The position numbers and the translations under genes were made by a program. This document shows, piece by piece, positions 1-64,000 of a stretch of 64,000 nt of DNA (the first letter of the stretch is position 1; every line of letters begins with the position of its first letter). The DNA comes from Zea mays (Eukaryota; Streptophyta; Magnoliopsida; Poales; Poaceae), in assembly GCF_902167145.1 (NCBI RefSeq), contig NC_050098.1, forward strand, positions 81,260,207 to 81,324,206, in the 5' to 3' direction. Under the pieces are notes generated by a model. It saw only the letters and a list, made by a program, of their open reading frames with translations, was not told the DNA's origin and did no database searches.

Positions 1-859
1 CTATAAAACAATGACAGGAAGCTTTGCGACTTAATGCATCTGCCACCACATTGGCTTTTCCTAGGTGATAATGGATCTCCAAGTCATAATCTTTAATTAG
101 CTCAAGCCATCTTCTCTGCCTAATGTTCAGTTCTGACTGGGTAAAGATATATTTCAGACTTTTGTGATCCATATATAAATGACAAGTATTTCCTAGCAGA
201 TAATGAAGCCAAATCTTGAGGGCATGAACGACTGCAGCTAGTTCCAAGTCATCAATTGGGTAGTGTTCTTCATGCTGACACATTTGTCTTGAAGCATAAG
301 CTATGGCTCATCCTTCTTGCATCAAGACACATCCGAGTCCACTGCCTGACGCGTCACAATATACATCAAAAGACTTTTCAATATCCGGTTGGGCCAACAC
401 AGGGCAGTGGTTAATAACACCTTCAGCTGCTCAAAGGCTTCATTGCATTTTGAGGACCAATCAAACTTTGTATCATTCTTCAATAATGCCGTAATGGGTT
501 TAAAAATCTTGGAGAAATCCGGAATGAATCTGCGGTAATATCCAGCCAGTCCAAGGAAACTCCAAACGTGATGTACTGTAGTGGGTGGATTCCATTCTAG
601 AATATCCTTGACTTTGCTGGGATCGACCACAATCCCTTTAGTAGACAATGCATGTCCAAAAAACTGGATTTCCTCCAACCAAAATGCGCATTTGCTGAAC
701 TTTGCATACAATTGATGTTCCCTTAAGCGCATCAGCATGATTCGCAAGTGCTTTGCATGCTCCTCTTCATTTTTGGAATAGATTAAAATGTCGTCAATGA
801 AGACTACCAAAAATTTATCCAACTCGGGTATAAATACCAAGTTCATTAAATATGTGAAG
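1..859 (-). pseudogene. Duplicated RT to RNase H fragment of element A
   Basis: This stretch repeats 1907-2765 at a constant offset of 1906 bp with roughly 25-30 substitutions by eye (about 3%). The minus strand encodes the end of RT (FIDD at about 795-806, [12 protein letters not shown]) and then RNase H, whose frame is entered through a one-base loss near 405. That same loss is present in the other copy, so the frameshift predates the duplication. At 859/860 the RT sequence is joined to the C-terminal part of integrase, which is not a normal element order. RT here keeps both catalytic aspartates, unlike its partner copy. Confidence 0.85.
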
Positions 860-2306
860 CTTCCTTCAAGTTGTCTTATCTGTTGAACTTTTTCTCTGTT
901 TCTTTGACCATGTCAGGCCTGAAAAACCACCTTTCTCCGGGTTCTGACCAATTTAAGGGTGTCCGGCATCGTCGTCCGTACAGTGCTTCAAACGGTGCCA
1001 TCTTAATGCTTTCCTGATAGCTATTATTATAAGAAAATTCTGCCAATGGCAGACAATCATCCCATTTCTGCGGAAACTCCAGGACACATGCCCGTAGCAT
1101 ATCCTCCAGTATCTGATTTACTCTCTCAATTTGTCCACTTGTTTGAGGATGATAAGCCGAACTATGGAGCAACTTAGTACCCAAGGACTTGTGTAGCTCT
1201 TCCCAAAACTTGGATACAAATTGCGGTCCACGGTCCGACACTATTGTTTTTGGAACTCCATGTAAACTGAGAATATGGGCAATATAAAGCTCCGCATATG
1301 CGACCACTGGATATTTTGTCTTGACGGGACGAAAAAGAGCAATCTTTGTAAGCCGATCAGTTATGACCCAAATAGAGTCAAAGCCTTTGGCTGTCTTGGG
1401 CAATCCCACAATGAAATCCATACTAATATCTTCCCATTTCCAAATTGGGATGGGCAAGGACTGTAATGGTCCAGCGGTCTTCATATATACTGCCTTGACA
1501 CGTCTGCAGGTGTCACATCTTGCCACATAGCGTGCGATTTCAATCTTCATTTTTGTCCACCAATAATGTTGCTTTAAGTCTTGATACATCTTAGTACTTC
1601 CAGGGTTAATGGAATATCGACTAAGATGAGCTTCATCCAAGATCTGTTGGCGGACTTCAGCATTCTTTGGCACAACTATGTGATCTTTAAACCATATTAC
1701 TCCTTGGTCATCCTTCCTGAAGCAATTTGCTTTGCCGGCTTCTATTTTCTCATGAATATACTTCATACCCTTATCGGCTCTTTGGGCATCAATAATTCTT
1801 TGTAGAAGAATTGACTCAAGCTTCAAATTCCTCAAGGTTCCTTGTTGTACATTACTCAGGTTCAACTTTTCCATTTCTTGACATAGAGTGGTGTCAGGTG
1901 TTCTTACTGTAAAACAATGACAGGAAGCTTTGCGACTTAATGCATCTGCCACCACATTGGCTTTTCCTAGGTGATAATGGATCTCCAAGTCATAATCTTT
2001 AATTAGCTCAAGCCATCTTCTCTGCCTCATGTTCAGTTCTGACTGGGTAAAGATATATTTCAGACTTTTGTGATCCATATATAAATGACAAGTATTTCCC
2101 AGCAGATAATGAAGCCAAATCTTGAGGGCATGAACGACTGCAGCTAGTTCCAAGTCATCAATTGGGTAGTGTTCTTCATGCCGACACATTTGTCTTGAAG
2201 CATAAGCTATGACTCGTCCTTCTTGCATCAAGACACATTCGAGTCCACTGCCTGACGCGTCACAATATACATCAAAAGACTTTTCAATATCCGGTTGGGC
2301 CAACAC
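860..2306 (-). pseudogene. RNase H and integrase region of element A pol
   Basis: The minus-strand reading starts in RNase H ([16 protein letters not shown]-like [17 protein letters not shown]) and passes into integrase. The HHCC zinc-binding region includes HYWW and CDTCRRVK. The catalytic core shows DFIVGLP, VSDRGPQF and QTSGQIERVN, supplying the D, D and E residues. The reading stops at FNR just above 876. The sequence up to 860 still resembles the next integrase residues (DNLKEA) before it jumps into a second RT copy. The frame is open for 476 codons, which is long for a decayed element. The C-terminal domain and any chromodomain are missing here because of the duplication junction. Confidence 0.87.
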
Positions 2307-3256
2307 AGGGCAGTGGTTAATAACACCTTCAGCTGCTCAAAGGCTTCATTGCATTTTGAGGACCAATCAAACTTTGTATCATTCTTCAATAATGTCGTAA
2401 TGGGTTTAAAAATCTTGGAGAAATCTGGAATGAATCTGCGGTAATATCCAGCCAGTCCAAGGAAACTCCAAACTTGATGTACTGTAGTGGGTGGATTCCA
2501 TTCTAGAATATCCTTGACTTTGCTGTGATCGACCACAATCGCTTTAGCAGACAATACATGTCCAAAAAATTGGATTTCCTCCAACCAAAATGCGCCTTTG
2601 CTGAACTTGGCATACAATTGATGTTCCCTTAAGCGCATCAGCACGATCTGCAAGTGCTTTGCATTCTCCTCTTCATTTTTGGAATAGATTAAAATGTCGC
2701 CAATGAAGACTACCACAAATTTATCCAACTCGGGCATAAATACCGAGTTCATTAAATATGTGAAGTGGGCTGGAGCATTTGTTAATCTGAAAGACATGAC
2801 CAGATATTCAAATAACCCATACCGCGTAGTGAATGCGGTCTTGGGTATATCCTCGGGTCGAATACGGATCTGATGATAACCCGATCTGAGATCAATCTTG
2901 GAGAATACCCGAGCTCCTGTAAGTTGATCGAACAGAATATCGATCCGAGGAAGAGGATACTTATTCTTGATGGTAACCTCATTGAGGGGTCTATAGTCCA
3001 CGCACATTCGTAGTGTCTGATCCTTCTTCTTGACGAAGATTGCTGGACATCCCCACGGTGATGAACTTGGTCTGATGAACCCTTTCTCCAACAAATCTTG
3101 GAGTTGAGTCTTGAATTCTACTAGTTCATTAGGTGGCATGCGATACGACCTTCTAGAAATGGGAGCCATACCGGGCTTCAATTCAATCACAAATTTCCAC
3201 ATCCCTTTCAGGAGGCAGTCTGGGCAAGTCTTCGGGAAAGACATATGAAAATTCAC
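2228..3256 (-). pseudogene. Reverse transcriptase of element A, catalytic Asp lost
   Basis: The minus-strand frame covers most of RT: the linker [11 protein letters not shown], then [44 protein letters not shown] and the active-site strand. Active RTs have FIDD or YVDD at that strand; here it reads FIGD because codon GAC is GGC at 2698-2700 on the minus strand. The first catalytic aspartate of the pair is therefore gone. The frame ends after LLTTA through a one-base loss near 2310 that separates RT from RNase H. A second frameshift near 3200-3256 separates it from the protease. An active enzyme from this copy is not expected. Confidence 0.88.
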
Positions 3257-4853
3257 ATACCACTAGAATATCCTGAATTTCTTGTACTATGGTTTCGAAA
3301 ACTTGTCCAGATGCTTTGACTGGGACAGCTATAGGGATGGACAATTGGACTTCTTCATGACCATAACTTAACTTAATGGTCCTTTGGTCAGTATTGAGGA
3401 TGGCTTTATTCTGGGCTAACCAATTCATCCCTAGAATCACACATATATCTTGCCCCTTTATAACAATCATGTTTGTAAGAAATTCCCGTCTGGCCGAAGA
3501 TACGGGTATGTGGAAGGCTACTTCCTTAGTAAATATTCGGCCCCCAGGTGAATGGATAACAAATCCCTCCCTTGATTCAGTGCAATGTATGCAATATTTC
3601 TCCATAAAAGTCTTGCTTATGAAGGTATGTGATGCACCAGAATCGAAAAGGATAGCTGCTGGGCGGTTGGCAACAAGGAACGTACCCATCGTCACCGGTT
3701 CGCCTTCCGGTGTAGTAGCCACCTGGGTATAATAGACCCGTCCAGTTCTCTTCAAATTTTTGCCCGTAGAAGAGTTGGTCGTGTTCCCCTTTCCTTGATT
3801 TGATTTCCCAGAATTCTGCTGAAAGATGGATTTGTTTTGCTTCGGATATGGGCAGTCCTTGATAAAATGCCCGGACTTTCCACAGTTGAAGCAACCACTG
3901 GAGGAACTGGAAAGGGCAGGGAAACGAGTACCAGAGGCACTCGACTGATTGGTAGGAATGGGGCAGGAGTGGGACGAATAAATACGGGCTGCTTGAATGG
4001 ATATGAAGGTGGGCGAGGCGAAGAACAATTTGGATTGAAAGGTCGGATTACCAACCTTGTTCTCTTTTTAGGTCCTTGAGTTGATTTTTCACTCGCATAT
4101 CCCTTTGACTTTCCGTGTCCCGCATTTTTGGCTTCAACTACCAGTGCTGTATTGACAGCCCTACTGTATGTGAGGTCCAAACATGTCACCATCTTACGCT
4201 GAAGTCTGTCATTTAGTCCCCTCATGAAACAATTCTTCTTTTTCAGATCTGTATCCATGTGATCAATGGCGTATTGGAGAGGTGGTTGAATTTATTGAGA
4301 TACTGCATCACAGTATCCCCCCTTGCTTCAGTTGGATGAACTCTTCTAGTTTCATTTGGAGCACTCCCTCTGGAACATAATGTTCCTGGAATGCCAGCTT
4401 GAATTCTTCCCAAGTGACTTGATGTCCAACAGGCTGGATCTTGGAAAAATTCGCCCACCAGGTACTGGTAGGCCCTCTTAACTACTAAGCGGCAAACAGG
4501 GGCTTTTGCGTCTCCGTGCATCGGATTAGCCCAAACTTCTGTTCCATTACTCGCACCCATTCGTCGGCTTCCAAGGGTTCCTCTGCCTTGACGAAGAGCA
4601 GTGGACGAGTTTCAGAGAACTCCAGAGAGGTAGTATCTCGTGGTCCCTGAGGAGGAACTCTTCCTCCATGTTGTTGAAATTGGTTGCCCACCATTTTGCG
4701 CAGAAAGCGTGTGTTATCGGCGGTGGCGTTGACCAAGGCAGCGATAGCCTTGGCCAATGTAGGAGGTACGAGCGACGGATTGGGAGTGTCCTCCCCACCA
4801 CGAGATGTACCTACCCCATCATGTGCACGGGTCTGGGATGGCATCTGAGCCAA
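3183..4853 (-). pseudogene. gag and aspartic protease of element A, frameshifted
   Basis: Four overlapping minus-strand frames together cover gag and protease. Gag starts at 4853 (MAQMPSQTRA); its middle contains FVKAEEPLEADEWVRVMEQKF, typical of plant Ty3 gag. A CCHC zinc knuckle, CFNCGKSGHFIKDC, lies at about 3870-3911. The protease motif [12 protein letters not shown] follows at about 3610-3645, and later ILGMNWL. The reading hops between frames near 4490, 4250 and 3900, so the gene needs at least three frameshifts and is a pseudogene. The order gag, knuckle, protease, RT is normal. Confidence 0.86.
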
Positions 4854-4995
4854 AGAAACATTTGGAAAAAATATAACATGCCATCATACACCATCTTTAT
4901 TTCATTGCGTAATAGTAATAATTATACAGACTCCATTATACAACTCAACTTTTCTTACTTATTTTACATAAGTACATTACTTAGACTATACTACT

Positions 4996-5571
4996 CTAGT
5001 CTTCTTCATCCTTAGATGTTCCGCTGCCTGCTTCAAGAGACCATTCATCTGCCAGATTCATGGAAGGAGGGGCTCCAAAAAGGTCAATTCCCCCATCAGA
5101 TCCTCCATTTGTGGTTCCAGATGGTCCAGCTCCCATTGCTGCCAAATTAGGTGGCACGTTCGGATGCAGTCGATTATACAGTACATGCACTTCTTCATGC
5201 AAGGTGTTACAGTACGCCTGCAAGTTTTCGAGGGATGCGCTACGTTCTGCTACACAAGCTAGAGCTTTGGCTTCACAGTCCCAAGCAAAAGAGCGCGAAT
5301 TGATGGCCCAATCAATGGCCGTATCGCGTTCCAAAATTTCATACTGCAGGCGACTAACTTCGGCTGACAGCTCCGCTATACGATGGCTATCCCGCTCACG
5401 CGCCCTATTCCTGTGACGTTGTTCTGACCGAAGTTGTTCCACCCGGGCTTCCAGGTCTCCAATTGGGTCATTACTGCCACTACTACTTCCTTCATGCCTG
5501 GAGGCCAGCTGATGTCGAGGCACACCCTGAGGTTCAGTCGATTTGCGCTGGGTAGTCTTAGTGCGCGCCAT
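4996..5571 (-). CDS. Extra ORF between 5' LTR and gag with histone H3-tail-like N-terminus and coiled coil
   Basis: The open frame reaches back to 5613, but I choose the internal ATG at 5569-5571 because the residues that follow match the start of histone H3. After Met the protein reads ARTKTTQRKST, against ARTKQTARKST in H3, and then PRHQLA against PRKQLA. Residues 2-5 and 9-12 are identical. The rest (about 190 residues) is unlike histone. It has a Ser/Gly stretch, then a long heptad-rich Glu/Arg/Leu segment (LEARVEQLRSEQ to about HNRLHPN) that should form a coiled coil, then a Gly-rich acidic tail ending SGTSKDEED. It lies upstream of gag on the same strand, where element D also carries a coiled-coil ORF. 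The function is unknown; the frame is open throughout. Confidence 0.72.
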   Translation of the reverse strand: MARTKTTQRKSTEPQGVPRHQLASRHEGSSSGSNDPIGDLEARVEQLRSEQRHRNRARERDSHRIAELSAEVSRLQYEILERDTAIDWAINSRSFAWDCEAKALACVAERSASLENLQAYCNTLHEEVHVLYNRLHPNVPPNLAAMGAGPSGTTNGGSDGGIDLFGAPPSMNLADEWSLEAGSGTSKDEED

Positions 5572-5809
5572 ATCTCCATAAGAGGGGAAATTTATTAGTA
5601 TAGTTTTAAACATGATGCATGCGCAACCTAATAATTATGGGATCACACTTTCGTCGATCCCTTACTTCCTTATATATTGCACTCTGCTACCCGATTCTAA
5701 AAAGTAAGTTACAACCAGAAAGTGGCAAGATAAGAATGAAAGAATATTTTAAGGTGAGTATTTAAAAATTCTTTTGAAGTACTACGTAATGTCTGAAGAG
5801 ATGGGCTTC

Positions 5810-5821
5810 GCTCTGATACCA
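5810..5821 (-). other. Primer-binding site (initiator tRNA-Met) of element A
   Basis: The minus strand reads TGGTATCAGAGC, the complement of the 3' end of plant initiator tRNA-Met. It sits two bases inside the LTR edge. It fixes the minus orientation of the element and the inner border of the 5' LTR. Confidence 0.92.
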
Positions 5822-5823
5822 GC

Positions 5824-8800
5824 TATCACGGAACCTCCCAAGGTATTAGGCCCACCTACAGCTGTCCTTGTCCTAAGGATCTCGGACAACCCTGTAGATG
5901 CACATAATCACTTGACAAGTTCGGTCATCTGTATCCTCATCATTTCACCCAAGAGCGCTTTACCCATCACGTAGACATTACATCACATTGGAGGAAAGAA
6001 TAACTGAAATCATATTACAATAACTTAATTTACATTCATAAAATATAAGGAGAGAGTATTATTACAGTACCGGGTGTTATGAGCGCATAAAATATTATTA
6101 CATACCAGGGAGGCAAAACACCCTCCCGCACAAAGGTTTAGTGTTATCAAACTGGGAGGCAAACATCCTCCCGCACACACGATCACTGATTTGGCTCCTC
6201 CTTTGGTACCACCTTCGAGCAGAAACAGCAAAACTTCGTTGTTTCATCACCTACAATAACATGGGTTTGAAAACCTTGAGTACGGAGTGTACTTTCGCAA
6301 GTCTTACCCCACAAAGGAAAAGACTCTCAAGGATATGCTGGCTTGTGGGATTCAAGGTAGAACTGATCAAGAATCAAAGACTCTGTTTGCAGAAATGCTT
6401 ACTAACAATGGATCCTTAAAATTCCAATTTTATTATCAGGTTAAGTGAAGTTACCTGCATCTAAAGTTCTTTCTACCTAGTTCAAGCACTTGGCGTACAC
6501 TAGCCATCTTTTATCAACCCTTCACTTTACTGGATTGCTACGTGTAGGGCCGTGACCAAGTCTTCATATCCGAGAAGTAACAGCGATCTGAATCGATTAA
6601 TACTGAGCTGATGAGCTCCAACCACACGACATATGTAGCACTTAACCCTTGCATATGTCAACTCGCCACCGGGTTTCTCAAGACCAGACCGGGTTCACGC
6701 CAACCGAGAGCACAGATACACCACCGTCCAGCCTCTTCCCATGGAGGGTACATGCTACTCTCGCCATCTCTCCACTCCTATTGCGTGTTGGCCTTTTTGG
6801 TATTGGTCCGATCGAGGCAAATCTTACCCATGATGAGGCATGTGGCCAGTTAAAAGGTCCTCGATCATCAAGCCTACATCTGTATGGTCCTTAATCGACT
6901 CAGACAGAGACACTACACCAAGACTTCCTTCTTGTGCAAGTCACCCGCCCGGTCTCGTCTTTATCATTTTAACCCAAAGTTTGGTACCTGACAGAGGTAC
7001 ATCTTTCCAGATGTTGAACCCATCATGGCCATGATGGATTCACCATCAAATCTTTTCTTTTGAAAACTTCCCATAGCATATGAAGCATCATCTTTGTTTA
7101 AAACAAAACATTTTGTTTTCTAAGGCAAGACTAAGCATCAGAAAACTTTTAAGTAAAACAGGTATCAAGGAATGGTAAACAATTCCAAGGAAGGAAATGC
7201 AGCAATTGTTTAGCACTGAACTCCTATCACCTAATGCATCATTTCAAGTGATAAAGAGTTTGAAATAACAAGGAAGGGGTAAATGCACCGGGGCTTGCCT
7301 TGTGTTGTAGGAGACTCAGGATCTCTTCCACAAATATCAAAGTAGAAACTATTCTCGATAGGTGGAATTTCAGCTTGTGGGACAGTTTCTTCTTCGACTA
7401 TCACTTCTTCTTCATTTTCTACACATAACAATACATATACATAAATGCTTATGTGATGCTATGAATATGCAGTTATAATAGAAACAGACTAAGTTGTATC
7501 TTGAATATAACTTTCCTTCACGGTACACCTGAGTCACTCGGGTTTCCTGAGTTAGTACTCTATTAGGGTTAGGCAATTTTATCCTAGGAAGCTAGTGTCT
7601 TGGGTTTGGGTGCAAACAATGTCCAAACCATGTCAAACTTTACCTAAGGGCTTTAATCACAAACCCAAGCTTACTCAAAAAGTTTCATTATCTTTGGAGC
7701 TACCAATTTAATTCTAAAATTCTAAAAGACTAGGTTTAGGCATCCTTAAATGCTAAATAATTCCTGGTTGGATTAAAAATCATGAATCTATTTTTATTAA
7801 ATATTAGAGAAATTTAGGAGTCCAATAAAATTGGTATCATGATTTTATCATTTTTCTAGAATTTCCTATAAATTTCCTAAGCCCGGCAGAAAAAGAAAAA
7901 AGAAAAGAATGAATAGTGCTGGGCTGAATCCAGCCCAAGCCGGCCCGAGTAAGGAGGAAACACGTGCGCCCGCGCTGGCAACCTTGCGTAGAGACCCCTG
8001 TTGATTTGAAAAACCTGTAAAGAAGCGGCGGCAAAAACCTGTAAAGAAGCGGCGGCACTATTCACATGTTTCTCTGACATTCGCACTTAAGCCCTTGCAC
8101 TTCTATTTCTTCATCGCACTCGGTCCACGATGGTGAACGGCGATAAGTGCGCCCTCCGACGAACTTGTACTGGCCGGGATGCACAACGATCGGTGCCCTA
8201 ACTCGGTCGACACCTAATTCTACTCCTGGCGATCCTAATCCGACCCTCAATTGCACGAATTCGGCCCAGAGTTCATCTGTTCACGACGACGGCGAGACCT
8301 GAGGGAAAACTGAGGTGTTCTAGGTGACTCAATGTGGTCTAGTTCAATCAATCGGGTCTACGAGCAACAAGAGACTTAAGGGATGCTAGATCACCAAGCA
8401 GAGAGGCATGAACCAACCTGTAGATGGCTGGCCACGGTGAGAAGCTCACGGCGGCGCGGAAAACCGATTTGGGGGAAATCCCGAATTAAGGCGCTATGGT
8501 GGACGATTGGAGGCAAGGAGCGATGCACTGGGCGCGTAACAACCTAGAGGAGCTAGCTATGCACTCAATTTATAGAGACTAACAACGGTGGCACCCAATT
8601 TGAGGAAGACACGCTGGCGGTCGGAGAGAGGGGTAAGTTACTGGTGCGAGCTACCGTGGCAGTCACTGGCTAATGAGCTATGATGGTCACTGGTTACTCT
8701 CCATGACTAATGACGACGTGGTAAAACAGTCTAAGGCATGGCGTAACCGAGTGAACAACGGCAGCCACGTCGAGAGCCGCACAGCCACGTCACCGACAAG

Positions 8801-9867
8801 TGGGTACGGTGAACAGTCTGGTGATAGGGTCCAAGATCATCCCAGCGCCAAGATCTTTTACCCCGAGTCATTATCCACGCGCCACCGGGCACGAATCGCA
8901 GCACCGGCGTGAATCCTGGCGTGAGGATCACTGACGGCGAGATACGCTGCACCTGATCTTGTTCAGTACTGTACCATCTAAACCATTCATCAGAGCGTCT
9001 GACAGAGTGAGTTAGAGGGCTTGATTCCCAAACTTTTGTGTAGCAACTCATCAATCCTTCTGCAGCAAAGTTGTTTATCTATAATCTAGCTACAACTTTG
9101 TTACAAAGGTCTTGCGGAAACATCCACTAAATCCCCCACAATTCGATTACAGAGTTCATCGGATTTTACTATCAGTATAAATTTAGTCTTTAATAGTGAC
9201 AGACAGTCCAACTTCATGTCCATTTGTCTTCAATTTTTGTACAACACTAATGCTTAGTCACTTAATCAAAGTTGTGCTCCTCTCATAGCTCTACAAGATT
9301 GATGTATTGACCTAGGGAAAAATCCTCATGAATTAAGAAATACAAAGCTCCAAATTTGGCCTAATCACACTGAAATTAGAGCTAGCCACATAAGTGTGCT
9401 TGAGACTTTTTGCAATTAAGTCCAAATTGTCCCACAATACTTGAAAATCCTCCAATGTAAAAGTTGTTTGGTTTTTGATGTTCTACCACTTTGATATTAC
9501 ATTTTGGCCAAAAGTGTATAGAATTTGAATTCACCCCATAGGTCACAAATTAGGGTTTACTAGGGTTCCTTCTAGGGTTTTGAGCACTTTAGGGTTTTTG
9601 TGTCACTCAAATCCACCAAGTTGATATCTTGTGAACATTTCCAATGAATTTTGAGATATTACTCACATTGGCTTACTATTATCCACATGCCCTAATCCCA
9701 GGGTTAAGTACCCTACCCTAGGGTTAAGAATACTTCAAATCATCCCATCACATTTGTTCTGAAATTTTACCTAGTGGATGCATTCTAGGTGTAGCAAACA
9801 ACATGAAATGCCAATGCATATGATGTCATGCTCATGTTTTAGTGCCAGTAACACCAGGGGTGTTACA
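5824..9867 (-). repeat. 5' LTR of element A (about 4.0 kb)
   Basis: The inner edge is next to the PBS (plus strand TATCACGGAACC, so the expected terminal TG appears as TA). The outer edge reads GGGGTGTTACA on the plus strand, giving an LTR start of TGTAACACCCC on the minus strand. That start can fold with the adjacent GGTGTTACT as a short hairpin, as in other LTRs here. The partner LTR is outside the window, so the length rests on these two edges only. I see no gene inside; ORFs in it are short and unrelated to known families. The sequence 9540-9750 is rich in TAGGGTTT-like words. Confidence 0.8.
8568..8574 (-). promoter_or_regulatory. Candidate TATA box in the 5' LTR of element A
   Basis: The minus strand reads TATAAAT in the middle of the LTR, downstream (in element orientation) of the outer LTR half. 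Position and orientation fit an LTR promoter. No experimental support; short motif. Confidence 0.4.
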
Positions 9868-10126
9868 GGTAGGTGATTTGGTAATTTTTCTTGATCACTT
9901 TATGTTGGTGCTCCTATGCTCTTAGAAGGGTGAGGTTAGGGTTTTGGTCACTCCCTTCCATTTCACCACTATGGGATGGCTATGCTAATCCTCTAGGGTG
10001 TATAACACATAATTAGAAGTTTGATCCTTAATTTTGGTGGCTTTTGCCTTCATTTATCCACAATTGATAATATGTTATGTGGTGTGGGTTTGGTTAACCT
10101 CTCCAGCTAACACTAGAGGTGTTACA
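9868..10126. other. Unassigned 259 bp strip ending in a second LTR-like terminus
   Basis: It follows the outer edge of element A's LTR and ends at GAGGTGTTACA, the same type of terminus as at 9867 (GGGGTGTTACA). It could be the remaining end of an older LTR into which A inserted, or A's LTR may extend to 10126. I see no gene or other feature in it. Confidence 0.35.
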
Positions 10127-11314
10127 AAAAGCTCTAAAGTTGTACCCAAGGGAATTGATAGGTATCGAGTTATATTTGGTACTAGGGTGGCCCGATCTTC
10201 ATGATAGTAGGTTGATAAATAGGATGATTGGATATAAAAAATAATGGAATAACAAGGTGAATTTGCTGAAGAACAGCGGGTAACTGACTTTATACCTGAT
10301 CAAGGTCGGAGGTGACCAAGCGACGGGGAGAGAGAGACCGAAACCGTGTAGACTTCGACTCGATCTCTGAACGATCGCAGAACGAGAACTAGAGCTAATC
10401 CACACAATTCGGGGCAGCGTACTGGAACCCGCAAGGCACGAACTAGTGGATCTCGGAGGAATCTCTTCACAAGTCTAGGAGAACAACGAAGAACAGGGGT
10501 AGAGTAAACATTGAGCAGCTTGGCTGCACAAATCGGTTGGATTATCAAATCATCAAAATGCCTTTCAATCGTGCTTACATCATAGACATGTGGGGGTATT
10601 TATACTAGCAACAACCAGCCTTAGATAGGTATAAACAAGAAAAGAAAGTATTTTAACGTGCTAATGTGAAGGGGGCTCTTTGGGAGATCTCCAGAGTTGT
10701 TTCCGCGTGGTTGTTTGACTTCTGCACAGTTTTCAGTATTTTGATAATAACTTCTCCTAGGAGTCTCCAAATGGTGTGGGACTGGATGCATTGGAAAACT
10801 TCCTTGATAAGCTTTCTCACCATGTATAGCATGCCTAATGAAACTTCGTAGAATGAAGCAATTTAATATATAAACTTGGTCATCAAGCAGACTGTTGAAC
10901 TTCTGACCACTCAGCACTAAAGTAGGTCGGCTGCCTTGCTGGGAGATCTAATTAAGTCGGCCTTAGAAGCATTGGAAAACTAGACTTCAAGAGCTCTCCA
11001 AAAAGTACTTATGGGTCTTCACAGCTTTTGGGAATCAAAACATATGACTGTTTCTTCTGGACGGTTCTGTTGCGCTAGACTAACTCGAACATAGCTCTTC
11101 TCTCTGATTCACCCTTGATATGTTCTATCCTTCCTCTTTGGTGAACCTAAGAAACATCAACATACACGACTTAGGTAGCATAGAGTTCTCATTAGTGTTT
11201 AATTGAAATTCATAAAGTAGTGCGTGCATGTCTTGTTGTATCTTTTTCTCTTAGCTCCGAGTGATAGGTCTAGTAGGAATGGTCGGCAAGGTTAACGATG
11301 TTGGTATGGTCACA
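10127..11314 (-). repeat. Probable 3' LTR region of element B
   Basis: On the minus strand a purine tract (TTCAAGGAGGAGGA, 11315-11328) is followed by TGTGACCATACC, a plausible LTR start at 11314. The integrase frame runs past this point to a stop at 11270, so the gene would end inside the LTR. The outer end of the LTR (somewhere between about 10127 and 10300) cannot be fixed, since the partner LTR is not seen. A minus-strand TATAAATACCCCC lies at 10592-10604. Confidence 0.5.
10596..10603 (-). promoter_or_regulatory. TATA box in the LTR of element B
   Basis: The minus strand reads TATAAATA followed by CCCCC, a canonical plant TATA box in the LTR region and in the element's orientation. It supports calling this region an LTR. 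Confidence 0.5.
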
Positions 11315-12445
11315 TCCTCCTCCTTGAAAAAGAGTCGTCCTTGACTCTTCCAATACAAAGAAAGGATAGTGGTCAGCCACATTAAAACTAGAACTCACAC
11401 CATAAGTATCTGGTAGATCAATTTCATAAGCAATGTCGTTGATCTTGCGAAGCACTTTGAATGGACCATCAACTTGTGGTTGTAATTTGCTTTTGCGTTG
11501 TTTAGGAAATATTTCTTTGAGTAGATGTACCCAAACCATGTCTCCTGGTTCGAACAACATCTTTCTTCGACCCTTGTTGACACGCTTTTCATATTTCTTG
11601 GTCATCTCCTCAATGTTTGCTCGAGCTTTTTCATGAAGGTTCTTGATTAACTTGTCCCGCTTGCTAGTGTCAAAGTTTACCCGTTCCTGCACAGACAATG
11701 ACAAAAGATGTATGGGAGCAGTGGGTTTGAAGTCTTATACAATTTCAAATGGACAAAATTTAGTAGTCGAGTGTACAACTCTGTTGTATGCAAACTCGAC
11801 ATGTGGTAGACTTTTTTCCCAAACTTTCAAATTTTTCGAGAGGATAACTCATAGCAGCATTGATAATGTTCGGTTTACAACTTTAGTCTGTGCATCTGTT
11901 TGTGGATGACATGTTGTAGAGAACAATAGTTGCGTACCAAGTTTTACCCAAAAATTTTCCAAAAGTAACTCAAAAATTTAATGTCTCGATTAGAAACAAT
12001 GGTTCATGGACTCCCATGTAAATGAACAACTTCTTTGAAAAACAATTCAGCAATATGTGAAGCATCATCACTTTGTGGCATGGAATAAAATGTGCCATTT
12101 TGCTAAATCGATCAACCACAACAAAAATTGAATCCCTTCCCTACTTGGTTTGGTGGTAAACCATGAACAAAATCCATAGATATATTTTCCCAAGGCACAC
12201 TAGGAATAGGTAGTGGAGTGTATAAGTCATGAGGGTTTAAACGAGACTTAGCTTTATGAAATGATTCGCATAAGAAGATGTCGATCCACATCCCTTCTCA
12301 TTTTAGGCCAAAAGAAATGGTTGGCAAGCACTTGCTCCATCTTCTTGGCGCCAAAATGACCCATAAGTCCTCCTGCATGAGCTTCCTGCAAAAGTAAAAT
12401 CCGAACAGAACATTCTGGAATGCAAAGTTTGTTAGCTTGGAACAA
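11270..12445 (-). pseudogene. Integrase of element B
   Basis: The zinc-binding part is at 12254-12445 on the minus strand: LLQEAHAGGLMGHFG, then HFFWPKMRRDV, with the HHCC region truncated. The C-terminal domain is at 11270-11704: RRKMLFEPGDMVWVHLLKEIFP, then PQVDGPFKVLRKINDIAYEI and SFNVADHYPFF. Between them (about 11705-12250) the core is present only as broken frames, with several stops and frameshifts. The C-terminal part has no obvious chromodomain. The style resembles chromoviruses, possibly the CRM clade, because the frame seems to end inside the LTR; I hold that weakly. Confidence 0.78.
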
Positions 12446-12579
12446 AAAATCATCAACAACCTGAAATTTTACCCATCCTCTAGCATCACAACACTTAGAA
12501 TATGGCTAAGCAAAGTATGAGTCAGTGGGATATAATTCCTTTATACTTGCTAACCCAATAATTTTATCATCGAGTTGGG

Positions 12580-13704
12580 TCACAAAGCATGTCGTCGAGA
12601 CAAAGCATCTGCTACCACATTATCTTTTCCTTTCTTGTATTTGACAATATAAGGAAATGATTCAATAAATTCACACCATTTTGCATGCCTTCTATTTAGT
12701 TTTAATTGTCCTTTATGGTGTTTTAATGATTCATGGTTTGAATGTATCACAAATTCCATAGGAAAAAGATAGTGTTGCCAAGTTTCCAAACTCCGAACAA
12801 GAGCATATAATTCTTTATCGTAAATTGAATACTTTAGAGTCGGACGACTTTTCACTGAAGTAGGCAGTTGGTCTTCGTTCTTGCATGACCATGCCTCCGA
12901 TCCCAATTCCACTGGCATCACATTCTATTTCAAATGTCTTATCAAAGTTTGTGAGTGCAAGAACTGGGGCTGTTGTTAACTTCGTTTTCAATTCTTCAAA
13001 TGGCTTCTGTTGTGCTTCTCCCCATTTGAAAGGTATTTCTTTTTTGGCCAATTCATTGATGGGAGCAGCAACAGTACTGAAGTCCTTTACAAACCGCCGG
13101 TAGAACCCAGTGTGTCCAAGGAAGCTTCTCACTTGGCTCACATTCTGTGGAGGCATCCAAACACGTAGAGCTTTGATCTTGTCTTCGTCTACCTCCACAC
13201 CTTGTCCCGATACAACAAATCCAAGAAACGCTACCTTATCGGTGCAAAAGGTGCACTTCTCAAGGTTCGCATACATTTTTTGTTCCTGAAAGACAACAAC
13301 TACTTATCAGATCTATTCAACATGTTCATCAAGGATTTACTATAAATTAGTATGTCATCAAAATAGACAACAACAAACTTGCCAATGGAAGTCCTAAGGA
13401 CATGATTCATTAATCTCATAAATGTACTAGGTGCATTTGTTAACCCGAAGGGCATCACCAACCCTTCATACAACCCAACCTTTGTGTTAAAGGTTGTTTT
13501 CCATTCATCTCCCTCTTTCATACGAATCTGATGATAGCCACTTCTTAAGTCAATTTTAGTGAAAATAAAAAGCACCACTAAGTTCACCAAGCATATCATC
13601 TAATCTAGAATTGGATGTCTATACCTTACGGTGATGTTATTGATAGCTCGGCAATCCACACATATTCTCCAAGATCGATTTTTCTTAGGAACTAGTAGGA
13701 TAGG
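12580..13704 (-). pseudogene. RT (C-terminal two-thirds) and RNase H of element B, cut by element C
   Basis: From 13704 downward the minus strand encodes [21 protein letters not shown], then after a stop near 13600 [30 protein letters not shown] and the active site [13 protein letters not shown]. The region continues with CTFCTDKVAFLGFVV, SFLGHTGFYRRFVKDF and RNase H ([27 protein letters not shown]). The frame changes near 13290 and 12860. The catalytic YFDD pair is intact. The RT start is not here: it continues at 46646 beyond the nested element C. Confidence 0.87.
13700..13704. repeat. Target site duplication ATAGG, left copy (element C)
   Basis: ATAGG directly precedes the LTR start TGTGGGGGACGG. 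The same five bases follow the other LTR end at 46646-46650. The flanks on both sides are element B RT, read in the same orientation. Confidence 0.93.
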
Positions 13705-14333
13705 TGTGGGGGACGGATATCCCCCGGGTCCACCGGAAGGGTAAAAGACCTCACAAAAGGCCCGTGGGCCCAATAATTCGCAAGGTCATTCTTTCATGGG
13801 CCTAGGGAGGAACGTCTAATGAAGCGGATTTACACAAGACCAGATCAACGCGAACCCAAACGGCCCGACGAGTTTGAATTACGACTGCAACGGAGACCCG
13901 ACCTTCCCGCGCAGGGGCCTCGTACATTGGAACAGAGCGCGGATGAGTAGGCTGAGTTATAGGAAGATAGACTCAGTCGGTTCACTATTACTTAGGCACA
14001 CATTGTTATCATATCCACATGTAATGCCCCATGGTCGAGTATATAAGGCCTAGGGGGCACCCCCTCAAAAGAGATCTATCTCACTACTTAGCCATCCACC
14101 CGGTTCTCTACGTCTTCAACACTAGAGAGCCTCCTTGTAACCCACCACATAAAGTACTCACGCCAGGACATAGGGTGTTACGCATCTCAAAGCGGCCCAA
14201 ACCTATACAAAATTGTCCACACCCTCTCGTGCATTAGCACGAACCATCGAGCTACAGTCGGTAACACTGTCCTACTCCAAAAAGCACCTCGAGGGGCAAC
14301 CCCGGGTGCGCGGTCGGACCCAAAACACCGAAA
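13705..14333 (+). repeat. 5' LTR of element C
   Basis: It starts TGTGGGGGACGG and ends CACCGAAA (CACCGACA in the partner at 46019-46645). Shared features are a TATA box, the CTAGGGGGCACCCC region just after it, and the GC-rich end. The terminal dinucleotide is AA here rather than CA. Confidence 0.93.
14040..14047 (+). promoter_or_regulatory. TATA box in the 5' LTR of element C
   Basis: TATATAAG followed by GCCTAGGGGGC lies about 335 bp into the LTR. The same motif sits at 46352-46359 in the 3' LTR. Orientation agrees with the plus-strand genes. Confidence 0.65.
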
Positions 14334-14335
14334 GC

Positions 14336-14353
14336 TGGCGCGCCAGGTAGGGG
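14336..14353 (+). other. Primer-binding site of element C (TGGCGC type)
   Basis: TGGCGCGCCAGGTAGGGG begins two bases after the LTR. PBSs starting TGGCGC pair with tRNAs ending GCGCCA and are common in Tat elements, in contrast to the Met-type PBS of elements A, D and E. I do not assign the tRNA species. Confidence 0.75.
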
Positions 14354-14355
14354 GT

Positions 14356-15464
14356 GTGTCACTGATCCAAGCTAGCTCAATGGCTGTCACTTTCCAGCAC
14401 AAGATTGTCCTCCGCCCCGGGTCCGTGTTCTGCATCGGAACCATTTCGTCTGTAGCAGATGAGGAAGGAACTCTGCATCGCATCGCGGATCCACCGGAGA
14501 GAAAGTCTTCCTCAAAAATCTTTGGGAAAATCGGAGCGAAGCAGGAAAAAGCGCAACCTCCATCGCTCCGAGCAAAGACCACCTTCAGCAAGCTAGAAGC
14601 CGAGGGTCCGTCCACCCGGAGAACTCCGTTGTCCACTTCTCCGACGAAAAAATGGACACGGATCACAAGGAAAAAGGAAGTGAACAAGGTAAAGGATTGT
14701 CAAACTGCTCTTTCGGTGCCTCCGACCTCAAAGGAGAACGGAAAGAAGCTCGTCACAGCGGCAGTTCCATTCTACCCCGACGTCCTCTTCATCGGGAGAG
14801 TGGAGTCGCCCCCCGTCTCCTACGATGAACCAACCGCGCCCGGGGAAGAACTTCCTCAGCGGGAATCCCGCCGATGAAGGAACCGACGCCGAAATATTCG
14901 GCGACATCACGAGGCCGGAGAGTGGGACCCGGCGCAGCCCGTATCGAGAGACGAGGTCTCGGAGATAGGAGAAACTCCAGAAGAATGGGTCTTCAGGGAA
15001 AGGAGGAATTCCCGACGACGTGACCGTCGGCAAGCTCAAGAGCAGGCTGAGCAGGAAGCGAGGCAACATCGAGAAAATCCACTTTTCGGACGCAACCTGA
15101 ACCCCGACTTCGCCTGAGCCATGAACTCATCGAGCGAAGTTGGTGGAGTATTGGCTCGGATAGCCGATGGCCTCCCCCGGACTCCAGACGCCGAGGGCTA
15201 TCAGCGGCTGTTCACTCGAGCGGCCAACCACCTTCTACCTCTTGCTCATCCGCCGAGCGACCTACGACATGCCATCAACAGTCGGTGAGACGCACGGAGC
15301 TCCATCAACGCCTCGCGCGAACGATGACATGAGAAAGAGATTCGGCGCCTGGAAGAATATGACCGGGACCACGACATCCTTGCACGGAGTTAGGCCGCCA
15401 GGACTGAGTCGGCAACGGCTTCGACTGGCGGCACGACCCGGGGACGGTCGAGGAACCACGACAA
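14356..15464 (+). pseudogene. N-terminal part of element C gag, cut by element E
   Basis: The frame at 14356-14877 encodes a basic, Ser/Thr-rich protein (FQHKIVLRPGSVFCIG, then PPVSYDEPTAPGEELPQRE) ended by a stop. Further along, from 15121, the plus strand encodes MNSSSEVGGVLARIADGLPR and ANHLLPLAHPPSDLRHAINS, typical of Tat gag, again with an in-frame stop. Element E then interrupts at 15464. The rest of gag resumes at 26610. Confidence 0.75.
15460..15464. repeat. Target site duplication GACAA, left copy (element E)
   Basis: GACAA precedes the LTR start TGTAATACC; the matching GACAA is at 26605-26609 after the LTR end GTGTGACA. Both flanks are gag of element C. Confidence 0.92.
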
Positions 15465-16326
15465 TGTAATACCTACTTTGTAAGAAAATCTAAAAAGAGA
15501 AATGAAATTCATGTATATATGTATGTGTGTTATCTCTACTTGTCATTTCATGTGGACACCTCACTTATACAAATGAATAAGTAATAAAAGGCACTCAAAC
15601 AAATCATGCATCATGCTGGTATTTTATTTTGTGTGCATTATGTGACAAAAAAACAGTGTAAAAAGGAATATATCAAAATCCAAAATTTGGAGATTTAACC
15701 CCAATTTGTAAATTGAAGTTTAGAAAAGAGAAAAGAAGGAAAATACAATGCAAATGAGATAAAATAAATATATAAATATACTTACCTTCCACTTATATTT
15801 GAAATAATACAATTTTTGAGGAAGGGTGAATTTCATAACCTAATCCAAATTCAAATTTGAATTCTAAAAGCAAAGAGGGAAAATAAATTCAGAAAAGAAA
15901 AACCAGAAAAAAATAAAAGAAGAAAACCGCGCTTGGGCCCAAGACCTGATTTCGGCCCATCTCCTCTTTCCTTCTCTTCCGCGGCCCACTACCTGACTCA
16001 GTCGCGCGCGCTGACCGGGTACATCTGGCGTACCGGGCCCACCCACCATTCGCATGCGCGCCTGGTGACTTGCATGCGGGCCCCACTGCTCAGCTCGCTC
16101 GCACTGGTGCACGGGGTTAATCGCTGGCGACCTAGGCCCACTGGATAGCCCATCCATTAACGGATGCTCGCGCCGTGTTTCACCGCCAAGTGGGGCAGCG
16201 TTGGCAGACCCGTCTTCTTCACCGACCCAGTCTTCGCGGCAACAAAATTGCGCGCGCCGAAGCTGGGGGACGCAAATCGCAGGGGATAGCTCGGGTCGTG
16301 CAATCGCTTTGACCCTCTCCTCCGCG

Positions 16327-16332
16327 TATAAG
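16327..16332 (+). promoter_or_regulatory. Candidate TATA box in element E LTR
   Basis: TATAAG after the GC-rich CTCCTCCGCG block; the same context recurs in the 3' LTR near 24109. Strand and position fit an LTR promoter. Confidence 0.45.
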
Positions 16333-18622
16333 TATTGGCACACCTCTTTGACTTCTCGTCCCTGTTGAACTAGCGTCCATACCCCAAGCCCTCACCATCG
16401 ACGCAGATAATGGACTAGTGCCGTCGCCGCTAGTGTTCTCAACCGTGAGTAACTTTGCGACCCCGAGGAGTGATCGAGGTGGGCAGTGGAGTCTTCGCCT
16501 TTCGTGCGAGTCGCATCGTCGTGAGGGATCGGTACCGGGTGATCGGCAATTGCTCGCCGTCGTAGGGCACTACCGCGAAAACCGCCTATCGCCGTGGATC
16601 AGCTTCAACTCTCGGCCAGTGACGGTAAACACCCTCCCCTGTTGTTCATAATAGCATGCGCTTCGTGTAGCACACTTTAGATTGGGTCAGGGGCGCTGGA
16701 ATGCCTATTGGGCACTGCTCCGGCAATGTCGCGCCGCGATTCGATGGGCGGCGCCGCCGGTGGTGGTCGGGGGAGACCAGCTCGTCCTAAGCCGTTGATG
16801 GCGCGATCTACAGTGTAGATTAGAGGGTGTGTACTAGGTTAGGTCAGAGTATTGTGGAGCATTCGATTCCAATCGAACGGATCGGTGCACGGACGAGATC
16901 GACACCGTCGGATTCGGATCGGATGGTGCTTAGCGCGTACCGATTCAATGTATAGTAGATCTAATCGAGGACGTAGAATTCCAATCGGACGGCCAGTGTC
17001 TGCCTGTACCCCTTCGGCCTTGTAATTTTGCGTAAGAGACCCTGCAGTTACCTTAATAACCCGCCGTCCATTTTTACTGTGCTCGGTGTCTGGGGATTCT
17101 TACTCCGAGCCCCCTTGGTTTCTCTGAATTTGAGGCCCAGTCCAGTCAACTCGAAAATCAGAGAAATAAAATAAAAATGGATTTTTAGTGAATAAATAAT
17201 TGCTAGAAAATTGTATAATTCATAGAAAATTCATTTGGGCTCCAAATTACTTCATTCCAGTTTCGAAAAATTTGTAATATTATTCTCCATCACATAGAGG
17301 ATCTGTTTTGTCATGAAAACAGTAATAAAATTAATTTCTCATTTAATCCTATTTCAAACACATTAAACCTTAGGAAATCCATAACTTAAAATCTATAACT
17401 CCAAATTTAATGATTCCTGTTCCTAGGGTCTTATTTTAATATGTAGATTTTTATCATGTATTTTATCTACATGTTTGGTGTGATGTTAAGTTTTGCTGTA
17501 CTATGTATGTATTGTGTTGATGTGATTAGACGAGCAAGCCACTGTGGATTCTGAGGTTCAGCAAGTAGAAGTAGCTGAGCAGGAGCTCACTGAAGGCAAG
17601 TTGTGCCCTTGATCACTTTTATTTACCCAATAATATTCTTTATTATCACTATTCAATGCATAGGTTTAATTTTGATGGGACCCAATAGGTCACCCTAGTC
17701 TGTTTATCCTGATTACCTTGTTTACCCCTGAATCACTTGGGTAGTCCTGCTATTGCTTTATATGGTTTTGGGTTAATATTTCATTATATCTATGTTCCAA
17801 TTATGTTGTTATTTTATTTATGTTCATGTCAAGATCATTAAATGTTAATTGGAACATAGAGCTTAACTTGAGAAACACGTGCCACCACACAAGGGTTTAA
17901 CGGGACGCCCTTGGCCAACTAACTAGGAAAGCTAGTGGAAGACTACCTTACCCGAAAGGGGCAAGGGTAGTAGGGGATTGCATGCAAGGAGGTTCTCGGG
18001 TTGATTTTGCTGCGATGGCGGTCAGATGAGGGATTCTTGGAAGTGTTCTTCCCATAAACTGTAGCGGGTTTTCGGAAGCTAGTGGAACTTTGTAAAGGCC
18101 ACGTAGTGGATCCCTAGCCATTCACCTCGGTAGTGTCTAAGGGTCTAGCTAACCCTGGTGGCATGGGATACACGACTTGTGGGTAAAGGGTACAACCTCT
18201 GCAGAGTGTAAAACTGGTATACTAGCCGAGCTCACGGTCACGAGCAGCTCAGGACTCTCTAATGATTAAATATGGAACCTAAACTCAATTTGTCATTTGC
18301 ATTGCATCGGATTTGTTAATTAATTTTGTTCTATTATTATTTATTATGTTTTGGTATTTACTTACATCTAGTAATTGCTAATAAAATTTTGACCAACTTA
18401 TTAAAAGCAATGCTCAGCTTTAACCCCTGTTGTTGATTAGCCTTACACATCACATGAACTCCCACCTTTGGTGAGTTCATGCCCACTGGTTCCCCACAAC
18501 TTGTTGAGCTATGATCATGTGTGGGCTCACCCTTCCTGTCTCACACCCCCCACAAGAGAAGAACAGGTGGTTCAGGAGGAGCCACACAATGAGGAGTTCG
18601 ATTCGATCTAGGTGGCGTCTCC

Positions 18623-19395
18623 TGTAACACCCCAAGTGTTACCATGGCCATGGCACATCTATGCACTAATGACTGTGATCACATGTGGAAGAAACTTGAG
18701 GAGAAGAGCATAAAAACTTGAGGTGACAAAAGATGTTGATTGATAAATTTGCTTGCTACCATGAATGAGTAGATAGTACACATCTAGTCTTAAGAGAGTC
18801 ACACTAAAACTTGACAAAGCTAAAACTTGATTTATAAACTCGGCTAGTGCTTTTGGCAACCAAAACCCACAACCAAACAGCTGCATGTCTAGAGGTAGAG
18901 GAGTAGACTCCTCACACCGGGTAAGTCTAGCTGAGTATTAGTATACTCAGCCTTGCTTGTGGCATAATTTTATAGGTTCTCTGGAGGACATGGTTGCTGG
19001 AGTGACTTGGCCATCCATCTTGCCACCGGGTTGGACAGTCGAGTGGGATCCTACCTCGGCTGAGGAGGAGCATGAGGAGTGATGGGACAGGCTTCCCCAT
19101 CTCTCTGTTTATTTTACCGTTAGTTTTATTTCGCTGCACTTCGAACAATGATGGCTACTTTTGCTAAAACTCCGATGAGGATGTAATAAGTTTAATACTC
19201 CTTATGTATGGTTTTATGCTTTATTGTATTTGCTCTGTGACTCACCATCGAGTGAGACCGTGGTACTTGATCCTGTCAGTGGCCTCGTGGGACTAGATCC
19301 GAGGGATTGACGGGTTATTCCCATTTAAGTGTGGTCTAGCTTCTAAGGCGGGACTTAGGCACTTAAGTTGGAATAATTCGGACAGTTCCGCCACA
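18623..19395 (+). mobile_element. Short solo LTR (773 bp) inside the 5' LTR of element E
   Basis: It starts TGTAACACCCC and ends GTTCCGCCACA. The sequence TCTCC stands on both sides (18618-18622 and 19396-19400). The 3' LTR of element E shows the empty site with one TCTCC at about 26400. Its ends and the segment around 18890-19080 match the reverse complement of the 4.68 kb LTR of element D (for example the GAGTATTAGTATACTCAGCC region), but nearly 4 kb of the middle is absent. So it is a related, much shorter LTR that inserted after element E did. Confidence 0.9.
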
Positions 19396-19603
19396 TCTCC
19401 CAGCCAACTTTCTGGCGCCAAGGATGGATTTTAGATCCTGTTATATTTATCTTTTATTTTGTAAGACTTCCGCTATGTAATAAGTACTCTGATTATATTG
19501 TGACATTTATCTCTATACACTCTGTTATTATATATGTTGTCTTCTTTGGCGCATGTATGAGATGCACCCAACTTTGTCCCTTAAAGCCCGGGTGTGACAG
19601 AAG

Positions 19604-19615
19604 TGGTATCAGAGG
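19604..19615 (+). other. Primer-binding site (initiator tRNA-Met type) of element E
   Basis: TGGTATCAGAGG lies four bases after the 5' LTR end. It matches the Met PBS except at the last position and orients element E on the plus strand. Confidence 0.88.
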
Positions 19616-20100
19616 AAATGTTGACTGTAGGACAAAACCTAGATAGAAATGGACAAACCCTTACCTACTTACCTTATTCTGAATCCTTCTATACTTACCT
19701 TACTCTGATTCTTTCTACACTTATTTTGATCCTGTCTCACCTTCTACTGTTCTACTCTGATCATTCTTATCTTTTCTACTATGAGACAAGATGGATTTCA
19801 CACCTTGGAATCCTACACTTATGATCTTTTAAGAGATAGGAGACCTAAGACAAAATTAAAACTATTTTCTCTATTAAAAAATGTTGGTTGATTGTTCTGA
19901 TGATAAATGCTTGATTTGCTTCTTTGATTGATTGAAACATTGTAGTTGGTCATCTTAGCATGTACTACCATAAGGTAATGTATTAGCTTTAATGGATAAA
20001 ACACTAATATACTTTGCTAATAAATCCCCCGCAGTAACATTTCTCGTAATTACTCGCCTTGTCTACAATTCTTCCTTTCTTACCCTGTATTTCTAACCCA
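19616..20100 (+). other. Leader of element E where gag should be; no gene seen
   Basis: This AT-rich stretch between the PBS and the first pol residues has no gag, zinc knuckle or extra ORF. A coding gap here means gag was deleted. I see nothing else. Confidence 0.6.
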
Positions 20101-21649
20101 GATGGGCTACCCCTATAGTGTTAGAAGAGAGCACTATAGATGTGATCCTTGGTATGTCATGGTTAAGAAAGGCAAAGGCAGTTTATACACTGTGCTAATG
20201 GAACCATAGAACTCACCAGTTCCAAAGGAGAAAGATTTGAAGTTGGAATTGCAGTAACTACCGCCACCAGACTAGCGGCATTCTTAGTAGATGGGAAGTT
20301 TGTTGGTGTCAACATCTGTGTGGTTAGAGATTTTCCGGATGTCTTCCCAAAAGAGTTACCAGGGATGCCACCATATAGGGAAGTTGAGTTTGTCATTGAT
20401 TCCTTACCTCGGACTGCCCCTACTTTCAAATGGCCATACAGGAGGTCTGTAGAAGAGTTAAAGGGACTGAAGAAGCAGTTAACGGAATTACAAGAGGCTG
20501 GTTACTTACGTTCGAATTCTTCACCTTGTGGAGCGTCGGTTCTATTTGTACAGAAGAAAGAAGGATTGCAAGGGATGTGCGTGGATTATTGGTTCCTTAA
20601 CGATGTCACCGTGAAGGACAAGTGTCCATTACCACGCATTAAGGATTTATTTAATCAGATGAGAGGCGCAATGGTATTCTCAAAGATTGATCTCCGATCG
20701 GGTTACCATCAAATGAAGATTAGGCCATCGATATTCCCAAGACGGATTCCTCGACCCGATATGGTTTATATGAGTTCACCGTTATGTCATTTGGATTAAC
20801 TAGTGCACCAACCTATTTTATGGATCTGAAGAATAAGGTGTTCATGATCTGGACAGATTCGTCGTGGTTTTCATCGACGATATTTTTATTTATTCCAAGA
20901 GTGATAGTGATCATGAGGAACATCTGAGATGGGTGCTACAGAAGCTACGAGATAATCAACTCTATGCCAAGTACAGTAAATGTGAGTTTTGGATTGACGA
21001 GGTGCCATTCCTTGGACATATCCTTTCTAATGGAGGGATATCAGTGGATCCTGCTAAAGTCAAGGAGATAGTGGTGTGGAGCATAACCAATACAGTTACG
21101 GAGACTCGGAGTCTCTTGGGACTTGTAGGATATTATTGGAGATTTATTGAAGGAGTTTCTAAGATTGCTAAGCCTATGACCTCACTTCTGGAGAAGGGAA
21201 GAGAGTTTAAGTGGGACGAGAAGTGTCAAGATAGCTTTGATCAATTAAAGAAGAGATTGATGTCACCACCAGTGTTGGTTATGCTAGTTCTAAAGGAGGG
21301 ATTTGATATTTATTGTGATGCATGTGGCCAAGTCTTGGGATGTGTGCTCATGCAAGAAGGACATGTGATTGCCTATGCGTCTCGTCAGTTGCGGAAACAT
21401 GAGTTGAACTACCCCACTCATGACTTAGAACTGGCAGCCGTTGTGCACACACTTAAGATTTGGAGACATTATATCATGTGAACTAAGTGCCAAGTGTACA
21501 CATATCATAAGAGTTTGAAGTATATATTCACTCAGAAGGATCTCAACTTTAGGCAACGCCGTTGGTTGGAGCTTATTAAGGATTATGGTTTGGAGATTCA
21601 CTATCAACCGGGCAAGGCGAATTTGGTTGCAGATGCCTTGAGTTGAAAG
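20101..21649 (+). pseudogene. Protease end, RT and RNase H of element E
   Basis: It opens with the last part of the protease ([13 protein letters not shown] near 20135), then [14 protein letters not shown] and the RT blocks [28 protein letters not shown], and after a frameshift near 20740 [12 protein letters not shown], which keeps the catalytic pair. RNase H follows ([37 protein letters not shown]). Stops occur at about 21479 and 21642. Two frames plus several stops make this a pseudogene. Confidence 0.86.
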
Positions 21650-23208
21650 GAGCATGTTCATTCAGCCGTTGATGCCCAACTACCCGATAAGATTATTGAG
21701 AATTTCAGGAGACTTAACCTGGGGATAGTTGCTCACACTGGAGGAGTTACTATTGATGTGAAACCTACCTTGGAGCAAGAAATCCGCAAAGGATAGATTG
21801 GTGATGCTAAAATACAAGAGATTAAGGATCTGATTACTGAAGGTCGAGGTCCGGAATTCACGGAGGATGAGCAAGGCACCGTGTGGTTCAAGGACAGGAT
21901 ATGTGTTCCTGATATTGAAAGCCTTCGTGAGACTATATCGGAGGAGGCCCATGATTCAAAGTATTCTATTCATCCTGGTAGTACCAAGATGTATCAGGAT
22001 TTGAAGCAGAAATATTGGTGGTATGGATTGAAGAGAGATGTGGCTGCACATGTGGCTATGTGCGATGTGTGTCAAAGAGTTAAGGCTGAACACCAGAGGC
22101 CAGCTGGACTACTGCACCCACTGAAGATACCCGAGTGAAAGTGGGAAGAGATTGGTATGGATTTCATTACTGGATTGCCTCGCACCCAGAAAGGATATGA
22201 TGCAATATGGGTGATCGTGGATAGATTGACTAAAGTGGCTCACTTCATTCCGGTAAAGACTACTTATAAAGGCTCTCAACTGGCAGAGTTATATATGGCT
22301 CGGATTGTGTGTTTACATGGAGTACCAAAGAAGATCGTGTATGATCGGGGTTCGTAGTTTACCTCAAGATTCTGGAGAAGCTTCCATGAGAACATGAATA
22401 CAAAGTTGAATTTTAGTACAACCTATCATCCTCAGACTGATGGACAGACTAAAAGGGCTAATCAAGTATTGGAGGACATGTTGAGAGCTTGTGCCCTTCA
22501 GCATGGTAGTAGTTGGGACAAGAGTCTACCTTATGCTGAGTTCTCATATAATAATAATAATTACCAGGCCAGTCTGAAGATGTTACCGTTTGATACTCTG
22601 TATGACAGGAAATGCAGGACTCCTCTATTTTGGAACAGACTAGAGGAAGACAGTTCTTTGGGCCTAAACTGATTCAAGAAGCAGAAGAACAAGTCCGTAT
22701 AATTCGAGAGAATTTGAGGGTAGCTCAAACCAGGCAAAAGAGCTATGCTGATAATAGAAGAAGACCACTGGAATTTGAGGAAGGAGATTATGTGTACCTC
22801 AAGGTGTCACCACTTCGTGGAATGAGGAGATTTAAAGTTAAGAGCAAATTGTCCCCTCGCTATATTGGACCATTCTTGATCTTTAGGTGAGTTGGGGAGA
22901 TGGCATACCAACTCGAGTTACCTGATAGTCTATCGGATATGCATAATGTGTTCCACGTGTCTCAACTTAAGAAGTGTCTCCGTGTCCCTCAGGAACAGTT
23001 ACCAATGGAAGAGCTTAGTGTTCAGGGAGATTTGACTTACATGGAGTATCCTGTCAAGATTCTTGATACTTTGACTCGAGTTACAAGAAATAAGGTGATA
23101 AAGATGTGCAAAGTACAATGGAGTCACCATGGTGAAGATGAAGCAACATGGGAAAGAGAAGAAGAGCTTCGCATAGATTTTCCCCATCTTTTCCCTAGAC
23201 CTTCTTAA
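21650..23208 (+). pseudogene. Integrase with C-terminal chromodomain of element E
   Basis: The zinc-binding region shows [17 protein letters not shown] and CDVCQRVK. The core reads MDFITGLP, then VYDRGS followed by a stop at about 22354. The glutamate position reads QTDGQTKRANQ, so the catalytic Glu is Lys. After a stop around 22887 the C-terminal frame 22900-23208 encodes VFHVSQLKKC and a chromodomain: YPVKILDTLTR, KVQWSHHGEDEATWERE. In chromoviruses this domain contacts modified chromatin and guides integration. Stops and the lost Glu make the enzyme inactive. Confidence 0.88.
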
Positions 23209-23230
23209 ATCTCGAGGACGAGATTATTTT

Positions 23231-23244
23231 TAAGGGGGGTAGGA
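23231..23244 (+). other. Polypurine tract of element E
   Basis: TAAGGGGGGTAGGA lies directly before the 3' LTR start at 23247 and 22 bases after the chromodomain stop. This is the expected plus-strand primer site. Confidence 0.8.
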
Positions 23245-23246
23245 TT

Positions 23247-26200
23247 TGTAATACCTACTTTGTAAGAAAATCTAAAAGGAGAAATGAAATTCATGTATAT
23301 ATGTATGTGTGTTATCTCTACTTGTCATTTCATGTGGACACCTCACTTATACAAATGAATAAGTAATAAAAGGCACTCAAACAAATCATGCATCATGTTG
23401 GTATTTTATTTTGTGTGCATTATGTGACAAAAAAACAGTGTAAAAAGGAATATATCAAAATCCAAAATTTGGAGATTTAACCCCAATTTGTAAATTGAAG
23501 TTTAGAAAAGAGAAAAGAAGGAAAATACAATGCAAATGAGATAAAATAAATATATAAATATACTTACCTTCCACTTATATTTGAAATAATACAATTTTTG
23601 AGGAAGGGTGAATTTCATAACCTAATCCAAATTCAAATTTGAATTCTAAAAGCAAAGAGGGAAAATAAATTCAGAAAAGAAAAACCAGAAAAAAATAAAA
23701 GAAGAAAACCGCGCTTGGGCCCAAGATCTGATTTCGGCCCATCTCCTCTTTCCTTCTCTTCCGTGGCCCACTAGCTGACTCAGTCGCGCGCGCGCTGACA
23801 GGGTACATCTAGCGTACCGGGCCCGCCCGCCATTCGCACGCGCGCCTGGTGACTTGCATGCGGGCCCCACTACTCAGCTCGCTCGCACTGGTGTGCGGGG
23901 TTAATCGCTGGCGACCTAGGCCCACTGGATAGCCCATCCATTAACGGATGCTCGCGCCGTGTTTCACCGCCAAGTGGGGCCGCGTTGGCAGACCCATATT
24001 CTTCACCGACCCGGTCTTCGCGGAAACAAAATCGCGCATGCCGAAGCTGGGGGACGCAAATCGCGGGGGATAGCTCGGGTCGTGCAATTGCTTTGACCCT
24101 CTCCTCCGCGTATAAGTTCCGGCGCACCTCTTTGACTTCTCGTCCCTGTTGAACTAGAGTCCATACCCCAAGCCCTCACCACCGACGCAGATAATGGACT
24201 AGTGCCATCGCCGCCAGTGTTCTCAACCGTGAGTAACTCTGCGACCTCGAGGAGTGATCGAGGTGGGCCGTGGAGTCTTCGCCTTTCGCGCGAGTCGCTT
24301 CGTCGTGAGGGATCGGTACCGGGTGATCGGCAATTGCTCGCCGTCGAAGGGCACTGCCACGAAAATCGCCTATCGCCGTGGACCGGCTTCAACTCTCGGC
24401 CAGTGACGGTAAAGACCCTCCCCTGTTGTTCATACTAGCATGCGCTTCGTGTAGCACACTTTAGATTGGGTCAGGGGCGCTGGAATGCCTATTGGGCACT
24501 ACTCCGGCAATGTCGCGCCGCGGTTCGATGGGCGGCGCTGCCGGTGGCAGTCGGGGGAGACCGGCTCGTCCTGAGCCGTTGATGGCGCGATCTGCGGTGT
24601 AGATTAGAGGGTCTGTACTGGGTTAGGTCAGAGTATTGTGGAGCGTTCGATTCCGATCGAACGGATCGGTGCACAGACGAGATCGACACCGTCGGACTCA
24701 GATCGGATGGTGCTTAGTGCGTACCGATTTGATGTATTGTAGATCTAATCGAGGACGTAGAATTCCAATCAGACGGCCAGTGTCTGCCTGTACCCCTTCG
24801 GCCTTGTAACTTTGCGTAAGAGACCCTGCAGTTACCAGAAAATAATCCGCCGTCCATTTTTACTGTGCTCGGTGTCTGGGGATTCTTACTCCGAGCCCCC
24901 TGGGTTTCTCTGAATTTGAGGCCCAGTCCAGTCAACTCGAAAATCAGAGAAATAAAATAGAAATGGATTTTTAGTGAATAAATAATTGCTAGAAAATTGT
25001 ATAATTCATAGAAAATTCTTTTGGGCTCCAAATTACTTCATTCCAGTTTCTAAAATTTTGTAATATTATTCTCCATCACATAGAGGATCTGTTTTGTCAT
25101 GAAAACAGTAAGAAAATTAATTTCTCATTTAATCCTATTTCAAACACATTAAACCTTAGGAAATTCATAACTTAAAATCTATAACTCCAAATTTAATGAT
25201 TCCTGTTCCTAGGATCTTATTTTAATACGTAGATTTTTATCATGTATTTTATCTACATGTTTGGTGTGATGTTAATTTTTACTATACTATGTATGTATTG
25301 TGTTGATGCGATTAGACGAGCAAGCCACTGTGGATTCTGAGGTTCAGCAAGTAGAAGTAGCTGAGCAGGAGCTCACTGAAGGCAAATTCTGCCCTTGATC
25401 ACTTTTATTTACCCAATAATATTATTTATTATCACTATTCAATGCATAGGTTTAATTTTGATGGGACCCAATAGGTCACCCTAGTCTGTTTCTCCTAATT
25501 ACCTTGTTTACCCCTGAATCACTTGGGTAGTCCTGCTATTGCTTTATATGGTTTTGGGTTAATATTTCATTATATCTATGTTCCAATTATGTTGTTATTT
25601 TATTTATGTTCATGTCAAGATCATTAAATGTTAATTGGAACATAGAGCTTAACATGAGAAACACGTGCCACCACAAGGGTTTAACGGGACGCCCTTGGCC
25701 AACTAACTAGGAAAGCTAGTGGAAGACTACCTTACCCAAAAGGGGCAAGGGCAGTAGGGGATTGCATGCAAGGAGGTTCTCGTGTTGATTTTACTGCGAT
25801 GGCGGTCAGACGGGGGATTCTTGCAAGTGTTCTTCCCATAAACTGTAGCGGGTTTTCGGAAGCTAGTGGAACTTTGAAAGGCCTCGTAGTGGATCCCTAG
25901 CCATTCACCTCGGTAGTGTCTAAGGGTCTAGCTAACCCTGGCGACATGGGATACACGACTTGTGGGTAAAGGGTACAACCTCTGCAGAGTGTAAAACTGG
26001 TATACTAGCCGAGCTCACGGTCACGAGCAGCTCAGGACTCTCTGATGATTAAATATGGAACCTAAACTCAATTTGTCATTTGCATTGCATCGGATTTGTT
26101 AATTAATTTTGTTCTATTATTATTTATTATGGTTTGGTATTTACTTACATCTAGTAATTGCTAATAAAATTTTGACCAACTTATTAAAAGCAATGCTCAG

Positions 26201-26604
26201 CTTTAACCCCTATTGTTGATTAGCCTTACACATCACATGAACTCCCACCTTTGGTGAGTTCATGCCCATTGGTTCCCCACAACTTGTTGAGCTATGATCA
26301 TGTGTGAGCTCACCCTTGCTGTCTCACACCCCCCATAGGAGAAGAACAAGTGGTTCAGGAGGAGCCACACAATGAGGAGTTCGATTCGATCTAGGTGGCG
26401 TCTCCTAGCCAACTTTCTGGCACCAAGGATGGATTTTAGATCCTGTTATATTTATCTTTTGTTTTGTAAGACTTCTGCTATGTAATAAGTACTCTGATTA
26501 TATTGTGACATTTATCTCTATACACTCTGTTATTATATATGTTGTCTTCTTTGGCGCATGTATGAGATGCACCCGACTTTGTCCCTTAAAGCCCGGGTGT
26601 GACA
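23247..26604 (+). repeat. 3' LTR of element E (3,358 bp)
   Basis: Direct repeat of 15465-19599 without the solo LTR. The insertion point reads GGCGTCTCCTAGCCAAC, the empty site. Differences from the 5' LTR are scattered substitutions and small indels. Confidence 0.93.
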
Positions 26605-26609
26605 GACAA
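26605..26609. repeat. Target site duplication GACAA, right copy (element E)
   Basis: Matches 15460-15464; the gag sequence of element C continues immediately after. Confidence 0.92.
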
Positions 26610-27540
26610 CAACTCCCCTCCTCGGGACATGCATCATCATCGATGACATGAGGACACATGTGGAGTATCGACACTCACTCCACGCCATAGGGCCATTCAA
26701 TGGCCCACTAACTTCAAAGTCTCCAATGTCGACAAGTACGAGCCTAAGCAAGATCCGGGAGGCTAGCTGGCTGTCTACACCATAGCCGCCCGAGCCGCTG
26801 GGGCAACCGAAGACATGATGACCGCATACTTGCCTATCGTTCTCGGGCGGGATGCACTGCAATGGTTGCGACACCTACCCCGACACTGCATCGACGACTA
26901 GAGCGATTTCAGTCGGTGCTTCACCGCCAACTTCCAATCTCTCTCCGACAAACCGGCGCAGCCATGGGACCTCAAATACATCAAGCGCCGAGGGGATGAG
27001 ACTCTCCGGTCATACCTCAAAAGATTTCAAACCATGAGGAATTGTATCCCCGAGGTCGCAGAAGCAGCAGGGATCGAGGACTTCTACCGGGGATCTAATG
27101 ACTCGGCCTTCGTCTGCGCCATACTGCAGAAAGCGCCGACTACCTCCGAGCAACTGTTCCGGGAAGCCGACCTCTACATCACCACCGACGAACGAGCTCA
27201 GGACCTCATCAGAGGAACAAAGCCTACATCGGCAGCACTGCGACGCGACACTAACCAACAACCCGACAAACGTTGGGAAAAGAGGCCTCGCGAAGAAGTC
27301 CACGCCGCCGGACCACCTGCCTCTCGCGCCCGAGGAGGACCTCGCGGAGGCGAACACATGCTGGACGACATCCTCGACGCCCAGTGCCCATACCAAAAGG
27401 ACATGCGCCACACCCTTCGGAACTGCAGAGACTTCAAGCATTCCATGGGGAACGACCGACCCTTCCAACCTCTGCCGCCTCCCCCACCACGAGGAGGACC
27501 TGGAGAACCTCGACAACCCCAATAGCAGGAGGGGGTGGAG
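26610..27540 (+). pseudogene. Central and C-terminal gag of element C
   Basis: The plus strand encodes TAYLPIVLGRDALQWLRHLP and then SLSDKPAQPWDLKYIKRRGD, LRSYLKRFQTMRN and RGSNDSAFVCAILQKAPTT, the usual plant gag domain (retrotrans_gag). It ends with a basic, Pro/Gly/Arg-rich tail that includes CPYQKDMRHTLRNCRDF, a zinc-knuckle-like CxxxxxHxxxxC. In-frame stops occur near 26897 (TAG after DD) and at 27523, and the reading frame shifts once near the 5' end, so it is defective. Confidence 0.85.
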
Positions 27541-28369
27541 GTGGAGCCTTCCCACGCGTTAATGGAGAAGTCAACGTCATCTTCGGTGGACACGGGTCGC
27601 AAGAAAGCAAGAGGCAACAAAAGCTCAACGACCGTCAGATACTGGTGGCAGCCACTGGTCCTCCCGCCCCATATCGATGGTCCGAACACCCGATCACCTT
27701 CACCCGGGCAGATCAGTGGCTCAACTTCGACCACCCGGGCAAATACTCGCTCCTCGTCGATCTGGTGATCCGAGAGAGCAGGGTAAAGAAGGTATTAGTG
27801 GACGGGGGAAGCAGCATCAACGTCACCTTCCCCGGACACTTCAAGGCTTGGGAGTTCCCCTCAAAGAGCTCCACGAGTCGGACACTCCTTTCTTCGGCAT
27901 CGTGCCGACTGAAGGAGAATATCCACTGGAACACATCTACATGTCGGTCACCTTCGGAACTCCAGAAAACTACAGAATCGAGTTCCTGAGGTTCGAGGTG
28001 GCAAACTTCGACTGCGGGTACAACGCCATCATTGGCAGGCCAGGATTGGCAAAGTTCATGGCCATTCCGCATTATACATACATGATATTGAAGATGCCAG
28101 GACCACAAGGAATCATAACTGTGCGCGCTGACTTCCAAGGCGCCGCAAAATGTTTCCGAGTGGCCATTCAAGTGGCCCTCACCACCAAACCATCGACGAC
28201 TTCTTCTGCGCACGCAATCTCAAAGCCTGAAGAGGACCTCGCGGTACCCGCGAATGAAGCTCAAGCCATGACCTCTATGCGGCCGACCGAAGAAACCAAG
28301 AGAATCAACCTCGGGTTCGCCGATGAGCGCAAGACGGCCATCATCAGTTCTAGCCTGGATGACAAATAG
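27541..28369 (+). pseudogene. Aspartic protease region of element C
   Basis: After GEVNVIFGGHGSQESKRQQ comes VKKVLVDGGSSINVTF near 27786-27833, whose DGGS is the catalytic motif. The frame then shifts once, near 27830, into the frame 27677-28369: FFGIVPTEGEYPLEHIYM, YNAIIGRPGLAKFMAIPHYT. The protease would cut gag and pol. It ends at a TAG at 28367-28369. Confidence 0.83.
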
Positions 28370-29377
28370 GAAGGCACGCTCGTCCAGTTCCTGCAAGATA
28401 ACCGAGACGTATTCACATGGCAACCTGCGGATATGCCGGGAGTCCCGAGAGAACTGGCCAAGCACAAATTGAAGGTCTACCCCCAGGCAAGGCCGATCCA
28501 ACAAAAATTACATCGCTTCACGCCCGACAAAAGAGAAGCCATCCGTGCAGAGTTGGCTTGCTTGGTCGCGGCCGGATTCATTAGAGAAGTGTTACACCCT
28601 GAGTGGTTAGCAAATCCTGTTCTTGTACTAAAAAAGAATAAAGTGGATTGGTGCATGTGCGTCGGCTATACGGATCTCAACAAACACTGTCCGAAGGATC
28701 CCTTCGAACTTCCTAGAATAGACCAGGTGGTAGACTCGACCGCCGGATATTCTGTACTGTCTTTCTTGGATTGCTACTCCGGGTATCATCAGATCAGCCT
28801 AGCAAAAGAAGACGAGGAAAAAACAACATTCATCACCCCGTTCGGAGCCTTCTGCTATACCTCCATGCCGTTCGGCCTCAAAAACGCTGGAGCGACTTAG
28901 TAGAGGGCTATTCAGACATGCTTAGCCGACCACTGGGGCAAGCGTGTGGAGGCTTATGTGGATGATGTGGTAATCAAGATAGAGAACTCAGAAAATTTCA
29001 TTGAAGATTTACAGCTGGTCTTCAACAGTCTACTGCTATATCGATGGAAACTTAATCCCGAAAAATGCGTCTTCGGAGTACCAGCAGGAAAATTGCTCGG
29101 GTTTGTTGTCAGCCACCGGGGAATTGAGGCCAATCCAGAAAAGATCGAGGCTATCATGAGAATGGAAGCACCACAATCACAGAAGAAAGTACAAAGACTT
29201 ACCGGATGCATGGCAACTCTGAGCAGATTCATATCAAGGCTGGGAGAAAAAGGCCTACCGTTCTATATGTTGCTCAAGAAGGTAGACAAATTCCAGTGGA
29301 ATTCAGAGGCACAGGAAGCTCTAGACGCACTGAAGAAATTCCTGACAACATCGCCAGTGCTAAAGCCACCACGCTGA
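28370..29377 (+). pseudogene. Reverse transcriptase of element C
   Basis: RT blocks in order: QKLHRFTPDKREAIRAEL, VLVLKKNKVDWCMCVGYTDLN, LDCYSGYHQISLA, TPFGAFCYTSMPFGLKNAGAT, and after a frameshift near 28897 EAYVDDVVIKIENSE with the YVDD catalytic pair intact. Thumb motifs VQRLTGCMATLSRFIS and LKKVDKFQWNSEAQEALDAL follow. A single short frameshift lies between fingers and palm. Confidence 0.86.
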
Positions 29378-29790
29378 GCCACACCGAGTCAACCGGCTGA
29401 AGATCTGCTGTTATACATCTCTTGCACGACTCACGTGGTGAGCACCACGTTAGTAGTCGAGCGAGTAGAAGAAGGACACGCATACCCAGTGCAACATCCT
29501 GTCTATTTCATCAGTGAAGTCCTAGGTCCTTCGAAGAAGAAATACCCTCAAGTTTAGAAATTATTATATGCAGTACTCCTAACTGCACGCAAGCTCCATC
29601 ACTACTTCGACGATCACAAAGTCATAGTAATCACTGGATTTCCGATAGGGGATATTCTCCACAATAAAGAAGCCATCGGAAGAATAGCCAAGTGGGCCTG
29701 TGAACTGGGAGCTCATGACATTGAGTTTTGACCTCGCACTGCAATCAAGACTCAAGCACTAGTTGACTTTGTATCAGAATGGACCGAGCA
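29378..29790 (+). pseudogene. RT-linked RNase H of element C
   Basis: The frame after RT encodes LLLYISCTTHVVSTTLVVER, HPVYFISEVLGPSKKKYPQ, a stop at about 29557, YAVLLTARKLHHYF and RIAKWACELGAHDIEF, then a TGA and RTAIKTQALVDFVSEW. It corresponds to the degenerate first RNase H of Tat elements. The first catalytic aspartate of an active RNase H is not seen here. Confidence 0.78.
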
Positions 29791-29794
29791 ACAA

Positions 29795-30319
29795 GTGCCC
29801 GATAACCCGGAAACTGCAGAAGTATGGCGAATGTATTTCGATGGCTCGTTGAAGCTGCAGGGGGCAGGTGCAGGGATCCTCTTCATTGCACCTGGAGGTG
29901 AACAACTCAAATATGCCCTTCAATTGTTATTCCTAGCGTCCAACAATGCAGCAGAATACGAAGCTTTGATTCATGGACTGAACATTGCCATGTCACTAGG
30001 CATCAAGAGACTGATGGTATATGGGGATTCTCTGGTGGTCATAAGTCAGATAAACAAAGAGTGGGATTGCTCGAATGACTCCATCGGGAAATACTGCTCC
30101 GCCGTCCGAAAACTAGAAGACAAGTTTGAAGATTTGGAATTCCATCATGTGGAGAGAGACCGCAACACGGCAGCTGATGCATTGTCAAAGCTAGGATCCA
30201 GTCGGACTCAGGTCCCGCTTGGAGTTTTCGTCCAAGAAGTACTGCACTCGAGCATTTCACTAGATCGGGTAGAGGAATGCAATATTCTGAGCCAACCAGA
30301 GTCAGATCCTGAAGACTAG
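29795..30319 (+). pseudogene. Second (plant/archaeal-type) RNase H of element C
   Basis: The open frame of 174 codons encodes MYFDGSLKLQGAGAGILF, then NNAAEYEALIHGLNIAM, VYGDSLVVISQINKEW and HHVERDRNTAADALSKLG. The D, E, D and D positions of an active RNase H are all visible (FDGS, AEYEAL, GDS, AADALS). A second RNase H of this type downstream of the RT-linked one is characteristic of Tat elements and probably takes over RNA removal during reverse transcription. The domain itself looks intact, while the polyprotein around it is broken. The ATG at 29795 is internal to the polyprotein. Confidence 0.85.
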
Positions 30320-31553
30320 AGGGAGCAGATCATCAGGTACATAAAGAATGAGGAAGAGTCAGATGACAAAAATGCAGCAGAGCGCATTGCGAGGCAGTCA
30401 GCTCATTATACTCTCATTTGGGAAACACTATACAGAAGGGGCGCATCAGGAGTCCTCATGAAATGCATTCTTTCGGCTACAGGGAAGCAACTACTAGATG
30501 AGGTCCATGCTGGACAATGCGGGATACATGCAACATCAAGGACTCTGGTTGGGAAGGTCTTCAGGTCTGGTTTCTACTAGCCAACGACGAAGAGTGATGC
30601 AGCCGAGTTAGTCCAGAGGTGCGAAGCCTGTCAGTACTTATCAAAACAACAACATCTACCAGCACAGCAACTGCAAACCATACCTGTAACCTGGTCGTTC
30701 GCGTGCTGGGGACTGGATATGATTGGACCCTTCAAGAAAGCTCAAGGAGAATACACTCATGTACTGGTTGCTATCGACAAATTCACTATATGGATAGAGT
30801 TCAAACCCATTGCTTCTCTAACTTCGGCTAAGGCAGTGGAATTCATACAAGACATAATATTCAGGTTTGGGATACCGAATAGTATCATAACCGACCTGGG
30901 ATCCAATTTCACAAGCTCAGAGTTCTTCGATTTCTGCGAACAAAAAAACATTCAGATCAAATATGCCTTAGTGGCGCACCCAAGAGCCAACGGGCAAGTA
31001 GAAAGAGCCAATGGGATGATATTGGAAGCACTCAAAAAGAAAGTCTTCGATGAGAATGAAAAATTCGTAGGAAAGTGGATCAAAGATTGTCGTATGTTGT
31101 CTGGAGCCTGAGAACTCAACCTAGCCGAGCTCTGCATGGAAACACTCCTTTCTTTATGGTCTATGGTTCGGAGGCAGTGCTACCCGCTGATCTCAAGTTT
31201 GGGGCACCAAGATTAATCTTTGAAAACATAGCAGAAGCTGAGGCTACTAGACTAGAGGATGTTGATATACTAGAAGAAGAACGATTGAATACGGTGATTC
31301 AGTCAGCCTGGTATCAGCAAACTCTAAGGCGCTATCATGATAGGGCCATACGACATCGATCCTTCGCAGTGGGAGATCTCGTCCTCCGCCGAATTCTAAC
31401 GGGGAGGGACGACACAAATTGTCGCCACTATGGGAAGGGCCATTCATAGTAGCAGAAGTCACTCGGCCTGGATCATATCGTCTTACTCAAATGGACGGCA
31501 CGGAAATTGGGAACTCATGGAATATAGAACATCTCAGGAAGTTTTACCCCTAG
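30320..31553 (+). pseudogene. Integrase of element C
   Basis: The N-terminal zinc-binding region (HAGQCGIHATSRT, CEACQYLSKQQ) is at 30500-30660. The core at 30719-31111 gives LDMIGPF, ITDLGSNFTS and NGQVERANG, the D, D and E residues. The C-terminal part at 31075-31449 (RTQPSRALHGNTPFFMVYGSE, YHDRAIRHRSFAVGDLVLRR) is in another frame, and the last stretch to about 31553 in a third. Stops at 30317, 30578 and 31109 break the gene. No chromodomain follows, as expected for Tat. Confidence 0.85.
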
Positions 31554-31663
31554 CTATATTTCGAAAGCTATTGGGATAGCCTTGTAATCTGTAAACTAGG
31601 AAATATATCATCAATAAAAAGACTTCATTCTCAAAGGCGCTCAAATTGTTTACTGTCAACCTG

Positions 31664-31966
31664 CATGCTTACTTAACTCAGGGTGACCACTATACCCTAC
31701 TAATGGAGCAATCGACTTAAGTCGGCAACGACTTAAGGTGGTGTAACATGCTCACGCTTACTTAACTCAGGGTGACCACTATACCCTACTAACGGAGCAA
31801 TCGACTTAAGTCGGCGACGACTTAAGACGGTGCGACATGCTCACGCTTACTTAACTCAGGGTGACCGCTATACCCTACTAACGGAGCAATCGACTTAAGT
31901 CAGTGACGACTTAAGGCGGTGCGACATGCTCACGCGTAACTCAGGGTGATCACTATACCCTACTAA
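31664..31966 (+). repeat. 89-bp tandem repeats in element C, left block
   Basis: About three copies of an 89 bp unit. Each contains CTCAGGGTGACCACTATACC, then CGACTTAAGTCGGCGACGAC and CATGCTCACG. CATG anchors fall at 31747, 31836 and 31925, a constant 89 bp apart. The array is split by the CACTA element at 31967 and resumes at 38479. Confidence 0.9.
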
Positions 31967-31984
31967 CACTACAGGAATTCTACT

Positions 31985-32215
31985 GATTCCTGTCGGCCAG
32001 GGTAATTCCCGTCGGCCAGAGCGAAAGCCGACGGGAATAGACTAATTCCCGTCGGCCACAAAATAGCCGACGACCATTATTTTAATTCCCGTCGGCCCCG
32101 TCCCAAGCCCACGGGGATTAACTAATCCCCGTCGGCCCTGTGCTCTGGCCGACGGGAATAAGTTAATTCCTGTCGGCCCCGTATACTAGCCAACGGGGAT
32201 TAATCTTTTTAGAGC
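31985..32215 (+). repeat. CACTA 5' subterminal repeats
   Basis: At least eight copies of a GTCGGC-containing word (TAATTCCCGTCGGCC and its inverse GCCGACGGGAAT) in both orientations. In En/Spm such repeats are the binding sites of TnpA. The same words recur at 38065-38465. Confidence 0.85.
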
Positions 32216-32264
32216 CAGGCCGCAGCCGCGCGGGCTCATTTCTTCTCCGTTCGCACCCCTGCCC

Positions 32265-32640
32265 GACAGCCGCCCCTGCTCAACCGCCGCCCTGCCAGAC
32301 CGCCGCCCGAGCCGCCCCTGCCCGAGCGCCGCCTGCCCGAGCGCCGCCGGCGAGGCCGCCCCCACCCGAGCCGCCCCGCCCGAGCCCGCCGGCCGCCCCC
32401 GCCCGAGCCGCCCCGCCCGAGCCGCTGCCTGCCCGAGCGGCGCCCTGGCCGAGCACCGCCGCCGCTTGAGCGCCGCCGCCCTGCCCGAGGCCGCCCTGCC
32501 CCCGAGGCCACCCTGCCCGAGGCCGCCCCGCCCGAGCGCCGCCGCCGCCCTGCTCGAGCGTTGCCACCGCCGTCGGCCCGCCCCGGAGCGCCGCCGCCGC
32601 CGCCCGAGTGCCACCACAAGCTCCCGAGCTCCTCGTACCC
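32265..32640. repeat. GC-rich minisatellite in the CACTA 5' region
   Basis: The stretch is almost entirely G and C and is built from variants of CCGCCCGAGC and GCCGCCGCC. It gives long apparent open frames on both strands (Ala/Gly/Arg-rich), which I treat as composition artefacts. Confidence 0.8.
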
Positions 32641-33309
32641 CGAGCGTCGTCGTCCCCAGCCCGTCGTCGTCCATCGTCCGCTCGTGCCCCGACGGGAATC
32701 AGTAACTGAGGTATAATTCTATCTATATGTAAATAAGTATTGATTATTTTCGTCGGTTTTTTGTGGCCGACGGGAGTTAACTTTCATGTGATTAGAGTTA
32801 GTTTAAAATTGTTAATTTATAGTGTTTTTAGTTTTCATATGACTTTATGCATTATTGAATGTAAATGCGAGTGCGATTGTTAATGTAAATGCGAGTGCGA
32901 TTGTTAAATTTTTGTATACATGCTTATTTTCGTCGGTTTTTTATGACCGACGGGAGTTAACTTTCATATGATTAGAGTTAGTTTAATATCACATGTGATT
33001 AGAGTGTAATTAGAGTTAGTTTAATTTCACATGTGTGGCTTGATGTTAGGTAAATATTAATTCTATTATTATAATAGATTTAACTTATGCTATTGAAATG
33101 TTGAATTTGATGTTATTTAATAATTAGATTCAACTTATAATATTAGGTTGTATGAAGGTTTCGATATTGATAAATTTAATGTTATTTATGTATATATATA
33201 GTTATTTATGTATATATATAGTTTTACTACTTACCTATAGATGTATGTGTGACGTGTAGAAACGTGATTGTCTCACACACACTCTTTACTCGTACACACA
33301 GCCGCAATA

Positions 33310-34719
33310 ATGTGTGATAGACGTGATTGGATGTATGAAGGTTTCAAGAAGGGTGGGTGTCACACAAGTGAATGGTTTGCCAAGACGCAGATATTTCTGG
33401 ACCATGCAGCTGCTTTGTCACAAATAGATAATATTAGGTGTCCATGCAATAAATGTAGAAATATGACGAGCCACACCAAGAAACAGGTCACACTACACCT
33501 GTGCTCACATGGTTTCGTGCCAGGCTATAAGGTCTGGTATCTCCACAGTGAAGATGTTGAACGAGCAACAGAAGTAGAAGTTGATGATGGTGAAGATGAT
33601 GTTGATAGGATGGACCAGATGCTTGAGGATCTGCAACCTGAACTAGCACCAGATCATCATGATTCACCTACACCGGAGGTTCAGAAGTTCTTCGACCTAC
33701 TCAAAGTGTCAGAAGAGCCTCTTCACGGGCACACTGACGTGACCGTACTGGAATTCGTGACCCGGCTGATGTCAATCAAGTCCAAGTTTGCATTCTCAAT
33801 TAATTGTTACAAGGAGCTTGTGGATTTGATTAGCGAGGTTCTTCCTACGGGTCACAAGATGCCCAAAGACATGTACCAGTCCAAGAAATTGCTTGAAGGT
33901 CTTGGTATGGAGTATGAGAAGATTGATGTTTGCCAAGACAACTGTATGCTTTTTTGGAAGGAACATGGCAGAGAACAGAAATGCTTAAAATGTGGGAAGT
34001 CGAGGTACGTGGAGCTTGTAAATGAAGATGGGGAGAAGGTGGTGACAAAGGTTGCACATAAACAACTTCGGTACATGCCTCTCACTCCTAGAGTGAAACG
34101 TTTGTTTCTCTCGAGGAAGACCGCTATGCACATGAGGTGGCATAAAGATTGTACGGACAGACAAGATGGGTTAATGGTGCACCCGTCAGATGGTGATGCA
34201 TGGAAGGCTCTTGACAAATTTGATCCAGATTTTGCCAGCGATGCAAGAAACGTTCGTATCGGCTTGGCAACTGATGGTTTCACGCCGTTCAATATGACCG
34301 CTGCGTCGTATTCATGTTGGCCTGTCATTGCCATACCGTACAACCTTCAACCTGCTCTTTGCATGAAATATGAGTTTATGTTCCTATGTCTTGTTATACC
34401 TGGTCCTGAGCATCCTGGCGTACGCCTCAATGTGATGCTTCAACCACTGATTGAAGAGTTAAAGAAGCTATGGCAAGGTGTGGAAGCCTATGATTGCTTC
34501 AAGAAGCAGAAATTCAATCTTCGTGTTGCATATCTGTTCTCGGTTCATGATTTTATGGCGTATGGTATTTTCTCTAGATGGAGCGTGCATGGTAGATTGA
34601 CGTGTCCTTATTGTGCTAAAGATACAGATTGTTTTCATCTTAGTGCTGGTGGCAAGATATGTTACTTTGATTGCCATAGATGTTTTCATCTTAGTGCCTA
34701 TGGCCGCCACTCAAAATAG
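33310..34719 (+). pseudogene. TnpD-like CACTA transposase, N-terminal half
   Basis: I start at the ATG 33310 (MCDRRDWMYEGFKKGG) rather than at 33268 because this motif opens the transposase-associated domain, which continues with VRCPCNKCRN-like IRCPCNKCRNM and LCSHGFVPGYKVWYLH. The Transposase_21 region follows: LGMEYEKIDVCQDNCMLFWK, CLKCGKSRYV, MRWHKDC, IGLATDGFTPFNM (candidate first catalytic Asp) and VHGRLTCPYCAKDT. At about 34625-34710 a short duplication of the words TGTTTTCATCTTAGTGC ends the reading with a stop. The middle of the transposase, usually several hundred residues with the rest of the catalytic site, is absent before the downstream DUF4216-like part. Confidence 0.88.
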
Positions 34720-35275
34720 TGGAGTCATTACTAGGGCAACCGACATGGAAGGACACGAAGCCTACTATTACGGGAAAATCAAAAATATAATCGAGATTAC
34801 ATTTGCTGGAAATAAGCCTTTAGCGCTAGTTTTCTTTGAGTGTAAATGGTATGACCCGAAGTATTATAGGACCGAATTTGGGATGACACAGATCCAACCT
34901 GAGAAATTGCTTCAAGGACACGACACGTATATCCTTGCCCATCAAGCAGACCAAGTTTATTTCTCGACATATCCATGCAAAAAGTTGTCTAAATGGAGGG
35001 TTGTGTACAATGTAAATCCCCGCGAACGCCTATACACTCCTGGTGAGGACGAATATCAAATTGGTCACCTTGAGCAGGTTGATGAGGTGTTTCAAGAAGA
35101 AGAGTTGCCAACTAGTTTTCATATTGATCCTGCACCGGCATTAGATTCTCTAGTTGCAGACGTTAACGACTTAACTTTTCCCGAGAGACGGAGAAGACAA
35201 CCTGTTAGGAGAAAAGTTACATGGCGACCTCTGCATAGAAGAGAACAAATAGATCCTGATTTTGATGATATTTAA
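34720..35275 (+). pseudogene. C-terminal part of the CACTA TnpD-like transposase (DUF4216-like)
   Basis: The open frame that ends at 35275 contains YYYGKIKNIIEITFAGNKP, then FFECKWYDPKYYRTEFGM, HQADQVYFSTYPC and WRVVYNVNPRERLY, the pattern of DUF4216, which lies at the C-terminus of many CACTA transposases. The frame is open from 34613, but the part before about 34740 repeats the end of the N-terminal gene. It ends RREQIDPDFDDI. It is out of frame with the N-terminal half, so they no longer form one protein. Confidence 0.8.
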
Positions 35276-35369
35276 CAAGTAAAGTTGTTTTGTTATTTCA
35301 TTTGTTTATATTTTAAGTATTATGTCATTTTTGATGCACTAATGAATAATTTCTTATTTTTTATGCAGG

Positions 35370-37798
35370 ATGCCGCCAAAATCAAAGAAGTCAGTGAAGG
35401 GGTTGTTCAAGGGCCTGGGCCTTTTTCAGGGCAGTTCTTCGAGCAGCAGCAGACGTCGAGAGCTGTTGAGCGCGGTACATGGAGATGAGGTAACATATCT
35501 TGTACAAATAAATTTGTTTACATATTTACAAATAAATCTTGAGTTGTATGTACCAGGATGAGCAGCACACTGAGGAGCAGCACATTGAGGAGGAGCAGCA
35601 CAATGAGGCTGAGCAACACAATGAGGAGGTGGAGCACAATGAGGAGGTGGAGCACGTGACATGGGACCAGGCCGCACAGCATCACCAGCCATGGGACCAG
35701 TGGGACCACCAAAGAGAGCAGCAACAGGCGTGGGACCAGTGGGGCCAACAGGGCGAACCGGCTGACAACCCGATGGATGATGGCTCGGGAGGCTCTTCAG
35801 CGACACGCACATGTCGCTCAAGAAAAAGCCACTCAGTAAAGCCTCGTCACACGATAGAGCGAGAGGCTGATAGGACTTTAATCATGCCACATGGAGATCG
35901 GTGAGTGTAATATATTAACTTATCTCATATAACTATTATGTGTATTATTAATGTTTTTGTGTAATGCAGGAATTGGGAGGACCTGTCCTTCGACGGCAAG
36001 GGACACCACACTCAGGTTAACCTTACGTTGGGTTCTCTTTGCCGCCTTCACTACCCTGGTATAGTGAAGGTGTCAAACGGTGATACCGAGGATGAGGTGC
36101 TCGTCAGTACCCGGACGAGTACAAGTTTAAAAAGGAACGAAACCACACCGACAGACAGGGACTTGTGCGTAATGACTTTTGGGTATGAATTCTTTATTAT
36201 TTTTGTTATGTTTCTTAATATTGTAAATCTATGACTTATACCATTGTATTTGTATTCTTTATGTTGTAGCTTCGATATCGGTTGCCTGACGGAGAGGATT
36301 ACATGGGGCACGCTGAACGTGTCTTCCAAAATAATGCAAAGAAGCTGGTGAAGGATGCCATATACTATGCGAGAATTCAGGCTACAAACCTGTATTTTCA
36401 AAAGCATCCAGAAGAAGCAGGCCCCTTGAGTAAAAAGGAAGGGTCCTCAAGATATATTTGACTGAGGATCAATATCGTGAGGTTAGTATTTAATTTGTTT
36501 TACCCTTTATATTGATTGTTGTGATTGATATAATATGTAACATTGTGTGTGCAGGTGATGGTTCCATGGATGGCGCCCGTGCCTGATGCGTACTATGCTT
36601 GGTGCCGATATTGGGCTTCCGAAGGCTTCCAGAAAGCGTCAGCGCATCACAGACAATGTCGAGGAACCAATCCTAACCACAAGTTTGGCGGTGATGACAT
36701 GATACGAAAAGCTAAAAGAATGGTAAGTTTGATCTAGCTATGTCGATCAACAAATAGTACGATTTCTTATGAATGTGTTTTGTTTATATAGGAAGCTACA
36801 AGTGGCCAGAAGCCTAGTGACATTGAGGTCTACCAGGAGGGCCACAAAGGACCAGACCCGAACAACCCTGACCAGCTCTACAGCCAGACAGCCACGGATC
36901 ACTTGGTAAGTTTTGGCCCAAAAGTACAAACGTTCAAAGTATAGAAATTCCTGCATTTGTAAGGTTGTGAATGATGTATAGGCGGCATATGGGGAGGAGA
37001 TGGTTCGTCGCCATGGCCCTGACTTCGACTGGCGTCATGAACCGGTGGATCCCTCGGTGGTGTACGCAAGTGGTGGTGGCAAAGCACATGGACGGTAAGC
37101 TCTAACTTATGAAATTATATGGTTGACACTAAATTGATTATGCAGTAATAACATTTTTTGAATCACTTATAGATACGCACTCTTCGATGGATTCATTGAC
37201 TCGTCGTCGGTGAGATCTCAGAGGACGGGTTCGTCTTCCCGTAGCTCATGCTCTCGTTGACCGAACGAGCAGGAGTTGGAGATTATGAGGATGCGTGAAG
37301 AGATGAGACAACAACGCGAATTTATGGAGGCTTGCAATGCCCATAACCAAGCCATGTATCAAGTGAGTACACATAATCCGAACTCTAAATTATTATATTT
37401 CAATACAACATCTTCAGTAGTAACACATATGTTTAACAGTTAATGCAGCAACAGAGCATGGCAACAAATTTTCCACCGCCACCACAATGGAGCCAATTTG
37501 CAAACACACCGGTTCCACCACCACAGTTCAACACCCCTCCGCCACATATACCTGCACCTGGAGATAGGGTACGTTTCATAACTCTCGATTAATTTATACA
37601 CTTGTATACTTTTTGATATTTGTATTTAACGTGTTGATATTTGCTAACTTGCATAGGTTACGCCTGAAGCGGGTGGTAGTGGGTCTGATCCCGCAGCAGG
37701 GACTGGATTTGTTGACTCGCTCTTCGCATTCCCTCCTCCTGGTGGTGGTGGCAGCAGCGGTCAAAGCTCTAACCACCCAAGTGGTGGTTATCTCTAAA
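35370..37798 (+). pseudogene. TnpA-like CACTA gene (Transposase_24 type), multi-exon
   Basis: Starts MPPKSKKSVKGLFKGLGLF at 35370, just after a CAG acceptor. Exon 1 ends at 35489 and exon 2 (35557-35900) is a Gln/Glu/His-rich low-complexity part with DQWDHQREQQQAWDQW. Exon 3 starts at 35970 (NWEDLSFDGKG). Later exons encode RYRLPDGEDYMGHAERVF, AWCRYWASEGFQKASAHH, GPDPNNPDQLYSQTATDHL, EEMVRRHGPDFDW and a Pro/Gly-rich end stopping at 37798. Introns are short with GT/AG borders (for example 36721-36791, 36906-36981). A one-base shift near 36435 and an in-frame TGA near 37258 damage it. TnpA-type proteins bind the subterminal repeats and help cut the ends. The border at about 36183 is uncertain. 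Confidence 0.8.
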
Positions 37799-38064
37799 CA
37801 CTTGAACTCGTGCTCGTTATGTTTTAACTCCTGGACGTTATATTTGTGTAAACACTTGATCTTAACTCATATCAGAAATGTTTGTGTATGTTATGTGACG
37901 GATTTAACCTATAATGCGTTTGTGATGTGTATGTTCATGTGGATGATATATATGTTTGTGATGTGTATGTTTTGTGATGTGTATGTTCATGTGAATGATA
38001 TATATATTTTGTCATATGTTTGTCTGTGGAGAAATATCTAATTTGGTGTTGCTGTTGCAGAATT

Positions 38065-38465
38065 ATAGATTAACTCCCGTCGGCCCAGTTAATCCCCATC
38101 GGTTTGACCATAGCCGACGGGCATTAACTATTAATTCCCGTCGGCCCAGTTAATCCCCGTCGGCTGACTGGGCCGACGGGAATTAACAATTAATTCTCGT
38201 CGGTTGGTAGGGCCGATGGGAATTAATTGATAACGCCCGTCGGTTCTCCTGGCCGATGAGGATTAGCCATAACTCCCGTCGGCCATTGGCTAGCCGACGG
38301 GGATTAATTATTCCCGTCAGCCGCCGACGGGAATAACCGTATCCCCGACATCTGACGCCTGTCGGCTAACAACCGACGGGAATAAGCCATAAACCGACGG
38401 GAATAGGTAATTCCCGTCGGTTTAAGGCTTATTCCCGCCGGTTCCTGGCCGACGGGAATTAATTG
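38065..38465 (+). repeat. CACTA 3' subterminal repeats
   Basis: More than ten copies of CCCGTCGG or its inverse CCGACGGG, several as inverted pairs (for example GCCGACGGGAATTA facing TAATTCCCGTCGGC). They mirror the 5' array. They would serve as TnpA binding sites. Confidence 0.87.
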
Positions 38466-38478
38466 ATTTCCTGTAGTG

Positions 38479-38730
38479 TAACGGAGCAATCGACTTAAGT
38501 CGGCGATGACTTAAGGCGGTATGACATGCTCACGCTTACTGAACTCAGGGTGACCACTATACCCTACTAACGAAACAATTGACTTAAGTCAGCAACGACT
38601 TAAGGTGGTATGACATGCTCATACATAACTCAGGGAGACTACTATACCCTGCTAACAGAGCAGTCAGATTAAGTCGGTAGTGACTTAAATCGGCATGGCG
38701 CACTCACGCCTACTCGATCCAACACAAGCA
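38479..38730 (+). repeat. 89-bp tandem repeats in element C, right block
   Basis: Continuation of the array at 31664-31966 after the CACTA element. About two and a half more diverged units (GACTTAAGTCGG, CTATACCCT) are visible. The last unit fades near 38730. Confidence 0.85.
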
Positions 38731-39097
38731 CGTTTGCAATTACTCATCTTAGGGCGATCTCTATGCCTCGCGAAATAAGAAAAAAATTCAAAATCATCAC
38801 ACTGCATTTACTTCTGCAATTGTATCTACTGTTGGATTCTAACAACAGGAAAATAATAATGGCATTCAGTACTGAAAACGCTTTCTGACATAATATTCGA
38901 GCACACTAACCACATATACAAGGCATTCAGTGTTGCTACTTGGTAATGTTTTTCTCATGACCGACCGATGAAGAGGGGCGACTCGAAGAATCAGGAGCAG
39001 CATTCACATCTGCCACTATGTCGTCAGGAACAATCACACTGGGTCTCCTCATCAAGATTCGCCCTGCGCGAATGGCTTTGTCCATAGCTCTGTCACG
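38731..39097. other. 3' region of element C between repeats and antisense gene
   Basis: No gene seen. The sequence is of medium GC content and contains only short open frames. It belongs to the element C 3' non-coding region. Confidence 0.5.
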
Positions 39098-40188
39098 CTA
39101 GGCCCTCAAAGTAGCGAAAGTGTCTTCAGCAGCCTTGACAGCCAGCCGAGCAGTTTCTAGCTCCTGGACGACTGATCTCTTGGAAGCGCACAGATCCTTG
39201 ATGACAAAATCTTTGCTCGACACCAATTGCCTAAGGCGAATCTTATCATCCAGGGACTCTTGCAGCTTATAACGATGATTATCCAAGTCCTCCATGGTGA
39301 AATGATGGCTCCTCTCTAAGATAGTCAAAGAGTTGCTGGCATCGCGATATAACTTGTCAAGGTTGTCACGAGAAGTTGCAAGGACACGTTTTTCCTCCTA
39401 CAGACAAGAATCAGTTCTCCAACGTCAAGCAAGCATTAAGAACACAATAGAGAAAGTCAAGTAAAGCTTAATTCATTGGCCATCTTTTCAGAGTCAAGCT
39501 GAGGATTGAGAGTGGAATTCAGCATGTTGGCATCATTCAGAGAAGCAGAAACCTGGGCCAAGTCCATCTGACCTTGAGAATATTTCTCTTCAAGATCAGA
39601 GTACCGACGGTCCATATCTAGCAAGAAACGGTCAAACAAGGGTGTTCAGCCAAGAAGCAGATCAGTCAAGTAGCCAAGGAAGAAACAAAGGGCACTAACC
39701 AGCATTCGCCATCTCCAAGTCAGATACCCACTGCTGAAGCAGCACTGGATTCCAATGTGTTAGAGACAGAACTCTTTCTGGGACAGAGGCACCCTGTGAT
39801 CTCAGCTGACCAGCCATCTCGTCAACCAATGCCTAACATTGAAAACAAATGAGTGTAATAACAGTATTTTACCCAGAGTATAGTGAGGTCAGAAAAAACC
39901 AAATTACCTGGAGATTGGAGAAGAACGAAGGAACCCCCAAATCATGGGAATTCAGTTGGTGACTTGATGAAGGATTACCAACCGAAGCAATTTGCAGAGC
40001 ATCAGTGGGGACCAATTCAGCGTCACCAGCAGAAATCAAAACTCTATCATCAGGTGCGCCGGCCTCCTAGGCAACCTCCTGACCCGAAACTCGTGCTGCT
40101 ACCATGCAACCAGAATGTGGAGGAGAAGACCCGACGTGAACATCCATGGAAGTATGAGAAGGAGAATCCGCTCGGACACCCTTGGGGG

Positions 40189-40193
40189 CTGGG
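40189..40193. repeat. Target site duplication CTGGG, left copy (solo LTR)
   Basis: CTGGG before the LTR start TGATAGCACC; matching CTGGG at 41446-41450. Confidence 0.9.
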
Positions 40194-41445
40194 TGATAGC
40201 ACCTAGAGGGGGGGGGGTGAATAGGTGATCCTGTCAATTTCAAAACTTAAGCCACAAAACTTTGATTAAGTGTTAGCACAGTTAATGCCAAGTGGCTAGA
40301 GAGAAGATCTTGCACAATAGGATAATCACAAGGAGTTCAACACAGAGAAGACACAGTGATTTATCCCGTGGTTCGGCCAAGTACAAAACTTGCCTACTCC
40401 ACGTTGTGGCGTCCCAACGGACGAGAGTTGCACTCAACTCCTCTCAAGTGATCCAATGATCAACTTGAATACCACAGTGTTATGCTTTTCTTTCAATATC
40501 TCGTTTGCGAGGAATCTCCACAACTTGGAGTCTCTCGCCCTTACACTTGAGATTCACAAAGAAATACGGAGTAAGGGAGAGAAGCAACACACACAAATCC
40601 ACAGCAAAATGCGCACACACACGGCCAAGAATCGAGCTCAAAAGACTATCTCAAGTTTCTCACAAGAACGGAGCTCGAATCACTTAGAATGACAATCGGA
40701 TGCGCAAAGACTGAGTGTGGATGATCAGGAATGCTCTAAGGTTGCTTGGTCATCTCCTCCATGCGCCTAGGGGTCCCTTTTATAGCCCCAAGGCAGCTAG
40801 GAGCCGTTGAGAGCAAATCCAGAAGGCCAATCTTGCCTTCTGTCGTCGGGCGCACCGGACAGTCCGGTGCACACCGGACACTGTCCGGTGCCCGATTTAT
40901 TTCCATAAACAGCGCAGCCGACCGTTGCCGACCGTTGCAGATCTGGCGCACCGGACAGTCCGGTGCACACCGGACAGTCCGATGCCTACTTCCGACCGTT
41001 GGCCAGACCACGTGTCGCGCGCAGATTCTGCGGCCGACCGTTGGCTCGGCCGACCGTTGACTCACCGGACAGTCCGGTGCACACCGGACAGTCCGGTGAA
41101 TTTTAGCCGTACGCCGTCGGCAAATTCCCGAGAGCAGCGTCTTCAGGTCGAGGCAGCCTGGCGCACCGGACACTGTCCGGTGCACCACCGGACAGTCCGG
41201 TGCCCCAGACTGAAACAGCCTCTTGGCTGTACACAGCCAACTCTCTTCTTTTCTTCTTCTTCCTGTTTCTAATACTTAGACAAGTATATTAGTACACAAA
41301 ACCAATGTACTAAGACTTAGAAACATACCTTTGCTCTAGATTTGCACTTTGTTCATCCATGGGCATTGATTCACGTTTAAGCACTTGTGTTGACACTCAA
41401 TCACCAAAATACTTAGAAATGGCCCAAGGGCACATTTCCCTTTCA
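40194..41445 (-). mobile_element. Sirevirus-type solo LTR (1,252 bp)
   Basis: On the minus strand it starts TGAAAGGGAAATGTGCCC and ends CTATCA; the plus-strand edges are TGATAGCACC and CCCTTTCA. A 5 bp duplication CTGGG flanks it. It carries several copies of the palindrome CACCGGACAGTCCGGTG and its tandem form, which is known from LTRs of Sirevirus Ty1/copia elements. A minus-strand CTATAAAAGGG TATA box lies at about 40777-40787, downstream of the palindromes in the LTR's own orientation. No internal region remains, so it is a solo LTR. It splits the antisense gene of element C. Confidence 0.9.
40850..41215. repeat. CACCGGACAGTCCGGTG palindrome array in the solo LTR
   Basis: At least eight full or near-full copies, often in the pair CACCGGACAGTCCGGTG-CACACCGGACA..., spaced by single-copy DNA. 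Each is a perfect or almost perfect palindrome. In Sireviruses such motifs lie upstream of the TATA box; regulatory function is inferred. Confidence 0.85.
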
Positions 41446-41934
41446 CTGGGTCATAGCTCGCGCTGCCCACCTGAGCCGGATCATCACCGGCAACACCCTC
41501 GGGGCTGGGTAAACGCAAGCGCCATCCTTGGGGACCGAGTTCTTTGTAGCAGCCACCTCTAAGGCTGAAGGATTTTCAACCACTTCCATAGGAACGGAGC
41601 AATCCAGATCAGCCTCCTGACTCTTAAAACCGCGCTCCAAGGTCGATGAGGCACGAGACGCTGCTCTGGATAACTCTACCCCGACAGCAGGCACGTCAGC
41701 ACAAATTTCCATCATTCCACCATCTGCCGGCTCCGACGACAGGTCTTCAGGGACCTTATCTTCGATAGCCTGATCAAAATTTGCTAGAGACAATTCTTGC
41801 AGACCAACAAGAGCAGACAAAGCTGGAGAAGGAACACCACTACTCTCCCCACTGGCTATATAGCGCCGACTGTTCTTCCGAATTAAGGGGATTTCCTCCT
41901 CCTCTTCCTCATCCTCATCAATAATACGGACAGT

Positions 41935-42036
41935 ACACCCATTGGGATCAGCTCTGACCGGATTACACCCATTGGGGTCAGCATCATCAAGGCCACACCC
42001 ATTGGGGTCAGCATCAGTCGGGTCACACCCATTGGG
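41935..42036 (-). repeat. Four-copy 30-bp tandem repeat inside the antisense gene
   Basis: ACACCCATTGGG occurs at 41935, 41965, 41995 and 42025, exactly 30 bp apart. On the minus strand it encodes repeated PNGC within units such as DADPNGC. The repeat length is a multiple of three, so the frame stays open. The same 12-mer recurs in non-coding DNA at 44969, 45086, 45529 and (one change) 45734. Confidence 0.9.
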
Positions 42037-43559
42037 TTCAGTTTCAATAAAAATTGGCACTAGCACTTCCCCGGTAGCAGGAGCAGAAGGGCCGGCATCC
42101 TGATTCAAGCATGACACTCGCCGAAGACGTCTCTTTTTCTTTTTCTTCCCCTCAGTAGGAGAAGTTGGATGATTGATTCGGCGAGGACGCTTCGGGCGAA
42201 TACTATCAGATCTCTGAATGTCCAAAGTTTTTCCAGACTCTGGGATGGGTGCTACAGCTAGTGTTTCAACAGGGACCGAATCAGAGGAATCCTCAGCCAA
42301 CATGTCTAGCATGGCACTTATTTCTATGTCACTCGGATTTAAAGGCATCTCAAAATGAACCTGCCTCTCGTCATCGGGGATTTCACCAAGCGAAATAACC
42401 AAAGCCTCAACCTCTTCGGGAGAAGGTCGCACTCTAAGGCCCAAACCACTGTCACCAAGAGGAGGATTTGACACAAAATTGATGAAAGCCTTGGAAGGAT
42501 GCAGACTCCAGGCTGAATATGCAACAGGAGCACCGATATTCGACACCTTGCCTCTAACGTTCATTTCAAGCCGGCTTACCAGATCCACAACAGGAATCCT
42601 TCTGTTGGTAACCCGGGTCGAATCAATGAGGCCACGATACAAATAAGCTCGGTACGCTCTGTCTTTTAGTGGTTGAATGTTCTTAAAAACAAAATCAGCA
42701 ACCAGAGCCTTGGCAGTCAGACCCTTCTTCAACAATCCAACCTCGGCAAGCAGAGCCTCGACCTCAGCTACCTCCAAGTCAGTGGGGGGTTCTGTCCAAC
42801 TTGGAGTGCGAACATCTGGCTGTCTTCCTGACCGAGGGGGGAGAGAATTCCCGTGATTCTCTATGATAAACCATTACAGGCGCCATCCTTTGATGCTGTC
42901 CTTGAGTGGGATATTGAGGTACTCGGTTTTCCTCCCACGACGCATCTCCAAACTCGCACCCCCACGAGCTAGTGCTGTCCCCCGGCCATCCCAGGCCGAC
43001 AGTGATACAAGTATTTCCACAAGCCAAAGTGTGGCAAAATACCAAGGAAGGCATCACACAAATGAACAAAAACGGAAACTTGCAGAATAAAATTGGGATT
43101 CAGATGGGTTAGATTCAAATGATAGAAATCAAGGAGACCGCGGAAGAAAGGAGAAATAGGAAGAGCAAGGCCGCGGATGAGGAAAGGAATATAAATAACG
43201 GATTCGTGGGTGTCCTCTGTCGGGACAGTGACCCCACGGTAGATCCGCCAAGAACAAAGTTCCTTCAGAGGAAGAACTCCAACGGATACAAGGTGAAGAA
43301 GGTCGGACTCAAAAACAATAGACATGTGATTACCTGCGAAAGGCAACTGGCTGTTGGGATCGATGGGAGGAATGGTTGCGACAGATGAACTCTGAGTCTT
43401 CCGCTTGGGCGCCATCTCAATCTTGCTGGCGAGCGGGGCGGAAGCAATATCGCAAGAAAGCAGAGAAGGTCTGGATGCAGAAAAGCAAGACTAGGGCTTA
43501 GAATACAGAGGCATGCGACGACGCAATGCAAATGGGGTTTTCCCGGGCCAGATGCCATT

Positions 43560-43990
43560 TCTAAAAAGCGCCCAGTCATCACTCAACTGTTATTTCGCCA
43601 ACGCTGGCGTGCCATGTCATCACTCGGCCGTTATTTCCAAAACGGCCGACGTGGCCCAATATAACTCAGCTGTTATTTCTAAAAACGCTGACGTTACCAG
43701 TCTTCACTCGGTCGCTGTTTCCAAAGCGGCTGACATGGCCTGTTATCACTCGGCTGTTATCTCTAAAACACCGACGTCACTAGTAACCGCTCGGTCGTTA
43801 TTTCTAAAACACCAACATGGCACGTTATCACTCGGCTGTTATTTCTAAAACGCCGACATCACCAGTAATCACTCGGCCGTTATTCCTAAAGCGACGATGC
43901 GGCTCTAAAGGACTCGGCTGTTACCTCTAAAACGCCAACGTCGCAAAAAGGGAAAACCACTCGGTCACCACCTCTGAAAATACTAACAGT
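43560..43990. repeat. Degenerate 41-43 bp tandem repeats near the start of the antisense gene
   Basis: Roughly ten units around the core CACTCGGCTGTTATTTCTAAAACGCCGAC. Spacing of successive CACTCGG words is about 41-43 bp. It lies directly upstream of the antisense ATG at 43415, where a promoter would be. No gene recognised in it. Confidence 0.8.
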
Positions 43991-44355
43991 AAATCAGCTG
44001 TTTTTTCTCTATGAATATGCAGGCAAATCTAAAACGTGACTCGATGATTCCAAGTCGTTTCTCAAGCATTAGATCCAAGAACAAAAGCTGCATTAAGCAT
44101 AAATACGATCGACCGATCGACGAGAAAGCAAAGGAGCGCACACAGAATGGGGCGAAATCTTCTTCATTATAAAGGGAGGGGAAGTATTACCAAACTTAAA
44201 AAACCAACTCATTATGAGTTGGTTTTCTTCCCACTGTTCGACACCCTACACTACTACATTACATTTCACTACACTATACTACTAACTACTACTACATTAT
44301 TTCACTAATACTACTTATACTACTAATCTATACTAACATTTATAACCAGTGGCGC

Positions 44356-44763
44356 CTAGCCACTGGCCTTGTTGCTGCCCTTGCTGCTGCCTTTGTTGCC
44401 GTCCCTGCCGTCACCGCTGCCGCCGTCGCCGCCACCCTCGCCACCGTCGCTGTCGCCATTGCCACCGCCTCCGCTGTCTCCGTCGCCCTCGCCATCGCCC
44501 TCCTCGGACGAGTCCGAGGAGACCTCCAACTCATCCGAGCCCTCGAGCCCGGCATGCTTGACGGCCCGGATGTAGGTCCATACCTCTGCGGCGATCCCCT
44601 AGGAGTCGTCTGAATCATGGACCAGCGAGCCCTCTGACTCGGAGGAGAACTCCTCCTCCGAGTACTCCGAGTCGCTGAAGTCATCCGAGGGAGGAGTTGG
44701 ATCGCGTTTCCACTTATCGCCGGAATGATGTGAGGAACTCCCACGTTTCTTGCTCTTGCCCAT
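44356..44763 (-). pseudogene. Second antisense ORF of element C: acidic, Ser/Gly/Asp-rich protein
   Basis: ATG at 44761-44763 opens MGKSKKRGSSSHHSGDKWKR, a basic start that could be a nuclear signal. It is followed by DDFSDSEYSEEEFSSESEGS and, after one in-frame TAG (44599-44601), a Gly/Asp/Ser tail ending NKASG at a stop 44356-44358. In total 135 codons with one internal stop. Not a known domain; a low-complexity acidic protein. It lies on the same strand as and upstream of the long antisense gene. An alternative is chance open frame in GC-rich repeat DNA, but the start and composition argue for a real former gene. Confidence 0.5.
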
Positions 44764-45535
44764 GGTGGAGTGAGAAGGAAGTGAAGAGAGTAAGCAACAA
44801 GCGGCAGTAAGAGATGTGAAGATGCTGGAGAAGCAAGCACACTATTTATAGAAGAAGAAGGCAACCGCTCACCTCCTACCACGGCCACTGAACAGTCGCA
44901 AAAATTCAATATGCAATTCAAACCGTCTGGAAACACGTCAGGCGGCTGGCGCCGTTCCACGTAACACGACACCCATTGGGACTCCAGTCAACTGCTTGGG
45001 CGATATGATTACACTCACGGTCACGTCAAGTTACTACTCAGAAGCAGTTTGCTAAACGCTCAGCACACCAAGCCGTCCCTTGCCTACACCCATTGGGGGG
45101 GACATCCAGGAATTTTCAATAGATTTTCCCAAGCAGTCACATCCATACAGTATACGCAATGAATACCTCAAGACAGAAGGAAGATATCAACAGAGATCAG
45201 AGGAAAGCCAAATATAGCCGATGAGGTACAAGTCTAATCAATAGAAGCATTGAAGCACGAAGTGATATGAAAACTAGCCAAAGGCCATCTACCGAACGTC
45301 CAATCAGTCGCAAATCAAATAAATTGCAAGACCTAACAAGATATGGGCAGATCGCGTGCTCGATCTCAAAGAAAAAAAATGTATGCTGACCTCTAAAGCA
45401 TAATGTTGATGGTACAATGCTGATCTCTAAAGCATTCGACAAAAGGAAAGGATGATATATGAAAAACAGCGTGAGATGAAGACCTTTGAGTGGATTGTTT
45501 TCAAAAATCCACTTAAAGCTTGAGGGCTACACCCA

Positions 45536-45560
45536 TTGGGTGCACCTTTGGTGCACCCAA
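45536..45560. repeat. Hairpin with 11-bp stem, copy 1
   Basis: TTGGGTGCACC, a 3-base loop TTT, then GGTGCACCCAA: a perfect inverted repeat. The second copy at 45741-45765 has loop TTC. Confidence 0.9.
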
Positions 45561-45740
45561 CGAATCATCAACCCCGAGAGGCAGAATGTTAACTTCTAAA
45601 GCATAAGGCGAAACTAAGACAAGGCTGACTTCTAAAAAAGCACAAGTGGAAGATAAAAGTGATTTCTGAGAAGACTTAAAATGAAGACCTTCGAGTGGAT
45701 TATTTACAAAAATCCACTCGAAGCTCGGGGGCTACATCCA

Positions 45741-45765
45741 TTGGGTGCACCTTCGGTGCACCCAA
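45741..45765. repeat. Hairpin with 11-bp stem, copy 2
   Basis: Same stem as copy 1 with loop TTC, 205 bp downstream. Both follow AAATCCACT and a purine-rich GGGGCTAC, so a whole module is repeated. Confidence 0.9.
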
Positions 45766-46002
45766 TGAATTTTGAAGTTCTATAGAGCGAAATGCTGACC
45801 TCCAAAGCATAAAACCCGAGACAGAACACCGAATTTTGAGGAATAGTAGCGAAAAAAGACAGTAAAAGATCGTTTTTACCGGATCACTCAGAGTTCAGAA
45901 GCAGTGGCCCGACAGACTTATTTTCAAGGCATTCCTTATCAAAATAAAAAAGGCTGCAAGCTGGACCTAGGATCTTTGGGCTGGTTATTTCAAAATCAAC
46001 CC

Positions 46003-46018
46003 AAAGATCGGGGGCTTG
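46003..46018 (+). other. Polypurine tract of element C
   Basis: AAAGATCGGGGGCTTG precedes the 3' LTR start TGTGGGACGG. Similar tracts occur at about 45513-45530 and 45719-45735 without an LTR behind them. Confidence 0.7.
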
Positions 46019-46645
46019 TGTGGGACGGATATCCTCCAGGTCCACCGGAAGGGTAAAAGACCTCACAAAAGGCCCGTGGGCCCAATAATTCGCAAGGTCA
46101 TTCCTTCGTGGGCCTAGGGAGGAACGTCTAATGAAGCGGATTGACACAAGACCAGATCAATGCGAACCTAGACGGCCCGACGAGTTTGAATTACGACCGC
46201 AACGGAGACCCGACCTTCCCGCGCAGGGGCCTCGTACATTGGAACAGAGCGGGGATGAGTCGGCTGAATTATAGGAAGATAGACTCAGTCGATTCACTAT
46301 TACTTAGGCACACGTTGTTATCATATCCACATGTAACGCCCCACGGTCGAGTATATAAGGCCTAGGGGGCACCCCCTCAAAAGAGATCTATCTCACTACT
46401 TAGCCATCCACCCGGTTCTCTACGTCTTCAACACTAGAGAGCCTCCTTGTAACCCACCACATAAAGTACTCACACCAGGACGTAGGGTGTTACGCATCTC
46501 AAAGTGGCCCGAACCTGTACAAAACTGTCCACAACATCTCGTGCATTAGCACGAACCATCGAGCTACAGTCGGTAACACCGTCCGACTCCAAAAAGCACC
46601 TCGAGGGGCAACCCCGGGTGCGCGGTCGGACCCAAAACACCGACA
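46019..46645 (+). repeat. 3' LTR of element C (627 bp)
   Basis: Direct repeat of 13705-14333; starts TGTGGGACGG and ends CACCGACA, with TATATAAG at 46352-46359. Element B RT resumes right after the target duplication. Confidence 0.94.
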
Positions 46646-46650
46646 ATAGG
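46646..46650. repeat. Target site duplication ATAGG, right copy (element C)
   Basis: Matches 13700-13704. Confidence 0.93.
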
Positions 46651-47933
46651 GACAACACAAGGGGAAAGACTTTCTTTCACTTATCCTTTTTAATCAATTC
46701 TTAATCTTGTTGCTGAATGTCCTTTGTTTCTTCTAGGTTGGTTCGGTAGGCAGCACGATTTGGGAGGGAAACGCCAAACACATGGTCTATTTGATATTCA
46801 ATCCCTCTCTTAGGTGGTAGCTCTGGTGGCACTTCATCAGGAAACACATCCTCATATTCCTGTAATGCATCAAAGACAATACTTGGCAAAGTATAGGGTA
46901 AGTTGCTAGTAGAAAGAAGGGTGTCCTTGTATAGGAGCACAAAGAACATGGCATTAGGTTCACTCGATTCTTTAGATCCCCCTTGCTAGTCATCAAGACT
47001 AATCCCTCCTTTCCCGGTGTCTTGGACATTGGAGGCTGTGGAGTTTTATTTGGCTTTGAAAACTCTTCCTTACTATTTTTGTGGACCACTCTCAAGTGAT
47101 TCTCGCTCTCACTATTTCTTCTTTTAGATCATCCTTCATAATTTCCTCTTGTGTCAAAGGAAGCAAAGAGATTCACTCTCCTTTGTACAAGAAAGATAAC
47201 TTGTTGGTTCTTCCAAAAATCTGGACATCACGATCATATAACCAAGGTCGGCCTAGCAGCAATTGACATGCTTGCATAGGATCCACATCACATTCCACAT
47301 GATCATTGTACTTCCCAATAGAAAAAGGAACATTTACCATATAGCTAACATGCAACGCTCCAGAATCATTAAGCCACTGCATTTTATATTGATTAGGTTG
47401 ACGCCTTGGTTTCAATTCCAATCTATCAACCGATTCTTGACTAGCAATATTGTTGCAACTACCATTATCAACTATGATGTGACATAGCTTATCTTTGATC
47501 ATACCTTAGGTATGGAAAAGATTGTGGTGTTGTCCATTTTCTTCCTTTTCAGCAGTCACACTTAGCACTCGAAGAGAAATAAAACAATTATGATCTCCTT
47601 CTTCTAGCTGGATCTCATTCTCTTCCTGTTGAATTTCTTCATCAAACTTTGCTCCATCATCTTTTGGATCATTGACTGATTCCCATTCACCTTTTTCATT
47701 CAACAACTTTGTTCTTTTACATCGACATTGAGCCGTAATGTGACCACGACCATGGCACTTATGTCACACAATTTCTCTAGTACGGGTAGAAGAAGTAGCG
47801 ATTAAAACTTTAGTTGGGTCTATTGTACTAGTAGCAGACCGTTGCTTATTTTTAGGGAATGACCCTATAGAAGTTTCCATTTTTGATGTACCATTGGATG
47901 GAGAAGACCTAGCCGTGTTTCCTTGGGACAACG
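46646..47933 (-). pseudogene. gag end, protease and RT start of element B
   Basis: On the minus strand the order is gag C-terminus, protease, RT N-terminus. Gag shows SQGNTARSSPSNGTSK and a zinc knuckle CHGRGHITAQC whose first cysteine is replaced by a TGA near 47762, then the frame 47706-47506 (KGEWESVNDPKDDG). The protease frame 47173-47502 has IIVDNGSCNNIAS (DNGS catalytic site) and LLLGRPWLYDRDV. RT begins at 46949: EYEDVFPDEVPPELPPKRG, NRAAYRTN. The remainder of RT is at 13704 and below, before element C's left end. The 5' part of gag is lost at about 47933. Confidence 0.85.
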
Positions 47934-48895
47934 TAAAATGCTTGAATCAAATGCGAAATGTAAAGCAAGGTTTAGAAGACTCCTCTAATTTTTTTCCCGA
48001 GGTATCGAAGAGTCGACACTCTTCCCTAGTCCTCGTTGGAGCACTCGCGCAAGGGTATCGCTCCCCCTTAATTGGTCCTCGCAAGAACCAAGTGCTCACT
48101 ATGAGATGATCCTTTGCCACTCCGGCGCGGTGGATCCCTCACGACCGCTTACAATCTCAAGCCGGGTCACCAACAAGTCCTCCAAGGTGATCACCATGCT
48201 CCCAATGCCACCAAGCCGTCTAGGTGATGCTGATCACCAAGAGTAACAAGTCATAGGCTTTCACTTGACCAAGAGAAGCCTAATGCATGCGGTGTGTGCT
48301 CTAGGTGGCTCTCACTTGCACTAATGAGGTCCTAATGCGGGATTAAGATTTTCTTATCACTTCACTATGCTTTGTTGTGCTTGTAATGCTCTAGAAATGT
48401 ATGGTTATCAATGTGGGCAGCAAGACATTCAATATGGTGGGTGGAGGGGGTATAAATAGCCCCACCCACCAAACTAGCCGTTACTAGGGTTTCCTGTGCA
48501 TGGGCGCAGCGGACAGTCCGGTGCGCCACCGGTGCGCCAACGGTCAACTCCAACGGCTTGTTCTGACAGCTAGCCATTGGGTTGATGGCACACCGGACAG
48601 TGAATAGTTCCTGTCCGGTGCACACCGGACAGTCCAGTGTGATAGCTAAAATTCCAGTTCACAACTCATTGCTCTCAGGTTTTCATGGGGGAGAGGCTCT
48701 TCCCCCGGGCTTTACTGGCCCCACTGTCACGGGTCGTACCGGATAGTCTGGTGCACACCGGACAGTCCGGTGCTCCTAAGACAGAAACCCTAAGTTCTTT
48801 TTCATTCTGATTTTCGAATCCATTTTCGTTCTAACTCGTGAGTGTGTTATAGAGTGACACCTAGCACTAAATGTGAGTGTGAATATGCACCAACA
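47934..48895 (-). mobile_element. Sirevirus-type LTR fragment (boundaries approximate)
   Basis: The DNA contains CACCGGACAGTCCGGTG-like words at about 48505-48775 and a TATA-like TATTTATACCCCC on the minus strand (48446-48458) in the order seen in the solo LTR at 40194-41445, so minus strand is likely. A possible LTR start on the minus strand is TGTTGGTGCATATTC at 48895. No convincing target duplication was found, so it may be a truncated or rearranged LTR. It replaces the missing 5' part of element B gag. Confidence 0.55.
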
Positions 48896-48991
48896 CTACA
48901 CTAGAACACTCTTGGTCAAACTACTCATCCACAACCCCTCTTAATAGTACGACTAAAATAAAATAGAAGACCTAATACTATATAGAGGGTT

Positions 48992-49004
48992 GGCTCTGAT
49001 ACCA
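48992..49004 (-). other. Primer-binding site (initiator tRNA-Met) of element X
   Basis: The minus strand reads TGGTATCAGAGCC, two bases from TGTAACACCCC on the plus strand (49007). This marks an internal/LTR border of a minus-strand element whose internal part is mostly lost. Confidence 0.7.
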
Positions 49005-49006
49005 CT

Positions 49007-50578
49007 TGTAACACCCCGTCCAATCCCTGGACCGGCGGTACTTACTCCTGGCAGCTCTCTAGGATCATATATCGTTCCCACAGACCAACACAGGTCTTTT
49101 GTGCGCATTTTTCCTCACTCATGTGAACCATCTTAGGGGCTAGGACATCACCATCCCAGGGGCCAGGATATCACAGTAGAAGTTGTGGCAGAAGGTGTGG
49201 AGGGAGCAGTGGAGCGAGGCCAAGATGTGAGGCGACGAACTCTATAGGCAATTTGATCGGAGGAAATCTCAAACTGTCCTCCCCGCTCTGTCTGTTCTGC
49301 TATTGCTGCCGCTGCAAGTGCTGCACGAGCGGCTCTGTCCATACGACGCTTCTTTCGGCATTTCTGCTGCTCAAGGTACACAGTCTTCCCCTTGACCTGC
49401 CTGAAGGGGCGAGGAGGATCCTTGTCGTCTCCTCCCCCTAGCGCTGAGACATTCTTCGTCCGCACCATCCTAACCTGAGTGTTGCATAAGTGATTGAAAG
49501 GCTAAGCAGGAGTAGATAGCATAAGATAAGATCATAAGTGAATGGATAGCTACCTAGAAACCTCACGAGAGAGAGAGAATCCAGGCAGGATAGGAGACGG
49601 GCACGCAGGCAGGTGAGATCACTGACATGACAAAAGAGGTGAGCACGTATTAGTCACATAGTCATAAGTATATGAAATTTGAATAAATACATACACAAAG
49701 AGTGAAGACACAAGAACTGACTGATATGGAGAATCAGATCTCAAACGACGCGAAAACAACGTTTGAACGAAGAAAATAGGCCATAGGAGGTTTGAAATTG
49801 GAGATGGGGCATTGAATGACTTGGGAGCTGATACTTCACAAGTAGTTATATATGAGTGCATATGAGTGAAGTGTGCGCTTGGTTTGAAATTTGGCGAAGA
49901 AAATGAATTTATGGCACTCAGCTCAGAAACAATCGTTATATATGTGAAATAGTGATGTAATCGGTGTTTGGGATTACGGATTGGCGTGAAATTTGGCAAA
50001 AGTGTTTCTTGAGCTGTCATGAAGGTGCTAGAAAAATCTGGGGTTTTGAGCAAGTTTAGCTAGTTTGGGCATTTCACCGAGCACTTGGCATGCGGGGTTT
50101 TGCATTAAGGGTGAAATGGCTATTTGAGTGGATGAATCCTTCTCTAGGGAGCTCAAGACCTACAGAGGAACTTAATGGAGCACTAGACACACACATGCAC
50201 ATGATTTATGAGATTTCCTAGGATTTTGAGAAGATTTGCAAAAGGGGGGGTGAAGCTCCTCCTCACTAGCAGAGAGAATAGAGGGAGAGGGAAAGAAGAT
50301 AGCTCACCAGGAGGAAGAGGAAGGATCCGAGCACAGGCTGGGGCAGACCTCATAGGAGATCTGCTGGAGCACATCGGCGGTGAGGGAGAGGGAAATCGCC
50401 AGAGCACCAGAGACCGAGAGGAGAGGAGTAACTGAATGCCTGGCTCAGGCTCGGTTGGGGAAAGAATTTTTTAAAAACCAGTTATGGGCACACCGGACAG
50501 TCTACAGTGCATGGCCGGTGCACACCGGACAGAGAGACTCCGAACTAGATCTGCACGCTCCCAGCCGGTGCACCGGAC
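49007..50578 (-). repeat. 5' LTR remnant of element X, cut by element D
   Basis: The inner edge follows the PBS; the outer edge is not seen because element D begins at 50579. The last 100 bp contain CACACCGGACAG and GGTGCACCGGAC, words of the Sirevirus palindrome. Apart from the short ORF at 49148-49468 no gene is seen. Identification rests on the PBS and on the border only. Confidence 0.5.
49148..49468 (-). CDS. Short ORF of unknown function in element X
   Basis: 107 residues starting MVRTKNVSALGGGDDKD, then a basic part (KTVYLEQQKCRKKRRMDRAA), an Ala-rich stretch and a Trp-containing end. No known domain. It lies in what looks like an LTR, which is unusual, or in a leader misread as an LTR. 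The V-R-T-K start recalls, weakly, the ARTK start of the element A ORF. Confidence 0.4.
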   Translation of the reverse strand: MVRTKNVSALGGGDDKDPPRPFRQVKGKTVYLEQQKCRKKRRMDRAARAALAAAAIAEQTERGGQFEISSDQIAYRVRRLTSWPRSTAPSTPSATTSTVISWPLGW

Positions 50579-53500
50579 TATGGCGGAACCACCCGAATTA
50601 TTCCAGCTTAAGTGGCTAAGTCAGGCCTCAGGGGCCGTAACACACTTAAATCGGAATAACCCGTCAGTCCCTCAGATCTAGTCTGATAGAGCCACTTAAC
50701 CAGGATCAAATTCCACAATCTCACTCGAAGGTGAGTCACAGAAGAAATACAATAAAACAGGAAACCTCAAATTAAGTACTGAGTTATTACATAAATCGGA
50801 GTTTTGGAGTAGCAAATAAGAGTTCACAAAAATAAAATGCAGCGGATAATCGACGTCGTCGGTATCGAGGAAATGGGCAAGGCCAAGCCCACTACTCCTC
50901 GTGCTCCTCTCCTGCCGGAGCAACATCCCACTCGACCGTCCAACCCGGTGGCAGGGTGGTAGGCCAAGTCACACCATCAACCATTTCCTGAATGGTACCT
51001 GCAAAAATTGTGCCACAAGCAAGGCTGAGTATACTAATACTCAGCTAGACTTAACCGGTGTGAGGAGTCTACTCCTCTACCTCTAGACTATGCAGCTGTT
51101 TGGGTGAGGGGTTTGGTTTGCCAAAAGCACTAGCTGTTTCTAAAATCAATTTTTAGCGTTTCAATTTCTATCATCATTAACTTAGCTAGATTTGCTCCTT
51201 CTAAGCATACATGGTGACAAGCATTTAGTTCAATCAACAAGTTATCTCATGTAACCTCATTTCACTTCTTACTCGATGCAGTACAAGGGGTCAAGCAGTC
51301 TCATTAGCTGCGAGAAGCAGACGATTCGAATCGAGTTTTAACCTTGCAAGGTAAACCTAAACACACGACATGTCAGGGTACTCCGACCCCACACATGACA
51401 ACCGTCCCCATCGATTCCACGTTCGCGTCCTGGCCTCACCGCCTTGGCATACAATGCTCCACTGACCCCGGCTGCCGCCGTGCAGTGACCGCACTTGTAC
51501 CCATCATAGCTAGCATGGGAGACCCAGTCTCAGGTCGCATGAGGGATAAAGTCCGCGCCCGGCTTCACTCAGGTACTAGGTTTACCGGTTACCATTTTTC
51601 CCGGCATGTGCTTAGCACGTTCAAAAGCTTGACTCAGGTATCCACACATTAATCCTTAATTCTTTTTCCCGTCTCATGGTCAAGGCATCCTCCCTGGATC
51701 CAAGTCCATAGACCAACATATATCCCGTTATCAAGATGAATACAATCAATTCCTGACCTCGCGCGAGTGCTAGAAAAATCACTCGACTTCTACCGAGATC
51801 CTGATTAGCAAGCAGCTACTCGACCTAGCATACTAGTATTCATCTCAAAAAGGAATCCTAAGTTCATGCAACTAGAGGTTTCAAGCAACTCCTACACTTA
51901 AGTGCACATTACAATCCTACAAGCATTAAGTGTAGTAAAATAGCATAATTAACAGGTTATGCATAAAACCGGGGCTTGCTTTCAATTGCTGGTGCTGCGG
52001 GGAGATCCTCAATAGCAGCCTCGGAAGCCTGCTCCTGGTCCTCCTCTTGGACAGGTCCCTGCTCAGGGATGAGCACGTACTCTCCGTCGGCAAGATTACA
52101 ATCTAATGAATGCAATGCGTAAGATACATGCATGATATGATATGTACTTTTAGAAATTACAACTTTTGATGGTGTATGATCTACTTGAGTTAAACAAGGT
52201 TAACTTTACTGATGTAAGACCCTTGGGTGGTATACTTGGTAAATTGGGTTAAACTTAGCTAAGGCAAGTGGTAGGTTTATTTTTTTTGGGGCTCCACTGA
52301 ATTCCTTTTTAAACCTTAGTGAGAATTGATAAGTACTCAAGTTAGACTTATTGGGGTGAGGTTTATTCCTTCTTTCCTTTTCTTTTATTCTCTTTAATGT
52401 TTTAAAGTGGGTTTGAACTACAAGTTACTTTTATAAAATTCCACGAATTCTGCAAAAATTACAGTGGCTTGGTGCTGGTGTATGTTTCTCTGTCTAAAAA
52501 TTTGGGGATCAGAAAGTGAATAGTTTTCTCTGGACAAAATTATTAAATTCTAGGGCAGAAGGGGTGCTTTGAACTACAACTATTATTTAACAATGAGTAA
52601 TTCTCTAAAACTTATTTTTGCTGGCTTTTAGGTGCTATAACATGACTTCATGCAAATTTCTAGTCATTAATACCTTTTAGTTATTTTACTATGGTTTTCT
52701 CAAGTTTCTAGCCAAGTAGGTGCTTTCTACTACCACTATATTTGAAAAATATCAAACAACAAAGTTCTTATTTTTCTTAGTTTGTATTTTGCGCAAGAGC
52801 AATCATTTTGAAGTTTGGCATCTTTTTGCTTAAGGGAAGGGGTGCTATGCATTATTTGAATTAAGTGGCCTTTCTCATAAATCCTTAGCAACATGTATGA
52901 GTTTGCTCCTTTTTCATGGGTTTGCATTTTTCACTGGTGGTTTATCTCATTATGGACTTAGCAAATTTTTGGTTGCCCATTATTGCATCATTAGGGGTTG
53001 TTCATGACTTATTTGGAAAATGCCTCATTATCACTTTATATTTATTTTCCTTACTTAAAATGTTGGGCTGAGGTGTTCTTTAATTTTATAGTGGGGCTCT
53101 AGTGGTTGTAAGTCCACTGGATTTTTATTATCCATTTTGGGTATAGTTTTGTAATTCTAATAATTGATTTTTAGTTGAAACAACGCTAAATAAAACATTT
53201 TAATTTAAAACTGATCTGAACTAATGGTCTCTTTATTTTTCCTAGGTTCTCTGTTACTTAAGCAAACTAGGAAAAATAATTCTAATCACTGTTCATCAAT
53301 TTCTAATGCCTTTCCGATTTTTCCTAAGTTTTGGGCAAAATAGCTTTAAATGAATATCTACATCATATTTTTCAATACTGGGGTTCCTACTATTTTTAAA
53401 CAATGTCTAAATGAGGTTTGAATACCTACAAATTTTCTTAGGTTCAGTACAGAAGTAAAACTAATTTTCCTTAATTAAACAAGGTTTGGTCAGTTTCCGT

Positions 53501-55260
53501 CTTTAATTTTAAACTCTAAAATTTAGAACAGAAGGCATAGGGTTTATCATTTTTAAATGATAGTTCATAATATTTAGGATTTAGCAAAATTAGTTTGGCA
53601 ACTTTTTATTAAGAATTCATCAAGTTATGGGTTTTCTAAGTTCTCTGGTTATTTAAAAAGATTAACATAATTGATTTAGTGGAAAACCACTTTGCACGGG
53701 GGTCCCTGGCGGGTATTTTAAGTTTTCTTCGCGGATCAGTCCCTAGGCTACTATTCACATGGGTCACTGACGTTACAGAAAGCCCCTCGGGTTCTTTAAA
53801 TCCTAACCTGAGGTCCTTCTCCTAACTTAAACAGTAACCGCGGCGGAAGAAAGGGCGGAGGGGCTTACCGGCGGCGAGATTGCTCTGGTGAAGTGGTCGA
53901 GGACGTAGGGGAGGTCTCGGGGATCACAACAGTGTGCGGGTCGCTGTCGGGGATGGTCGGAGTTGGCCGGTCCACGTGCGCAGGCGGGGATGCTCGTCGA
54001 CGGCGAGGAGTCCGGCCTGCTCACGGCGAGATAGTTCAATTGGACGGGTCAGAGAGGTTCACGGGATGCCAGAGAAGATATGGGTGCAAGGAATTGGACA
54101 GAGACTCACCGGTTAGCTCTGTCCACACGCGGCGACGAAAGACCGAAGTCCGGTGAGGTCGATCTCGGGCCTCCGGTGAAGTCCGGCCTGGTCCGAGGGC
54201 TTGGAAAGGTTCACGGCCACTGGCGGAGCTAGCCGAAGCACTGGCTCGACTTGGGGGTGGCTGGAGTGGGCTGGCCACAGCGGCCGAAGCTCTGGTGGTT
54301 GTGGCGGGCGGAATTGAGCTCGCCGGAGCTAAGGAGAGGGGGCTGGCCGGTGAAGGTGAGCGCGGGGTGAAGTGAGGCGCGCCCAGGGAGGCTTTATAAG
54401 CGCGGGCGAGCACGGCCGAGGGCGGGGCTCTGACATGCGCTCGGGGCGTGCGCGGCGAACGCCAGTGCGCGCTCTAGCGCCTGGCACAGCGTCGAGCACG
54501 AGACAGCGCAGAGAGAGGTCAAGTTCAAACGCGGATTGGGCCCAAATCTTTGAGATTAAGGCCACGATCCCGTTGAAAGATCTCTTCCTCTCAGGTCCCT
54601 TTGTCGTTTGTGTGTGGAGGCTAGCAAGTTTCGCTGACTGGATTAGGAGATAGAGAGGGGAGAAATCCTGTTTGTCTCACTGCCACACACAGGGAGAAAA
54701 TATCTGGTTTGACGTGTCCGAGGCACGCGTCCCAATGCCATCTCCTGGCACATGACAGAGGGGTTAGTTAGGCACATTTTTGTCAATGGGGCCATTAGGA
54801 TTCGAGTTAGGGATCAAGGTGAACACCCTTGATCTTTGGCTCAAGGTCTGAATTTCAGAATTCTGAAATTCAGAATTCCCATTAAGTCCCCACATGAGAA
54901 GCTTGATTTGGGGTTTTATTTGAGTTATTTTGGCTAAGCTTTCTGAACCTTTCTTGTTGCTTATTAAATATACTTCAATTTTTATAATTGGCTCAAGTCA
55001 TGATATCAAATTTTTCATACCCTTTTCCTTATTTTCTTGAATTTTGCTCATGGGGCTCACTTAGGGTTTTTATTAGGGTTGCAACATTCTTACCTTTTTG
55101 AAAGACCCATTTGTTTTGATCATGATGCTTTTAAGTATATGCTTGGTGAATTCTTTACTCTTAAGTTAATTTGATGCTCATGCTTACTTTGGTTCACATA
55201 AAATGATGGTTCTTGGTTTGGCATTTTAAGAGAAACCCTAGGTGACACTGGGGTGTCACA
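50579..55260 (-). repeat. 3' LTR of element D (4,682 bp)
   Basis: Plus-strand edges are TATGGCGGAACC (TGTGGCGGAACC in the other LTR) and GGGGTGTCACA, so on the minus strand it starts TGTGACACCCC and ends CCGCCATA. The terminal word GGTGACACTGGGGTGTCACA can form a hairpin. The outer half of the LTR is AT-rich and contains no gene. A minus-strand TATA-like word lies at 54392-54398. Confidence 0.93.
54392..54398 (-). promoter_or_regulatory. Candidate TATA box in element D LTR
   Basis: The minus strand reads TATAAAG between GC-rich blocks (GCGCT before and CCTCCC after), in element orientation. Typical of LTR promoters. Confidence 0.5.
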
Positions 55261-55277
55261 GCCTTCCCCCCTTAAAG
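55261..55277 (-). other. Polypurine tract of element D
   Basis: The minus strand reads CTTTAAGGGGGGAAGGC immediately before the 3' LTR. The expected plus-strand primer site. Confidence 0.85.
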
Positions 55278-55512
55278 GAATCTCGTCCCGAGATTCGGGC
55301 CAGAGTCCTCCCAGGGTGAAGCGAAGGGTGAGACTTATAGGAAATGGGTGATTATTGTTATTATTAGGGTAAAACTACTCTTCGAATGTAATTCTCTTTG
55401 CAACTTCAGAAGGAAGCCCTTTTTAAGTTTTACTTCATAGTTACTTCATTCTGAATTAAGATCATATTTTTGAAAATTAGATTCGAAGGGCAGGAGGAGG
55501 GGTTGGGTGTGA

Positions 55513-56208
55513 TTACGTACCAGCTTCCTTAGGTAGGTAATCGGGGAAGTTGGATCTCAAGAATTCCTCGGTTTCCCAAGTAGCTTCCTCCTCTGAGTGA
55601 TTACTCCACTGGACCTTGTACATCTTGATCGATTTAGCCCGAGTTGATCTTTCTTTGCAATCTAGAATCTTGGAGGGGTACTCTTGGTACGATAGATCTG
55701 GCTCTATCTCCAATTCTGGCTCTGCTATGATCTCGGTCGGCAATCGAACACACTTCTTCAGCTGAGATACATGGAATACACTGTGAATGGCAGACATTTT
55801 TGAAGGTAACTTCAGCTCGTATGCCACGGGTCCACATGCTTCTATAATCTCATAAGGTCCAATGTAACGAGGGGCTAGCTTGCCTTTGATCCCAAACCTC
55901 TGCACTCCCTTGGTGGGTGATACCTTGAGGTATACAAAACTTCCCACCTCGAACTGGAGAGGTTTCCTTCTTCTATCATGGTAACTCTTCTGCCTGGCCT
56001 GAGCAGCTTCTAGATTCTTCCTGATTAGTTTGACCTTCCTTTCGGCTTCAGTCACTAAGTCAGGTCCAAAAACTTCTCTTTCTCCAGGTTGAGACCAATT
56101 GAGTGGTGTCCTACACCTTCTTCCATAGAGAGCTTCAAAGGGTGCCATCCTTAGGCTGGATTGATAACTATTGTTATAAGCAAACTCTGCCAAGGAGAGG
56201 TGCTTATC
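55513..56208 (-). pseudogene. Integrase C-terminus with chromodomain of element D
   Basis: This is the continuation of gag-pol in the same frame after a single TGA (56209-56211). It encodes AEFAYNNSYQSSLRMAPFEA, GRRCRTPLNWS, RRKPLQFEVGSFVYLKVSP, PRYIGPYEIIEACGPVAYEL and VFHVSQLKKC. It ends with a chromodomain, about residues 165-222 of the open part: YPSKILDCKERSTRAKSIK and YKVQWSNHSEEEATWETEE. The aromatic/acidic pattern fits a Tekay-type chromodomain. Stop at 55513-55515. Only one stop separates it from the main frame. Confidence 0.9.
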
Positions 56209-59200
56209 TCAGTTCTTGCCACAATCGATTGCACAAGCTCTCAGCATATCCTCCAGGATTTGGTTTACCCTTTCTGTCTGACCATCAGTCTGTGGGTGGT
56301 AAGCTGAACTTCTAATTAGCTTGGTTCCCAAAGACTCTTGCAATTGTTCCCAAAATCTGGCAACAAATTGGGCTCCTCGGTCAAAAACAATGGTCCGAGG
56401 TAATTCGTGCAAACACACGATCCGGTCAATATATCGGTCCACAATAACCCAAATCGAATCATGATGACGAGAGGTGTTGGGCAGACCCACAATGAAATCC
56501 ATGCTGATGTCATCCCACTTCCACGAAGGTATGGACAGGGGTTGCAAAGCTCCAGCTGATTTCAAGTGGCTTGCCTTTATCCTCTGACAGGTGTCACATT
56601 CTGATACATACTGGGCTATCTCCCTCTTCATTCTGGTCCACCAGTACAAAGGCTTCAGATCATGGTACATCTTGGTGCTTCCCGGATGCATAGAGAAGTT
56701 GGAGAGATGAGCCTCATCCAAGATTTTCCTCTTGAGGTCCTGATCTTTAGGAATTACCAATCTGCTTTTGAACCATAACACTCCCTTTTCATCCTGGCGG
56801 AAACAATTATACTTCTCAACCTTCTGATGGAGATTCTTCTTGAGAATTTGCACTCCCTTGTCACTGAGCTGGGCCATGATAATCTGGTCTTGCACAGCTG
56901 GCTCAACAGAAATGTGAGACAAAGAACCAGAAGGAATCACTTCAATTTGCATCTTGCTCAACTCATCACACAAGGTGTTAATGCGAGAATCCATTAGAAT
57001 ACAATTGCATTGCAACTTCCGACTCAAGGCATCTGCTACTACATTAGCTTTTCCTGGGTGATAATGTACCTCCAGGTCATAATCCTTGATCAGCTCTAGC
57101 CATCTTCTCTGCCTCATGTTGAGATCAGCCTGAGTAAAGATGTACTTAAGGCTCTTATGATCAGTGAAGATGTTGCAGTGGGTTCCCATTAAATAATGCC
57201 TCCACATCTTCAATGCATGAACCACTGCTGCCAACTCGTGGTCATGAGTGGAATAGTTTTGCTCATGAGGCCTGAGTGCTCTTGAGGCATAAGCAATGAC
57301 TCGGTTGTCTTGCATCAAGACACAACCTAGCCCGGTGCCAGAGGCATCACAATATACATCAAAAGGCTTGCTGTTGTCGGGTTGTGCCAATACTGGTGCT
57401 GTGGTCAGATGCTGCCTTAATGCATGGAAGGCATCTTTGCACTTCTGACTCCAAACAAATTTGACTTCTTTCTTCAGCAACTCAGTTATAGGCTTCGCAA
57501 TTCGAGAGAAGTCCGGAATAAATCTTCGGTAATAACCAGCTAATCCTAGAAAACTCCGAATCTGACGGACAGTTGTTGGTGGCTTCCAGTTCATCACCTC
57601 TTGCACTTTATTAGGATCAACAGCTATTCCAGCCTGAGTGATAGTGTGACCCAAGAATTTGATTTCCTTTAGCCAAAAATCACACTTGGATAACTTGGCA
57701 TAAAGGTGGTGCTCTCGCAGACGTTGAAGTACTACATGCAAATGCCCGGCATGTTCTTCTTCGTTCTTTGAGTACACCAAAATATCATCAATGAAAACCA
57801 CTACGAACTTGTCCAATTCCGGCATGAAAACAGAATTCATCAGATACATGAAATATGCTGGTGCATTTGTCAGCCCAAATGACATCACCAAGAATTCATA
57901 TAGCCCATATCTGGTTGAGAATGCCGTCTTCGGAATATCACTTGCTCGTATCTTGATCTGATGGTATCCAGAGCGAAGGTCTATCTTGGAAAACACCTTG
58001 GCTCCGACCAACTGGTCAAAAAGAACATCAATACGAGGCAAAGGATACTTGTTCTTGATAGTTACCACATTAAGCGGGCTGTAATCTATACACAGCCTCA
58101 AGCTTTCATCCTTCTTCACAAACAGTGCTGGACATCCCCAAGGCGAAGTGCTTGGGCAAATAAATCCCTTGTCCAGCAACTCTTGCAATTGCTTTTTCAA
58201 TTCTGCCAACTCAGCGGGTGGCATTCGGTAAGGCCTCTTGGAAATTGGGGCCGTTCCCGGTTGCAACTCGATGGCGAATTCAATATCCCGGACTGGTGGC
58301 ATTCCTGGCAATTCATCAGGAAAGACATCTGCATACTCACAGACCAATGGGATCTTCTTCAGAGGTAACTCCGTCATAGAGAAAGCACATGACTGAGTAG
58401 AACCTTGACTAGGCAGAATTAAGGTGAAGTTCCCGCAGAACGGAGAATTAACTTCCACGGTACGGCTGGCTACATTAAGGACAACTTGGTGCAAGGTCAA
58501 CCAATTAGCTCCCAGAATAATGTCCACAATTTCCAATCCCAACACAAGAAGAGTGGTTTTGACAATGTGGCTTCCTAGTTGAATAGGCACACTTTGGTTT
58601 AATTGGTTAGTTGCAATTTTACCCCCAGGTGTGACTATCATGAATGACCCTTTTGAGTGAGAGAATGGCAGTTTACATTTAGCACTGAACTTTTGGCTAA
58701 TGAAACTATGAGATGCACCAGAATCAAACAGAATTAAAGCAGGTTGATTATAAACTGAAAAGATACCGGTCATGATAGGAGCTCCTTCTGGTACTTCCTC
58801 CAGAGTAGTGAAGTTGAGCTTCCCTTGCGTGACTTGCACCTTCTGCTTTCTTCCCTTGTCTTGATTTGGTGCTGGCATCTGCCTCTGCTGGTTCCTGGGA
58901 CAATTCTTGGCATAGTGGCCCACATTGCCACAAGTGAAACACTTGTTCCCATTGCCATGGCGGAACTGCTGCTGCTGCGGAGGCTGATTGTTCCTTGGAG
59001 CGGGAGATGGAAAGCGGTTGGGTGCCGGCTGCTGCTGCTGGAAACCCCTGATCACCCATCTGCCTGCCTGCTGCTGGAAACCCCTGCTCTGATTGTGAGA
59101 AACAATCCGGAACCTCTGAGCCTGAGCGGATGGTGCTGCCATTGGTGCCTTTCTCTTCTTCTCTGCCCGGTGAGCTACAATGCAGTCCTCCTGGGAGATG

Positions 59201-59871
59201 GCCATGTTGACCAACTCATTGAAGCTATCAGCCCGGACAGTGTTGAGTCGTTCCCGCAGCTTGGTATTGAGACCCCTGCGGAAGCGATCTCTCTTCTTTT
59301 CATCAGAATCAGCATGATACCCTGCATACTGGCATAAGTCGTTGAAGGCTTGCGCATACTGCAGTACCATGCGGGTTCCTTGATTAAGGGCCAGAAATTC
59401 ATTCAACTTCCGATCAAGAATGCCAGCTGGGATGTGGTGTCCTCTGAAGGCAGTCTTGAATTCCTCCCAAGACACTTCACGATCAGCGGGGAGCATAGCA
59501 CGGAAGTGGTCCCACCAAGTCCGAGCAGGGCTGCGAAGCTGCTGTGCGGCGAAGCGAGCCTTGGCCTCATCAGGGCAGTCTCCCGTGAGGAGGGGAAACT
59601 TGGACTCAACGACGCGAAGCCATACGTCGGCGTCCAATGAATCCTCTGCCTTGGTGAACAAGGGTGGCTGCGTGCTCAGAAACTCCTGGTAAGTTGCCAT
59701 AGCTGGGGGTCGCAGATGCTGGCCTCCACCATGCTGCTGAGGGTGGGGCTGGCGCTGCAAGAGCTGTCGCAGAATCTCATTCTGCTGGGCCATCAGCTCC
59801 TGCACTGTGGGAGCTGGAGGAGGTGGCGGGGGAACCTGCTCGTTATGCCTGCGACGCTGCCTAGCTGCCAT
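56209..59871 (-). CDS. gag-pol polyprotein of element D up to integrase core
   Basis: The frame is open from 59925, but the likely start is the ATG 59869-59871 ([15 protein letters not shown]). Order: gag ([40 protein letters not shown]), zinc knuckle [14 protein letters not shown], protease [16 protein letters not shown] ([25 protein letters not shown] intact), RNase H ([29 protein letters not shown]) and integrase ([36 protein letters not shown]). All catalytic residues are visible. Between IVDR and [10 protein letters not shown] about 20-25 residues of the core that other copies have (for example element E at 22216-22300) are missing in frame. The frame stops at a TGA (56209-56211), continuing as the chromodomain part. 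Confidence 0.9.
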
Positions 59872-60130
59872 CTGAAAACAGAGATTGTCGCCATTGTTAT
59901 CCCAACTCACAGTTTCGAACGACAAGATATCATCTCATATGGAAGGAAAAAAAGCCATAATCATAATATTATATTCGAAATGAAGATAACATGGTGACAA
60001 ATACCCCACAGATTTCAAAAGTTCACAGGGTTACATCAATCAGGGGAAGTACCCATAAGCCTAGTCCAAAATCTGACATTAACTAAGCTCGCATAGGTTT
60101 CTATCCGCCTAAAAGTGTCGAAGTGACTGC

Positions 60131-61006
60131 TTAACCCTGGGCGGTGGAAGCGACACTGGATACGGGTGAAGGAGGCATCGCGGAGGTAGTTCCATTGGCA
60201 CCAAGGGCTGGTCCTAGCTCCTCGGGAGCCTCTTCTCCCTCGCTTCCTGCTTCATTGGCCTCCATCTCTAGGTGGTGCATGTCCAAGTGGTCGTTCGCTT
60301 CTTCGAGTTCCCTCTGCACATCGTGAAGCTGGTTCTCCAAGACATCAATAGTGTTGTCTTGGATCTCCACCTGCTGCTCCAAGGTGGTGATGCGCTGGCT
60401 CAGCCTCTCCACCTGCAGATCCTTCTCTACCAACTCGGTGGATAGATCGACCACAAACTCTTCTCGACTGTCGAGAGTGAGCTTGGCAGTTTGAGCGGTG
60501 TTAGCAAGGAGTGCCATAGCATCGCTCTGAAGGGCCTGGAGGCGGTACAGTGCACTCATGCACTAAACGGTGACCCTCCCAACCAAGTCAGGATACATCG
60601 CCCACACATCCTTTACATGGCTCACGCGGTTACACCACATGGGATCATCCTTCTTCTCAGCAGGGAAGAGTCCCAAGGGGTGCATCACCATCTCGAGGGG
60701 ATGGTAGCCACAGAAAGTCGTCAGAGTCTTCATGGCTGCTGCTTCAACGGTGACGTCCGTCCTGAGTCCAATCGTCTCAGAATCAAGAGAACGCCAACCT
60801 GGCTGAAGGGGATGAGCCTCCAAAGTCAGCCAGACCTGACAACGAGGCACCCGATGCTCCTCATACAACTGCACCGTGTACAAAGGGGGCGTAGGGTAAC
60901 CGGCGGAGTTAAGCACTTCCCACAAGATGGAAGGAAAGCCATCGCGAGAAAGGAAGTCAGAACTGAAATGAGAGTCTCCTCCACTGGCGGGGGTGGGTGA
61001 ATTCAT
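60131..61006 (-). pseudogene. Extra ORF between 5' LTR and gag of element D, coiled-coil C-terminus
   Basis: It starts at 61006 (MNSPTPASGGDSHFSSDFLS), is open for 147 codons, meets one TAG at 60563-60565 and continues in frame to a stop at 60131. The first half, with WEVLNSAGYPTPPLYTVQLY and WLTLEAHPLQPGWRSL, matches no family I can name. The second half is a clear coiled coil (EKDLQVERLSQRITTLEQQV) with an acidic end and a Pro/Ser tail. It holds the same place as the H3-tail-like ORF of element A, so an upstream coiled-coil protein appears to be a shared feature of these elements. No function known. Confidence 0.7.
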
Positions 61007-61367
61007 CTGCGGAAGGGAATCAAAGGTAAAGATTATGGTGGAAGGAAAAAGAAAAAGAGAGCCCGGATGGTTTTAAAGAAAGTGGGTTAGCTCAAAATTT
61101 TAATTCCTTTTTGTGTTTATAATGCATGCATGCTGGAAGTAACGTTGCCTCTCAAAAGAAAATAGGGTGCTTTTTAGGGCATCCATAAAAATATAAGTAC
61201 TGGCCCACGGGGCCTAAGTAATTAGCCACCTAATTCTCCCTCTATGCCTAAGGCCTTTCGTCCTAGGTCTAGCGGTCTAGTCCTGACGATCCATAGCAGT
61301 TTTAGGCAAGTTTTAGATTTTGAAAATTGGTATTCATGGTTTATTGTCCTTCTCTGTGGTGGAATTT

Positions 61368-61379
61368 GCTCCGATACTA
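61368..61379 (-). other. Primer-binding site of element D, degenerate Met type
   Basis: The minus strand reads TAGTATCGGAGC, matching TGGTATCAGAGC at 10 of 12 bases, two bases inside the LTR edge. The two changes are both G/A transitions. Confidence 0.75.
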
Positions 61380-61381
61380 GC

Positions 61382-64000
61382 TGTGGCGGAACCACCGGAA
61401 TTATTCCAGCTTAAGTGCCTAAGTCACGCCTCAGGGGCCACAACACACTTAAATCGGAATAACCCGTCAGTCCCTCAGATCTAGTCTGATAGAGCCACTT
61501 AACCAGGATCAAATTCCATAATCTCACTCGAAGGTGAGTCACAGAAGAAATACAATAAAACAGGAAACCTCAAATTAAGTACTGAGTTATTACATAAATC
61601 GGAGTTTTGGAGTAGCAAATAAGAGTTCACAAAAATAAAATGCAGCGAATAATCGACGTCGTCGGTATCGAGGAAATGGGCAACGCCAAGCCCACTACTC
61701 CTCGTGCTCCTCTCCTGCCGGAGCAACATCCCACTCGACCGTCCAACCCGGTGGCAGGGTGGTAGGCCAAGTCACACCATCAACCATTTCCTGAATGGTA
61801 CCTGCAAAAATAGTGCCACAAGCAAGGCTGAGTATACTAATACTCAGCTAGACTTAACCGGTGTGAGGAGTCTACTCCTCTACCTCTAAACTATGCAGCT
61901 GTTTGGCTGAGGGGTTTGGTTTGCCAAAAGCACTAGCTGTTTCTAAAATCAATTTTTAGCCTTTCAATTTCTATCATCATTAACTTAGCTAGATTTGCTC
62001 CTTCTAAGCATACATGGTGACAAGCATTTAGTTCAATCAACAAGTTATCTCATGTAACCTCATTTCACTTCTTACTCGATGCAGTACAAGGGGTCAAGCA
62101 GTCTCATTAGCTGCGAGAAGCAAATGATTCGAATCGAGTTTTAACCTTGCAAGGTAAACCTAAACACACGGCATGTCAGGGTACTCCGACTCCACACATG
62201 ACAACCGTCCCCATCGATTCCTCGTTCGCGTCCAGGCCTCACCGCCTTGGCATACAATGCTCCACTGGCCCCGGCTGTCGCCGTGCAGTGACCGCACTTG
62301 TACCCACCATAGCTAGCATGGGAGACCCACTCTCAGGTCGCATGAGGGATAAAGTCCGCGCCCGGCTTCACTCAGGTACTAGGTTTACCGGTTACCATTT
62401 TTCCCGACATGTGCTTAGCACGTTCAAAAGCTTGACTCAGGTATCCACACATTAATCCTTAATTCTTTTTCCCGTCTCATGGTCAAGGCATCCTCCCTGG
62501 ATCCAAGTCCATAGACCAACATATATCCCGTTATCAAGATGAATACAATCAATTCCTGACCTCGCGCGAGTGCTAGAAAAATCACTCGACTTCTACCGAG
62601 ATCCTGATTAGCATGCAGCTAGTCGACCTAGCATACTAGTATTCATCTCAAAAAGGAATCCTAAGTTCATGCAACTAGAGGTTTCAAGCAACTCCTACAC
62701 TTAAGTGCACATTACAATCCTACAAGCATTAAGTGTAGTAAAATAGCATAATTAACAGGTTATGCATAAAACCGGGGCTTGGCTTCAATTGCTGGGGCTG
62801 CGGGGAGATCCTCAATAGCAGCCTCAGAAGCCTGCTCCTGGTCCTCCTCTTGGACATGTCCTTGCTCGGGGATGGGCACGTACTCTCCGTCGGCAAGATT
62901 ACAATCTAATGAATGAAATGTGTAAGATACATGCATGATATGATAGTGTACTTTTAGAAATTACAACTTTTGACTGTGTATGATCTACTTGAGTTAAACA
63001 AGGTTAACTTTACTCATGTAAGACCCTTGGGTGGTATACTTGGTAAATTGGGTTAAACTTAGCTAAGGCAAGTGGTAGGTTTATTTTTTTGGGGCTCCAC
63101 TGAATTCCTTTTTAAACTTTAGTGAGAGTTGATAAGTACTCAAGTTAGACTTATTGGGGTGAGGTTTATTCCTTCTTTCCTTTTCTTTTATTCTCTTTAA
63201 TGTTTTAAAGTGGGTTTGAACTACAAGTTGCTTTTATAAAATTCCAAAAATTCTGCAAAAATTACAGTGGCTTGGTGCTGGTGTATGTTTCTCTGTCTCA
63301 AAATTTGGGGATCAGAAAGTGAATAGTTTTCTCTAGACAAAATTATTAAATTCTAGGGCAGAAGGGGTGCTTTGAACTACAACTATTATTTAACAGTGGG
63401 TAATTCTCTAAAACTTATTTTTGCTGGCTTTTAGGTGCTATAACATGACTTGATACAAATTTCTAGTCATTAATACCTTTTAGTTATTTTACTATGGTTT
63501 TCTCAAGTTTCTAGCCAAGTAGGTGCTTTCTACTACCACTATATTTGAAAAATATCAAACAACAGAGTTCTTATTTTTCTTAGTTTGTATTTTGTGCAAG
63601 AGCAATCATTCTGAAGTTTGGCATCTTTTTTCTTAAGGCAAGGGGTGGTATGCATTATTTGAATTAAGTGGCCTTTCTCATAAATCCTTAGCAATAGGTA
63701 TGAGTTTGCTCCTTTTTCATGGGTTTGCATTTTTCACTGGTGGTTTATCTCATTATGAACTTAGCAAATTTTTGGTTGCCCATTATTGCATCATTAGGGG
63801 TTGTTCATGACTTATTTGGAAAATGCCTCATTATCACTTTATATTTATTTTCCTTACTTAAAATGTTGGGCTGAGGTGTTCTTTAATTTTGTAGTGGGGC
63901 TCTGGTGGTTGTAAGTCCACTGGATTTTTATTATCCATTTTGGGTATAGTTTTGTAATTCTAATAATTGATTTTCAGTTCAAACAAGGCTAAATAAAATA
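61382..64000 (-). repeat. 5' LTR of element D (inner 2.6 kb)
   Basis: Starts on the plus strand with TGTGGCGGAACC and matches 50579-53196 with few differences. It continues beyond the window. No gene seen in it; the ORFs resembling those in the 3' LTR are the same short spurious frames. Confidence 0.92.

Follow-up and report, generated by a model that had tools for sequence, protein, structure and literature searches.

A conserved accessory ORF of a maize Del/Tekay-type retrotransposon carries an N-terminal tail resembling that of histone H3

Introduction

The rice retrotransposons Retrosat2, RIRE3 and RIRE8, together with grass homologues, carry an extra sense open reading frame, ORF0, between the 5' LTR and gag-pol (Gao et al., 2012; PMC3485330). 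In the part of that paper available to us, the ORF0 of grass Del/Tekay elements is described as fast-evolving and without established function, and the word 'histone' does not occur in connection with it. Such an additional ORF ahead of gag is a known feature, and to that extent the locus described here, first noticed in a sequence-only reading, is not new. Likewise, 'histone' is not found in the available part of Vicient and Casacuberta (2020; PMC7264820), nor an H3-like ORF in that of PMC12786077. Neumann et al. (2019; PMC6317226, in part) set a minimum of 250 codons for the extra ORFs that they counted, so that an ORF0 of 191 codons would be missed. Another plant-retroelement accessory protein, possibly directed at the epigenetic machinery of the host, is the AlkB m6A demethylase encoded by orchid Ty3/gypsy elements (PMC9289625, as described in the available part of PMC12786077); this is an enzyme domain, whereas the ORF0 tail described below is a putative peptide mimic.

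Our full-text literature search, which left preprints and most subscription papers outside its scope, found no earlier report of a likeness between ORF0 and histone H3. Known histone mimics include influenza NS1 and the self-methylation site of G9a, where, as in the ORF0 studied here, a non-histone protein contains a short stretch resembling H3 around a K9- or K4-like lysine. ORF0, a putative mimic, differs from these in that its segment is N-terminal and is carried by a retrotransposon coiled-coil protein.

Results and discussion

We analyzed a stretch of 64,000 nucleotides of maize DNA (hereafter the window). The ORF that the sequence-only reading had pointed out there, with no strand named, is real and lies on the minus strand (Table 1). 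It is an ORF0, a conserved accessory ORF that follows the primer-binding site and precedes gag in a Ty3/gypsy element of Del/Tekay type and high copy number. On the minus strand, Pfam matches follow each other in the order protease, reverse transcriptase (RT), RNase H and integrase, as in the Ty3/gypsy chromovirus Del/Tekay lineage, and the primer-binding site is one that we take to be of the tRNA-iMet type. Six of 38 copies have an exact 11-base match to this site, and in these the ORF0 start lies 246-250 nt away from it. The LTR ends in TTCCGTGATA in the window copy and in TTCCGTCACA in three of six readable copies. Between the 3' LTR, which lies left of the window, and the stretch 7618-9867 of the 5' LTR, identity is 90% and K2P is 0.072 (2192 sites compared); at 1.3e-8 substitutions per site and year, this corresponds to about 2.75 million years.

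Table 1. Positions of ORF0, its parts and the surrounding element features in the window
Feature	Position	Strand	Basis or remark
ORF0	4996..5571	minus	open frame of 191 codons and a stop, beginning at 5571
H3-like basic N-terminal tail, residues 1-25	5497..5571	minus	15 identities to H3 1-24, shuffle test, pN/pS 0.26, disordered in model
Single long helix, residues 36-135	5167..5466	minus	AlphaFold2; coiled-coil matches in Pfam, weak and sub-threshold
Acidic disordered C-terminal part, residues 136-191	4999..5166	minus	model; net charge -8; pN/pS 0.52
Primer-binding site TGGTATCAGAGC	5810..5821	minus	exact match
5' LTR	5824..9867	minus	3' end (5824) adjoins primer-binding site; far end at least to 9867
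Decayed gag region, overlapping ORF pieces	4243..4853	minus	flanked by ORF0 and the zinc knuckle
Zinc knuckle and aspartic protease	3183..4028	minus	Pfam zf-CCHC, RVP_2
Reverse transcriptase	2228..3256	minus	Pfam RVT_1
RNase H and integrase	876..2306	minus	Pfam RT_RNaseH, Integrase_H2C2, rve
Element B, second, better kept chromodomain gag-pol element	55513-61006	minus	ORF 56209-59925, Chromo in 55513-56193
Element B, upstream coiled-coil ORF pieces	60131-60559 and 60563-61006	minus	without H3-like tail

Like the ORF0 of Retrosat2, RIRE3 and RIRE8, that of the window lies between the primer-binding site (5821-5810) and the gag region (from 4853) of a long-LTR, Del/Tekay-type element, a comparison made by position and by the description in the available part of PMC3485330; the LTR end of Retrosat2 and RIRE8 given there, GGGCGTGACA, differs from that of the window element. 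Candidate names for the maize element family are found in the available part of PMC2774510. The gag region gave no Pfam match at 0.01, and an RT/RNase H segment is partially duplicated (1-859 against 1907-2765, 97%). The description of ORF0 as a frame left open in an otherwise decayed element therefore fits the window copy, whose pol is broken and partly duplicated, but not the family, where ORF0 is open in many other copies.

Concerning the start codon, the window copy has an alternative in-frame ATG at 5613, from which translation would bury the H3-like tail inside the protein. In 71 of the 77 open copies with sufficient flank, the frame meets a stop, and no ATG, upstream of the start corresponding to 5571, which rules out the 5613 start as that of the family; the remaining six, the window copy among them, do have an upstream in-frame ATG, and 17 further open copies (MPP) fell outside this test as their upstream flank is too short. 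The bases ahead of the start (GGAGAT-ATG; 5572-5581, minus strand) are found again in many copies and include an out-of-frame ATG 8 bases upstream; P0112 and P0116 are among the database proteins that begin at this out-of-frame ATG.

The AlphaFold2 model (64 rows, mean pLDDT 74.3, pTM 0.38) consists of a disordered basic tail, one helix of 100 residues (36-135) and an acidic disordered end, with a net charge of +5 over residues 1-25 and -8 over residues 136-191. The helix presumably forms an oligomeric coiled coil. No histone match for ORF0 was found in Pfam, and the rest of the protein is indeed unlike any histone, as had been noted from the sequence. A histone pseudogene is ruled out, since neither Pfam nor the model gives a histone fold.

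The likeness to histone H3 is confined to the tail. The identity at 9 of 11 positions between ARTKTTQRKST and H3 ARTKQTARKST is confirmed, as is the match of PRHQLA to PRKQLA after a one-residue offset. Aligned from the initiator Met, residues 1-25 show 15 identities to H3 with one gap, PR.QLA included, and the same alignment gives 16 and 14 identities in two other copies (L016 and L102). The window copy thus shares ARTK.T.RKST..PR.QLA with H3, and most relatives have TARKSTG; ORF0 differs in its one-residue offset, in having H for K18, in lacking equivalents of K14, K23 and K27, and in being without the histone fold. The window copy's H3 score of 55 was reached once in 200,000 shuffles of its own letters (Gumbel p ~6e-5), and the scores of three relatives (58 to 64) in none of 200,000 each (p ~2e-5 to 5e-6). 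Among the 648 ATG-initiated N-termini of 30 residues on both strands of the window, the ORF0 tail ranks first; the runner-up (41) is the same tail read from the upstream ATG, and the best unrelated N-terminus scores 35. In a search of the PDB with the single sequence, an H3 peptide came third (E 0.72) after two unrelated chains, and with a profile of 64 members H3 was the best match (E 0.035). The likeness exceeds what composition explains, but many ORFs were read, which leaves it short of proof. It is unlikely to be due to chance, yet not beyond chance when the number of ORFs read is multiplied by that of well-known histone tails, and all the less so if many windows were read.

At least 150 ORF0 copies were scored in the maize genome for query P0001 (5173 candidates), and at least 150 each with the database proteins P0120 and P0232 (5121 and 5246 candidates), both of which have 100% matches there. 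We read 117 copies chosen from the best matches, mostly those without stops; 94 of them are open over at least 185 codons, a proportion that is not a genome-wide rate. Database homologues were taken as the best 120 of 1567, 1799 and 1809 in overlapping sets, giving with the window's ORF0 a set of 329 proteins (328 from the database). The tail was located in 298 of these; the other 31, where it is truncated or was not located, were excluded, some being frame-shifted copies without a tail. Since the database proteins are metagenomic and at least two come from maize itself, they do not form an independent species sample. Contigs of viruses and prokaryotes yielded no confirmed ORF0 relative.

Midpoint-rooted, the tree built from residues 26-191 has the shape of a ladder, with the steps MARTK..KAT, MARTKTTQRKST (the group of the window copy), MARTRKTARKST, MPRTRKTARKST and MPPRTRKTARKST. 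Mean terminal branches differ among the subfamilies (Kruskal p 9e-6): 0.067 for KAT (n=5), 0.056 for MARTK KST (n=35), 0.054 for copies with P or L at position 1 (n=6), 0.043 for MARTR (n=31) and 0.034 for MPP (n=17). By this measure the MPP subfamily, which starts MPPRTR, looks the youngest. The exact H3 start, ARTK, occurs in groups with longer terminal branches, though the midpoint-rooted tree gives no direction of change. Across the 298 relatives, position 1 is A in 104 and P in 148, and position 4 is K in 67 and R in 224; the exact H3 start (A1, K4) thus marks some subfamilies only and is not a family feature. Much more constant are K9 (290), T11 (281), T6 and S10 (278 each) and T3 (275). 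G12 (257) and A7 (172) complete TARKSTG, and at both of these positions the window copy differs from H3. The core common to the family is the K9 segment T-x-R-K-S-T-G (often TARKSTG) together with PRHQLA.

Selection was measured by pairwise pN/pS counts on the 94 open copies only, with CpG decay removed and residues counted from 0, so that the interval 25-34 corresponds to residues 26-35. The overall ratio of 0.27 to 0.28 (0.28 for 25-190) indicates purifying selection on ORF0. By part, it is 0.26 for 1-24, 0.07 for 25-34, 0.23 for 35-135 and 0.52 for 136-190; a first run on 77 copies had given 0.30 (tail) and 0.26 (remainder). The dN/dS measurement that the sequence-only reading had proposed for the start of the ORF thus comes out as purifying selection, with the tail as a whole no tighter constrained than the helix (0.26 against 0.23). 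Within the tail, however, the ratio is 0.14 at the fifteen H3-identical positions, where G12 was included by family majority, and 0.48 at the nine others (permutation p 0.016). Conservation in the 94 copies is highest at K9 (93), T11 (89), T3 and T6 (88 each) and S10 (86), while R8 is kept in 77, the rest having H or C, as expected from CpG decay. A1 is present in 61 copies, and position 4 is K in 39 and R in 54. The non-H3 positions H19 (94/94), V16 (90/94) and P13 (89/94) are equally conserved, so that likeness to H3 can hardly be the only constraint on the tail. Whether the H3-like start is kept across copies had been put forward as a check; it is kept in many copies, under purifying selection and with the H3-identical positions the tighter ones, but this does not hold for K4 and A1. 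Similarly, copies sharing the coiled coil without the ARTK/RKST residues, which had been named as evidence against mimicry, exist in part: some subfamilies have the helix without ARTK, but these retain RKST.

Two further stretches of ORF0 are also conserved. HEGSSSGSND (residues 26-35; 5467-5496, minus strand), which adjoins the tail and is disordered in the model, shows the tightest constraint of the protein (0.07), and the C-terminal part (4999-5166, minus strand) contains the near-invariant columns DLF.....SMNLADE, a possible short binding motif.

A more specific proposal was that the tail is bound by the chromodomain of the integrase that the element itself encodes. A chromodomain-like stretch (L098) of the element lies just left of the window; its Chromo score of 16.5 bits is below the Pfam cut-off of 25.1. 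In the PDB it had no match with an E-value up to 1, and it is 50% identical to the chromodomain of element B, which exceeds the cut-off. A motif search picked out L098 alone of four stretches, the others being L099-L101 from three further copies, and the aromatic cage was accordingly assessed in the window's element and in element B. In both, the third cage position is H, the first falling outside the alignments. The available part of Neumann et al. (2019; PMC6317226) moreover reports seed-plant chromoviruses without the aromatic cage. Although the ARTK start of the window's subfamily and the chromodomain-like stretch of the element would suit such a self-encoded ligand, the H at the third cage position, the reported absence of the cage and the loss of K4 and A1 make it very improbable.

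We tentatively favour a reading in which ORF0, as a helical oligomer, presents host readers or writers with an H3K9-like tail. After Met removal, the oligomer would put on display several copies of the segment T-A/Q-R-K-S-T-G, followed by P-R-H-Q-L-A, which could be bound by host factors that write or read H3K9. The protein might thereby be either a decoy, weakening the silencing of the element, or a tether of element particles at heterochromatin. Such multivalent display is favoured by a tail that is selected, H3-like around K9 and carried on a long helix. It agrees with a likeness above that of shuffles, ranking first of 648 N-termini and making H3 the best PDB match of the profile (E 0.035), and with the H3 residues A7 and G12 in relatives where the window copy mismatches. 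It also agrees with purifying selection on the tail, tighter at H3-identical positions and with K9 in 93/94 copies and 290/298 proteins, with a disordered tail on a long helix, and with an ORF start that is fixed at the tail in 71 of 77 testable copies. Nearly as likely, in our estimate close to but slightly below this, is that ORF0 is a real, selected coiled-coil accessory protein whose tail is an ordinary basic disordered segment, for RNA or Gag contact or nuclear import, with a coincidental H3 likeness. Against H3K9 display count a likeness found by reading many ORFs, a tail no tighter than the helix, G12 entering the H3 set by family majority, weak PDB E-values (0.72, 0.035), the conserved H19, V16 and P13, the still more conserved residues 25-34 (0.07), and A1 and K4 lost in most relatives. 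The last four points also speak for the ordinary basic segment. The combination of a basic tail with an acidic end suits it as well. It is weakened by the shuffle test, which preserves basic composition, by the tighter H3-identical positions (p 0.016), and by H3 residues in relatives where the window copy is without them.

An improbable origin of the tail, yet one that accords with a collinear match of 14 to 16 identities that starts at residue 1 or 2 and has one gap, is capture by the element of a host H3 gene's 5' end, leaving a true H3 relic put to a new purpose; this is not visible in the DNA, where copies already differ widely at synonymous sites (pS ~0.5), and both the histone fold and the later H3 residues are absent. 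Returning to H3K9 display, its fullest form, in which a plant retrotransposon family of high copy number encodes a multivalent H3K9-tail mimic whose coiled-coil oligomer sequesters, or docks on, the host H3K9 silencing machinery, is a possibility that we advance with more reserve still. We know of no such retroelement strategy. Of the original suggestion of a mimic of the modified H3 tail, the selected K9 segment and PRHQLA survive, A1/K4 do not, and the own-chromodomain ligand is unlikely. A selected H3-like tail gives a concrete idea of how a retroelement might imitate the chromatin tail through which the host silences it; if this is true, an abundant family of heterochromatic elements would owe its success in part to histone mimicry.

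The upstream coiled-coil ORF pieces of element B show no detectable homology to ORF0 (BLASTP E 1.8; hhalign probability 1.7). To judge from these two elements, the lineage may commonly carry a coiled-coil ORF upstream, with the H3-like tail confined to one family. Elsewhere in the window, direct repeats at 15465-18623 with 23247-26406 (96%) and at 50578-53195 with 61381-63998 (97%) are probably LTR pairs of further elements, and the plus strand holds an ORF of 483 aa (33268-34719) that we take, from its appearance, to be a CACTA-type transposase.
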